IMG/VR virus record: IMGVR_UViG_3300025771_000048
Span: 1-45,436 of that record
DNA from: a virus
Direction: 5' to 3' (one strand)
Length of the DNA stretch: 45,436 nt
A program made the translations under genes and the position numbers. Below the pieces are notes generated by a model. The model searched no databases, was not told the DNA's origin, and worked only from the letters and a program-made list of their open reading frames with translations. This document shows positions 1-45,436 of the stretch, piece after piece. Each line of letters opens with the position of its first letter. The stretch's first letter is position 1.

Positions 1-1017
1 TAGACCTACAACATTACCGCCACCTGAAACAGGGTCTGTGGTTTGCACATTAAAGAATTTATTTCTTAGTGGCATTCCAGCATTTTCACCTGTTTGTGTC
101 ACTACTGGTACTTTACTAGCCATTGAGAAAGTTTTGGGTATATTATTCTTTAAAGTTACTTTATTTATATCAGTATCTGTTTCTAGTGTTACTTTATCTC
201 TGATTTCTAAGTATCTAGAATCCATACCAGTTTCTTCGTTAGATTCAAAAGTAACAGTATCTTCTGATTGCCCTGCTTGTATTGTATTTTGTCCTGTAGC
301 AGCAACATTTTTAAAAGCATTTTGATTTAATTCACCTGAAGTGCTTGCAGATATTGTTAATGTATCTGTAGATTCATCTGTTGATATAGATACATTAGAA
401 CCAGCAACAATATTAAGAGTATCACTTGCTTGGTCTGCAATAAGGTTAGAACCACCAGCTACTACTGTACTAAATCCATTACCTGTACCTCCACCACTTG
501 AAGATATAGTAATAGTCTTAGTATTATTGTCTGTAGTTATAGTTACATTGTTTCCAGCTACTAAACTTAGTGTTTCAGATAGATTACCTGCCTGTACAGT
601 GTCCTGACCTGAGACAACAAACCCACCAAAAGCGTACTGTTGTGAGGGTAGGTCAGTCCAAGATAGATTTCCGTAACCATCTGTTTTAAGAATTTGATTA
701 GCGTTTCCGGTAGTTCCGTTAAGTAAAAATCTACCAGATAAAAGGTCTAAAGCACCATCTGTTGTTATTTGTACTTGTGGAGTTGAATCAGGAGCAAATA
801 TTATTTTACTTGAATTAGTTGTACCTACTACAAATGTACCGTCAGATAAAATACTCTGACCATCAAGGTACATATCATGTTCAACATCTGATATGTTTAC
901 TGTTGCATTACTTAGTTGGTAACCGTAAGGTGTACCATTGGAATCTACGTCAAATACGTGGTCGGCTGAGGAGCTCCCGCTTATCTGGCTAGTCGAACTA
1001 TGAGTTACATCAGCCAT
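1..1017 (-). CDS. Tail fibre protein, C-terminus outside window
   Basis: The minus-strand frame is open from an ATG at 1015-1017 to the window edge (339 codons, no stop), so the protein is truncated only by the window. It is rich in Ser, Thr, Asn and Gly. It carries imperfect repeats of about 44 residues at roughly 130-173 and 182-225, with a third partial copy at 235-258; each has a GQ-T-QAG type motif followed by alternating beta-strand residues (VAGxNVxIxTD). This is typical of trimeric beta-rich phage fibres. A motif near residues 107-124 (NQILKTDGYGNLSW) resembles GQVLTRTSNGLEW in the next fibre gene upstream, suggesting shared fibre modules. The start overlaps the preceding gene's stop by 8 bases, so translation is probably coupled. 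Receptor or surface binding is inferred from its place at the end of the tail operon. Confidence 0.8.
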   Translation of the reverse strand, partial: MADVTHSSTSQISGSSSADHVFDVDSNGTPYGYQLSNATVNISDVEHDMYLDGQSILSDGTFVVGTTNSSKIIFAPDSTPQVQITTDGALDLLSGRFLLNGTTGNANQILKTDGYGNLSWTDLPSQQYAFGGFVVSGQDTVQAGNLSETLSLVAGNNVTITTDNNTKTITISSSGGGTGNGFSTVVAGGSNLIADQASDTLNIVAGSNVSISTDESTDTLTISASTSGELNQNAFKNVAATGQNTIQAGQSEDTVTFESNEETGMDSRYLEIRDKVTLETDTDINKVTLKNNIPKTFSMASKVPVVTQTGENAGMPLRNKFFNVQTTDPVSGGGNVVGL

Positions 1018-1279
1018 TATTTATAAACTCAGAACCGAAACTTCCTCCTAACTGACGGTATATAAATTTTAGTCTTTCAATTTCTTCCATTACATTATTT
1101 ACTGCATCAAGCCATTCTTCATATTCTGGGTGACCTTCGCCAAGTCTATCAACCATTAACTCAAAGTGAGCACGCTCAGCTTCAGCAATTCTTGCTAATA
1201 TGTAATCTTTTTTAAATGTATCATTAACGAAACGATATTCTATTTCGTAAGGTTTTGAATCTTTTTGCTCTTCAGACAT
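1010..1279 (-). CDS. Small helical protein between two fibre genes
   Basis: This is an 89-residue, strongly charged protein that looks mostly alpha-helical: a long stretch of heptad-like Ala/Leu/Glu/Arg from about residue 24 to 77 (AEAERAHFELMVDRLGEG and EEIERLKFIYRQLGG). I do not recognise a family. It has no signal peptide or membrane segment. It shares one base with the upstream S74 fibre gene (stop/start overlap) and overlaps the downstream fibre gene by 8 bases, so it is translated within the tail-fibre block. A role as fibre chaperone or as a small structural linker is plausible from position only. Confidence 0.75.
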   Translation of the reverse strand: MSEEQKDSKPYEIEYRFVNDTFKKDYILARIAEAERAHFELMVDRLGEGHPEYEEWLDAVNNVMEEIERLKFIYRQLGGSFGSEFINNG

Positions 1280-2940
1280 TATCCCTCCAACAATTCTACT
1301 CTAGCAGTTAAATCTGAAATCTGTGTGCTTAGTTCTTGTACAGCTTTTACTAATGGACCAACTAGCTGATAATAATTAAAGTGTGGGTGTCTATTTCCAT
1401 CTACTTCAAATGCTTCACATTCTTCTACAGTATGGTGTACCCAGTTTGTTACAGTTCCATCTTCTTCTGTATATTTAAAATATGCACTACAACAATCATC
1501 TTGACAAGAATAATTACCTTCTTCACAATCTTCATCTCCACAGGTACATATTGCAGGGTGCTGACATCTATTATTAAATCTATAAGTATCTGAATTATCA
1601 ACAACTAAGTAATAATCTTCCCAACCATTTGCATCTAGTATATCTTGAACATCTTCTGCTATAACACCAGTATATTTTTTATCAGAGTGTCCTTCTGTAA
1701 TATAGTTAAACTGCTTTATAGGTAATGCTTCTATGAAATCTAAACCTAAACCAGTATCTGCAATATTAGTTTTTACATTTTCTGATGATGAGTTTATTAA
1801 TGTTCCATAAAAATATTGACCATAAAATTCTTGTGAATACATATCAGCAAATCTTAAAGAAGATGATGTACCTATAGTTCTACTATTGTTTGAGCTGGGT
1901 TTTACAGAACCATAAATATTTATTTCATTGGCACTAAAACTTAATACAGAAGTGTGAACGTGTGTAGAAATTCCGTGGTCGTGGTCAGACCTAGCAGCAC
2001 TATTGCTAGTGCCACTAGCACCAAAATTTACATTATATCTTACTCTATATGGACTACTATCAGTGCTAACAGTAGTTCCTGTACCATTATTAAAACTTAC
2101 ACCATAGCCAGTTAGTACATTACCTACAAGAGAATCATTAGCTTGAAATAACCATTTATTATAATTATCATAACTGTGGGTATGATTTCCATAAGCAGCT
2201 GTTGAAGATGTAGTTCCTAAATCAACATTAAAAGTACTTCCAGATAAACTAAGAGCAGTTCCAGCAGTATAAACAGTACCTGCTGATGGAGTAACCCATT
2301 CCAAGCCGTTTGATGTTCTAGTTAATACTTGACCATTGTTTCCAATACCATCGTGTACAGATAAATAAGTTGCATCTAAGTAAAGAGTGTTCATCCCAGA
2401 CCTTGTGTGGAATATATCGTGTGTACCATTAGAAAAGTAAAATTCCGCTCTTTGGTCTGCATTGTTTTCTTCAGCATAAAAACCTGGATTAGAATAAGTA
2501 CCATCTGTAAATATTAATGAAGGGCTTGTTGCTCCTGGAGTGCCAGAGCTATCTTGTATAGCAACCTGAGGTGCAGCTATAACTAAATCGTTAGAATTAC
2601 TATTTCCATATATAGAACCAACACCAAAGCCAATAAATTGTGTATCTGATGGACTGTTGTTATTAGAAGCCTCTAAGTTTATATCAATGTCAAAATACTG
2701 TGCTATTCCTGTAGCATTATCAAGTCTCCAACCTGTATTTGTTGAAGCGTCAAAGTTATCAGACTCAATACCATCTGCGTCAATTACTATTCCACCAACA
2801 GTTCCTGCTTCAGCTTTAATTGTTCCGTCACTTTCTACATAAAACTTTGTATTAGCATCAGATTGAGCAGTACTAAATGTGTTAGAAACATTTGTTCCTA
2901 TCCACATGTTTCCATTTTGGTCTACATTAAAATTTGCCAT
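1279..2940 (-). CDS. Tail fibre with C-terminal S74 chaperone domain
   Basis: The 553-residue fibre is mostly Ser/Asn/Gly/Thr-rich beta sequence. Its C-terminal ~170 residues match the peptidase S74 intramolecular chaperone of phage spikes and fibres: the catalytic motif SSENVK (Ser385 and Lys390 as the likely dyad), then TGVIAEDVQ near 424-432, and a final coiled coil (VQELSTQISDLTARVELLE). In known members this domain trimerises the fibre and then cuts itself off just before the Ser. Unusually, eight cysteines fall in a cluster at 459-484 inside the S74 domain (spacing C-x5-C-x-C-x4-C-x6-C-x3-CC), which looks like a metal-binding knuckle. It lies directly downstream of the hub gene, one base from its stop. 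The family call is firm; the receptor is unknown. Confidence 0.9.
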   Translation of the reverse strand: MANFNVDQNGNMWIGTNVSNTFSTAQSDANTKFYVESDGTIKAEAGTVGGIVIDADGIESDNFDASTNTGWRLDNATGIAQYFDIDINLEASNNNSPSDTQFIGFGVGSIYGNSNSNDLVIAAPQVAIQDSSGTPGATSPSLIFTDGTYSNPGFYAEENNADQRAEFYFSNGTHDIFHTRSGMNTLYLDATYLSVHDGIGNNGQVLTRTSNGLEWVTPSAGTVYTAGTALSLSGSTFNVDLGTTSSTAAYGNHTHSYDNYNKWLFQANDSLVGNVLTGYGVSFNNGTGTTVSTDSSPYRVRYNVNFGASGTSNSAARSDHDHGISTHVHTSVLSFSANEINIYGSVKPSSNNSRTIGTSSSLRFADMYSQEFYGQYFYGTLINSSSENVKTNIADTGLGLDFIEALPIKQFNYITEGHSDKKYTGVIAEDVQDILDANGWEDYYLVVDNSDTYRFNNRCQHPAICTCGDEDCEEGNYSCQDDCCSAYFKYTEEDGTVTNWVHHTVEECEAFEVDGNRHPHFNYYQLVGPLVKAVQELSTQISDLTARVELLEG

Positions 2941-2941
2941 A

Positions 2942-5900
2942 TTATCCTATGTGTATTGAGCCTGCATTTACATTTAAAGTACCAGCTATAGTTGCTCCAG
3001 ACGCAACCATTGTTCCATCTGAATCTACTCTAAAGTTAGCACTACCGAATACTGAATTTCCCATAAATAATTGTCCACTGCTATTTACATTAAATGCATT
3101 GTTTCCAATATTTATTGTAGCACCAGTTATAGCACCTCTAAATGTTCCTTCATTAAATTCTACAGTACCATCAGAGTTTAAACTAAAACCTGATGAACCC
3201 GGTGTATAATCACCTTTAATGCTTGTGTTACCACCATCTAATTCTAAATTCCCTGCAGTTAGCTTTGAAGCTGATATTGTCCAGCCACCAATTTCTCCTG
3301 TAGTTGCAGTTATGTTTCCTCTTATTAAAGCATCATTAATTTCTATAAATCCATCAGGATATCCAGTATCTTGTTTCCTAATTGTCCAACCAGAACTACC
3401 TGCTGAATAGTTATCAGACTCAATGATATTACCTATCTTAGCATTAACAATTGCTGCGTCTCCTATCTTTGCAGTAGTAACAGCTAAGTCATTAATTTTT
3501 GCTTCTGTAATTGCAGCGTCAGATATGAATTGAGTAGCAATCAATTGACCAGTTGCTAATTGCTGGTCAGAAGGGTCTGATTCGTTACCTGCAATATCTA
3601 CAGCAGTAAATCTAAAATAATGAGCGTCTCCATTTTCTAATGCTATTTCACCAACAACAGGAATATTATTTCTTATATTTGCAGCAGTAGCAGGTATCTT
3701 TCCTTTTGGCTCCATACCTGTAATAGAGAACCCTGTTTGTGTAGAAACATAAACATTTAAATGTTCAATGTCATTTTGTAAAGTAAAGTCAACAATACTT
3801 GCTAATGGATTACCTTGGTCATCCACTGCTCTACCTAAACTATGAACTATTTGAGTTCTTAATGTACCAGCAGCAATACTATCAGCTGGACCTGGTTTAT
3901 CTGGAGCATCTCCATCAATAGCAGTTGTAATAGTGTCGCTTGTATAAAGGTTGCTATCACCATTACTATTAACAGGAGCTATTCCTACTTCATAGTTTGT
4001 TGCAAGGTCTAATCCTTCTATAGTAAATTCATTAACACCCCAATTGACTGTAAGTTGTGTATAAGGGTCTGTACTACCAGTTCTTCTATATCTAATTCTG
4101 TACATTACACCATTTTGTATAATTGTTCCATCAACATTTAACGGTGTATCCCAAGTAGCTTTTATTATTGCTCTAGAAACACCTAACGCATCTTCTTGGA
4201 ATCCAGATACTAAAGCTAAGTTGCTAACAGATTGTGGTTGGTTAAATTTATCACCTAAAGTAATACCACTTGTTACCTGACTAAATCTTAAATCATCACC
4301 AAGTCTCAATGGCAAGTCTCCAACTTCTAATTGTGTTCCTGCACCTTCCCATTGTACGTAAGGAGTTAAATCAACATATTCTACTAAGTTATACCTAGAA
4401 GAACGTAATCTTCTTAAATACACACCGTATCCTTCTTGTACAGGCCAAGTTATTGAAGTAACTCTAATTTTTTCTGGATTAATATACTCACCTTGATAAG
4501 AAACTTCATACTTAGAATTTCTTTCAGGGTCTTCTGCAACTTTATCATCAGTGTCTTCAAATCCTAAATCTGGGTCATAAACAAATATATTATCCCCTAC
4601 TTCAAAGTCTCCTTGTATATCGTAAAAATCTAAATCTAAATTTATATTTCTTTTTGTTCTTTTTAATTCATTTAAGAAAGCAATAGCTCTTTCTTCTCTG
4701 GTCATATACGCATGGTCAGGCTCAGTTACATAAATAGCTCTTTCTAATTCCTCACCATTTAAACCTCTGTATGGATTCTTGTCGTCAATAACATCTAATG
4801 CATCATACTGTTTTCCATCTCCATAATCAGAAATGTACTCAACAATAGAAACATACTCTGAAGCATCAAAAGATGACTTGATAGCAGATGGATTCAAACC
4901 AGTTATTGAAGGGTCATCTCCACTATTTTGTCTAACTACAATTACAGTAGGGTCTTCTGCGTGACCTGAAAATAAGTTTTCTCTAGGCCCCATATCAATT
5001 AAAAGCTTGCCTTGATTTGTTCCACCAGGAATAGGTCTATCTGTATCATCAGAACTATCACCAATTCTTAGTCTGTATTCTACATCTAATTGGGTAGCAG
5101 CTTTATCTAAAGCACTTTTAACAGTTTCTATATGATGCTTACCATAATAAGCATTTGTTGTGTCTTCAATAACAGGAGCACTCGTAGGAACTGTAAATGT
5201 TGCAGTTCCACCACTATCTATATTTACTTGACCTTCACCTTTAGTCCATTTTAAACCATCTATGTAGCCATAAAAGTAGTCAGCAGTTTGTGATTTACCT
5301 ATAGATAAATCCATTCCATCAGGAGAAAAAGTTTTTAAATCAGGAGTTGGAGATTTTATATTTTTATCACTCTGCCATGTTTCAACCATTGTTCCGTTTT
5401 TAAAAGTGTAAAAATTTATACCCTTTCTTACTATTGCAAAATGATTCCATTGTCCGTAATCTATTGTTCCAAGTGATTTACCATCTGCAATGTCATAAGC
5501 TGATGTAACACCATTTTCTACAGCAGTATTTGATATTGATGACCTTATATAAACTTTTGAATTAGCTCCACCATTTTCATTTAACCCAATTATGAATGAT
5601 GGTATTCCATTGTGTGTTGTAGAAGCTACTACAGGCCCATGTCTTGTTGCACTTCTTGGGTTTGTTCCAGTAGCAGTTTTACCATGAAAGTATGAATTTT
5701 CATCCTGCCAGTATTGAGAATATATAGATTGATAAGTTGCATTAAGTTTATAGAAATCTTCGCTACCTGCGTCTGTATCGTATATAGACCTATCACCTGC
5801 ATAGTATTCAGGATAATCATCACTATCCCATCCTGAAGCTGTCCAAAAATCTACTGTTGGTCTTGACATAATATCATCTATTATGTCTTCAATTGTTGTA

Positions 5901-7072
5901 GATGAGGAAATTACATATGTTCCACCAGACTGACTTAAAACTTGGTAATTACTTGTATTACCTGTAGAACGACCATCAGGTGTTTTAGCTGTTGTATATT
6001 CTGGTTTATTTAAAAACTCGGTTGGTATATCTGCACCAGAATACCAATTTGAATCGTTCTTTGCATCCAAATTTCCTAAAGAATGAGTTGTATCAGTTTT
6101 GTCATTTTTTAATAGTCTATTTATATGTCTTTGATATCTATCAGCCATTCCTGAAGATATATGATATCCACCTAAGTCATTTCTTACTGATGCAAAAAAA
6201 ATTAAAGAAGCTGCTATATCAGAATATTCATTATCTAAATCAGATACGCTACTTACACCTGTTCCATCTTTTTGTTTATAAAAATAAGCAAAAAGGCTCT
6301 TAGAAAATCCTGCACCACCACGATGATATGCTATTGCACACATAATTTCAAAATGAGTTTGAGCTAATGCAGTATCGTAAGGAAAAGCATCTTCGTACCC
6401 TGTCATCGCATTTTTAACAGAGTCTATGTATCCACCACTTCTAGTAAATAACCACTTTGCTTGCTCTCTAGCTAATGAATAGCTAAATCTCATATTGCTA
6501 TTTGATGAATCATCACCAGTGTATTTAAATGGCAAATCTTTACCAGTTTGTAAAGTTCCATTATTATCTAGCCAATATCCACCATTGTTATTAACTAAAC
6601 TTGAACTAAATGAAGCTGGGAATGTATAAACAGTCCCGTTAATATCTATACCATCTGTATAAAAGTTTTTAAAGAAATCATCTTCTGTAATACCATAGGG
6701 ATGAAAAGTAGCTCCAAAACCTACAGTAAGAGTACCAGTTGGTTTACCATGAACATCTGGATTATAAGGAACTCTAGAACCTGAAACACCAGTATTAGAA
6801 CTTCTATAGTTTTGTCTTGTTTGATATAGCCTAGAACCTGTTGAAAACTGTGTTGAGTTGTAAGGGTCTAGTCTGTGATAATAAACACCATTAGCATTGT
6901 TTGTAGAATCAAATAAATCATCATCTATGCTTAGAGCTTCTGCTGTAGCTTTGCTAATTACTAATGGATATTTGTCATCATAAATATATGGAACAAATCC
7001 TTCATCAGGATACATTACATTATCTATAAAACTATTGTCAACTGTTGCGTTTGCTAAATCAAATTGAGGCAT
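2942..7072 (-). CDS. Tail hub/tip protein with lysozyme-like domain
   Basis: This 1376-residue mosaic begins with a T4-lysozyme-like glycosidase region at about 18-310: DEGFVPYIYDD gives Glu24 and Asp32/33, and GTLTVGFGA gives Thr116, the Glu-Asp-Thr set, with an ~80-residue insertion between Asp and Thr. Residues ~472-615 look like the second half of a LamG/concanavalin-type lectin domain (YGQWNHFAIVRKG, FYGYIDGLKWTKGEG). Residues ~640-930 resemble a tail-hub fold, ~945-1050 a fibronectin type III domain (YRIRYRRTG, ATNYEVGIAPVN), and 1160-1376 a repetitive fibre-like region (AITEAKINDLAVTTAKIGD). Peptidoglycan cutting during DNA entry is the expected job. The first half of a LamG domain lies at the end of the preceding gene, 5 bases upstream, so the lysozyme segment appears inserted into an older LamG-hub gene. 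Confidence 0.8.
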   Translation of the reverse strand: MPQFDLANATVDNSFIDNVMYPDEGFVPYIYDDKYPLVISKATAEALSIDDDLFDSTNNANGVYYHRLDPYNSTQFSTGSRLYQTRQNYRSSNTGVSGSRVPYNPDVHGKPTGTLTVGFGATFHPYGITEDDFFKNFYTDGIDINGTVYTFPASFSSSLVNNNGGYWLDNNGTLQTGKDLPFKYTGDDSSNSNMRFSYSLAREQAKWLFTRSGGYIDSVKNAMTGYEDAFPYDTALAQTHFEIMCAIAYHRGGAGFSKSLFAYFYKQKDGTGVSSVSDLDNEYSDIAASLIFFASVRNDLGGYHISSGMADRYQRHINRLLKNDKTDTTHSLGNLDAKNDSNWYSGADIPTEFLNKPEYTTAKTPDGRSTGNTSNYQVLSQSGGTYVISSSTTIEDIIDDIMSRPTVDFWTASGWDSDDYPEYYAGDRSIYDTDAGSEDFYKLNATYQSIYSQYWQDENSYFHGKTATGTNPRSATRHGPVVASTTHNGIPSFIIGLNENGGANSKVYIRSSISNTAVENGVTSAYDIADGKSLGTIDYGQWNHFAIVRKGINFYTFKNGTMVETWQSDKNIKSPTPDLKTFSPDGMDLSIGKSQTADYFYGYIDGLKWTKGEGQVNIDSGGTATFTVPTSAPVIEDTTNAYYGKHHIETVKSALDKAATQLDVEYRLRIGDSSDDTDRPIPGGTNQGKLLIDMGPRENLFSGHAEDPTVIVVRQNSGDDPSITGLNPSAIKSSFDASEYVSIVEYISDYGDGKQYDALDVIDDKNPYRGLNGEELERAIYVTEPDHAYMTREERAIAFLNELKRTKRNINLDLDFYDIQGDFEVGDNIFVYDPDLGFEDTDDKVAEDPERNSKYEVSYQGEYINPEKIRVTSITWPVQEGYGVYLRRLRSSRYNLVEYVDLTPYVQWEGAGTQLEVGDLPLRLGDDLRFSQVTSGITLGDKFNQPQSVSNLALVSGFQEDALGVSRAIIKATWDTPLNVDGTIIQNGVMYRIRYRRTGSTDPYTQLTVNWGVNEFTIEGLDLATNYEVGIAPVNSNGDSNLYTSDTITTAIDGDAPDKPGPADSIAAGTLRTQIVHSLGRAVDDQGNPLASIVDFTLQNDIEHLNVYVSTQTGFSITGMEPKGKIPATAANIRNNIPVVGEIALENGDAHYFRFTAVDIAGNESDPSDQQLATGQLIATQFISDAAITEAKINDLAVTTAKIGDAAIVNAKIGNIIESDNYSAGSSGWTIRKQDTGYPDGFIEINDALIRGNITATTGEIGGWTISASKLTAGNLELDGGNTSIKGDYTPGSSGFSLNSDGTVEFNEGTFRGAITGATINIGNNAFNVNSSGQLFMGNSVFGSANFRVDSDGTMVASGATIAGTLNVNAGSIHIG

Positions 7073-7076
7073 ATTA

Positions 7077-7769
7077 TCACGGCGTTAACCTGTACTCCCA
7101 CCACTCTATTGTAAAATCTTCTGAATGAAGTGTAAACTCTGGTTTATAGTCAACTGTTAAATGAGAGTTAACATCAGTTAATTTAAGGCTGGTGTTTCCA
7201 AACTTTGCTTGGTCTGTAGATATTTCAGCACCTTGATGAAATGTAACTTCATGTTTTCTATTAGTTTCATCAGTAGTTGTTTTATCTCCATCACTACCTT
7301 CAAAGTTTAATAATAAGTCAGTTTCTTCAACAGTTTTTTCGTATATATTACCAGGCCATATACCTCTTAAATTACCATTATCATTTCTTCTAATAATTCC
7401 ATAAGGTGCTCCATCATCATTATTTACAAAATATTCTAAAGACACACCTGTATAATCTCTTGGAGCAGTAGAAGCACCTGCGTCAGTAACTGGCATACCT
7501 TTGTTTTCATCATCACCTAGGTAAAAATTAAGACCAGCACCTTCAATATAAGCTGACTCTGGCTCTAGAGATAATGTTCTAATTACACCTACGTATTCAG
7601 AACTGGGCAAAATAACTTTATCAATTCTATCTGCTGCTTCTACTTCGTTATTAGTAATAACTATTTGGTCGAAAGGTTGTATTGCGTTTAATATTGAATT
7701 AGGTACTAAAGATAAATCTAATGCAACATTGAATGACCCTTGAGCCATTAATTTTTCTGTAACAGCCAT
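7077..7769 (-). CDS. Tail protein ending in a truncated LamG-like domain
   Basis: This 230-residue protein lies between the distal tail protein and the hub/lysozyme gene. Residues 1-145 look like an N-terminal tail-hub or baseplate module (FDQIVITNNEVEAADRIDKV). From about 150 on the sequence reads as the start of a LamG/concanavalin-like lectin domain: LLLNFEGSDGD, then KFGNTSLKLTD, then EDFTIEWWEYR, and stops three residues later (LTP). LamG domains normally continue for another ~100 residues with a sequence like the one found inside the next gene from residue ~472. The start overlaps the stop of the distal tail gene by one base. It could be a separate polypeptide that pairs with the downstream product to rebuild the domain, or the left exon-like piece of an interrupted gene. 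Confidence 0.75.
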   Translation of the reverse strand: MAVTEKLMAQGSFNVALDLSLVPNSILNAIQPFDQIVITNNEVEAADRIDKVILPSSEYVGVIRTLSLEPESAYIEGAGLNFYLGDDENKGMPVTDAGASTAPRDYTGVSLEYFVNNDDGAPYGIIRRNDNGNLRGIWPGNIYEKTVEETDLLLNFEGSDGDKTTTDETNRKHEVTFHQGAEISTDQAKFGNTSLKLTDVNSHLTVDYKPEFTLHSEDFTIEWWEYRLTP

Positions 7770-9121
7770 TATGCTTTAATTAACCTTTGTGCTTCGTTTA
7801 CATTATCTATGTATTGATTGTATATTGAAGCAGCATCATCAATATCAGATGGTTGACCAGTATCTGCGTCTCTTAATATATATCCTATAAAGAATGGAAA
7901 TGTTGCTCCACCAACTGCTCTTTTTATTATTCCATTCTCTGTTAAATTTGTGTCTGTAGACAGCGATGCAGTACTTCCTAAAATCCATGAGTTGTTATCT
8001 TCTGGTGAAGCAGTTCCATCTATTATGTAACCACTAGAAATAGTAGAATCATCAGCTGCGGTAGAAGGTGCAGTGTATAATCCAAAGTTAACTGGTGTAC
8101 CCGCTGTGTAATAGTTTGAAATAACAGATACAAAATGTGAGCCTCTACGCAAGGCAAAGTCAACAGTTAGTCTACCTGACTTATCTGTATTTAAATAAGT
8201 AGTACATCTTACGATTGCTACTTCAGGTCTATTTACAAGTATTTGTACTCTTCTCCAACCTGAAAAGTCATCACCTTGTTGGTTTCCTGAAGTTATTTGA
8301 CCAGAACTAAATATCCATTCTTGTTCTGTTGCATATTGTGTATCGTCATATATGAGAGTGTTTACTGTTGCTTTAGAGGTGCTAACTCCTAGTTTTAATT
8401 TAATTAATCCATTTTCTAATATTAAAGAATCCCCAACTTGCCAGTTGTTAGCATCTTTGCCACACATAACACTATTAACAGTTGAGGTAATACCTGCGTT
8501 TGTTTTTTGTGGATGAGTACCTATAGATATCTGACAACATCCTTTGTAATAATCCTCAATATCTACTACATATTGAGCATTATTATTTCTAAGTTGTTCG
8601 TCTGTTTTTACATATAAATTAACTGAAGCAAATTCATTATCAGAAGTTAAATCTTTGCATACTCTTATATCTGATTCAGGTTCACCATTATGTATATAAG
8701 CGTAATGACCTGCTGGAGGTGCATGAAATTGTTGAGTAGTAGAACTAGAAACGTTAAAGTCATTTTCTAACAAAGAACCTGTAAGTCTAGATTCAAACAT
8801 AACATCTCCCTCTCTTCCTACATACTCCATATCTATGCTGTATTCAAAACTACCTAACAAATATTTACTAACGTTTACACTTGCGCTGTTTATTTTTACA
8901 TAACCATTAAGACTTGAATCTCCATCATATCTAAATGGAACATGTTCATCCATTCTTGCCATAGACTGAAGTTGGTCTCTAATATACTTTAAGTGGTCTA
9001 ATTCATTTTCTACACCACCTAATGTACCTGATATAGATAATGACTTACCATCAGATGAAGAACTATGATTTAATGTTGCGGGTGATGTTATTGATAATCT
9101 TCCTATATGAACTTGATACAT
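7769..9121 (-). CDS. Distal tail protein (Dit-like)
   Basis: A 450-residue protein immediately after the tape measure gene, sharing one base with it, the usual place of the distal tail protein that joins the tail tube to the hub. The N-terminal ~130 residues (GGVENELDHLKYIRDQLQSM, GYVKINSASVNVSKYLLGSF) fit the N-terminal beta module of Dit-like proteins. The remainder (VSVISNYYTAGTPVNFGLY, WRRVQILVNRPEVAIV) is beta-rich and may be a carbohydrate-binding extension. No catalytic motif was seen. The call depends mainly on gene order and on the N-terminal pattern; a general minor tail protein is the alternative. Confidence 0.7.
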   Translation of the reverse strand: MYQVHIGRLSITSPATLNHSSSSDGKSLSISGTLGGVENELDHLKYIRDQLQSMARMDEHVPFRYDGDSSLNGYVKINSASVNVSKYLLGSFEYSIDMEYVGREGDVMFESRLTGSLLENDFNVSSSTTQQFHAPPAGHYAYIHNGEPESDIRVCKDLTSDNEFASVNLYVKTDEQLRNNNAQYVVDIEDYYKGCCQISIGTHPQKTNAGITSTVNSVMCGKDANNWQVGDSLILENGLIKLKLGVSTSKATVNTLIYDDTQYATEQEWIFSSGQITSGNQQGDDFSGWRRVQILVNRPEVAIVRCTTYLNTDKSGRLTVDFALRRGSHFVSVISNYYTAGTPVNFGLYTAPSTAADDSTISSGYIIDGTASPEDNNSWILGSTASLSTDTNLTENGIIKRAVGGATFPFFIGYILRDADTGQPSDIDDAASIYNQYIDNVNEAQRLIKA

Positions 9122-12100
9122 TATGTTCTCCTTATATTGCCACCAACACTACCTTCTCTATCAAGTCTTGAAAGAGCTTTACTTATTTGTATAGCAGCTT
9201 TTCTAGCTTGTGAAGGGTCTGCTGGTACTCCTGTAACATTTACTGATAAATGTTCTACTATAGTATTATTACCACGTCCACCTTGAGTTAGTGGTTTTAC
9301 TAAGAAACCAGAACCAGGAACAAATCTTACTTCTTCAGGTCCGTACTCTCCAACAAGTGCTCTTCTCATTAAATTATCTCTTCCACCCATAGCATACTTC
9401 TTAGGAGTAATATGTGTCATGTCAGGTACTCTTCCACCCATCTTAAATCCTTTAATTCTACCTCCAAACTTGTAACCTCCGGTATCTTGACCTAATGGAG
9501 CAAAAGCAGAGCCAGTTCCAAATAGCAACTCATTCAAATATGAAGGTAAATTACCACCAGGAATATTTGAACTATTTATGTTTACTACTGTGTTCCTTCC
9601 AGGAGTTCCAGGACCCGTACCGTCTTTGTCATCATCATTAAAAAATTCTTCTACTATAGGTCCACTTCTACGATTAGCTAATGCTTCCATTTGAGAATTT
9701 AGTATTTTCATATATTCATACTCTTGCATTCCTCTAAGACCCAGAACCATAAGTTCTTTACTTAAACCTTTAGATATATCTTCCGCGTTAGTTATAGAAA
9801 AACCAAGTTCTCCAGTATCAGTTTCTACTGTACCTATACCCATCATATTTAAGAAATCAATCATAGCTTGACCATATGATGCGTTATTTAATATGTTTCC
9901 TTGTCTGTTTACTCTAGCTTTTTGAAACTGCGAATCTTTAAAAAACTTAGAATACTTATCAATGTTAGATAAGTCGCTAACTTCATTACCATCACTACCA
10001 CCTAGTGCATTGTAAGCTTCCATTAATATTGGGTAAGCGTCTAAATTTGTTAGACCCATTCTCATTAATTGAGAAAAACCTCTACCTTCCATACCTGAAC
10101 CAGTAAGAGCTGCTTGCATTGCTGTTTGATACACGTTTCTAAAACCTGATACACCACCTGCATCTAACAATTCATCCATTTCTCTTGCAAATAGTAAGTC
10201 TGCAAGGTCCTGTGTTACATCACTAATTTGTGTTTTCAAAGAACTAAAATCAAATGTTCCTTCTTTTGTTAAATTATTGATTAATCCAAATAATGTTTCA
10301 ACTCTTGTGTTTACAGAACCAAATGCACCTTCAAGAGCACCTATTTCGTCAACATATTCAGGAGCATTTTCTTTAAAGTTTGCATAAGCTGCATCAACAG
10401 ATAAAACACCTTCAGCAACTCTTTCTTCAGCTTCTGCAATTCCATTAGCACCTGCTTGTACATCTAATGATATAAGTTTTTGCTCATCTAATAATTGTAT
10501 ATATGCATCTCTAGCAGCTACTAGCTCTGGAGATATTTCTAATATTTCTTTTTCATATTCTGCTTTTTGTTCTAAAGCATTAGAGTATTCAAGTAAAAAT
10601 AATTCTTTTTCTGTTTCTGATTTAAACTCCCCTTTCATTTCACGAAGTTCATCTCTAGCAGCGTCTACCTCTAAAGCACTAACTATTCCTAAATTAAACA
10701 TTCTTCCAAGTTCAGCAACTTCTTTTTCTTTAGCTTGAATATCTAATTGTTCTCTAGCTGTGTAGTCTTTATCTAATCTACGCTTTCTTTCTGTTAAATC
10801 TAGTTCTCTCTGTAAAAGACCAATACGTTCTTGGACTGTGATGTTACCAGCCATTCCAGTAACTTCTAACTTCATAAGTTTTTCTTTTTGCTTTTCTAAT
10901 CTTTCAGATAAAGAAGCTTCTCTACGTAATACAGCAGCATAATCTTGTTTTGCTTTAACTAATGCTCTAGCTTGGTCTGTTTGAGCTCTTTCTGCTCTTG
11001 TAACTTGTGTGATTATTGCAAAAGCCTCTTGCATTCTAGAGTTTGCTTGTTGATAGGATTTAGCTAACTTTTCTGCAAACATATCTAAGTTTTGCATCAT
11101 AGTCGTTCCTAAACTTGATAAGAAACCTTGTGTTAAAAAGTCGTTAGTTAGATATTGACTATTTCCTGATATTTTTCCTGCTAATTCTTCATAAGATACA
11201 TTTGTTCCTTTATAACTACCTTTCATGTCTGGTAGTTCGAAGTCAGCTACAGAATCATTAATAACTGCTGCAAAAGTATCTTTAAGTTTTAACTTACCAT
11301 TTTCTATACCTACTATTACACCATCTATTAATGGTTCACCAATGTGCTTTGCAGTAAATCTTGAAGGAGAGAATATTCCATACAATGTAAATACATTGTT
11401 AAAAGCGTTGTCTAATACTTCTACGAACATATCTGTTATTTCTTCAGAGTTTTCTTCTATACCTTTGACAATACCCATAACAGAAGCTTCACCCATAAAG
11501 TATCCCATTTCTTCGAGTCTTTCTTTTTCGGCATCTTCTGCTTCTTCAGGAACTATTTCAGAAACATAATCGCTACCACCAAGACCTCTTAAATACATTT
11601 CCTGTGCAGAAGCAAGTGCTGGATTTGATAAATATGTTTGTGCCATATCTAATCCACCTACACCAACTTTTGCAAGTTCAGCAGCTAATACTGGTTTACC
11701 AAAAGCTCCCAATGCAGTTAATGTTTTTTCAAACTTAGCTTGTGCTGCACTTTTTTTAATTGTGTTTAGTAACACATCTAAAGCAGTCATGTCTTGAAAT
11801 GCATCATCAGGTAATGGAGCTGTCAAATTAACTAATGATTTTCTCGCGTCTGTAAATGCTTTGTCTAATCTTGCTGCAAGTTGTATAGCAGCATTCTCAG
11901 TAATTCCCAATTCTTTCTTTAGTTCATCAGAAGCTAGCTTGTTATCTTTAGTAAACTTGTCATAAGTTTTTGTATATAATTCAACAATTCTTTGGTAGTT
12001 ATTTCCTGCCCTTTTAATTTCTTCTTCTGTAACAATTCCAGTATCTCTGAAATCTTCTAATCTAGCTACTAAGAATTTCTTAATTTCTCTACCAAGACCA

Positions 12101-15100
12101 GAACCTGGTCCTAATGTATTTTTAAAGTTAGCTTCAATATTTTCTAAACTTGTACCAACAATACCTTCAGCTGTTGATATTGCTTTTGCTATATCAAAAA
12201 CAAATTGTGCTACATCTTGGTCTGTGTATTCTTCACCGAAGATATCTCTAAATGTATTAAACATATTTTTGAGCTGTTCCATAGCACTTTGACCCGGAGT
12301 AAAATCAAATTGTTTTAAATCGCCCATAATGTATTTAAGAATACCTTCATCTCCTAATCCAAGTTTTTTACCCCAATTCATTAAGTCATTTGAAAGCTCT
12401 CCTAAAACATTTGGGTCATTAAGATTATCTAATCCTGTCATTGCGAATATTTCTTTAGAGCCTATTCTTTTATCAGAAGACTCTTGTAAAGCTATAAGCA
12501 TTCCTGATGAAACTCCACTAAATAAATCTGATGGTATGTATATATCTTTATATCCACTTGCATCTATTGTGGTATCGCTAAACAATAAACTATCCATAAG
12601 TTCTTGTATAGTAGGAAGCTTTCCTCCTGTTCTTTTTAGATTTTCTGGGTCTACTGCATTAAGTATTACATTTCCTACAGCAGTACCAATGTCTTGTCTG
12701 ATATCTGCTTCAGATTTTTTGAAAGCTATAGCTTCTTGTTTAATTAATGATTCTAAGTAACCACCTTGATTTTTACTTTCTCTACCTGCTCTTGCGATAA
12801 TTATGTTTTCTACAAACGATTGACCTAACTCTGCTGCTAGTTCTCTTCTAGCTTTTTGATTAGCAGCTTCAAGTTGTTCTATTTTTTTGAGCGCATTTTC
12901 TAATACTGCTTTATCTGTTATTTCATCTAATACTCCACCAGATTGTAACTGGTCAAGTTTTAATTGATTCATGTAAAGTTCATTTAGTTTTTCTGATGCT
13001 TCTGATAAAGCAGCTGAATATTCTTCAACACCTCTAGCAGCTGCACCAAACTTTCCAACTAATTTGAATATACCTTGTATTGCTACTGTGTATATAAGCA
13101 TCTTACCAAGAGCTTTAACAGTTCCCATAACAGCATTTGTAAACCTACCCAAGCCTGCTCTACCTTTGTCAACAGCTTCTAAGAATTGAAGTTCTGATGC
13201 AGTTGCTTCTCCAGTATTTTTAACTTTCTCTTGTAACGAAGCTACTACATCATTGAATGCTTTACTTTGTCCCTGTAATGCAGATTTTCTTAATCTAGCT
13301 CTATCAAGTCTTCCCATATTACCAAAATCTAACTGGTCTCCGTATAGAGCTTCTATTTGTTTGTCTAGTACTTGATTAAATCCCTTACCCTTACCTCTAG
13401 CAGCACCCATGAATGCATTTAAATCATTTAATAATGTTTTTCTTCTTAAAAATTGTTGATTAGTAACATTTATTCTTTCTGCAAAAGATTTTTCATCGAT
13501 AGACAATTTTGATTGGACTTTTCTTAATTTTAATATTGCAGCGCTTTGTCCTTTTAGTAATTGAAGTTTAAGTTTACCCATTTTGGTAGGAGCAAATCTT
13601 CTAAATCCTCCACGCATTTTTTCTTCTCCAAGTGTCATAAATGGGTCATTAGATACTGATAATTCTTGTAAAGCTAATTGTTCAGCAGTTGCTTTTGCAT
13701 AAGCTCCTATCCCAAATGCATCAGCAGTAGCGTTATTTCTCAGACCAGGACTTACAAGTTGGTTTTGTATTTCTTGTACTTTTGCTGCATAGTTAGAAAG
13801 ACCATATAATTCTTTAGGAATATTTCCACCATAAATTAATGAAGTTACAGCAGGATTTGCTAGTGTCTCCATTAAACGCATCTGGTACTTTCCAGGCATT
13901 AACCTTTCCATCAATCCAGATGGACCTAGTGTATTAAATGGTAATCCTATGTCTCCTTTGAACATTCTTGTTTTTGTAGCATATGCAGCTACGCTGGCAC
14001 CTTCAGCACTAACAGCTGTTAATGAAGCGACTTCACCTAAAGATGATTTCAATAAGGCTGCAGCACCTTGAGCTCTTTCCAAGCTAGCAGCAAGTATTCC
14101 ACCTTCTGTAGCAGAAGAAGTTAATGATATTTTTACTCCTCTTAATATAGAATAAGCTACTCCAAGAACACCTAATCCTCCAGAAAATTTAGCAAATAAT
14201 GTAGTTGCAGCTTTTGTTGTTGCGAATAAAAAGTTGTTTAAATCTTTTACAATGTTTTTAGCACCATCTAAATTATCTAGCCCAAAATCTATAAATTCTG
14301 CTTTTACTAAATTTTTTCCTCTTTGTAGTTCAGAGAATAATGTTTCATATCTTCTCTCAGCTTCTTCTGTTAATGCATTGTTTTCTAAGTATGCTTCATT
14401 AGCAGTATTTAATGCATCATATAAAGTATCGTTTGCTTTTGCTAAAGCTAGTATTGCTTTTTGTGTTCTTACCTGACCCAATCCCATTTTTTGTAGTACA
14501 GATATGTTTGTAAGACCTACGCTAGAAGTATCTTCTAATCCTTTTATAAATGCTGCTACTGCTTGTGATGAATCTAATTTAAATAACTGTTCAAATGCAG
14601 GAACAGACATTCTTGCAACTTTAGCAAACATTTCAAGATTGTCTCCACCCTGAGCAATTGCTTCAGACATTTCAGACATTAATCTTACAATTGCTGTAGC
14701 ACCTGCTTGTGACGGCTGACCTATAGCTTTAAGTGCAGTTGAAAATGCTAAAGCGTCAACTGCTGCATTATTCATTTCACCTTGTATCTGAGCTGTAGAA
14801 GTTGCAATTTGTAATGCTGCTGTAACTATTTCAGATTCTTGAGCAGCAAAGTTGTTACCTAATGCAACAAGTGACGAACCTAAGTTATCTAGTTCTGAAG
14901 TTGCTGTGCCAGTTATTTCTTGAAGTCTTGACATAGCCATAGCTGCATTTTCTGCGGATAGGTTTGTTGCTATTGTAAGTTTTTGTATTGTATCTGTGAA
15001 GCTAACAATATCTTTAGCAGCTACACCTAACTGTCCACCAATTGCAGCAATCTCTGTTACTGTATCTGTGGTTGCTGGAGAAAGTTTAGTTAAATCTCTT

Positions 15101-15417
15101 AATTTTTTAGATATGGAATCTAAAGATTTTTCTACTTGTTTTGAGTCACCAGCTATATCTAATGTTTTCTTTACTCTAACAAATTGTTCTTCAAAGCTAG
15201 CTGCGGCACCAACACCAGCTGCAAATGATGCAGCAATAGTAGCACCAACCATCATAAAGTTAGTTTGAGCACTAGCAGCAATAGCATTAACTTTTGCTAG
15301 CTTGGTTTTCATTCCATTGAATGATTGAGCTATCTCACTATTTGCTTTTCTTAGAGAAGCTTTATCGTAACCAGCTTCGATTACTGCACGTACTTTAAAT
15401 GCGTCTATTGATGCCAT
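9121..15417 (-). CDS. Tail tape measure protein (TP901-like)
   Basis: At 2098 residues this is the longest gene. Residues ~65-330 carry the TP901-type tape measure core (FEEQFVRVKKTLDIAG, AAIGGQLGVAAKDIVSFTD, NLSAENAAMAMSRLQEITG). Long coiled-coil stretches rich in Lys/Glu/Leu follow, especially about 1400-1650, with hydrophobic segments near 410-430 and 760-790. The C-terminus has the typical RRALVGEYGPEEVRFVPG signature preceded by GG-K/R repeats (FGGRIKGFKMGGRVPDM). The protein sets tail length and usually reaches the cell membrane during ejection. By the usual ~0.15 nm per residue rule the tail would be roughly 0.3 micrometre, which is long. It follows the tail assembly chaperones by three bases, standard siphovirus order. 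Confidence 0.96.
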   Translation of the reverse strand: MASIDAFKVRAVIEAGYDKASLRKANSEIAQSFNGMKTKLAKVNAIAASAQTNFMMVGATIAASFAAGVGAAASFEEQFVRVKKTLDIAGDSKQVEKSLDSISKKLRDLTKLSPATTDTVTEIAAIGGQLGVAAKDIVSFTDTIQKLTIATNLSAENAAMAMSRLQEITGTATSELDNLGSSLVALGNNFAAQESEIVTAALQIATSTAQIQGEMNNAAVDALAFSTALKAIGQPSQAGATAIVRLMSEMSEAIAQGGDNLEMFAKVARMSVPAFEQLFKLDSSQAVAAFIKGLEDTSSVGLTNISVLQKMGLGQVRTQKAILALAKANDTLYDALNTANEAYLENNALTEEAERRYETLFSELQRGKNLVKAEFIDFGLDNLDGAKNIVKDLNNFLFATTKAATTLFAKFSGGLGVLGVAYSILRGVKISLTSSATEGGILAASLERAQGAAALLKSSLGEVASLTAVSAEGASVAAYATKTRMFKGDIGLPFNTLGPSGLMERLMPGKYQMRLMETLANPAVTSLIYGGNIPKELYGLSNYAAKVQEIQNQLVSPGLRNNATADAFGIGAYAKATAEQLALQELSVSNDPFMTLGEEKMRGGFRRFAPTKMGKLKLQLLKGQSAAILKLRKVQSKLSIDEKSFAERINVTNQQFLRRKTLLNDLNAFMGAARGKGKGFNQVLDKQIEALYGDQLDFGNMGRLDRARLRKSALQGQSKAFNDVVASLQEKVKNTGEATASELQFLEAVDKGRAGLGRFTNAVMGTVKALGKMLIYTVAIQGIFKLVGKFGAAARGVEEYSAALSEASEKLNELYMNQLKLDQLQSGGVLDEITDKAVLENALKKIEQLEAANQKARRELAAELGQSFVENIIIARAGRESKNQGGYLESLIKQEAIAFKKSEADIRQDIGTAVGNVILNAVDPENLKRTGGKLPTIQELMDSLLFSDTTIDASGYKDIYIPSDLFSGVSSGMLIALQESSDKRIGSKEIFAMTGLDNLNDPNVLGELSNDLMNWGKKLGLGDEGILKYIMGDLKQFDFTPGQSAMEQLKNMFNTFRDIFGEEYTDQDVAQFVFDIAKAISTAEGIVGTSLENIEANFKNTLGPGSGLGREIKKFLVARLEDFRDTGIVTEEEIKRAGNNYQRIVELYTKTYDKFTKDNKLASDELKKELGITENAAIQLAARLDKAFTDARKSLVNLTAPLPDDAFQDMTALDVLLNTIKKSAAQAKFEKTLTALGAFGKPVLAAELAKVGVGGLDMAQTYLSNPALASAQEMYLRGLGGSDYVSEIVPEEAEDAEKERLEEMGYFMGEASVMGIVKGIEENSEEITDMFVEVLDNAFNNVFTLYGIFSPSRFTAKHIGEPLIDGVIVGIENGKLKLKDTFAAVINDSVADFELPDMKGSYKGTNVSYEELAGKISGNSQYLTNDFLTQGFLSSLGTTMMQNLDMFAEKLAKSYQQANSRMQEAFAIITQVTRAERAQTDQARALVKAKQDYAAVLRREASLSERLEKQKEKLMKLEVTGMAGNITVQERIGLLQRELDLTERKRRLDKDYTAREQLDIQAKEKEVAELGRMFNLGIVSALEVDAARDELREMKGEFKSETEKELFLLEYSNALEQKAEYEKEILEISPELVAARDAYIQLLDEQKLISLDVQAGANGIAEAEERVAEGVLSVDAAYANFKENAPEYVDEIGALEGAFGSVNTRVETLFGLINNLTKEGTFDFSSLKTQISDVTQDLADLLFAREMDELLDAGGVSGFRNVYQTAMQAALTGSGMEGRGFSQLMRMGLTNLDAYPILMEAYNALGGSDGNEVSDLSNIDKYSKFFKDSQFQKARVNRQGNILNNASYGQAMIDFLNMMGIGTVETDTGELGFSITNAEDISKGLSKELMVLGLRGMQEYEYMKILNSQMEALANRRSGPIVEEFFNDDDKDGTGPGTPGRNTVVNINSSNIPGGNLPSYLNELLFGTGSAFAPLGQDTGGYKFGGRIKGFKMGGRVPDMTHITPKKYAMGGRDNLMRRALVGEYGPEEVRFVPGSGFLVKPLTQGGRGNNTIVEHLSVNVTGVPADPSQARKAAIQISKALSRLDREGSVGGNIRRT

Positions 15418-15420
15418 ATA

Positions 15421-16127
15421 TTACTCGTCTTTAGAAATGTCATTAAGGGTTGTTCTACTACCTAGCCCATCCGACTGGGCAATAAAATCGTCTAATGATA
15501 TCCTACTACGCATCCTTCCAGTTCTGTTGGCTTTCCGGTCGTATTCTTGTTTAGTATTTCTTATATTATTAGGTGCACTTTCTGTTTCATCATTATCAGA
15601 ATCCAAGAATGCAGAATAATAAGGTGACAAAAATAATGATTTGTCAAATGGCAACCCACCAATTAATACCATAAATCTTCTCCATGATATATTTAATGGA
15701 TTATCTATTTTGTACCAGCGAAGGAAGTCAGCTTCTATACTAGACCAACGTTCTAGTATTTCGTGTAAGCTAAATGTTATGCTTTTGGGTCAGCTTCACC
15801 TTCCGCATCTACCTCAGCACTTTCTTCATCAGAAATATTGTATGCTTCAAGTAGGAATTGAAGTAGTTCATCTAATTGAGGCCATGTAGCACCTGCGTCT
15901 AACATTTCCTCTAGATTATCTTTACCAACTAATGATTCTAACCATAATGGTAGATTGTTAGCTTCCATACCACCATTAGAATCCATTAATTTCATTTGGG
16001 TAAGAACTACTCTTGCTGGTAGCTGACCAGGAAGTTCATATTGTTTTCCTGCTATTACGAATTTAACTTTTTCATTGTCAGCTTCAGATAAAGCTGCATC
16101 AAAGTCTTTAAATTTTTTGTCGTCCAT
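15421..16127 (-). CDS. Tail assembly chaperone, frameshifted long form
   Basis: The long product is read as 16127-15783 and then, after a -1 shift, 15783-15421 (115 + 120 = 235 residues). The -1 frame is open across the slip site and continues in frame into the 83-codon frame at 15672-15421. The joined part reads ILERWSSIEADF, then WRRFMVLIGGLPFDKS, the same pattern as the C-terminal chaperone part in other siphoviruses. Such G/GT protein pairs bind the tape measure and recruit tail tube subunits and are absent from the mature virion. The gene is placed exactly between tail tube and tape measure. The internal ATG at 15670-15672 could also be used alone, but conserved WRRFMVLI sequence spanning it argues for fusion. 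Confidence 0.9.
15777..16127 (-). CDS. Tail assembly chaperone, short form
   Basis: The unshifted product is 116 residues: MDDKKFKDFDAALSEADNEK, then YELPGQLPARVVLTQMKLMD and LEEMLDAGATWPQLDELLQF, followed by an acidic tail (DEESAEVDAEGEADPKA). It matches the actinophage tail chaperone pattern (small N-terminal beta region, helical middle). The stop is two codons after the slippery heptamer, so ribosomes that do not slip terminate at once; the short form should be the major product. It acts in the cytoplasm on the tape measure and tail tube during tail assembly. Confidence 0.9.
   Translation of the reverse strand: MDDKKFKDFDAALSEADNEKVKFVIAGKQYELPGQLPARVVLTQMKLMDSNGGMEANNLPLWLESLVGKDNLEEMLDAGATWPQLDELLQFLLEAYNISDEESAEVDAEGEADPKA
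15783..15789 (-). promoter_or_regulatory. Programmed -1 frameshift slippery site
   Basis: On the minus strand the heptamer is C CCA AAA in the frame of the short chaperone, a standard X XXY YYZ slippery site. The P- and A-site tRNAs can re-pair on CCC and AAA after a -1 slip. The 0-frame stop (TAA) is two codons away, and the -1 frame stays open for 120 codons with recognisable chaperone sequence. No strong stimulatory stem is obvious downstream by eye. Confidence 0.88.
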
Positions 16128-16172
16128 ACCGACCTTTATCTCCTATATGTAAATTAATACTTATATCAACTA

Positions 16173-16826
16173 TTAGTTGACATCAAATTCTGTTGAGTCG
16201 CCTGTGTTATCAACAATGATGAAGAGGTGTTTTTTACCACCTGTAGCTCCAACATTTAATGTATCATCAGGGACTAACAACTTAAACTCAGTTGCTATAA
16301 CCACTTTTTGTGGTGCTTTAGCGTGTGACATTGAGAAAGCTCCAACTGATACCATTCTAGGCATATGTATTTGCCTATCAGCACCTGCTGGACCCTCAAG
16401 TATTAACAATCCAGCTAATTCGCTGAATGAGTCAGTAATTGGGGCTTTTATTACATCATAATCTGTTGTAAATAAAGTACTGTCCTCGTCGACATAAGTG
16501 TCGAGTTGTCCCATAGCTATTGACAAGTTTTTAAGTGATGCCTGTGATAGCTCACCCATTAACCTTGCTTCCTGAGCAGTTTTAATTGTCTTAATTGGGT
16601 CTACTTCTTCTGCGACTAAAATGTCTTCAAAAGTTCTGTCCATTTCAAGAGTCCAACCATCTTCGGAATATCCGATGTCTCTCCAGTTTGCTGATGCTAC
16701 AGCTGGTGTTTGAAAAGCACCTGCTCCGTCATCAGCTGGGAAAGCTACGTTAGCTCTATCTCCGACATAAAGTACACCAGTACCGATTAATACTTCGTTA
16801 ATCGTACCATTAGTATAAGTTGCCAT
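16173..16826 (-). CDS. Major tail tube protein
   Basis: This 217-residue protein lies directly before the chaperone pair, the usual place of the tail tube subunit. The sequence is compact and beta-rich with a characteristic tube-protein pattern: N-terminal VLIGTGVLYVGDRANVAFPA, central TLEMDRTFEDILVAEEVDPI and C-terminal VVIATEFKLLVPDDTLN. No transmembrane segment or enzyme motif occurs. It would polymerise into hexameric rings around the tape measure. Codon use and composition match neighbours. Confidence rests on gene order, size and fold-like pattern. Confidence 0.85.
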   Translation of the reverse strand: MATYTNGTINEVLIGTGVLYVGDRANVAFPADDGAGAFQTPAVASANWRDIGYSEDGWTLEMDRTFEDILVAEEVDPIKTIKTAQEARLMGELSQASLKNLSIAMGQLDTYVDEDSTLFTTDYDVIKAPITDSFSELAGLLILEGPAGADRQIHMPRMVSVGAFSMSHAKAPQKVVIATEFKLLVPDDTLNVGATGGKKHLFIIVDNTGDSTEFDVN

Positions 16827-16839
16827 TTAACTTCTCCTG

Positions 16840-17112
16840 CTATTCTTCTTCTAGTATATCTTCGAAGATATCCTCATTTGAGGAATCTACAGTGTCGTAT
16901 CCAATGTTGGAATCAGCTTCATTGTCTTCCACTGAATCCTCATCAACGATAAAGATGTTCATGTTATTTTTTAACAATCTTTCTCCATCTTTGACATCAA
17001 CCTCTACCCATTCTTTGCTAGTGAATTTAATACCTGTTACGGTATCACGCACAACATCAGCCTTTGTAAACAAGGGACTGACTTTTATCTTCATTGTTTT
17101 TTTAGCAAACAT
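16840..17112 (-). CDS. Small acidic protein next to tail tube gene
   Basis: A 90-residue protein with a basic N-terminus (MFAKKTMKIKVSPLFTKAD) and a very acidic C-terminal half (VEDNEADSNIGYD, then EDIFEDILEEE). A short beta-strand pattern is likely around residues 24-45 (TGIKFTSKEWVEVDVKDGE). I do not recognise a family. It is encoded between tail terminator and tail tube, 13 bases from the latter, so it is presumably made with tail components. A decoration or chaperone role is a guess from place and charge only. Confidence 0.7.
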   Translation of the reverse strand: MFAKKTMKIKVSPLFTKADVVRDTVTGIKFTSKEWVEVDVKDGERLLKNNMNIFIVDEDSVEDNEADSNIGYDTVDSSNEDIFEDILEEE

Positions 17113-17162
17113 AATACTTAAATGGTATATGATTGTTTAGAAATATGTGGTATTTATAAAAA

Positions 17163-17633
17163 TTAAACTGCTCTATAAGTCATACCAACTGAAAAGTCAT
17201 ATCTACCTAAACCAGTAGAAACTTCATCTATTCTTGTTGGCATTTGAAGAATGTCTATTCCGTATATTTTAGCTCTAGTACTTGAATCATCTGTAGTAAT
17301 ATATTCGTTTTCCATATTGAAACATTCTTGTATTACAGCGTTTGCCAATTGCATTGCTCCACCATAATCAGGGTTTGCTTTAGTATCATCTCCACCCCAT
17401 TGTCCTGCATAAGCAATAATTGGAAATATTGCAGATTGTATATGTACTTGTGAAGTAGGTCTTACTAAAATACCACCTGCTCTAATAAATACTAGGAATG
17501 GTAATTCAGCATCTCTTGGTAATCTTGTTGCTATTCTATTGTCTACCAAGTCTGTAATACCAGTTTTGGTTGTTAAAAATTTTCTGAATATAATTTCAGC
17601 GTCTGGTGGTACGGGTTGTCCTGTAGTTGGCAT
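17163..17633 (-). CDS. Tail terminator / tail completion protein
   Basis: The 156-residue protein has the features of the small tail terminator family (lambda gpU and DUF3168-like). An N-terminal helix (AEIIFRKFLTTKTGITDLV) is followed by a strand RIATRLPRDAELPFLVFIRAG, a central segment on composed blocks such as QSAIFPIIAYAGQW, a helix GGAMQLANAVIQECF, and a final beta strand RYDFSVGMTYRAV. These form a ring that caps the tail tube and docks to the head connector. It is correctly placed between the connector block and tail tube, except that the giant 1708-residue gene lies upstream. Confidence 0.8.
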   Translation of the reverse strand: MPTTGQPVPPDAEIIFRKFLTTKTGITDLVDNRIATRLPRDAELPFLVFIRAGGILVRPTSQVHIQSAIFPIIAYAGQWGGDDTKANPDYGGAMQLANAVIQECFNMENEYITTDDSSTRAKIYGIDILQMPTRIDEVSTGLGRYDFSVGMTYRAV

Positions 17634-17671
17634 GTACTAATTATATATATAAATAACTATTGTTTTGTTAT

Positions 17672-20600
17672 TTAACCACGAGGCCATGGACTATATTCTA
17701 TTGGGTTTGGTCCTTGATTCCAGAACCTTCCAGCAAGAGCTCTAGAAAGATATTCTTCAGACCTTGCAGGTGATGTAGCATGCATTTTTAACAGTTTTGC
17801 TATTTCATTAAAGTCATTTGTGCTCAAAGTTGGTATTGCACCATGATTTGTTTCAATAAAATTTTTAAAGTTAAAACCTAACATATGTAAAGCTCTAACT
17901 AATTTATGATATTCAGGTGGGAGTTCTCTAAATTTATTTGCATCTTCTACTTTTCTACTAGCTAAAAAATTAGTTACTCTCACAGCTTTACCTCCACTTT
18001 GTCCCCCTGTTGGAACAGAAGCGTACCACATTTGCTCCACAAATTTAGCCAATTCGTTTGTTCTACCCATTACTGCAGATGATTGTCCTCTTGCGGCAGA
18101 TAAAGCAAGTAAATCACTGTAAACAGTTTCATCGCTTACTGTTCTAGCTGTTTTTCTTAAACTTTTAAAATACTCTTGTGCTACTTCTCTATGGCTAGCT
18201 ACTCCGTATTTTGCTAGTCTAAGTACATGTGTAAAGGTTTTACCTCTATTGTATATTGGACCCATCCCTCTCATTACTGATTCACTTGAAGGGAAAGGGT
18301 CTCTTAATGCATCAACAACTACTTTTTCTAAACCCTGGTCAACACCAACTTCAATTCCATTTTTAAATTTACCTTTTAACTCAGGTCCGCTTTCAAAATT
18401 ATTGTTATTTGAATCTGCTAGCATTCTTTTTATAGATAATATTTTTTCTTTATTACCTCTATCACCTGGATGTGCATTATTAACCAATGCTTGAATTTGA
18501 GCATCTAAACCTGCCTGACTATAAATATTGTCAAATGTTAAATCAGCAGGGTCCATTCCTAAATCTCTGAAAGCTTTATTTCCGTGAATACCATATTTTG
18601 GGTCTGCAGCAAAGTTACTTTTGTTTCTCCACTCTTCACTATAGAATTCCATTAAGGCAGCTTCTTTAGCGCTAAAGTCTCCTTCATTAGCTAACACTTT
18701 AACTACATTATTTGATGCATCTTTAGCTACCAATTTAATACCATCTTCGTCAGGTATAAGTTGAACATTAGAAGAGTTAATTAAATCTAAATCTAATTTT
18801 CCATCAGATTGGTAAAAAACATCTGCAATTTCTTCAGTTAATAACTTAGTTTCACCCATTCTGTTTCTTATTGAACTTGCATTTTTAGTTGCATTTAATT
18901 TACAATATTTAACAGTTAATGCTACTTGTCTTAAAAATGCTCTAAATGGTAGTTCACTTCCTGTTTCAGAAAGACCTAAATGGTTTAAGATTGCTTTATT
19001 CAGACTCCTCATAAATACTTCAGCGTTTTCTCTAGCATATTGTCTTATTTGTCTTTCCAACATTTCACCTTTTGCTGTTCCTTTTAATGAGGATATTATT
19101 CCAGCTAGTTCTGATTGGTAAGCTTGATATGTATAAACTTGTATTTCTCTTGCTACACCCGCATCATTTAAGAAAGCTTTTTTAAACATATTTGTTGGAT
19201 GTGCAGGACTATTCAAAGGTATCTTTTTACCTCCAAGAGTATGCATAGGACCATCAATATTCTTTAAACCAAAAACTTCAGCTACTCCTTCAACGTCACC
19301 ATCTATAATTTTTCTTATGACCGGGTCTTCACTTGGATTTAATTCCCAATCTAATCTGTAATCAAAACCAGTGTCAACTTGTCCAGCTGTTCTTGACTGC
19401 TGTACCATATGTCTAAGTTGACCTGGACTTAATCCTGTAAATTCAGAAAATGCATTCCAATTAACGCTATTTTTAGCTGTATTAAATCTTTTAGTACCAC
19501 CACCGTATCTATTTACTTCTACAGTGTCATGAGCTAACTCAGTAAATATGTTTTGAAGTTTGTTTAATTGATTGTTTAATAAAGGTACTACAGGCATTTC
19601 TCCATATACATCCATACCTGTTGCTAAGTTTCTATATTTAGTTGTATACAATCTTCCAACATTATTATTACCAGTTCCATAAGAGTGAGTTATTCCATGT
19701 ATAGAATTCCTATCTCCTAATGGGTCAGATAATTTACCAATATACTTTCTGCTACCAGCACTGTAATAACCTAAATTTGCTGAGTTCATTGTAAAGTTTG
19801 AAGCTACTTTATCACCAGTAATTCCTAAGTTTCCTCTAGTAACATCATCCATAGAAGTAAACAAATCTCCACCACTCATATTTCCAAATTGACCAGTATT
19901 TCTAAATAAGGCTAAAGATTTCTGTGAAGCAATTCTTGCCTCTGCACTATTAAAACTAGAGTTGGTTCTAGCACCATCTTTAAATACTTGTGTTAAATCT
20001 TTTTCTAATTTTGCTAAACGATTTTTACCCTGTCTCATATCTTCTTTAATTTGTTTTACGTCAAATCTAGTTCTACTTCTATTGGGACCATCACCTTTTA
20101 AATCCAAAGGACTTATAGCTCCTGAACCAGAAATTTTTGCTGCAAAATCCATACCGTCGACATTGCTTCTAAACTCTGTTCCTTTGTCCCATATTCCTAA
20201 GTATGCAGCTGATTTAGTACCTGCTATACCCATAAAGTGAGAAGGTAAGAAAAACATACCATCAGTTCTTTTTTCTATTTGCATGTTTTTATCGTGAGCA
20301 AATCCGCCATATTCTATCTGAGCTATATCTCTAATAGCGTCAGCTGTTTTAGAGTTTTTATTACTACCACCAGCAGAAACTGAAAATCTAAACAAGTATG
20401 GAGTTCCGTCATTTTCATTTCTACCGAATCTATCCATATCATGCATATGTATAGATTTTCTGATTTGCCCTCTAGTTGGTACATAGTTGTGACTATTTTT
20501 TAAAGCAGTAGATTTTCCCTGAAAGCTAGTTTTGCCTTCATGAAATACTGAACCTCCATATGTTGTACCTGTCATATTTTCAATAAGGTTAGACCTTTTA

Positions 20601-22798
20601 CCATTATCTAACATAGCTTTTTCAATTTTTCTAGTAAGACTACCTTTATCTGTACTTACTGTTGCTCCTGTTAATTCATTTAAAATACTACCCATACCTA
20701 TTAGCTTTAAATTGTTTGCAAATTCGCTGTGCATTCTTGTTAATTTATTCATCCACCATTGTTCGGGTTTTCCATAAACTTTTCCTGTTTTTTTAAATTG
20801 TCTATGAACACTACCGGTCAAATGTAATTTTTTAAATTTACCATTAGGAGCTAATTCAACAGACATACCTTTTACATTTCCAGATAAAAAGTCTTCATAT
20901 GAAAAATACCTATCTCTATTAGGTTCTTTTACAGTCGAATGAAAACCAGAACCACCACCAGTGACATCTCCCACACCCAATTTGTTAAAATATTTTTTTG
21001 TTTTAGGTAAAGTCATGTGGTCTCCAGTTACACCTCTATAGCTTTTAACTACAGGAGGACCAGTATCAGAATCAAGAAATTGTATTTTACCTAAAGAGTA
21101 TTTAGTACTTCCTTTTCTTCCTAAATACTCTCTCATCATTTTTGTGTTGCTGAATATATCTCCTGTTGGCTGGAACCTATATCCTAAATCAACATCACCA
21201 GGATTCTTACCAGAAACTAAACTATATAAGACACCTTGATTCATAGCACCTTGCAAATTATTAATAATGTTGTTTCTTCCTTTTAAGAATCCTTTGTTTA
21301 AGTTAAAAGGAAGAATATCTAATCCAGGATTACTTTTTTTTGTAAAACCAGCTTGTGATTTTATAACCTTAGCTAAAGTGGTATATCCATTTTTCCTAAG
21401 TGCATCAACTAAATTTTGTAAAGATGAAGCTTGCATACCAGCACCTACAAAAAATCCTTGTTTTACTTCAAATGAACTAACTGTAGTTACCATTTGTGTA
21501 AGTAAGTCTGTCATTCCAGCGGCACTCATTTTATCTAATTTTGGAAATGGAAAGTTAAAAGCAGCTGCTACATTTTTCATTTCATTTAAAATGTCAGGTC
21601 CTAATTCAAATGATGATAATACATCAAAATCAACAGCACCGCCAGCACCAATATCGTTATGCCACGAACGTAAAAATTCTGCATTTAATTTGTTTTGTAA
21701 ATCTCTTTGTTTAAGGGTACTCATTCTTTGGTTTTCAGGGTCGTAAACAATATCTTGAACCTTTTCTCCTCTTTCATTTCTAGCAGTATTAAGATGCGTG
21801 TAACCTTCTTTTAAAGTTTCTCTATCTTCGTAATCTCTAGTTTGAGTACTGTTGCTACGCATAATTTTTCCAATAGAGTTGTATTCAGCTTGTTCCATAG
21901 CTCTTATTCTTCTTTCAGTAGATAGCTTTTCGTATTTATTTTTACCTTTAAAATAATCAAGAGATTCTGCATCTAAAATTGAATTAACTATATCTCCTTG
22001 AAATCCGGCTGCCCCACCAAAGTTTTGAGCGTCTGCTATTGACATAAGTTGATTAGCTCTAGTAGCGTTGATACCTACATTTAAATCTTGATTAAATTGA
22101 AGAGAAGTTACATCAAAAGTGTCACCTTTAGTTTTGACTGTCTTACTCCTTATTTTTTCAGCTTTACGCATAGGATTATCTCTAAATGGGTCAGGAGCTC
22201 CTTTAAAAGCTTCTGTAAATGTTAAAACTTGCCATTTCTGAAATACATTATTCTTACTTGGTAGTTGAGCTTGTCTTAGTATCTCAGCATCCATTTTTCT
22301 AGCATCAGCAGTTTGAACTACTTCCATCAAAGCTCCAGCTGAACCAAACTCTCTAATGTTTTTTAATAAGCCAGCTGACTCTCTACCTAATATAATATTT
22401 GTAGCTCTATCTACAGGAGTACCAGTTCTTAATGCTCTAGAAATTGCACCTTTAGTCTTACCAACATATTTTGCACCACCTAATAATTTCTGTCTTTTCA
22501 ATACCTGACCACCAAGTAAATTTGTTGGTTGTTTTAAGTTTTTTACAACTGAACGAGCAGTGTTTGTATATTCACCAATTAGATATGGAACGCTTACTAT
22601 TTGACCTAAATCTAAACCAAAAGAACCTAATGTAGTTAAGTTATAACCAACCGCATATACTCTTTCTCTAGGATTTAAATTTTTAAGGCTTTTAAATAAA
22701 GGTATTTTACCTGGCCCATATTTAGAACTTTTATCTGTGAGAGTTATTCCACCAGTTTTAAAAAACTGTCTTGTGGCGCTACCTAATCTGTAAGCCAT
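17672..22798 (-). CDS. 1708-residue virion-region protein, unknown function
   Basis: This protein occupies the place where HK97-type phages normally carry a ~100-150-residue neck protein (HK97 gp10-like) between head closure and tail terminator. It is overall basic and hydrophilic, without signal peptide. There is one hydrophobic stretch near residues 50-80 (LTTLGSFGLDLGQIVSVPYL). A segment around residues 800-870 (DIAQIEYGGFAHDKN, then FFLPSHFMGIAG) is reminiscent of the GG..P-F-P pattern of gp10-like neck proteins; this is weak. I recognise no nuclease, protease, polymerase or toxin active site. It shares three bases with the upstream head-closure gene (TAATG). Options are a hugely expanded neck protein, an internal ejected protein, or a fused enzyme too diverged to see. 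Confidence 0.75.
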   Translation of the reverse strand: MAYRLGSATRQFFKTGGITLTDKSSKYGPGKIPLFKSLKNLNPRERVYAVGYNLTTLGSFGLDLGQIVSVPYLIGEYTNTARSVVKNLKQPTNLLGGQVLKRQKLLGGAKYVGKTKGAISRALRTGTPVDRATNIILGRESAGLLKNIREFGSAGALMEVVQTADARKMDAEILRQAQLPSKNNVFQKWQVLTFTEAFKGAPDPFRDNPMRKAEKIRSKTVKTKGDTFDVTSLQFNQDLNVGINATRANQLMSIADAQNFGGAAGFQGDIVNSILDAESLDYFKGKNKYEKLSTERRIRAMEQAEYNSIGKIMRSNSTQTRDYEDRETLKEGYTHLNTARNERGEKVQDIVYDPENQRMSTLKQRDLQNKLNAEFLRSWHNDIGAGGAVDFDVLSSFELGPDILNEMKNVAAAFNFPFPKLDKMSAAGMTDLLTQMVTTVSSFEVKQGFFVGAGMQASSLQNLVDALRKNGYTTLAKVIKSQAGFTKKSNPGLDILPFNLNKGFLKGRNNIINNLQGAMNQGVLYSLVSGKNPGDVDLGYRFQPTGDIFSNTKMMREYLGRKGSTKYSLGKIQFLDSDTGPPVVKSYRGVTGDHMTLPKTKKYFNKLGVGDVTGGGSGFHSTVKEPNRDRYFSYEDFLSGNVKGMSVELAPNGKFKKLHLTGSVHRQFKKTGKVYGKPEQWWMNKLTRMHSEFANNLKLIGMGSILNELTGATVSTDKGSLTRKIEKAMLDNGKRSNLIENMTGTTYGGSVFHEGKTSFQGKSTALKNSHNYVPTRGQIRKSIHMHDMDRFGRNENDGTPYLFRFSVSAGGSNKNSKTADAIRDIAQIEYGGFAHDKNMQIEKRTDGMFFLPSHFMGIAGTKSAAYLGIWDKGTEFRSNVDGMDFAAKISGSGAISPLDLKGDGPNRSRTRFDVKQIKEDMRQGKNRLAKLEKDLTQVFKDGARTNSSFNSAEARIASQKSLALFRNTGQFGNMSGGDLFTSMDDVTRGNLGITGDKVASNFTMNSANLGYYSAGSRKYIGKLSDPLGDRNSIHGITHSYGTGNNNVGRLYTTKYRNLATGMDVYGEMPVVPLLNNQLNKLQNIFTELAHDTVEVNRYGGGTKRFNTAKNSVNWNAFSEFTGLSPGQLRHMVQQSRTAGQVDTGFDYRLDWELNPSEDPVIRKIIDGDVEGVAEVFGLKNIDGPMHTLGGKKIPLNSPAHPTNMFKKAFLNDAGVAREIQVYTYQAYQSELAGIISSLKGTAKGEMLERQIRQYARENAEVFMRSLNKAILNHLGLSETGSELPFRAFLRQVALTVKYCKLNATKNASSIRNRMGETKLLTEEIADVFYQSDGKLDLDLINSSNVQLIPDEDGIKLVAKDASNNVVKVLANEGDFSAKEAALMEFYSEEWRNKSNFAADPKYGIHGNKAFRDLGMDPADLTFDNIYSQAGLDAQIQALVNNAHPGDRGNKEKILSIKRMLADSNNNNFESGPELKGKFKNGIEVGVDQGLEKVVVDALRDPFPSSESVMRGMGPIYNRGKTFTHVLRLAKYGVASHREVAQEYFKSLRKTARTVSDETVYSDLLALSAARGQSSAVMGRTNELAKFVEQMWYASVPTGGQSGGKAVRVTNFLASRKVEDANKFRELPPEYHKLVRALHMLGFNFKNFIETNHGAIPTLSTNDFNEIAKLLKMHATSPARSEEYLSRALAGRFWNQGPNPIEYSPWPRG

Positions 22799-23148
22799 TA
22801 TTCAAATGCGTGTGCTGTTATTACCAGTCCTAGCGTTCTATTTGTTGGAGTAGTAGATTTCCTGACTCCATCTATTTCATAATATACGTCTGTGTTAACA
22901 GTATCTTGTAATCTATCGCTTGCTTTTACATCAACATCACTAGGTATTTGAATTATAAAGTTTGTTAATACTGTATTTCTACCAGCTCTGTTTTCTTGAC
23001 TTCCTAAATTTTGTATGTGACATTTTACATTAGTACTTATTGTTGACCAGTCTGTACTCTCAAGTCCTCTTTCATCTATAGAAGTATCGCTAATTCTTTG
23101 GATGTTAACTTTATCAGTAAATAATCTTGTGCTTAATTTTCCAACCAT
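22798..23148 (-). CDS. Head closure protein (head-tail stopper)
   Basis: This 116-residue protein fits the small beta-barrel head closure family (SPP1 gp16 / HK97 Hc1, phage head-tail joining). It opens with LSTRLFTDKVNIQRISDTS, the usual start where the protein states its DKV-I-R strand, and ends with strands YYEIDGVRKSTTPTNRTLGL and a C-terminal VITAHAFE. It stoppers the connector after DNA packaging. It lies after the adaptor gene, separated from it by an inserted zinc-ribbon gene, and overlaps the next gene by TAATG coupling. Confidence 0.82.
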   Translation of the reverse strand: MVGKLSTRLFTDKVNIQRISDTSIDERGLESTDWSTISTNVKCHIQNLGSQENRAGRNTVLTNFIIQIPSDVDVKASDRLQDTVNTDVYYEIDGVRKSTTPTNRTLGLVITAHAFE

Positions 23149-23172
23149 AAGAACACTCTAACAGTTAGATTC

Positions 23173-23835
23173 TTAATTTATGGTATCAGTAATTTTGGTA
23201 GATATTGCTCTCTTGGCTCTTCTAGATTTAGATTTACATGTCTTACAAAAAGGAACTAACCCATCTCTATAGTTTTTATTTGCAGTAAATGATTTAAGTG
23301 ATTTTTGCTTTTTACAAAGTAAACATATTTTTTTTGTAGATTTTTCTTTTCCCTCAGCACGTTCCCTATCAAGACTTTCACTTACGCAACTTTCACACCA
23401 AGGTAATCTACCGTCTATGTATTTTTGACTTTTTGTAAAATTATCAACACTTTTAATAGAGTTACATTTCTTGCACTCTTTATCATTAGGATTTAATTTA
23501 TTTTTTTTAGCAATTTTTTGTGCGTTTAAAACTAAGCTTTCTATATCTTCTGACTTTCTAATCCAAGTCATAAAAGCTTCTCTTCCTATAGGAAACTCAT
23601 CATAAAGTTCCATTTGGGTTAATGTGTATTCACCACTAGCTATCTTATTAGCTATTTGTTTAGCGACATCATAATTTATATCAAACTTTGAACCAACACC
23701 TGATTCAAGTTTAATTTGACGTACTCTTTCTATTGTTATTCCCCATTCATCAGCCCAGTAAGATAGTTTTTTGTTAGGGTATGATAAAAATAATTTTTTA
23801 GCTTCTTCTGGTGATGGTGCTTTTCTTGCAGGCAT
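23173..23835 (-). CDS. HTH and double zinc-ribbon protein inserted in connector block
   Basis: The N-terminal half of this 220-residue protein looks like a helix-turn-helix (LSYWADEWGITIERVRQIKL, residues ~24-43) followed by a second helical segment. The C-terminal half has two copies of a zinc-ribbon motif: CKKCNSIKSVDNFTKSQKYI with CESC, and CLLCKKQKSLKSFTANKNYR with CKTC (each CxxC - F - YxDG - CxxC). It is very Lys-rich at the C-terminus. These ribbons are common in phage DNA-binding or HNH-associated proteins, but I see no complete HNH triad. It interrupts adaptor and head-closure genes, so it looks like a cargo gene (moron or degenerate homing gene) rather than a structural part. Confidence 0.75.
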   Translation of the reverse strand: MPARKAPSPEEAKKLFLSYPNKKLSYWADEWGITIERVRQIKLESGVGSKFDINYDVAKQIANKIASGEYTLTQMELYDEFPIGREAFMTWIRKSEDIESLVLNAQKIAKKNKLNPNDKECKKCNSIKSVDNFTKSQKYIDGRLPWCESCVSESLDRERAEGKEKSTKKICLLCKKQKSLKSFTANKNYRDGLVPFCKTCKSKSRRAKRAISTKITDTIN

Positions 23836-23853
23836 AATACCTACATTATAGTA

Positions 23854-24513
23854 TTAAATAAAAAATGTTTTCTTATATTTACCTAACATTGCTAAATCTG
23901 CACCAGATAAAACAGATACAGAGTTCATAGCTAAGTTACCTACATAATTAATTTGATAGTCTCCTACAGATTCAGAGTCTGTAGCAATAAAGTTAGACAC
24001 TTGATTAGCTGAAGGTTTTTGTGCAACAATTTCATCAGGTTCTTGTTGAGCAGATAAAACTAATGCAGATTCTAATAATCTAGCTGAAGCTCTAGCAGTT
24101 ACCACTCTAAAGTTATTAGGTAGAGCAGGACCTACGCCACCTCCTGTGTTATATCCAGCTGTATATGTAACACTGACATTATCAGGATAAGCAAAAGACC
24201 AACGAGAACCTATTCTTCTTATTCTTCCGTTTGAATACCATAAGAAATCTTCTTGATTGCCGTAAGTAAGTGTTGTTCCGTCTTCTACTACTGAAGTAAC
24301 AGAGTTTACAGGTCTTTCGTCTAAGAAATATTCTCTGGTCTGATTTCCTGAAAATGTATCAGTGTAAGTTCCATAATCTACTGTATAACCTACATATTCT
24401 CTAATAGCATCTTCGACTAAAGGAATTAATTCATTAGTTAGATGATTTTCTAAATCTGATGAAAAGTCTATAAGAGCAAATGCTTCTGCATCTGCAGCTG
24501 TACAGAAAGCCAT
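23854..24513 (-). CDS. Head-tail adaptor protein (connector Ad1)
   Basis: A 219-residue protein with the helical adaptor pattern of HK97 gp6/SPP1 gp15: LIPLVEDAIREYVGYTVDY near the N-terminus, the ERPVNSVTSVVEDGT strand pair, VSVTYTAGYNTGGGVGP and then NNFRVVTARASARLLESALV. The VTYTAGY-P pattern before a helix is common in this family. It forms the ring that docks under the portal. It is the first connector downstream of the capsid gene and is followed by the zinc-ribbon gene and the head closure gene. Confidence 0.85.
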   Translation of the reverse strand: MAFCTAADAEAFALIDFSSDLENHLTNELIPLVEDAIREYVGYTVDYGTYTDTFSGNQTREYFLDERPVNSVTSVVEDGTTLTYGNQEDFLWYSNGRIRRIGSRWSFAYPDNVSVTYTAGYNTGGGVGPALPNNFRVVTARASARLLESALVLSAQQEPDEIVAQKPSANQVSNFIATDSESVGDYQINYVGNLAMNSVSVLSGADLAMLGKYKKTFFI

Positions 24514-24530
24514 AAGTTAGACCTCCTGAG

Positions 24531-24809
24531 TTACTTGTCTTCTACTTTAGCTTTGACGGCTTTATTTTCAGCAGGTTTTTGAGCTTTAACTTCAGCTTTT
24601 TCTTCAACCTTTTCAGCTTCTACTTTTTTAGCAGGAGCTGCTTTTTTAGGTTTATCAAGAGCACCTTGCTCTTTAAGCCATTCAGTTGGATACTCTTTAC
24701 CAGCTTTAGCAATCAAATCAGCTTGAGATGATGGTAAATCTGCTGGAACACCTTTCCAAATTTTTCCGTCAGGTAATTTATAAACGTTGGTATCTAATAT
24801 TGTATACAT
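24531..24809 (-). CDS. Small protein with Lys/Ala/Glu-rich tail
   Basis: This 92-residue protein has a short folded N-terminal part (MYTILDTNVYKLPDGKIWKG, then WLKEQGALDKP) and a low-complexity C-terminal tail of Lys, Ala, Glu and Val repeats (KKAAPAKKVEAEKVEEKAEV). The tail would be extended or helical and highly charged. No family is recognised. It lies between the capsid-associated tiny genes and the adaptor gene with a good AGGA ribosome site, so it is expressed with virion genes. A capsid decoration or accessory protein is possible. Confidence 0.75.
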   Translation of the reverse strand: MYTILDTNVYKLPDGKIWKGVPADLPSSQADLIAKAGKEYPTEWLKEQGALDKPKKAAPAKKVEAEKVEEKAEVKAQKPAENKAVKAKVEDK

Positions 24810-24823
24810 AATGCTATCCTAAC

Positions 24824-24886
24824 CTATCTTCTAGTTTTTTTTGGTTTTTTACTTGTACTGCGTTTTTTTGGTTTGTTATAACCCAT
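24824..24886 (-). CDS. 20-residue basic peptide
   Basis: A tiny gene, MGYNKPKKRSTSKKPKKTRR, with AGGAGA about nine bases before its ATG. Its ATG overlaps the stop of the 33-residue gene upstream as TAATG. Half the residues are Lys or Arg. The tight overlap, ribosome site and position right after the capsid gene support translation. Its size and charge suggest nucleic-acid or capsid interior binding; no homologue is known to me. Confidence 0.5.
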   Translation of the reverse strand: MGYNKPKKRSTSKKPKKTRR

Positions 24887-24987
24887 TATCGTCTTCTCCT
24901 AGGTCTACGAACTCGGCCACCACGCTTCATCTTTTTAGGACGAACCCGTCCACCCATCCTGTATGATTTTGGTCTGCCTCTAGGCAT
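24886..24987 (-). CDS. 33-residue protamine-like Arg/Gly protein
   Basis: The gene encodes a 33-residue protein that is over half Arg or Lys, starting MPRGRPKSYRMGGRVR and ending in Arg-rich sequence (VRRPRRRR). It has a GAGGAG ribosome site and TAATG overlaps on both sides. The GGRVxPKKMKRGG pattern repeats twice and resembles the GG-K/R repeats at the C-terminus of the tape measure protein here (KMGGRVPDM). Short proteins of this KM-GG type occur near capsid genes in marine phages. A DNA-condensing or capsid-lining role is an inference. Confidence 0.6.
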   Translation of the reverse strand: MPRGRPKSYRMGGRVRPKKMKRGGRVRRPRRRR

Positions 24988-25115
24988 TACTCCTCTTCTT
25001 CCATGGCAACTTCCATAGTTGCTTTGATTTTAAATCTTTGTAAAATTTTTTCAGAATCTTCAAAAAACTTTTCGTCTCTTTCTATATATCCAAATGATGT
25101 TAAATTGGAATTCAT
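24987..25115 (-). CDS. 42-residue acidic small protein
   Basis: A 42-residue protein (MNSNLTSFGYIERDEKFFED, ending MEEEE) with a strong ribosome site GAGGAGAAATAAA before its ATG. Most of it could form one amphipathic helix. It is the first of three overlapping tiny genes downstream of the capsid gene, joined by TAATG. Function unknown. Its acidic character contrasts with the two very basic peptides made from the same message, so the pair could neutralise each other before assembly. Confidence 0.6.
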   Translation of the reverse strand: MNSNLTSFGYIERDEKFFEDSEKILQRFKIKATMEVAMEEEE

Positions 25116-25134
25116 TTTATTTCTCCTCTTATGG

Positions 25135-25166
25135 TTATAAGGGCGAATACAAATCCGCCCTTATAA
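25135..25166 (-). terminator. Stem-loop after major capsid gene
   Basis: An 11-base perfect inverted repeat (TTATAAGGGCG ... CGCCCTTATAA, loop 10) begins about ten bases after the capsid stop on the minus strand. No T-tract follows, so it is not a clear Rho-independent terminator. It is well placed to protect or process the capsid message or to reduce read-through into downstream genes. Confidence 0.6.
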
Positions 25167-25176
25167 ACCGTCAGTA

Positions 25177-26412
25177 CTATACGTTAGTAATAGTACAGAA
25201 TGCTGTTGGGCGATAAATCGCAAAACCAAGACGCATAGTTAATCTAATTGCCAATTGGTTCTTTGCGAAGAAATCGCTATGGCTGTCGGAAACAGCTAGG
25301 TCAACGCCTTCTCTCATAATTACTTGAGCTGCGTCGCCACCGCCGAACTTACCTACAAGCATTGTGCCTTCAGCAATAACTGTTGAAGGAACTACCCTTA
25401 GACCCCAAATTCTTGGAGCAGCATCAGCACCGAATCCGCCAGCAACGACGAACAATGGGTTCTTAGAACCACTTGTGTCAACGTCAGTTACTGATGTAAC
25501 GATTTGATACCAGTCTGATGGGTGCATTACAATTGCATCAGGTTCAACGAAAGCGTCTTTTCTGATTTCTGTAATTGCTTGATAAATTTGTCCAAGCTTT
25601 CCTAATTCTCCAGCGTATGGTAAAGCGTAATCAAATGTATTGATTCCGGATTTTTGTAATACACCAGTTAAATTAGGAGCTGTACCATTACCATTAATTA
25701 ATTGGTTGTCCATATTCAACTTCATCATTGTTGATAAACGTGAGTTGACATATCCTTGGATACCAGCAACATCAGCTAACAATTCGTCAGTTACAGGCAA
25801 GAATGTAGCCATCTTTCTGATGGATTCTGTTCTTTCTGTAAATGCAAGTGCTGATTCTAATGAAGAGGAGATGTCTCCTGATTCTGCAATAGAACCTGCA
25901 TTGTTAGTAAAAGTTGTCTCTTCTAAGTAAACATAAGCATTTTGTGATGTTTGAATTTGGTCAAACAATCCAATAACGCTATCTGGATTACGAAGAGCGG
26001 TCTCTAGGATTCCAGGAGCTCTTAGGCTCTCTGGTGGATAACCAGTGGTATTTAAAGTTGTTTTAAACTCTGCTTGAGAATCAACACCTTTAACTCCTTT
26101 TTCCACATATGCTTTGTATGCATCAGTGCTAGCAAATTGTTCCCCAATTGTTTGTGGACCTTTTTGCTCTGGCATAGCATTAGGAATAGAGTTAACTGGT
26201 GTGTTATCTTCTACTTCGAGAGCTTTCTCGTTTTTAGCTTTTGCTTCTTCGATTTTTAAATCATCAACAAGTCCAGCTAGTTCATCGTTGAGACCTTTGA
26301 TTTTCTCTTTGGCCTCAGGAGTGTACTTGCCGTCTTCTTGTGAATCAAAAGCAGCTTTTAGCTCTTCACGAGATTTTGCAATTTGCTCTTTGAGCTCATT
26401 AACATTACTCAC
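25177..26412 (-). CDS. Major capsid protein, HK97 fold
   Basis: This 411-residue protein has an N-terminal ~80-residue charged coiled coil (SREELKAAFDSQEDGKYTPE, LNDELAGLVDDLKIEEAKAK) like the HK97 delta/scaffolding domain, then a classical HK97 capsid core: ETALRNPDSVIGLFDQIQT, VTDELLADVAGIQGYVNSRL, NGNGTAPNLTGVL, DAIVMHPSDWYQIVT and a C-terminal AIRLTMRLGFAIYRPTAF. The N-terminal coil is expected to be removed by the prohead protease encoded 12 bases upstream. It forms the icosahedral shell. Confidence 0.95.
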   Translation of the reverse strand: MSNVNELKEQIAKSREELKAAFDSQEDGKYTPEAKEKIKGLNDELAGLVDDLKIEEAKAKNEKALEVEDNTPVNSIPNAMPEQKGPQTIGEQFASTDAYKAYVEKGVKGVDSQAEFKTTLNTTGYPPESLRAPGILETALRNPDSVIGLFDQIQTSQNAYVYLEETTFTNNAGSIAESGDISSSLESALAFTERTESIRKMATFLPVTDELLADVAGIQGYVNSRLSTMMKLNMDNQLINGNGTAPNLTGVLQKSGINTFDYALPYAGELGKLGQIYQAITEIRKDAFVEPDAIVMHPSDWYQIVTSVTDVDTSGSKNPLFVVAGGFGADAAPRIWGLRVVPSTVIAEGTMLVGKFGGGDAAQVIMREGVDLAVSDSHSDFFAKNQLAIRLTMRLGFAIYRPTAFCTITNV

Positions 26413-26424
26413 TGTATATATCTC

Positions 26425-27564
26425 CTATATATTGTCTTCTACTTCTAATTCAGCATCCAAAGACTCAGCAATATTTTGCTGTGCCTCTAACCATAAAGCT
26501 TCAGCCTCTTCATCAACGGAATCAGTGTTATCTTCAGCTTGGACTGGTTCAACCTCTGGGTTGGATTCAACCTCGACTTCTTCGACTACAGGTTCCTCTG
26601 TGTCGACGTCTTCAATTTCCTCAACTGATTGTTCTTCTTCTACGTCAACGCTATCCTCAACAACTACATCTTCAGTGTCACCTACATTATCGATAAATTG
26701 GTCTATTTCAACCCAAGCATCTTGTAGGTCATCCTGAACTGCACGTAGTGCTTCAGTGGCTTTTTCGCCTAATTTCCTTCCATCTTTGGCACGCAACATC
26801 GCTATGGCGGTAGCTCGTACCATCAAGTCGTTTAATGCAGCAAGCACATCTTTGACTTGTTCCGAGAAAGATTTAGAACCTTCCTCTGAAATCTCTTCTT
26901 TAACTTCTTCGACAGATTCTGATAATTCCTTCAAGTATTTTTCTGGATTATCAATCATATCTTGACAGTTAGAGCATTTGACATCATCTGTGTCATCACC
27001 AGCTTCATCTTCTGGTTCTTGTTCAAAGAATGTAGAGTTACCAAGAACACCTTTTTGGTCTTCTTCAACTCCTGTCAATTCTTCTAATAGTTCTGTGTTT
27101 GATTTAATCGCCATTGTGTATGTATCTTGATTAGCTCCAACAAGAACTGGTGAAACTTCATAAACTGTGAGGTCTTTAAGAAATCTAGCGTCTTTTTCAT
27201 CGTCGCCAAACTGTCCCCTCTCTGAGTCATTCACTCTATAACCGAATGACCATTGTTGCATGTCACCCATGTTTTTAACTATTTTATAAGCCTCTTTGCC
27301 AGATTCAGTATCCATAAAGAACTCACCATTAAATGTGGCTTTATCGCCATCTGAAGTGATTTGTCCTTTGCCAATTGGCATATCCCATTTGTGAGCCCAT
27401 ACCATTGGAACGTCACCTGATTTGAAGCCTGATTTAATAGCACCAGGTACTACAACATCTCCATCGGAATCTAAATTGTTGAACACTGAAAATACAGCAG
27501 AAACTTTACCTTCTGAGTCCGTTTTGAACTCGAGGTCAATATTCTTAACTTCTTTTTCAGACAT
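26425..27564 (-). CDS. Prohead protease with long acidic tail
   Basis: Residues ~10-165 match the HK97 U35/S78 prohead protease: DSDGDVVVPGAIKSGF, MVWAHKWDMPIGKG with catalytic His58, and QQWSFGYRV with catalytic Ser106, then VYEVSPVLVGANQDTYT. The enzyme cleaves capsid N-termini and itself in the prohead. The remaining ~200 residues are very acidic and Ser/Glu/Val-rich (VEEEQSVEEIEDVDTEEP) with one CxxC (CSNCQD); this may act as scaffold or be cleaved away. The length of 379 is long for the family, supporting a protease-scaffold fusion. It lies between portal and capsid genes. Confidence 0.94.
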   Translation of the reverse strand: MSEKEVKNIDLEFKTDSEGKVSAVFSVFNNLDSDGDVVVPGAIKSGFKSGDVPMVWAHKWDMPIGKGQITSDGDKATFNGEFFMDTESGKEAYKIVKNMGDMQQWSFGYRVNDSERGQFGDDEKDARFLKDLTVYEVSPVLVGANQDTYTMAIKSNTELLEELTGVEEDQKGVLGNSTFFEQEPEDEAGDDTDDVKCSNCQDMIDNPEKYLKELSESVEEVKEEISEEGSKSFSEQVKDVLAALNDLMVRATAIAMLRAKDGRKLGEKATEALRAVQDDLQDAWVEIDQFIDNVGDTEDVVVEDSVDVEEEQSVEEIEDVDTEEPVVEEVEVESNPEVEPVQAEDNTDSVDEEAEALWLEAQQNIAESLDAELEVEDNI

Positions 27565-27635
27565 TACCTATTCTCCTGTTAACAGTATTTAGGTACGCTA
27601 TATAGAAATTATTACAGATTATTTTAAAATGTGTG

Positions 27636-30600
27636 TTATTTGATAGGTTTTATAACTTTTAGTTTTGATATAGGCATAGTCACTTTTCTATCTGTTTTTT
27701 TGTGACTCCCGTCTTCCATTATTGCATAAACTTGCATTGTTGCTTCTTTCTTTTCACTATTAACAGAAGTAACAATTCCATGGACTGTTGATGGTGGGTC
27801 TGGGTCTTTATTAATAGACCAACTTACAGATTGTCCTACTCTAACAGAACTTGCTTTTTCTTCAATATCTCCAGATTTTTTAGAACTTAATGGATGATTG
27901 CTAGGTAATAAATCTTGGTCATATGGTTTTCTTTTAAATCTACCAGTTCTTAATGCGTGTAAGAAACCGTTAACTCTTGCCAATCCCCACTGGTCAGCTC
28001 CTGTTACATTTCCTCTAACTGAACCAGGGTTAGTGCGATAAGCACCTACACCTCTGTTAAAGACAGATGTTAATGTTCTAAGGTTGGCTCTATACTTTGG
28101 ATTTTTAGCATTGTGGTCTTTTACTTTTTCAACTAAAGCTTTTCTTACTCTAGATGAAACTGCTTTTGTCTCAGCTAATTTTTCTTCATAAATTTCATCA
28201 GCCATATTTTCAGCAGCTTTTCTTCTAGCTCTAACAACTTTCTTTTGGTCATTAACTATTTTCTTCATTGCAGAAACGCCAATGTTGGAAACACCGCCCC
28301 ATTTAATATTTGCAATAGTTCCATTAAGTCTGTTATTACCTTGATGTCTTCCCATATAACGTTCTCTTCTTCTGACCCAGTTAAGAACTGATTCACTTCT
28401 ATCACCAGATTTATATTTAGTCCAGTTTCTAAAAGCATCATTACCCGTAAATGATGTAGGAGGATTACCACCGTTACCAGCTCTTCTCCAAATCTCAGGC
28501 CAATTTTCTTTTAGGTCTCTTGCATATCCGTATGGAAATTGTTTATATTTTGAATTTGATATTGAAACTTGTTTGTCATCTCCTGGACTAGGAAAGTTAG
28601 TTCTATCTTTTTTAGGTTTTTCTTTCTTAATATTTTCTGGCTCTATACTAAATTGTGATTCCATAATAACTTCTGCTTCTTCTAAGCTAACTTTAAGTTC
28701 TTCCATTATATCAACTAGATAAGATTTTTTTGACCTTTCTAACTGCTCATGTGTAGCACAAGGCATATAGTAAGTTGTTCCTCTTACATCGTGCTCATGA
28801 TATCCAGAACATCCCATTTCTTCTGCTCTTCTTTCAGCAGCTTCAATTGTGTCATACATAAACATATTGCTAGAAGTATTTCTATCTGGGTGTGCAGATT
28901 TTATTAACTTATCGTAGTCTTCGTCATTTTTGCAAGGCATATAAAACTTACCTGCTGGTCCTCTGTCAACAATATGATATCCATCACAACCTAATTCTTT
29001 TGCTCTTGCTGTAGCTTCTTCAGGAGTAGTATAAGTATCAGCCATTACTGGTGCTGCAGCTTTTTTACCTAAGTAAGCTTCTGCTTCTTTTTCTGTATCA
29101 AAACATTTAATAACTTTTCCTGTGTCATGACTTATTACACAGTATGCACCATTAGGCATCTTAGCAATATACTTTTCTTCATTACGAGGTTCTTCAGTTT
29201 GTTGTATTCTGTCTGCTCTTGGAGATTCAGCTGGAACTGCTGTTAAATTTAAAATATCTTTTACTTCAGGTAATTCAGATAAGCCAGCTGCTTGTAAAGG
29301 TTGACCCTCTTGTTCAGCTTGTGCTTGTTGTCTGTTTGCTTCAGGCATATCATTTAATATTGCATTACCATCAGCATCTACTTGAATCATGTTTAATGGT
29401 CTTAGATATACAGCATGTCTTTCGTCAACATCCAAACCTACAACTTGTCTAGCTTCTCCGATTGTTATCCAACCACCAGATACACCCATGTTTACTCTCT
29501 TGTAAAGATTGTCTACATCAGTTTGTAAAGCTCTAACAGACTGTATATCATAATCACACATTTTTCCGTTATCACCAAAATCAGGTATAAGTAATTGATG
29601 AGTTAATTCGTTAGCAACTGTTCTCCACATTGGTACTAGTTTTTGCTCTGTAAAAAATTCTTTAAGTTCTTTTGTATTATTGTAGGTCGCTGAATTCAAT
29701 CCAGCCCCGAGGCCGGCGAGTATAGCGGGCACTCCTAAAACCGCAGATACTCTTTCTTCTGGTATTCTTCTTAGTTCTGCTAATTTCATTTGGTCTGGTG
29801 TAAAAGAAACTACTTCAACATTCATTGCACCAGATAAAACCATAGGAGCACCTCTGTTGGCTCCTCCAAACTTTTCTTTGTACATTGCAGAGATAGCTTC
29901 TGCTTCTTCTTTAGTAGGACCACCATAACCATCACTTCTAGGTGTAAGAACTACACCCGGTACAGCCATATTGTTCAATAGAGCAGTTGTGAACTGTCCA
30001 GCTGATTCGTCACCTAAGATTTCTCTTAGTACTGATTTAAGTGGTGCGTGTCCTCTTCTGTGGTCATTAGGGTCAATTCCTTGTCGGATATGTACCATAT
30101 CTTTAACATCTATTTTTACAAATTCACCTTTTCCATATGTGTAGTATTCATAATGAGTAATTAATTGTTGTTCATTTCCTCTTACTTCTACAAGATGGGG
30201 CATTAAAGGAATAAGTTCTACAACTTTACCCTGTTTATTTCTGTTTTTATAAAGAAATGAGTCTCCATTTGTATTTAAAGCTAAAACAATATAGTGAGAC
30301 AGTAAGTTATGAGACATAAATGGATTAGGTCTTCTAAGAAGTTCTGCTAATGGGTGAGAATAATCTACTTCTCTATCACCAAATGTTTGGTCTCTTTTTA
30401 CTACTTGAAGTTGAGGTTCAGCGAATGAGGTAGCTAAAACATTGAGACATGCTGTTACAGCTGAGTTACCAGAACCATCTCCTATTTCTTTTAGTTTGTC
30501 TGCTTCCCAAAAACCTGATGTGGTATTATAACCATAAATTGAGGCATCATTGCCAAATAACTGATTGTAATTTGATTGTACTTTACTTTCGTTACGTCTT

Positions 30601-30650
30601 GAAGGCGTAATAAAATCTAAAGCTTTTTGTAATCTGCTCTTTTCTTCCAA
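27636..30650 (-). CDS. Portal protein with ~550-residue C-terminal extension
   Basis: Residues ~50-430 are a HK97-type portal: GNSAVTACLNVLATSFAEPQ, PNPFMSHNLLSHYIVLALN, EERVSAVLGVPAILAGLGAG. At 1004 residues it is more than twice usual. The extension holds two tandem copies of a Cys/His motif (541-575 and 601-633: RA-E-GC-GYH - YMPC), a basic region (~700-830, KENWPEIWRRAGNGG), a recurring phage sequence at ~863-915 (VFNRGVGAYRTNPGSVRG ... DQDLLPSNHP), and a Tudor/HVA1-like end (VRVGQSVSWSI ... HGIVTSVNSE, 937-1000). The start is TTG at 30648-30650 preceded by a weak GGGA. Function of the extension is unknown; it may face the capsid interior or be processed off. Confidence 0.9.
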   Translation of the reverse strand: MEEKSRLQKALDFITPSRRNESKVQSNYNQLFGNDASIYGYNTTSGFWEADKLKEIGDGSGNSAVTACLNVLATSFAEPQLQVVKRDQTFGDREVDYSHPLAELLRRPNPFMSHNLLSHYIVLALNTNGDSFLYKNRNKQGKVVELIPLMPHLVEVRGNEQQLITHYEYYTYGKGEFVKIDVKDMVHIRQGIDPNDHRRGHAPLKSVLREILGDESAGQFTTALLNNMAVPGVVLTPRSDGYGGPTKEEAEAISAMYKEKFGGANRGAPMVLSGAMNVEVVSFTPDQMKLAELRRIPEERVSAVLGVPAILAGLGAGLNSATYNNTKELKEFFTEQKLVPMWRTVANELTHQLLIPDFGDNGKMCDYDIQSVRALQTDVDNLYKRVNMGVSGGWITIGEARQVVGLDVDERHAVYLRPLNMIQVDADGNAILNDMPEANRQQAQAEQEGQPLQAAGLSELPEVKDILNLTAVPAESPRADRIQQTEEPRNEEKYIAKMPNGAYCVISHDTGKVIKCFDTEKEAEAYLGKKAAAPVMADTYTTPEEATARAKELGCDGYHIVDRGPAGKFYMPCKNDEDYDKLIKSAHPDRNTSSNMFMYDTIEAAERRAEEMGCSGYHEHDVRGTTYYMPCATHEQLERSKKSYLVDIMEELKVSLEEAEVIMESQFSIEPENIKKEKPKKDRTNFPSPGDDKQVSISNSKYKQFPYGYARDLKENWPEIWRRAGNGGNPPTSFTGNDAFRNWTKYKSGDRSESVLNWVRRRERYMGRHQGNNRLNGTIANIKWGGVSNIGVSAMKKIVNDQKKVVRARRKAAENMADEIYEEKLAETKAVSSRVRKALVEKVKDHNAKNPKYRANLRTLTSVFNRGVGAYRTNPGSVRGNVTGADQWGLARVNGFLHALRTGRFKRKPYDQDLLPSNHPLSSKKSGDIEEKASSVRVGQSVSWSINKDPDPPSTVHGIVTSVNSEKKEATMQVYAIMEDGSHKKTDRKVTMPISKLKVIKPIK

Positions 30651-30665
30651 AATATATTCCCAGTA

Positions 30666-31880
30666 TTAAAAAGCTTCCCAACTTCTTCTTTGCTGCAAAG
30701 TTGAGGCAGCTAGTCCCAGTGCGTCCACCATGTCGTCATTTTTGCCGACAGGGAACGTTAACAGCTCTCTTTCTAAGTCTGCTAACCAAGGTGCGTCTTT
30801 TCTAAACAAGATGTCACCTGCCTCCATCCTAGCTGATAGCGGTAAACTTTTGGTTATTTTATCTTTTTCTGCTCTTATTTCTCTAACTCTTAAACCAGAC
30901 CTTCCAGCTTCTTGAATGAATGGTTTTGATAGACCTTGATTTTCAATACAGATATGAGACCAGTTATTTTGGCTTGCTAATCTTTTAGCTTCAGGAATAA
31001 TATCAGGAGATTCCATTTTTCTCCTTACTACATCTTCTACATAAAGTTTTCCGTTTGCTTGAGCAAAACTTATTATTACTGTGTAGTCACTTCTTTCTTC
31101 AGTAGTTACAGCAACGTCTAATGTTCCAAAGTGTTGCATATCTCTTGGTGCAAAGTTATTACCACCACCTACGTAGTTACCATTAGGCATAACATCATAA
31201 TAGGAAAACCATTCCTGCTTGAATAAACCTTGACCTGCTTCAATAAACTCTGCCATGTACTCTTGAGCAAAAACAATAGAACCAACTTCTTCTTTGGCTG
31301 CTTCAACTTCTTCTGGGTCAATATTTGGATTGTCTACAGTTGAATAATGAAATCTTTCCCAATCTTCTCTTTCTTCTGCGTTTTGCCATAAATCATAAAA
31401 CCAATTACCAATACCAAGAGGGGTGGAAATAAATAAAGCAGAACCTTTTCTTTCAGTTAATGTAGGACGTAGTACTTCTTGCCAGACTTCAGGTTTTACG
31501 AAAGCTGCCTCATCAATAACGATAAAGTCTAAACCTTCACCTCTTAATCTTTGCGGATTATCAGCAGACTTACAAGCAATAAAACCACCATTAGGAAACT
31601 GTACTTCCATATTGGCGATTGAAATTTTTGGTTCAATTTCTTTAGGAAAGGAAAGTGCTGCAGCTTCTAACGCCCTCCAGCCAACACGAGCAATAGCAAA
31701 AGTAGGAGCAACCCACCAAGCTCTACCGCCTGCCAAGGCAGTTTCGATGCATAATTGAACACCGAGTCTAGTTTTACCAAACCTGCGACCAGCACAAAGA
31801 ATCTTCCACCTTGCTTCACTATCTGCAACAGCTCTCTGCGCATCATGTAATCCAGGAAGTTTCGGCGCATATTTAGCCAT
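30666..31880 (-). CDS. terL: Terminase large subunit
   Basis: The 404-residue packaging motor has a Walker A CAGRRFGKTRLG (30-37), Walker B FIVIDEAAF with Asp123-Glu124, and motif III SALFISTPLG. The C-terminal RNase-H-like nuclease shows FGTLDVAVTTEERSDYTVI (Asp255) and NDDMVDALGLAAS (Asp383/Asp386). ATP hydrolysis pumps DNA through the portal, and the nuclease cuts concatemers. It overlaps the 70-residue gene by 8 bases and lies 15 bases before portal. The small subunit gene is not adjacent but ~3 kb upstream. Confidence 0.96.
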   Translation of the reverse strand: MAKYAPKLPGLHDAQRAVADSEARWKILCAGRRFGKTRLGVQLCIETALAGGRAWWVAPTFAIARVGWRALEAAALSFPKEIEPKISIANMEVQFPNGGFIACKSADNPQRLRGEGLDFIVIDEAAFVKPEVWQEVLRPTLTERKGSALFISTPLGIGNWFYDLWQNAEEREDWERFHYSTVDNPNIDPEEVEAAKEEVGSIVFAQEYMAEFIEAGQGLFKQEWFSYYDVMPNGNYVGGGNNFAPRDMQHFGTLDVAVTTEERSDYTVIISFAQANGKLYVEDVVRRKMESPDIIPEAKRLASQNNWSHICIENQGLSKPFIQEAGRSGLRVREIRAEKDKITKSLPLSARMEAGDILFRKDAPWLADLERELLTFPVGKNDDMVDALGLAASTLQQRRSWEAF

Positions 31881-32085
31881 TCTCTAACTTTGACTTATTT
31901 TTACGAAGAAGTTCAATATTTTTTTCTATTTGCATAACTTGTTGTCTCCAAACCATATGCTGTTGTTCATCTTGAAGTCTAGAGGGTTCTACTAAAGACA
32001 GGCTAAAGTGTTGTCCCTCCATTTGTTTTAATTGATTTGTGATAATTGTAATTTTATCTTCTTCTGAAATGTGTTCGTAATCCAT
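31873..32085 (-). CDS. Small coiled-coil protein before terL
   Basis: A 70-residue hydrophilic protein (MDYEHISEEDKITIITNQLK, then MVWRQQVMQIEKNIELLRKN) that looks like one or two long helices with heptad spacing. No family recognised. The stop overlaps the terL start by 8 bases, which suggests coupled translation and perhaps partnership with the packaging enzyme. Confidence 0.7.
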   Translation of the reverse strand: MDYEHISEEDKITIITNQLKQMEGQHFSLSLVEPSRLQDEQQHMVWRQQVMQIEKNIELLRKNKSKLENG

Positions 32086-32091
32086 ATACTC

Positions 32092-32331
32092 CTACCATCT
32101 GTATTTTGTCTTTTTTGCCTTTTCAACCTGAGCAAAACTTTTTTCACTTAATGTTGAAGGGTCTTGTGTAAATTCTACATCCATAGGAGTCTCAAATGTG
32201 ACATTTTTTGAAATTTGTCTTTTGCAAATAAAAGAATCTTTAGGACACAAAATTTCTGGGTCATCTGTAATTTTATGTTCTATTTCATAAACGTGTTCAC
32301 AAAGTAAACACTTATAATCGTATCTAGGCAT
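32092..32331 (-). CDS. FmdB-like zinc-ribbon protein
   Basis: A 79-residue protein starting MPRYDYKCLLCEHVYEIEHK, the signature start of the FmdB/CxxC-type zinc-ribbon family (MPxYxYxCxxCxxxFE), with the second pair as CPKDSFIC around residues 29-36. These small ribbons probably bind metal, and some act as regulators. It overlaps HNH gene by 8 bases. In phages such ribbons often sit close to the terminase block. Confidence 0.85.
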   Translation of the reverse strand: MPRYDYKCLLCEHVYEIEHKITDDPEILCPKDSFICKRQISKNVTFETPMDVEFTQDPSTLSEKSFAQVEKAKKTKYRW

Positions 32332-32701
32332 ATCTCCCCAAGTAAGCTCTTACAAACTTAGTGTACTCTCTTTTTTGTCCAGATATAGTTTTGCCATCAA
32401 AAATATCGTGATGAAATTTACAAAAGATAGCAACATTACCTTCATCGTTCGAAATATTTCGATTCATGCCTCCCATTCCAATTCCAGTAATGTGTGCCAT
32501 CTCCAACCATTGTGTAGTATCGCACTCGGGCCACTCACATCTATAGTTTGCTCGTTTTAATGCTTTTTCTCTAAGAGCTGATTTATTTATTTTTCCAGTA
32601 CCTTCACGCTTTTTCTGACCCATACCGGATATACCAGAGTTTTTACTTCTTCTTTTTTTAAATTCTTCCCAAGTTTCATTTTCAGCATCCCAAGTTGTCA
32701 T
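32324..32701 (-). CDS. HNH endonuclease
   Basis: The ATG at 32699-32701 overlaps the SET gene stop as ATGA, so I prefer it to an in-frame ATG four codons upstream. The 125-residue protein has an HNH nuclease: CEWPEC and CKFHHDIFDG as Cys/His ligands, AHITGIGMGG for the catalytic His, and GNVAIFC between. Small HNH enzymes encoded beside terminase genes are needed for packaging cleavage in several HK97-like phages; that role is likely here, with homing or host DNA degradation as alternatives. Confidence 0.9.
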   Translation of the reverse strand: MTTWDAENETWEEFKKRRSKNSGISGMGQKKREGTGKINKSALREKALKRANYRCEWPECDTTQWLEMAHITGIGMGGMNRNISNDEGNVAIFCKFHHDIFDGKTISGQKREYTKFVRAYLGRYA

Positions 32702-32994
32702 ATTTGATACCAAGTATATTTTAAAGTAAGTTCTTCTCCTGATTGAATATCTTTAAAAGTTTCAAGATATACTTCTTCTTTTTTTAATACTGTTCTACAG
32801 TTAGGTTCATCTGAATGATTTACAAATCCTCCAAGTGGAGTTCTAATCCAACCATTCTCAAACCTCTCTGAAGCTACGTGAGATATTCCAAGATTAGTTC
32901 CTGCTGAAATAAATTCTTTTGCAAATAAACCTAATCCTTCTATTTCTGATTGTTTAATAGTTAAACTATTAGGTAATGGTCTGTACTGTTTCAT
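32698..32994 (-). CDS. SET-domain protein (lysine methyltransferase-like)
   Basis: This 98-residue protein has the core SET motifs: GLGLFAKEFISAGTNLG (residues 20-36), FVNHSDEPNC (58-66, the NHS-x-x-PN SAM-binding loop) and SGEELTLKY (85-93, with the Tyr near the end). SET proteins transfer methyl from S-adenosylmethionine to protein lysine. Short versions occur in aquatic phages and bacteria. A target, possibly a host nucleoid or ribosomal protein, cannot be read here. It lies between a 95-base non-coding gap and the HNH gene. Confidence 0.88.
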   Translation of the reverse strand: MKQYRPLPNSLTIKQSEIEGLGLFAKEFISAGTNLGISHVASERFENGWIRTPLGGFVNHSDEPNCRTVLKKEEVYLETFKDIQSGEELTLKYTWYQI

Positions 32995-33030
32995 AAAAAT
33001 ATATTAACAGAATTTGAAATTAGATACAGC

Positions 33031-33078
33031 TCTTCCTGAGAAGAGCCGATGATGGGAGGAGGTCGGTGTGGATGCCGA
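33031..33078. other. Two small hairpins in 94-base intergenic gap
   Basis: The gap between the 75-residue gene and the SET gene holds GCTCTT-cctgag-AAGAGC (33029-33046) and GTCGG-tgtggatg-CCGAC (33061-33078). Neither has a clear T-tract on either strand. They may form an attenuator or processing site for the minus-strand message. No start-consistent gene was seen in the gap. Confidence 0.35.
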
Positions 33079-33088
33079 CAATTTAACT

Positions 33089-33316
33089 TTAGCTCTTGGT
33101 ACTTGAGAAAGTGGTATTTGAGGGTGCCTTGATTAAAAATCTTTGGCTGTACCAATACATCAATGCAATTCTAATAGTATCTGGGTCGTCTTGCTTTGGA
33201 ATATAAAATTCTTCAACTAACTGATTAGTTTTATAATATTCAACTAAGAAGTGTTCTTCGGTATCCCCTACTATTTTAAATCTGTTTTTGCTTGGAAAAA
33301 TATAGTCTTTAATCAT
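33089..33316 (-). CDS. Small hypothetical protein
   Basis: A 75-residue protein (MIKDYIFPSKNRFKIVGDTE, LVEEFYIPKQDDPDTIRIAL) with likely beta strands followed by a helix (TIRIALMYWYSQRFL). It is encoded just downstream of a minus-strand terminator-like hairpin and thus may have its own promoter. No family or motif recognised. Confidence 0.6.
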   Translation of the reverse strand: MIKDYIFPSKNRFKIVGDTEEHFLVEYYKTNQLVEEFYIPKQDDPDTIRIALMYWYSQRFLIKAPSNTTFSSTKS

Positions 33317-33348
33317 CGTAATTGTAACTATATCATAGGGGAGTGGTA

Positions 33349-33390
33349 TTTAAAAAGAGAGTCCGCCTCACAGGACGGACTTGTCTCTTT
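33349..33390 (-). terminator. Rho-independent terminator downstream of exonuclease gene
   Basis: A long hairpin, arms AAAGAGA-GTCCG-CCT (33354-33368) against AGG-CGGAC-TCTCTTT (33372-33390, two small bulges), is followed on the minus strand by a run of T (TCTCTTTTTAAAT). It lies about 67 bases after the exonuclease stop, so it likely ends the WhiB-exonuclease transcript and insulates it from the packaging genes. Confidence 0.75.
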
Positions 33391-33413
33391 CAGTACATAC
33401 ATACATAAACAAC

Positions 33414-33432
33414 AAGGAGGCTATCTATGTAA
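33414..33432 (+). other. Start-stop element with consensus ribosome site
   Basis: On the plus strand a perfect AAGGAGG is followed after six bases by ATG and directly by TAA. No protein can be made beyond Met, yet ribosomes should bind well. It lies between the terminator hairpin and the exonuclease 3' end, in an otherwise minus-strand region. It may be part of a small plus-strand RNA or chance. Confidence 0.3.
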
Positions 33433-33456
33433 AATAATTATTACACAATTTTGTTT

Positions 33457-34062
33457 TTATACAAAAATCCAATCAGGTTTTTCTTGTGCTGGTTTATCTT
33501 TGTAAAGAATTTGGAATATATTTGCAACTGCCATAGTATCTGCAACTGCGTCGTGTTCTAAATAATCTCCAAAACCAAATTCGTGATGTAAATGACTTAA
33601 TGTATGACCTGAACATTCACTTCTACAGGTGTCAAAACATTTTGTTGGGGAATTAAAGTATTCTTTAGACATATCTTTAGTGCATAACCACTCATTAGTA
33701 AACATTGGTTTGTTGTAATAATCTAAAGTATCCTCCATAACCTTTTTATCAAACTTAGCATTATGAGCTACAAATGTCTTTTTTCCTACTAAGCCTACTA
33801 ATATTGGAAACAATTTATCAAAAGTTGGTGCATTTTCGCTATATTCTTTTTTTGGTGAAGCAAAAGACCATTCTAAATTAAAGTAAGCACTAGGGGGTTT
33901 GATGTAAGAGTGCGCAGATTCGAACTCTAAACCGTCATACCATACTAATCCTATCTGTACTGCGTCTTGTTTTGGTACATTTTTGTCGAAATAGTATCTT
34001 CCTGCTAAATCTCTACCTGTTGTTTCAAAGTCTATAAAGATAAAATCACTTAGATTCTGCAT
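33457..34062 (-). CDS. DnaQ-like 3'-5' exonuclease (DEDDh)
   Basis: I place the start at the ATG 34060-34062, with GAAAGG eight bases upstream, rather than the longer frame to 34149, because the longer frame overlaps WhiB by over 100 bases. The 201-residue protein has all DEDDh motifs: FIDFETTG (Asp11, Glu13), VAHNAKFDKK (Asp105) and LEHDAVADTMA (His170, Asp175). It is a single-domain proofreading-type or RNase T-like nuclease. It could degrade host DNA or trim ends in replication. It overlaps the WhiB stop by 17 bases and is co-transcribed with it. Confidence 0.92.
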   Translation of the reverse strand: MQNLSDFIFIDFETTGRDLAGRYYFDKNVPKQDAVQIGLVWYDGLEFESAHSYIKPPSAYFNLEWSFASPKKEYSENAPTFDKLFPILVGLVGKKTFVAHNAKFDKKVMEDTLDYYNKPMFTNEWLCTKDMSKEYFNSPTKCFDTCRSECSGHTLSHLHHEFGFGDYLEHDAVADTMAVANIFQILYKDKPAQEKPDWIFV

Positions 34063-34318
34063 TTTTACGCCTTTCTCTACGAATAGCTCTGCGTTCTCTC
34101 TCTGATTTACCTCCCCAAATACCAAATCTTTCTTTGCGTTCGACCGCATATTCTAAACATTCGGATTGGACTTTGCATTCGCCACAAATCTTTTTAGCAA
34201 TAACTGTTGAACTTCCTCGCTCTGGAAAGAAATCATCTTGATTAACTCCCTTACAGTTAGCATATTTATAAAAACTAGGTACTGCTAGTAAATCAGCTAG
34301 TTCTGTATGTAAATCCAT
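34046..34318 (-). CDS. WhiB-family transcriptional regulator
   Basis: The 90-residue protein has four conserved cysteines (Cys22, Cys45, Cys48, Cys54; C-x22-C-x2-C-x5-C) that would hold a 4Fe-4S cluster, the GIWGG turn at 66-70, and a basic C-terminus RERRAIRRERRKNAESK. This is the complete WhiB architecture; these factors bind the primary sigma factor to redirect transcription. The family is an actinobacterial hallmark, and phage WhiB proteins are known to displace host WhiB. No Shine-Dalgarno precedes the ATG, so the mRNA may be leaderless, and a LexA-type box lies just upstream. It is the first gene of a two-gene unit with the exonuclease. Confidence 0.95.
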   Translation of the reverse strand: MDLHTELADLLAVPSFYKYANCKGVNQDDFFPERGSSTVIAKKICGECKVQSECLEYAVERKERFGIWGGKSERERRAIRRERRKNAESK

Positions 34319-34323
34319 ATATA

Positions 34324-34347
34324 GATACTGTACTAGAACATTTGTTC
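34324..34347 (-). promoter_or_regulatory. LexA/SOS box and leaderless-type promoter of WhiB
   Basis: A perfect palindrome GAAC-ATTT-GTTC (34336-34347), identical in form to the actinobacterial LexA operator GAAC-N4-GTTC, lies 18 bases before the WhiB ATG. On the minus strand it is followed by TACAGT, a TANNNT -10 element, eight bases before the ATG, the spacing expected when transcription starts at or beside the ATG. LexA binding here would block RNA polymerase. This is an inference from motif and spacing. Confidence 0.7.
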
Positions 34348-34381
34348 GAAAAAAAGGATTACAAAAAGGCTTATTAATATC

Positions 34382-34456
34382 ATGGCGAATACGAAAATTA
34401 GGAAATTAGATGTAGGTTTGGGATGGGCAAGAAAAAACCAGAAGATATGTGCGTGA
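34382..34456 (+). CDS. Possible 24-residue peptide
   Basis: A short plus-strand frame (MANTKIRKLDVGLGWARKNQ, 24 residues) ends five bases before a plus-strand terminator, between divergent minus-strand genes. The only ribosome-like sequence, AAAAAGG, is about 13 bases away, which is weak. The unit could instead be a small RNA. The terminator is the main reason to believe in transcription here. Confidence 0.35.
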   Translation: MANTKIRKLDVGLGWARKNQKICA

Positions 34457-34460
34457 CACT

Positions 34461-34479
34461 AGGCGCAAAAGCGCTTTTT
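34461..34479 (+). terminator. Plus-strand Rho-independent terminator
   Basis: Stem AGGCGC - AAAA - GCGCTT followed by a T-run (GCGCTTTTTAAT). Orientation is plus, opposite to the flanking genes, so it ends a short transcript starting near the SOS box. It overlaps the stop codon region of the small terminase gene. Confidence 0.7.
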
Positions 34480-34945
34480 AATCTCCGTAATTAATTTCGA
34501 ATTGGATTGGCTCGTCTGAATCTCCAGCCGCAATTTCGAGCTGGCTTCGTTTACCCCATTTCCTAGGAAAACTTCTCTCCAAGAACCACGCACTAGCCTG
34601 CCATACTCCATTGTCAGCAGCCTTCCTAATATTCCTTATGTGTGCGCCTTCTGCCTCGGCTCTTGCTTTTTTTACTGCCTCCGAAAACTCCAAAAACGGC
34701 AAAATAACCTCACCTTCTTGGGCTTCGTCCAAAGGGGCAATAAGGGAATTGTCATTAGCTGGTGCCGGGAGCTCTTTGCCACTCTCTAGTTGCTTGCTTT
34801 CGTCATCCCCTTTTTTCATCCATTCATAATAAGTAGAGGGGGAAATACCAGCCATAATAGCGGCATCCTCTTGGTAGTAACCAAGTTTTAGCCAATTACA
34901 TATGTTTTCCTGCACTTCGGGTGTAAGTTTGGTAGGTCTTGCCAT
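34478..34945 (-). CDS. terS: Terminase small subunit
   Basis: I choose the ATG at 34943-34945 because the sequence from there (MARPTKLTPEVQENICNWLK) is the classic start of this family; the open frame runs 56 codons further upstream but without similar sequence. The 155-residue protein has an N-terminal helix-turn-helix (YYQEDAAIMAGISPSTYYEW), a central helix with Ala/Glu repeats (FSEAVKKARAEAEGAHI) and the C-terminal AWFLERSFPRKWGKRSQ. It recognises the packaging site and presents DNA to TerL. It is separated from terL by ~2.6 kb of seven small genes, an uncommon layout. Confidence 0.87.
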   Translation of the reverse strand: MARPTKLTPEVQENICNWLKLGYYQEDAAIMAGISPSTYYEWMKKGDDESKQLESGKELPAPANDNSLIAPLDEAQEGEVILPFLEFSEAVKKARAEAEGAHIRNIRKAADNGVWQASAWFLERSFPRKWGKRSQLEIAAGDSDEPIQFEINYGD

Positions 34946-35008
34946 ACGCTTGATTTTACCAGCCCCTAGGACGAAACTAAGGATTTTCAAGTATCGAAAA
35001 ACCAGAAA

Positions 35009-35014
35009 ATTATA
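35009..35014 (-). promoter_or_regulatory. Possible -10 element for terS transcript
   Basis: On the minus strand TATAAT matches a consensus -10 and would start transcription about 57 bases before the terS ATG. I see no convincing -35 at the usual spacing. The 241-base gap between terS and the first plus-strand gene is the divergent control region of the genome. Confidence 0.4.
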
Positions 35015-35063
35015 TGGACACCGCTTGGCCTCGCCTATAACTATTTGTTTAATACAAGTACCA

Positions 35064-35074
35064 CCCCTGGGGTA
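35064..35074. promoter_or_regulatory. Palindrome ACCCCTGGGGT, possible operator
   Basis: This 11-base palindrome with one central unpaired base sits in the middle of the divergent intergenic region, followed by TATAAC. It has the look of a dimeric regulator site that could control both arms. No duplicate was noticed elsewhere in the gap. Confidence 0.3.
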
Positions 35075-35120
35075 TAACATTTTTACTTTATAGGTAAGAA
35101 TGGTATTTAACAAGTTAAAT

Positions 35121-35158
35121 AACCAGCACGCTATTTGTGTTGGTTTTCATTATAAAAT
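35121..35158 (+). promoter_or_regulatory. Hairpin and AT-rich promoter candidate for plus operon
   Basis: A stem AACCAGCAC - gctattt - GTGTTGGTT (9 pairs, one G-T) lies before TATAAAAT (35151-35158), a -10-like box about 28 bases before the nuclease ATG. The strong ribosome site AAGGAGA follows at 35172. The -35 region is not recognisable, so activation by a regulator binding the inverted repeat is possible. Confidence 0.4.
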
Positions 35159-35186
35159 ACAATAAATATATAAGGAGATAAATTAA

Positions 35187-35816
35187 ATGGCTACATTTAA
35201 GAGAATGATTTCTCCATCATCTATGAAATATTTACCTATTTCAAAAGATGTTAGAGATGTCATCTTTAACCATAAATTTAATACTTATGTAAGTAAAGAA
35301 AGTGAATTTAACAAATATATGTTATTTGTTGGAAATGCTGTCCATTACTTTATTGAGTATTATGTAAATAATAAGTTAGATAGAAATACTGCTTATGTCA
35401 ATGCAATATTAATGGCTAAGACCAAATCAAGTCTTAAGCACGATATAACTCAAGAAGTTATTGATGTAATTGATACTGCAATAGCTAAGGCTTTAGAATT
35501 TCTAAATAACAAAACCTATGATATTGAAGTAAGTGTATATGCTGAAACTGGCTCTAGTCTTTATGATGCTAGTATCGGTGGAACTGCTGATATAGTTATC
35601 TACAATGATGATGATACAGTAACTATTGCTGACTTCAAGAATTATAGAAATCCTAACTCAAGCAATCTTTATAAGCACTATATACAATGTCTAGCTTATG
35701 CTAACTTGATATCTAAGAAACAAGATGTCAAGATTAAAGATATTCAAATAGTATATAACTTACAAGATGAAGTAGTAACTCTACCTTATCAAGAGATTGA
35801 CTTAGATAATATATAG
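35187..35816 (+). CDS. RecB/Cas4-like PD-(D/E)XK nuclease
   Basis: The 209-residue protein has the RecB-type nuclease pattern: His53 in GNAVHYFIEYY, Asp135 in IGGTADIVIYN, the catalytic IADFKNY (Asp149-x-Lys151), and a final QCLAYANLI (Gln167, Tyr171). The enzyme family cuts or resects DNA with two metal ions. As the first gene of the plus-strand operon it is likely early. It may process phage DNA in recombination or destroy host DNA. No Cas4-type cysteines are seen, so it lacks an iron-sulfur cluster. A terminator follows at once. Confidence 0.85.
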   Translation: MATFKRMISPSSMKYLPISKDVRDVIFNHKFNTYVSKESEFNKYMLFVGNAVHYFIEYYVNNKLDRNTAYVNAILMAKTKSSLKHDITQEVIDVIDTAIAKALEFLNNKTYDIEVSVYAETGSSLYDASIGGTADIVIYNDDDTVTIADFKNYRNPNSSNLYKHYIQCLAYANLISKKQDVKIKDIQIVYNLQDEVVTLPYQEIDLDNI

Positions 35817-35850
35817 ACTCTATAGGCAACTGTAGAGTTTATTATATTAT
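35817..35850 (+). terminator. Terminator after nuclease gene
   Basis: Inverted repeat ACTCTA (35817-35822) and TAGAGT (35833-35838) with a 10-base loop, followed by TTATTATATTATTT. The AT-rich T-dense tail fits a modest intrinsic terminator. It separates the nuclease from the small-gene block, which begins with its own promoter-like sequence. Confidence 0.6.
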
Positions 35851-35878
35851 TTCAATAATCACCCAGAACCAGGCATGT

Positions 35879-35904
35879 TTGGTCGATATATACTTTTATA
35901 TAAT
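35879..35904 (+). promoter_or_regulatory. Promoter candidate for the small-gene block
   Basis: TTGGTC and TATAAT with a 14-base gap precede the 41-residue zinc-ribbon gene by about 25 bases. The -10 is exact; the spacing is short for a -35. The position just after a terminator supports a new transcript start. Confidence 0.45.
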
Positions 35905-35928
35905 CAAAAATATAAAGAAAGGACGGAT

Positions 35929-36054
35929 ATGACCGTACAACAAATACGCTGTAAAAGACACAACAAGTCTTTTATGGTAATGCAAACAACAACAAAAGCT
36001 ATGAACATATGTCACATATGTAACATAGAAAAACTAAGAAAGGAGACAGTATGA
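35929..36054 (+). CDS. 41-residue zinc-ribbon peptide
   Basis: A short protein (MTVQQIRCKRHNKSFMVMQT, ending ETV) with Cys8-x2-His11 and Cys28-x2-Cys31, which could bind one zinc. The ribosome site AAAGGACGG lies 7-8 bases before the ATG, and the stop overlaps the next ATG (ATGA). Translation coupling with the membrane protein gene supports it being real. Function unknown. Confidence 0.6.
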   Translation: MTVQQIRCKRHNKSFMVMQTTTKAMNICHICNIEKLRKETV

Positions 36055-36215
36055 CACAGTCAGACCCAATTTATGGGCTAATTGCTATGTCATTTCTGTT
36101 TGGCTTAGGGTTAACACTCTTAGCTGGATGGGTATGGCTATATGCAACTGAGTGGCTAATGGCAAAGTTCAATGTATCTGACCCATTAGACAAACACTAC
36201 AAGAACTTGTTCTAG
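36051..36215 (+). CDS. 54-residue single-span membrane protein
   Basis: The peptide has one long hydrophobic helix (LIAMSFLFGLGLTLLAGWVW, residues 10-29) flanked by a short acidic N-terminus and a polar tail ending DKHYKNLF. A strong site AAAGGAG lies before the ATG within the previous gene. It would sit in the cytoplasmic membrane. Roles such as superinfection exclusion or lysis control are possible but not shown. Its stop is directly followed by a conserved hairpin. Confidence 0.6.
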   Translation: MTQSDPIYGLIAMSFLFGLGLTLLAGWVWLYATEWLMAKFNVSDPLDKHYKNLF

Positions 36216-36260
36216 TAGATAAATCAAGCTCATCTTAACAGGTGGGCTTGGACTTATCTA
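36216..36260 (+). ncRNA. Conserved hairpin, copy 1
   Basis: Lower stem TAGATAA/TTATCTA (7 pairs), internal loop AT against GAC, upper stem CAAGCTCATC/GGTGGGCTTG (10 pairs with two G-U) and six-base loop TTAACA. The same architecture recurs at 36472 with compensatory changes. It begins at the base after a stop codon. The right arm can alternatively pair with a second TAGATAAG at 36267-36274, next to the ribosome site of the following gene, giving a possible switch. Confidence 0.65.
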
Positions 36261-36288
36261 TACGATTAGATAAGAGAAAGATAAAGAC

Positions 36289-36474
36289 ATGGAAACTATG
36301 ATACATGACTTTGTATTTCTGTTCTTTGGTGGACAATCCAATAATCCTATTGCAAAAGCAATGAGATGGATTGCCTACAATACTTTCCCAAGAGATAGTT
36401 GGTTAAGTTACCACTATTGGGAAGGGGACTTAAGAGCAAATTGCTGTAAAGATTGCAGCAGATTTACAAAGTAG
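36289..36474 (+). CDS. Small protein with hydrophobic N-terminus and Cys cluster
   Basis: A 61-residue frame (METMIHDFVFLFFGGQSNNP) with a short hydrophobic stretch near residues 8-14 and a C-terminal CCKDC. The ribosome site is weak (AGAAAG), and its stop TAG is part of the next hairpin. It lies between two copies of the same hairpin, matching the gene-hairpin cassette pattern. No family recognised. Confidence 0.55.
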   Translation: METMIHDFVFLFFGGQSNNPIAKAMRWIAYNTFPRDSWLSYHYWEGDLRANCCKDCSRFTK

Positions 36475-36516
36475 ATAAATCATGCTCATTTGCAAGAGTG
36501 AGCATGGACTTATCTA
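36472..36516 (+). ncRNA. Conserved hairpin, copy 2
   Basis: Lower stem TAGATAA/TTATCTA and internal loop AT/GAC are identical to copy 1. The upper stem is CATGCTCATT/AGTGAGCATG with loop TGCAAG. Relative to copy 1, pair A-U at position 3 has become U-A, and G-U and C-G pairs have become A-U pairs, so the fold is kept while sequence changes. The stop codon of the upstream gene forms the first pairs. No T-tract follows, so it is not simply a terminator. Confidence 0.65.
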
Positions 36517-36553
36517 TATCATCGACTATCTGAAAAGGAAAGGAGGTGAAGTA

Positions 36554-36712
36554 ATGGCAGAAGAAATCTGTAAGGAATGTAACACTGTAGACCCAGCGTC
36601 TCACATTGTACATTCTGGTACAGATGGAATCGTCCTTGGGTTAGCCGAAGGTCAACTTCATAACATTTGTTATGACTGTGGCAATATGGCTGCCTTTGGT
36701 AGAACAGCTTAA
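36554..36712 (+). CDS. 52-residue zinc-ribbon protein
   Basis: The start at 36554 follows a perfect AAAGGAGGTG. The protein has two CxxC pairs (CKEC near residue 6, CYDC near 41), with IVHSGTDGIVLGLAEGQLHN between them, a small zinc-ribbon fold. The 5' leader resembles that of the next gene (CGACTAT, then AAAGGAGGTGA). A pseudoknot candidate begins eight bases after the stop. Function unknown; such ribbons often bind nucleic acid or proteins. Confidence 0.65.
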   Translation: MAEEICKECNTVDPASHIVHSGTDGIVLGLAEGQLHNICYDCGNMAAFGRTA

Positions 36713-36720
36713 TTGCTTCC

Positions 36721-36754
36721 CGGAGATGCTGGCAATCTCTGTTACTCAACCAGC
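36721..36754 (+). repeat. Pseudoknot-like repeat, copy 1
   Basis: Stem 1 CGGAGAT/ATCTCTG encloses GCTGG, which can pair with CCAGC downstream (36750-36754) across an eight-base linker TTACTCAA, giving an H-type pseudoknot. The element is repeated at 37166-37199 with two changes in 34 bases, both in loops. It begins eight bases after the stop codon of the zinc-ribbon gene. Confidence 0.6.
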
Positions 36755-36772
36755 AATAACTAAACAGTTATG

Positions 36773-36800
36773 TAGAGCCCATCAGCAATGGTGGGCTTTA
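36773..36800 (+). ncRNA. Third related hairpin
   Basis: Stem TAGAGCCCATC/GGTGGGCTTTA with loop AGCAAT (11 pairs, two G-U). The top (C-ATC-six bases-GGT-GGGCTT) matches hairpin copy 1, but the lower TAGATAA arms are missing. It lies between the pseudoknot repeat and the leader of the next gene. Confidence 0.5.
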
Positions 36801-36846
36801 TCATATCTGCCTATCCGACTATACGAACCGAAAGGAGGTGATAGTT

Positions 36847-37149
36847 ATGGCTATGCTCAAGGCGTATTTAATTGCGCTTTGGGTCCTGATAGCGAGGCCT
36901 AAATGGTGGAAGGAAGACGGTTACTACGGTAACATTCCTGACATTGTTTATACCATTCGCTTGATGGATGTTCAGTCAGTAGACGAGTTCTGGCGCATGG
37001 AACATTACAGTAGATTCTCAGATTTCTACAAAGATGTTGTAGGTGTTAGACCACGTCACATTGACTGGAAGCATTATTCCATCGAAGAGATGGACGCAGT
37101 CCTCAAAGAAGCTGAGGAACTGTACGGTCCCCTCACCGAAGAGGAATAG
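36847..37149 (+). CDS. 100-residue phage protein with DFYKDVVGVRPR motif
   Basis: I start at the ATG 36847 because AAAGGAGGTG lies just upstream. The protein has a hydrophobic N-terminal helix (MLKAYLIALWVLIARPKWW), then DVQSVDEFWRMEHYSRFSDF and DFYKDVVGVRPRHID near residues 65-80 (a FYKD-G-RPR motif that I recall in small proteins of other phages), and ends in an acidic helix (EEMDAVLKEAEELYG). It may be membrane-associated. Function unknown. It carries the second pseudoknot repeat after its stop. Confidence 0.7.
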   Translation: MAMLKAYLIALWVLIARPKWWKEDGYYGNIPDIVYTIRLMDVQSVDEFWRMEHYSRFSDFYKDVVGVRPRHIDWKHYSIEEMDAVLKEAEELYGPLTEEE

Positions 37150-37165
37150 TGTGCCTGACACTGTC

Positions 37166-37199
37166 CGGAGATGCTGGAAATCTCTGTCACTCAACCAGC
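37166..37199 (+). repeat. Pseudoknot-like repeat, copy 2
   Basis: Stem 1 CGGAGAT/ATCTCTG, loop GCTGGAA, linker TCACTCAA and CCAGC, the same potential pseudoknot as copy 1. The two differences from copy 1 are in loops and leave both stems intact. It starts 16 bases after the upstream stop, preceded by a small hairpin AGTGT-gcctg-ACACT. Confidence 0.6.
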
Positions 37200-37205
37200 C
37201 GTAAT

Positions 37206-37409
37206 CCACACGCAAGTGGCAAGTAACTAAACCGTCCTGAGCATGACATAAAACTGCTCTGATAAGCAGGTTTCTAGTACCAACTTAACAAACTAGAGAA
37301 CATAACAAGCTGGAAGCCGATTACAGTGGGCTGAGTCCATAGTGTGTATTGTAGCGAGGTACACAGTATGGGCTTAGGCCCACCCGTAATTGTCTAACAA
37401 AAGTTAGAC
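37206..37409 (+). ncRNA. Highly structured 5' leader of the 337-codon gene
   Basis: About 285 bases between genes hold no convincing gene but a series of hairpins: CCAC-acgcaa-GTGG (37206-37219), CTGCT-ctgata-AGCAG (37254-37269), CTAGT/ACTAG (37274-37296), a long stem from GTGGGC (37326) to GCCCAC (37378-37383) capped by TGTGTA/TACACA, and GTCTAAC-AAAA-GTTAGAC (37392-37409), then AAAGGGG and a TTG start. It could be a riboswitch or attenuator or a stable RNA. I do not match it to a known class. Confidence 0.55.
37313..37339 (+). repeat. Left arm of long inverted repeat
   Basis: GAAGCCGATT-A-CAGTGGGCTGAG-T-CCA is complementary to 38460-38485 over about 25 pairs with one mismatch, one bulge and one wobble. 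The arms flank the 337-codon gene. The right part of this arm also takes part in the local long hairpin, so the two pairings exclude each other. Confidence 0.7.
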
Positions 37410-37435
37410 CGGGTTAATCCGAAAGGGGTATTCTT

Positions 37436-38449
37436 TTGAAGTCATTCAGAAAAATACTAAGTCGAGAAATGAATGTGAACAAGTTCATGTTCTTTTTCGC
37501 ACTCCTTGGATGTGAGACAATTGATGCTGCAAAGCAGAAGTTGTACTCTCCATCTTTGGAGGCCTTGAGAGAGGCTGTAATCAGGGTTACTGATGAATCC
37601 CATGTTTGGGAATTCAAAGGTATCGTCCCAGGTACTTTTACAAGTATCTTAAATTCATATCCAGAGGGAACCTTTGCACAGGTCAAGTCTGTTTATGGCA
37701 AGTTCGAGAAAGTATTTGCAGAAGCAAATTACATTCCAGAGCTAGGTCATGAGCAGCTTGGTATTACTGTCAGAGACTCTGAGGGTATGGTAATCAGCGA
37801 TGTCAAGCCATGCTGGACAGGTAAGCGATTCTACAAAAACATAGACGGTGTCTATACAGAAGTAGAAATGCGTAATCTGTACAAAGTGACAAACATCGGG
37901 GATGGTAAGTCAGAAGTTGAGGCAACTCACTCTAGACCAGCCATGTCTTTTTATGGAGACTGTTTCATATGTGCTAGCACATGGGCAGACGGTTCACCAA
38001 GAAGATGTGAGCAAGCCATCCAAGATACTAAAGAAGCTCAGATAGAAGCTTGCTATAACCAGAAAGCCATTCTGGATAAGCACAGAGCTCCTATGTATGC
38101 TGTAGCTAAGGATAGAGGATTTGACAAATTCTCAATTATTTATGCACTGCATCAAGAGCTTGATAAAGTATCTCCACTTAGAAGAGCAAGAAGAAACTAT
38201 CGTCAATTGCAAATGCAACTTGATGATGTTAACTTTGCGCTTGACTATGTGAGTGGAAACTTAGCTGCTGAAGTAAAGTCAGCCAATAAGGATGCAGTCA
38301 AAACTGTACTTAAATCCAACATTGGGGACAAATACAAAGGTGGTAAAGTACTTAACACTAAGTGGGCAGTTAAGGACCTTAAGAAAAAGCAGATAGTTAT
38401 TGCTAGTCAGATAGCAAATGCTGAAGCTTTGATTAAGAACTTAGCTTAA
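37436..38449 (+). CDS. 337-residue protein of unknown function
   Basis: The start is TTG at 37436-37438 with AAAGGGG seven bases before. The protein is soluble with an N-terminal helical part (MNVNKFMFFFALLGCETIDA), a middle of mixed strands (GHEQLGITVRDSEGMVISDV, WTGKRFYKNIDGVYTEVEMR), a CFICASTW segment, and a basic helical C-terminus with likely coiled coil (RRARRNYRQLQMQLDDVNFA; DLKKKQIVIASQIANAEAL). I recognise no enzyme family. It is framed by inverted repeats and a long structured leader, so its expression is probably RNA-regulated. The position in the early operon suggests takeover or DNA-related function. Confidence 0.75.
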   Translation: MKSFRKILSREMNVNKFMFFFALLGCETIDAAKQKLYSPSLEALREAVIRVTDESHVWEFKGIVPGTFTSILNSYPEGTFAQVKSVYGKFEKVFAEANYIPELGHEQLGITVRDSEGMVISDVKPCWTGKRFYKNIDGVYTEVEMRNLYKVTNIGDGKSEVEATHSRPAMSFYGDCFICASTWADGSPRRCEQAIQDTKEAQIEACYNQKAILDKHRAPMYAVAKDRGFDKFSIIYALHQELDKVSPLRRARRNYRQLQMQLDDVNFALDYVSGNLAAEVKSANKDAVKTVLKSNIGDKYKGGKVLNTKWAVKDLKKKQIVIASQIANAEALIKNLA

Positions 38450-38456
38450 AACTAAA

Positions 38457-38485
38457 CAGTGGCTCAGTCCACTGCAATCGGCTTC
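38457..38485 (+). repeat. Right arm of inverted repeat with internal hairpin
   Basis: The arm 38460-38485 pairs with 37313-37339. It also forms its own perfect hairpin CAGTGG-CTCAGT-CCACTG (38457-38474) beginning eight bases after the stop of the 337-codon gene. There is no T-tract after it, so an ordinary terminator is unlikely. Confidence 0.65.
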
Positions 38486-38514
38486 TACTTGAAAATACAA
38501 AAAAATAAATTGAC

Positions 38515-38528
38515 AATAGGAAACTATT
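38515..38528 (+). promoter_or_regulatory. Ribosome site in GNRA-loop hairpin
   Basis: AATAG-GAAA-CTATT: a five-pair stem with a GAAA tetraloop that exposes AGGAAA partly in the loop, three bases before the ATG at 38532. Two more genes have the same arrangement, with a compensated outer pair. Confidence 0.5.
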
Positions 38529-38531
38529 CTC

Positions 38532-39080
38532 ATGAGTGGAACAAACCACACAAAAGTACAAAACAAAGAAGCTAATGAAATGCTTAATGACTTAACAGGA
38601 GAGCATGTGTATGACACATTCTGTTTCTGTAAGCGTTGTGATTCAATAGCTGGATTGTACAAAGTAAGACAAAATAACCTAGATGCAATTGTTGAAAAAT
38701 ACAAAGGCACATGTGTTATGAAAGAGAATGAGTTTGGAGAAATGGTTCATGACTCTGAAACATGTAGAGATGCAGTGCAAACTCTATGTTCAGAGAAGAG
38801 ACACTATTTTAACTCATGGTTACTCTTTCTTATTAATTTTGACATTGAAGCATTTGCTTGGAAAAGAATTGCTGCAAGAGTCAGAAATAATAACTTGTTG
38901 TTAGATATGACTGATGTTAATGCTTGTAGGTCAGAAGTAGCTTTTGAAGTTCAAAAGTTATGGGACCTTAGAGATAAGCTAAACAATAGCCCATTTCTAA
39001 GAACACACTCAAATCAAAGTATTGATTATGTGGAGACATCCCCATTTTCATCTTTGAAGTTACTTATACAATTTAAGTAA
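38532..39080 (+). CDS. 182-residue protein of unknown function
   Basis: A soluble, Cys-containing protein. The N-terminal part has CFCKRC near residues 31-36 with two more cysteines around 61 and 78 (GTCVMKEN, SETCRDAV), perhaps one metal site. The middle has a hydrophobic helix (NSWLLFLINFDIEAFAWKRI) and the C-terminus a helix (VAFEVQKLWDLRDKLNN). No family recognised. It is the first of three genes with GNRA-loop ribosome sites and is followed by a structured RNA segment. Confidence 0.72.
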   Translation: MSGTNHTKVQNKEANEMLNDLTGEHVYDTFCFCKRCDSIAGLYKVRQNNLDAIVEKYKGTCVMKENEFGEMVHDSETCRDAVQTLCSEKRHYFNSWLLFLINFDIEAFAWKRIAARVRNNNLLLDMTDVNACRSEVAFEVQKLWDLRDKLNNSPFLRTHSNQSIDYVETSPFSSLKLLIQFK

Positions 39081-39093
39081 CAAATACATAATA

Positions 39094-39162
39094 TAGCATA
39101 CTGACGGGCTGGGAGCCTGCAGTGTTTTTGACAGGGCGGGCACCCATAACTCCGTATGCTTA
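39094..39162 (+). ncRNA. Structured intergenic RNA closed by AGCATAC/GTATGCT
   Basis: A perfect seven-pair outer stem, AGCATAC (39095-39101) and GTATGCT (39154-39160), encloses ~52 unusually GC-rich bases (GGGCTGGGAGCCTGC and CAGGGCGGGCACCC) with a TTTTT loop. The local GC stands out from the AT-rich flanks. It lies 30 bases before the next ATG. It may be a regulatory RNA or attenuator; no known class matched by eye. Confidence 0.55.
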
Positions 39163-39175
39163 AAATATATAAACA

Positions 39176-39187
39176 ATAGGAAACTAT
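39176..39187 (+). promoter_or_regulatory. Ribosome site in GNRA-loop hairpin
   Basis: ATAG-GAAA-CTAT, four-pair stem and GAAA loop, four bases before the ATG at 39192. Second of three related leaders (ACAATAGGAAACTAT). Confidence 0.5.
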
Positions 39188-39191
39188 AACA

Positions 39192-39461
39192 ATGAAACTA
39201 AACAATCAAATTAAGCACGAGCTTGGAATGATTGACGACAATCAAGCAGAAGAATCTACATTTGAAAAAATGGTAGACGAATTTAGCTTGGGTCGTAAAC
39301 CAAAGCACAATGGCGGTAGAAAGTATTCTATCGAGAAAAAATCTAAAGCCAGAAATGCACGTTTAGCTAAGAAAGCTAGACAAGAACAAAGAGCAAGAGA
39401 GCATTCAGCTGCGAAAGCGTTGGACCATCAATTGCTACACAATAAAATAAATAAAATATAG
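39192..39461 (+). CDS. 89-residue very basic protein
   Basis: The N-terminal third is mixed (MKLNNQIKHELGMIDDNQAE), while the rest is rich in Lys, Arg and Ala (RKYSIEKKSKARNARLAKKA), probably one long helix that could bind nucleic acid. No family recognised. The gene follows the GC-rich structured RNA and lies 12 bases before the next gene. RNA or DNA binding is an inference from charge. Confidence 0.65.
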   Translation: MKLNNQIKHELGMIDDNQAEESTFEKMVDEFSLGRKPKHNGGRKYSIEKKSKARNARLAKKARQEQRAREHSAAKALDHQLLHNKINKI

Positions 39462-39470
39462 GAGACTATA
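39457..39470 (+). promoter_or_regulatory. Ribosome site in GNRA-loop hairpin
   Basis: TATAG-GAGA-CTATA: five-pair stem with a GAGA tetraloop, three bases before the ATG at 39474. The outer pair is T-A where the first copy has A-T, and the loop changes from GAAA to GAGA while staying GNRA. Confidence 0.5.
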
Positions 39471-39473
39471 ACA

Positions 39474-39866
39474 ATGAGTTACTTAACAAGTAATGATAGA
39501 AAACAATTGAAGAAGTATGCTGACCTTTTAGCAAAGGAAGCTAAGTTTATACAGGATGGTTGGATAAACCTACCTGAAACAAATGCTTTTACTGTTAAAA
39601 CAGATGCAAAATTCTTCAGAGCTATGTTAGAAGTAATAGATGCAGTTCCGGAAGTATTCAATCAATTGAGTGCTAGTGAAGCATTTATGCTTGCAAACAT
39701 GGTATTAACCGATTGGAGTAGTATGAATGCATTTACATCTGTAAGGCGATTCAGCTATTCACAATCATTTAATTTATATCATGATGGTCTATGGATTAGT
39801 CCATGGTATCAGAAACTCTACTCTGTAGAGGATTTGACAGCAATGTCAAATGGTGATATACTTTAA
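39474..39866 (+). CDS. 130-residue protein of unknown function
   Basis: A compact soluble protein: an N-terminal basic helix (SNDRKQLKKYADLLAKEAKF), then a helical core (FFRAMLEVIDAVPEVFNQLS, EAFMLANMVLTDWSS) and an aromatic C-terminal part (FNLYHDGLWISPWYQKLYS). No motif I recognise. It is the gene just before the glutamine amidotransferase (40-base gap) and so may belong to the amidoligase pathway, for instance as a carrier or substrate, but nothing in it shows this. Confidence 0.7.
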   Translation: MSYLTSNDRKQLKKYADLLAKEAKFIQDGWINLPETNAFTVKTDAKFFRAMLEVIDAVPEVFNQLSASEAFMLANMVLTDWSSMNAFTSVRRFSYSQSFNLYHDGLWISPWYQKLYSVEDLTAMSNGDIL

Positions 39867-39906
39867 TCAATACAATAAAATAATAATAACAATAGGAGGA
39901 TAACTT

Positions 39907-41010
39907 ATGTGTATAATCGCATCAGTACCAGCCGGACATACAATAGATGACGGTGCTTTGACATCCATGTGGGAAAACAACCCAGATGGTGGCGGTATCG
40001 CTTACATTGATGACGGCAAAGTAAAGACCTACAAGACAATGAAGATGCAAAAGTTCAAGATGAACTTTGACAGAATCGTTGAAGAGTATGGTCATTCCGA
40101 CATATTGGTACACACAAGAATCGCTACACACGGTTCTGTATGTATACCAAATGTACACCCATTCAAAGTAATGAGTAACGGAAGACAAAGAAAAGACCTT
40201 GTGTTTGCACACAATGGTATATTGCCTAGCGCATTTATACCACCTGCAAAGCAAGACATATCTGACACAAGATACATCAATGAGATGTTGTTTAACCACA
40301 CAGACCTTGATGCAGTGTTAGATGATGAAGCTTGGCGAGAAATGCTTGGAGATATTATTGGACACAACAAGTTTGTGTTCTTGTCTGCTAGCAAAGCGCA
40401 CAAGAGAGAATCATATATAATTAACTCTCACTTTGGTCAATATGATGGGAAAGTTTGGTATTCAAACTCATCTTATTGTAGACCTAAGATAGTTAAGACA
40501 TATAACCCATACAAGACTGGCAAGCAGTGGAACGGTTATCAACCACCTGTCTCAAGAGACAGCGACTTGATTGACACTAGAGCTGAAGGGTATGTTGACC
40601 CTTTAACTGGTGAAATCGTTTACTACGATGACCATCTCAATGACGAAGCTCAAGCTCATTTAGAGCGACAAGCAATCAGATATGAGGGATTGACTTATGA
40701 CAAGCAATTGCTCGAAGATGATGCATTCGTTAAAACATGGGAAACATTGCAAGCTAACACTGGTTACCAAACCATTGAAGATGCAATGGACGGTCTATGG
40801 GCTGAAATTGATGAGAACGGTATATGGAGATGCTTTGACTGTGATAGCGCTATTACAGTCTGGGGTGTCAGAACATGTACTGACGATTGTCAACTTGGTA
40901 ATTATATGGCAGAAGCTTCAGAGTACGAAGTTGCTCAGATACAAGCAGAAGCTGACTTTAAAAAGTCAACCAAGAAAAAAGAAACGAAGCAACAACAGCT
41001 TCCTTTCTAA
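39907..41010 (+). CDS. Class-II glutamine amidotransferase
   Basis: After Met removal Cys2 would be the N-terminal nucleophile (MCIIASVPAG) of an Ntn-type glutamine amidotransferase. Family features follow: NNPDGGGIAYI (25-33), VHTRIATHGS with Arg71, NVHPF (82-86) and FAHNGIL (100-106). Residues ~1-190 form this domain, which releases ammonia from glutamine. The C-terminal ~170 residues are less clear and contain CFDC and CTDDC, a possible zinc site. The strong ribosome site AGGAGG precedes the ATG. It is followed by two amidoligases, so it likely delivers nitrogen, or removes glutamyl groups, in the same pathway. Confidence 0.9.
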   Translation: MCIIASVPAGHTIDDGALTSMWENNPDGGGIAYIDDGKVKTYKTMKMQKFKMNFDRIVEEYGHSDILVHTRIATHGSVCIPNVHPFKVMSNGRQRKDLVFAHNGILPSAFIPPAKQDISDTRYINEMLFNHTDLDAVLDDEAWREMLGDIIGHNKFVFLSASKAHKRESYIINSHFGQYDGKVWYSNSSYCRPKIVKTYNPYKTGKQWNGYQPPVSRDSDLIDTRAEGYVDPLTGEIVYYDDHLNDEAQAHLERQAIRYEGLTYDKQLLEDDAFVKTWETLQANTGYQTIEDAMDGLWAEIDENGIWRCFDCDSAITVWGVRTCTDDCQLGNYMAEASEYEVAQIQAEADFKKSTKKKETKQQQLPF

Positions 41011-41045
41011 TTACAAATAAATAAAAATACAAAGGAGACAAACTA

Positions 41046-43769
41046 ATGTCCGAATATACAGGCAAAATACGGGGGTCTAAGCTCCCGTATGACCATATTA
41101 AGGCACAGTATCTCAATATTGTAGATGAAAGTCGTGGTGGTGCAGACCACCCACTTCATGGAAACAATACTGAGCACACTTACAATAGATGGTTGCGTGA
41201 AACTCCTAACCTTACTGGTAGTAAGAAGAAGTACGATGCAATTGTATCTATTGACGTTGCCGAACTCATTGAGTCACTAACATCAGAAAATGTTAGAGAC
41301 TTTCATGGGGCATCTATGAAATGGAAACGCAGTATGCAGGATGTTGTATCCAATAGAGCACATGCTTACGCAAGTAATCATAATGTAGATGTAGAGGCTG
41401 TCATAGAAGTACTGTATAGTTTATATTCAGTATTCGTGGCTGAACCTTTCTACTCTATATTGGAAAACAACTATACATACGGTTCCAGAATTAATTGGTT
41501 ACGTAATCTATTGTCAGATAGATTCGGAGCTGTTAATTACAGTAACCCAAGAGCAACTTGGATATCTCATTATGAGACTATATCCAGTGGTATTGCGGAT
41601 GCTGATGACTATTCACAGTCAGAGATTAGTGCTGTGTTTAGAAATCATATCCAATATCAAATGTATCCTAAACAATGGGACACTTTACCATTACGATACA
41701 TTGGTATTCCTATGGTTACTGATAACTACATATCATATGCCTTACCTGGCAATGGTAATGAATTGAGTTACGACTCACTTTATTACAAGTCAGCTGGAGC
41801 TAAGAGTTGGTTCTCAGCTAAGAGAGGTTATTGGTATGGTAGGTCAACTGGTGGTCAAGTATTTGACGACTATTCAGGCAACTGGATAAGTAAAGTCAAA
41901 TGGGCTAACAGCCGTAAGTACTCTGCATGTAACTTGTGTCATCACAAGTATGATGTAATGATGCTTGACTGGTACAAAGTACGTAGCTATCAAAATACAA
42001 GAAGCAGAATTTGCTATCAATGTATTGCTACTTATGGACTATCTTATAACCCTTGGCAAAAGTCTTGGATTATAGCTAGTTACAATAATAACGAAGATAT
42101 GGACGTTGCAGCCAATGACAGACCAATCAGACTAAGACACGTTGACGATACTGGTGATAAACCAGTTGGTAGACGTGACTATGATTGGCGAGTTGATGAA
42201 GAGTTCCTAGAGGAAAACAACATCGACATTGATGTCAATGACCTTAAGTTACCAGTAGAGACCAGACGTTATCTTACATGGCTTAGGAAACTTCCTATGT
42301 CAGCAAGAATGAACATTGGCTTTACGTTAACTACGTTACGTAAGGATGCTATTGCTAGTCAAATGACAACTAACTCATCTGAGAGATTAGAGTTCTTGGA
42401 TATGTACAGTCCTATACTTGATGCATTTCCTGCTCAATACAGGTCAGACGATACGAGAGGCGACCACATTGCTATGTGGATTGACTCTATGATGGAAGAC
42501 CGTAATTTCAGAATGCGATACTCAAGTAGAGTAGCAGAGAGTAGAGTAACTGACGATGGTTGGCTTGAACCTTCTCATGGCATACGCCTAAACAAAGAGA
42601 AGAACTCATACAACTATCGACCAGACTTCTATTATGTTGACTATATTGATGGAAAATATTACTCAACATATACAGAAGGCTCAAGTGGTGACTATGCTTA
42701 CTGTTCTGACCATGATATACCTAACCATAGATGTACATCATGGCACAGAGAGTATGGATTGTTTATGGGTCTAGAGCTCGAGCTTATTGCTAGAGATACT
42801 AGAGAACAATCTAATGTTGGACCAATGCAATTGTTCCAGAGAACATTAGAAACATTCCATCCTAATGACTATCGTAATATGTCACATGATGTAGCACCAC
42901 AGTTAATGTACATCAAACATGATGGCTCACTACCATCAGCTACTGGTGCTGAGTTTATTTCTCAGCCAATGTCTATGAGAGCATGGCAAAATGCTCCTAA
43001 GACATTCTGGTACATGACTGAGCAAAACTACAAAGCACACAGTGTTGGTGGTGTAGGTATTCACATACATATACCATGGGACGCATTCACTGAGCAACAC
43101 GGTTATACATTCTTGTCAGCGCTACAAGCACTGCAATGGAATGCAAACGGATTGCTTAGATACATTGCACAACGACCAAGCAACAGCTGGACATCTTGGG
43201 ACCAATTGGATTACCACGATGTGCCTAATGTTATTGCAGCGGTTGTTCGTTCAAGACGTGCTAACAACTCAAGCAAGTATCAAGGTATTAACCTTATGCA
43301 CAATAACACTATTGAGCTAAGATACTTCAACTCCAATGCAAAGGGCAATAGAGTTCTTAAGAACTTAGAATTTGTTCAAGCATTGTATGACTTCACAATG
43401 TGGAAGTCAGACAGTTCCGGTTGGGATAATGAACTAGGTCCTGATGAATCATTGCTAAATGAAATCAGTACTTGGCGTAATCAAGCCGACGAATGGTCAG
43501 ATGCTGAAGAGTGTCTGATTAGGAACACACATGATGAAGACTTTGATGGAGTCTTAAACATTGAGCAAGTATTTGTTCAATTCATAACAGACAATCATCA
43601 TAAGTATCATCATCTTATGGAGTTCTTATTGAGAAACGATGACGACTTGGAAATATCTCAAGACGAAATTGATTCTCTCTGGGAGCAACAAGAAGAAACT
43701 ACTGAGGAAGAGGTTGAAGAAGTCGTTGAGACTGTACAACCTGTGACACGACTTGGTAACACAATATAA
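41046..43769 (+). CDS. Amidoligase-family protein, large, with zinc ribbon
   Basis: This 907-residue protein carries an amidoligase domain (COOH-NH2 ligase, glutamine-synthetase-like fold) at ~570-790: FMGLELELIAR (Glu577, Glu579), IKHDGSL (623-629) then GAEFISQPM, GVGIHIHIPW (His673, His675), and NNTIELRYFN with Glu757 and Arg759. These are the metal and ATP binding positions of the family, which joins a carboxyl group to an amine using ATP. Residues 1-570 are specific to this phage; they include a CxxC-x24-CxxC zinc ribbon at 295-326. The end is very acidic (EEQQEETTEEEVEEV type). It lies 35 bases after the amidotransferase and 25 before the second amidoligase. Confidence 0.88.
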   Translation: MSEYTGKIRGSKLPYDHIKAQYLNIVDESRGGADHPLHGNNTEHTYNRWLRETPNLTGSKKKYDAIVSIDVAELIESLTSENVRDFHGASMKWKRSMQDVVSNRAHAYASNHNVDVEAVIEVLYSLYSVFVAEPFYSILENNYTYGSRINWLRNLLSDRFGAVNYSNPRATWISHYETISSGIADADDYSQSEISAVFRNHIQYQMYPKQWDTLPLRYIGIPMVTDNYISYALPGNGNELSYDSLYYKSAGAKSWFSAKRGYWYGRSTGGQVFDDYSGNWISKVKWANSRKYSACNLCHHKYDVMMLDWYKVRSYQNTRSRICYQCIATYGLSYNPWQKSWIIASYNNNEDMDVAANDRPIRLRHVDDTGDKPVGRRDYDWRVDEEFLEENNIDIDVNDLKLPVETRRYLTWLRKLPMSARMNIGFTLTTLRKDAIASQMTTNSSERLEFLDMYSPILDAFPAQYRSDDTRGDHIAMWIDSMMEDRNFRMRYSSRVAESRVTDDGWLEPSHGIRLNKEKNSYNYRPDFYYVDYIDGKYYSTYTEGSSGDYAYCSDHDIPNHRCTSWHREYGLFMGLELELIARDTREQSNVGPMQLFQRTLETFHPNDYRNMSHDVAPQLMYIKHDGSLPSATGAEFISQPMSMRAWQNAPKTFWYMTEQNYKAHSVGGVGIHIHIPWDAFTEQHGYTFLSALQALQWNANGLLRYIAQRPSNSWTSWDQLDYHDVPNVIAAVVRSRRANNSSKYQGINLMHNNTIELRYFNSNAKGNRVLKNLEFVQALYDFTMWKSDSSGWDNELGPDESLLNEISTWRNQADEWSDAEECLIRNTHDEDFDGVLNIEQVFVQFITDNHHKYHHLMEFLLRNDDDLEISQDEIDSLWEQQEETTEEEVEEVVETVQPVTRLGNTI

Positions 43770-43794
43770 TAAAAAACTATAGGAGATAATAATT

Positions 43795-45000
43795 ATGCCT
43801 AGAAGTACAGAAAACATAAGACACAACGTAGACGAAACACCGGACTCATTGAGTTCGGTGCGTAGTTCGCACAGTGTCTTTGTAGTACACGAAAATACTA
43901 TTGCTCTACCAGCTGGTAGAAGAAATGGTAAATGCTCTACGGAGCAAGCAACAAAGAATATCCAAAAAAGATACTGGAAAACTGGTATCCCTATGGGTAT
44001 GGAATTGGAAGCAGAGTATGATGGTCCCGAATGTAGCTGTGATTGCGGTTACTGTGACGAAGCTGACCATGGTTACTGTGACTATGATTGCGATAACGGA
44101 AGCATACATGAATGGGTTCCTGTTCAAGATATCATTACTAAATCTAATGAATATCTTTACAAGCACATGCGTGAATATGCTATAAGTAAGGGTAGAGAAA
44201 CATATCCTTACATCAATCCAGTAATAGCAAAATATGATGGCTCACTTGACTGTGGTGTTGAATTTAACTTTCAACCTATGACAGTTGAGTCATTCAGACC
44301 ATTTGCACAGATTGTCCAAGACAATGCAGGTGGCTTGTCTGGCTATCACAATGACAGTGCAGGTATACATATACATATGCCTAAAGCTGCCTTTACAGAT
44401 GCGGAACTTTACTTGTTCCTAGTTCTGTGGAGAACCTTTGAACTATATGTTGACGATGACGGTAAACCGTTCTTGGAAATCATATGTCAAAGGTCTGAAA
44501 ACCAATGGTGCCATTACAATGTACCATTCGATAGAGAATCTGATAGAGAAGACCTGATTGAAGGTAAGCTCGGTAAGATATTCTACGATGTCATTAAGAA
44601 CGGAAGAAGGTCGCATGCCAATAGATATTCCGCACTAAACCTTAATGGTCATGGTACAACAATGGAAGTTAGGGCATTCAACTCTAACTTACGTGCAGAT
44701 AGACTAATTAAGAACATGGCATTCTTAGACGCATGTTGGAGATATGTACATCTTCTTTCAGACTTATTGAATGAAGGTAGATATAAAGAGGCTCTACAAT
44801 ATGTAACTAACTTACATTCGTTTGTAGGTTATTGTAAGAATCCACTTAGAAAGGGCTTCAATGAAGAACTTGCTAGGTTCTTAGATAGTAATTGGGACGA
44901 TTCAGATTCTCATAAACAGCAATCGCTTATTTATGGAACTGACTTGTTGCCATATCTAATACAAATAAATGAAGAAGACAACTACGGAGGTACTGAATAA
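43795..45000 (+). CDS. Amidoligase-family protein, short, with Cys-rich insert
   Basis: The 401-residue protein is a second, divergent amidoligase: PMGMELEAEYD (Glu70, Glu72), AKYDGSLDCGVEFNFQPM (Asp148, Glu156), SAGIHIHMPK (His192, His194), RYSALNLNGHGTTMEVRAFN (Glu291, Arg293). An insert after the first motif has six cysteines at 80-99 (C-x-C-x-C-x2-C-x7-C-x3-C), probably metal-binding. Only the domain-spanning motifs are shared with the 907-residue protein, so the pair is old or one came separately. The stop overlaps the ATG of the membrane protein (TAATG). It should ligate an amine to a carboxylate; substrate unknown. Confidence 0.88.
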   Translation: MPRSTENIRHNVDETPDSLSSVRSSHSVFVVHENTIALPAGRRNGKCSTEQATKNIQKRYWKTGIPMGMELEAEYDGPECSCDCGYCDEADHGYCDYDCDNGSIHEWVPVQDIITKSNEYLYKHMREYAISKGRETYPYINPVIAKYDGSLDCGVEFNFQPMTVESFRPFAQIVQDNAGGLSGYHNDSAGIHIHMPKAAFTDAELYLFLVLWRTFELYVDDDGKPFLEIICQRSENQWCHYNVPFDRESDREDLIEGKLGKIFYDVIKNGRRSHANRYSALNLNGHGTTMEVRAFNSNLRADRLIKNMAFLDACWRYVHLLSDLLNEGRYKEALQYVTNLHSFVGYCKNPLRKGFNEELARFLDSNWDDSDSHKQQSLIYGTDLLPYLIQINEEDNYGGTE

Positions 45001-45191
45001 TGAAAACATTATCAGCTATTCTTGCTTGGTTGTTAGTACCTACAGCAACTGACTATCATACACACCCAGGTTTATTCTGGGTTAAGTCTATGATAGCTGG
45101 TACCTTTCTTGCGTTTGCAATTATGGGTATTGCTGGTGGTATCTACTTTTACTTCAGCCCAGACTTTGATGACTGGAATGAAGACAGGTAA
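45000..45191 (+). CDS. Small membrane protein coupled to amidoligase
   Basis: The 63-residue protein has an N-terminal hydrophobic stretch (TLSAILAWLLVPTA) and a clear transmembrane helix (MIAGTFLAFAIMGIAGGIYF, residues ~31-50), followed by an acidic tail (FDDWNEDR). The coupled TAATG start has GGAGG 11 bases before, inside the amidoligase gene. It is the last gene before the terminator. It could place the amidoligase products or enzymes at the membrane; that is a guess from position. Confidence 0.65.
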   Translation: MKTLSAILAWLLVPTATDYHTHPGLFWVKSMIAGTFLAFAIMGIAGGIYFYFSPDFDDWNEDR

Positions 45192-45206
45192 GTAGCGCTT
45201 CTATTT

Positions 45207-45230
45207 AGGGGGTATCTTCGGGTACCCCTT
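45207..45230 (+). terminator. UUCG-loop hairpin after the amidoligase operon
   Basis: AGGGGGTATC-TTCG-GGTACCCCTT: ten pairs with a C(UUCG)G tetraloop, one of the most stable RNA hairpins. It lies 15 bases after the last stop codon. The following bases are ATAATACAAG, so the T-tract is minimal. It is nonetheless well suited as terminator or 3' end protector. Confidence 0.7.
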
Positions 45231-45365
45231 ATAATACAAGCCTCTTAACACATACTTGATTTCTAGGCTCGCGGTGAGCTATATCCAATAATTCAATTTT
45301 GACCCTAGCACCCCCCCTGAGTAACTTTCAGGCATAAGGACGGGGTGGGAGAGCTGTATCTAAAA

Positions 45366-45422
45366 TTGGGAATTGCCATTTCCATATGGGAATTTACATC
45401 TCTATATGGGAATTTGGGAATT
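45366..45422. repeat. Iteron-like GGGAATT repeats
   Basis: Four direct copies of GGGAATT start at 45368, 45388, 45408 and 45416. The middle two are within a perfect 12-base repeat ATATGGGAATTT at exactly 20-base spacing, and the outer two are TTGGGAATT. The ~200-base gap from the hairpin to the window end holds no gene I can support; it also contains a GC-rich stretch (AGCACCCCCCCTGAG). Regular spacing near two helical turns suggests a protein-binding array, either an operator or a replication origin. Confidence 0.55.
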
Positions 45423-45436
45423 AGTCAGTATTTATA

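Follow-up and report, generated by a model that had tools for sequence, protein, structure and literature searches.

Pairs of a glutamine amidotransferase (GAT) and an amidoligase have already been described in phages, amongst them mycobacteriophage Marvin and the OM43 phages MEP401 and MEP402 (PMC10580990), and a five-enzyme cassette containing two amidoligases is known from phiEco32, RIO-1 and LUZ24 (PMC5498523; PMC3890496). Such amidoligase–GAT pairs are common in phages, and no experimental account of their product was found; superinfection protection and wall modification have been published as proposals only for related phage cassettes (PMC10580990; PMC5498523). On the bacterial side, the D-iGlu and mDAP residues of actinobacterial lipid II are amidated by the glutamine-dependent enzymes MurT/GatD and LtsA/AsnB, and mDAP amidation restrains hydrolysis of the wall (reviewed in PMC6736417).

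The locus considered here lies in a virus record of 45,436 nt, IMGVR_UViG_3300025771_000048, the whole of which is referred to as the window. This is a siphophage fragment whose minus strand encodes terminase, portal, head protease, major head protein and a tape measure of 2098 aa, and which also has a short plus-strand region, the four terminal genes of which encode a GAT, two amidoligases (LigA and LigB) and a transmembrane (TM) micro-protein. All four ORFs of this module are on the plus strand, each with a purine-rich ribosome-binding site. Features of the module and its surroundings are as follows.

34046–34318, minus strand: WhiB-like transcription factor, a marker of actinobacterial hosts, outside the module
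39834–39862, plus strand: promoter-like site TTGACA-N17-TATACT with TG before the −10 element, 11 of 12 consensus matches; candidate
39907–41010, plus strand: GAT of class II (Ntn), a stand-alone glutaminase domain, 367 aa
40831–40890, plus strand: Cys4 ribbon at the GAT C-terminus (C309-x2-C312-x11-C324-x3-C328)
41046–43769, plus strand: LigA, predicted glutamine synthetase (GS)-like amidoligase with a long N-terminal part, 907 aa
41928–42023, plus strand: LigA zinc ribbon (C295-x2-C298 ... C323-x2-C326; residues 295–326)
42753–43445, plus strand: LigA amidoligase domain, approximately residues 570–800, placed by alignments, AlphaFold2 and Foldseek
43795–45000, plus strand: LigB, predicted GS-like amidoligase, 401 aa
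44032–44091, plus strand: Cys-rich insert of the LigB domain, six Cys, residues 80–99, seen in the sequence and modelled with low confidence
45000–45191, plus strand: membrane micro-protein, 63 aa, one or two TM segments, its start overlapping the LigB stop (TAATG)
45206–45231, plus strand: terminator-like hairpin with an 11-bp stem, a C(UUCG)G loop and a weak T-tract

The GAT scores above the cut-off of PF13230 (GATase_4; 8e-8, 32 bits against a cut-off of 23), and its profile matches 1xff, the glutaminase domain of GlmS. Its catalytic set is complete (Cys2, Arg71, Thr74-His75-Gly76, Asn103-Gly104 and Asp120), bearing out the class-II enzyme with a Cys2 nucleophile that an earlier note, made from the letters of this DNA, had recognised. 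Across 106 aligned relatives the catalytic positions are conserved in 97–106, with Cys2 kept in 105, His75 in 97, and Arg71, Thr74, Asn103-Gly104 and Asp120 each in at least 105. Relatives of this protein are numerous, with at least 477 found in viral contigs by scanning with the GAT alignment. The enzyme has no acceptor-specific domain and is in effect a bare glutaminase, hence a partner is required. Its C-terminal Cys4 ribbon, which had previously gone unnoticed, is invariant in the six GATs of the two-ligase clade that were aligned.

With regard to the two ligases, all 15 motif positions (ExE, DGS, E, G-HxH, R, Y..N and E-R-F) are intact in both, in agreement with the full amidoligase motifs first reported for them; the loss of ATP- or metal-binding residues, set beforehand as grounds for abandoning the interpretation, is not apparent in either sequence. 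LigB lies above the cut-off of PF12224 (Amidoligase_2; 5e-7, 30.2 bits against 22), whilst LigA, at 15.8 bits, falls below it. LigA does match phrog_16683 (2e-13) and is similar to LigB by phmmer (about 1e-15); given its Pfam score, it is classed here only as a LigB homologue with a predicted GS-like domain. The AlphaFold2 model of LigB (pLDDT 79, pTM 0.84) has as its best PDB matches in Foldseek YbdK and glutamine synthetases (E 6e-5 to 5e-4), and the ligase domain of LigA, modelled mostly at pLDDT 70–96, has 1tt4 and the YbdK structure 1r8g as its best. For both models the probability of a match to YbdK-type structures is 1.0 with low TM-scores of approximately 0.3, and PafA and Dop are weaker matches; the ligase profile had no match to E 1 amongst PDB sequences. 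A GS-type fold is thus supported by modelling for LigB and the LigA ligase domain. Residues 1–560 of LigA were modelled mostly at low confidence, and the N-terminal part is accordingly assigned no fold. This part had been called unique, which proves not to be the case, as residues 208–545 have a match in L016/L118 and other LigAs carry the zinc ribbon too (L016 and, by sequence, L017 and L018). The Cys-rich insert of LigB is a further feature that had been overlooked; its counterpart in L016 is Cys-rich, and it is absent from the LigB of L017/L018.

To assess co-inheritance, viral contigs were scanned with the GAT and LigB alignments, and non-redundant, evaluable GAT loci were counted (n=103). 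In 99 of these a ligase is encoded on the same strand no more than 2.5 kb away, in most cases a short distance upstream, the exceptions being L049, L055, L057 and L137. GAT and ligase are therefore inherited as a pair, which lends weight to the functional link between amidotransferase and amidoligase put forward earlier; the amide-forming role proposed with it is likewise supported. Retention of the genes independently of one another, the other ground for refutation named beforehand, is not what is seen for GAT and ligase. An ATP-grasp protein is encoded near about a dozen of the single-ligase loci. Related GAT–ligase pairs are also present in actinobacterial genomes, and in Labedaea a TrwC relaxase is encoded a few kb away from the pair, which is thus probably on a conjugative element.

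Most GAT loci have one ligase, and two are found in 15 distinct contigs: the window, L116, L117, L118, L119/L120 (identical in their module genes), L121, L122, L123, L124, L125, L126, L127, L161 and L162. A sixteenth record repeats the window sequence and was left out. The gene order is GAT-A-B in the window, L116, L117 and L118, and A-GAT-...-B in the remainder. In an IQ-TREE phylogeny of the ligase domain, the LigAs, the LigBs and the single ligases of L129–L135, L149 and L163–L168 form one clade, set apart from the remaining phage ligases (97/94), within which nine LigAs, including a contig-edge ligase in L128, form a subclade (99/95). The simplest reading of these sequences is that LigA and LigB would have arisen by a single duplication when a phage lineage was founded. 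The two have not fared alike. In L126, L127, L161 and L162, LigA has D[A/V/T]S for DGS and HxN in place of HxH, and its Tyr is gone, whilst LigB keeps ExE and HxH, its sole departure being Ser where the Gly of DGS (L126, L127) or the Asn (L161, L162) would stand. With motifs lost from LigA in four relatives and LigB nearly complete, LigA may be a partner or scaffold. The two-step or two-substrate pathway that had been read from the presence of two ligases is accordingly weakened, these being paralogues of one lineage. It may still apply to the window, where both ligases are complete; judging by their motifs, a catalytic LigB with a structural or substrate-positioning LigA would fit the whole lineage at least as well. 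Diversifying selection on the module was considered and rejected: dN/dS exceeded that of neighbouring genes in two of four pairs, was no different in the other two, and was below 1 everywhere.

The membrane micro-protein begins at the LigB stop codon, with GGAGG upstream of its start. A small hydrophobic ORF occurs at the LigB stop, offset by −7 to +1 nt, in 9 of the 15 two-ligase contigs and in five of nine lineages, as against 12 of 581 control ORF ends (2 %); the coupled membrane protein described earlier is thus a real neighbour. No TM ORF directly follows LigB in the other six contigs (L119/L120, L121, L122/L123 and L125), and most single-ligase loci have no membrane ORF directly after the ligase. 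Position and hydrophobicity are kept and sequence hardly so: the window protein and that of its sister are 30 % identical over 53 aligned residues, whilst their ligases are 87–90 % identical. The micro-protein is a real, though not universal, member of the module. The gene set is closed by the single strong hairpin also seen before, for which the region 45190–45245 gives −23.6 kcal/mol (z −4.6).

At the other end of the module, the promoter-like site falls inside the 3′ end of the preceding gene, and was not remarked upon in the earlier note. It is identical in the sister contig L004 and absent from L117/L118. Promoter-like sites are not in excess in the region around 39834, and so the site is retained as a candidate only; being conserved only in a near-identical sister, it was dropped as evidence.

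The window host is probably amongst the aquatic actinobacteria. WhiB (PF02467) is restricted to actinobacteria and serves as an actinophage marker (PMC6802176; PMC10202952); it is encoded in the window (6.8e-21), and amongst 14 control genomes the profile matches only Corynebacterium glutamicum. By this profile whiB is present in all 14 two-ligase contigs tested, as well as in L128, which ends before any second ligase could appear. Amongst the single-ligase contigs of the sister lineage it was found in none of 13, nor was it found in L136, these being incomplete fragments in which absence is weaker evidence than presence. This contrast indicates that the doubled-ligase form goes with actinobacterial hosts. 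The doubled, membrane-coupled form stands apart as a variant, and in this analysis it was seen only in phages with an actinobacterial marker gene. Rfam and tRNA scans of the window returned no matches, and PADLOC returned no defence systems.

The best reading of the locus is a glutamine-fed, ATP-dependent, membrane-associated amidation module acting in the infected actinobacterium, plausibly on peptidoglycan precursors, a proposal whose chances as a whole fall slightly short of even. The N-terminal Cys of the GAT would hydrolyse glutamine to ammonia, a step well supported by its catalytic residues. A GS-like ligase would then use ATP/Mg to convert a carboxylate into an activated acyl-phosphate and join it to that ammonia or another amine. 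By predicted fold and active site, that ligase would certainly be LigB, and probably also LigA in the window phage. These predicted glutaminase and ligase steps are likely to be correct. LigA and the membrane micro-protein may hold the complex together and at the inner membrane; the N-terminal zinc ribbon of LigA is similar to those carried by single-ligase relatives and by the GAT. For such a membrane-bound complex the case is evenly balanced. In the weakest step, the acceptor would be a carboxylate of a peptidoglycan precursor, the D-iGlu or mDAP of lipid I/II. This target is favoured because the same residues of actinobacterial lipid II are amidated by glutamine-dependent enzymes, and as a claim in itself it is tentative. 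Newly made wall would then be amidated and harder to cut, shielding the infected cell from the wall hydrolases of superinfecting phages, a benefit that is rather doubtful. A bolder version, with LigB as catalyst and LigA on the way to becoming a non-catalytic positioner of GAT and substrate, would make the module a membrane-tethered, independently built viral counterpart of MurT/GatD or LtsA, rewriting the host wall in one actinophage lineage; taken in full, this is unlikely. Certain observations run counter to the preferred reading, namely the six two-ligase contigs without a membrane ORF directly after LigB, the lack of such an ORF at most single-ligase loci, the position of LigA under the PF12224 cut-off, and the ability of GS-like ligases to take amines besides ammonia. 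Against a wall target in particular, no feature of the module sequences is specific to peptidoglycan, and the zinc ribbons of GAT and LigA suit protein or nucleic-acid substrates equally.

Those ribbons, along with the Cys-rich insert of LigB and the presence of PafA and Dop amongst the weaker fold matches, would also be expected if the ligases, in PafA-like fashion, amidate or conjugate carboxylates of a protein, virion or nucleic acid recruited through them. We regard this as improbable, as the membrane micro-protein points to a site at the membrane, no gene for a small Pup-like carrier was recognised, and the ribbons may serve structure or assembly alone. To a similar degree it is hard to favour a peptide-like metabolite or wall side chain, made by ligases that join amino acids, with the GAT trimming or exchanging gamma-glutamyl groups and not feeding ammonia. 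The presence of two ligases suits such a product, and cassettes of gamma-glutamyl-type ligase, ATP-grasp and GGCT have been taken to build unusual cross-links into peptidoglycan, GAT and GGCT being assigned to degradation (PMC5498523). However, ATP-grasp_3 (PF02655, the one ATP-grasp family searched) is found in none of 17 contigs, some of them perhaps incomplete, and no GGCT is present amongst the window ORFs scanned with Pfam, the window being a fragment in which some structural ORFs were scanned with PHROGs only. LigA motifs are, in addition, lost in one class of contigs, and a bare class-II GAT beside a ligase is a simpler fit to ammonia supply. Finally, although such genes are listed as auxiliary metabolic genes (PMC10580990), it is very improbable that the module merely tunes the host glutamine/ammonia pool for nucleotide synthesis, since GAT and ligases stand well apart from the GlmS and glutamine synthetase of metabolism (the GAT scores 25 of 418 bits against the GlmS equivalog), and a diverged ligase pair, ribbons and a coupled TM protein are unexpected in a housekeeping bypass.

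The preferred reading, of a membrane-associated amidation module, lends itself to experiment. The four-gene version is a good handle, with few parts, a complete LigB, a sometimes-degenerate LigA and a built-in membrane anchor, laboratory actinobacteria can express it, and muropeptide mass spectrometry can measure the probable host wall chemistry (amidation of D-iGlu and mDAP). Should the wall reading be true, actinobacterial phages, probably aquatic ones included, bring their own wall-amidation enzymes, with a bearing on superinfection and lysin resistance. As for the earlier note, its observation is confirmed and its interpretation partly supported, being half right.

Of the known systems, Marvin (gp105/gp106), MEP401 and MEP402 similarly possess an adjoining zinc-ribbon amidoligase and bare class-II GAT with all catalytic residues shared, and Marvin likewise infects an actinobacterium. 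Their single ligase, however, lies upstream of the GAT, whereas the window has the GAT ahead of its two ligases and the coupled TM protein, and identity to the window proteins is only 21–32 %. The podovirus peptidoglycan cassette (RIO-1, phiEco32, LUZ24, PSA-HP1 and UFV-P2), located in the early region, likewise has two amidoligases and a class-II GAT (PMC5498523; PMC3890496), and a class-II GAT with Amidoligase_2 is present in the window too. It differs in that its amidoligases are a gamma-glutamyl-type COOH-NH2_lig (PF14395) and an Amidoligase_2, accompanied by ATP-grasp and GGCT, whereas the window has paralogues of one ligase type; PF14395 had no match to E 1 in the four module proteins. 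GatD belongs to the class-I glutaminases and MurT to the Mur ligases, neither sharing homology with parts of the module. In the proposed reading the working of this Gram-positive pair would nonetheless be comparable, its glutaminase subunit supplying an ATP-dependent ligase for the amidation of lipid II (PMC6736417). Pfam and NCBIfam scans revealed neither a pair of Mur ligase and class-I GATase nor a fusion of class-II GAT and asparagine synthetase. LtsA/AsnB combines its glutaminase and an asparagine-synthetase-type synthetase on one chain, whereas in the module these are separate proteins and the ligases are GS-like. In the proposed reading both would nevertheless amidate the wall by a class-II, glutamine-dependent route, LtsA/AsnB doing so at mDAP in actinobacteria and Bacillus (PMC6736417). 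With the YbdK/glutamine synthetase/PafA superfamily the window ligases share a fold class by structure search, at 10–14 % identity and with other substrates, the TM-scores of approximately 0.3 reflecting a different placement of domains. Thus, whilst GAT–amidoligase pairs and a two-amidoligase cassette had already been published, which tempers the novelty first envisaged, what is new here is the two-ligase form as one lineage with paralogous ligases, ribbons and a coupled TM protein.

Comparison of the window with its near-identical sister contig, L004, reveals a dN/dS of 0.59 for the amidotransferase and both amidoligase genes (39907-45000), versus 0.22 for neighbouring genes (p 2e-6). A similar relation is seen between the two-ligase contigs L122 and L123, with respective values of 0.25 and 0.09, whilst two further contig pairs compared display no difference between module genes and their neighbours.

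With regard to the pairing of amidotransferase and amidoligase, L137 harbours a tandem array of four GAT-II genes (8587-11758) near which no amidoligase was detected, contrary to the pairing rule of the family. Viewed from the ligase side, exceptions within the fetched regions are the amidoligases of Clostridioides phage AR1086-1 (L012:5674-6786) and Microcoleus phage My-WqHQDG (L014:5419-6489), for neither of which was an amidotransferase detected there.

Beyond the module, the window contains the following features:

2942-7072, - strand, 1376-aa tail protein with laminin-G, fn3 and tail-tip domains behind its N-terminal part
17672-22798, - strand, 1708-aa protein sitting among structural genes
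32698-32994, - strand, small SET-domain protein (PF00856, 8e-12)
36224-36251 and 36480-36507, + strand, two similar hairpins with 12-bp stems, spaced 256 bp apart

Both hairpins share the tail ACTTATCTAT. The 1708-aa protein has zero matches in Pfam or PHROG. By eye, the N-terminal part of the tail protein resembles lysozyme in the GFGATFHPYG region; this protein is possibly a virion wall hydrolase.

Amidoligase-amidotransferase pairs also occur in bacterial genomes. Nocardia sp. CDC159 possesses two, one directly after the other (L097:6097-10157); an NB-ARC/TPR regulator and an ISL3 transposase are encoded in their vicinity. In Labedaea rhizosphaerae (L096:6808-16412), a TrwC-type relaxase gene lies a few kb downstream of the pair, suggesting that such pairs are carried by conjugative elements in addition to phages.
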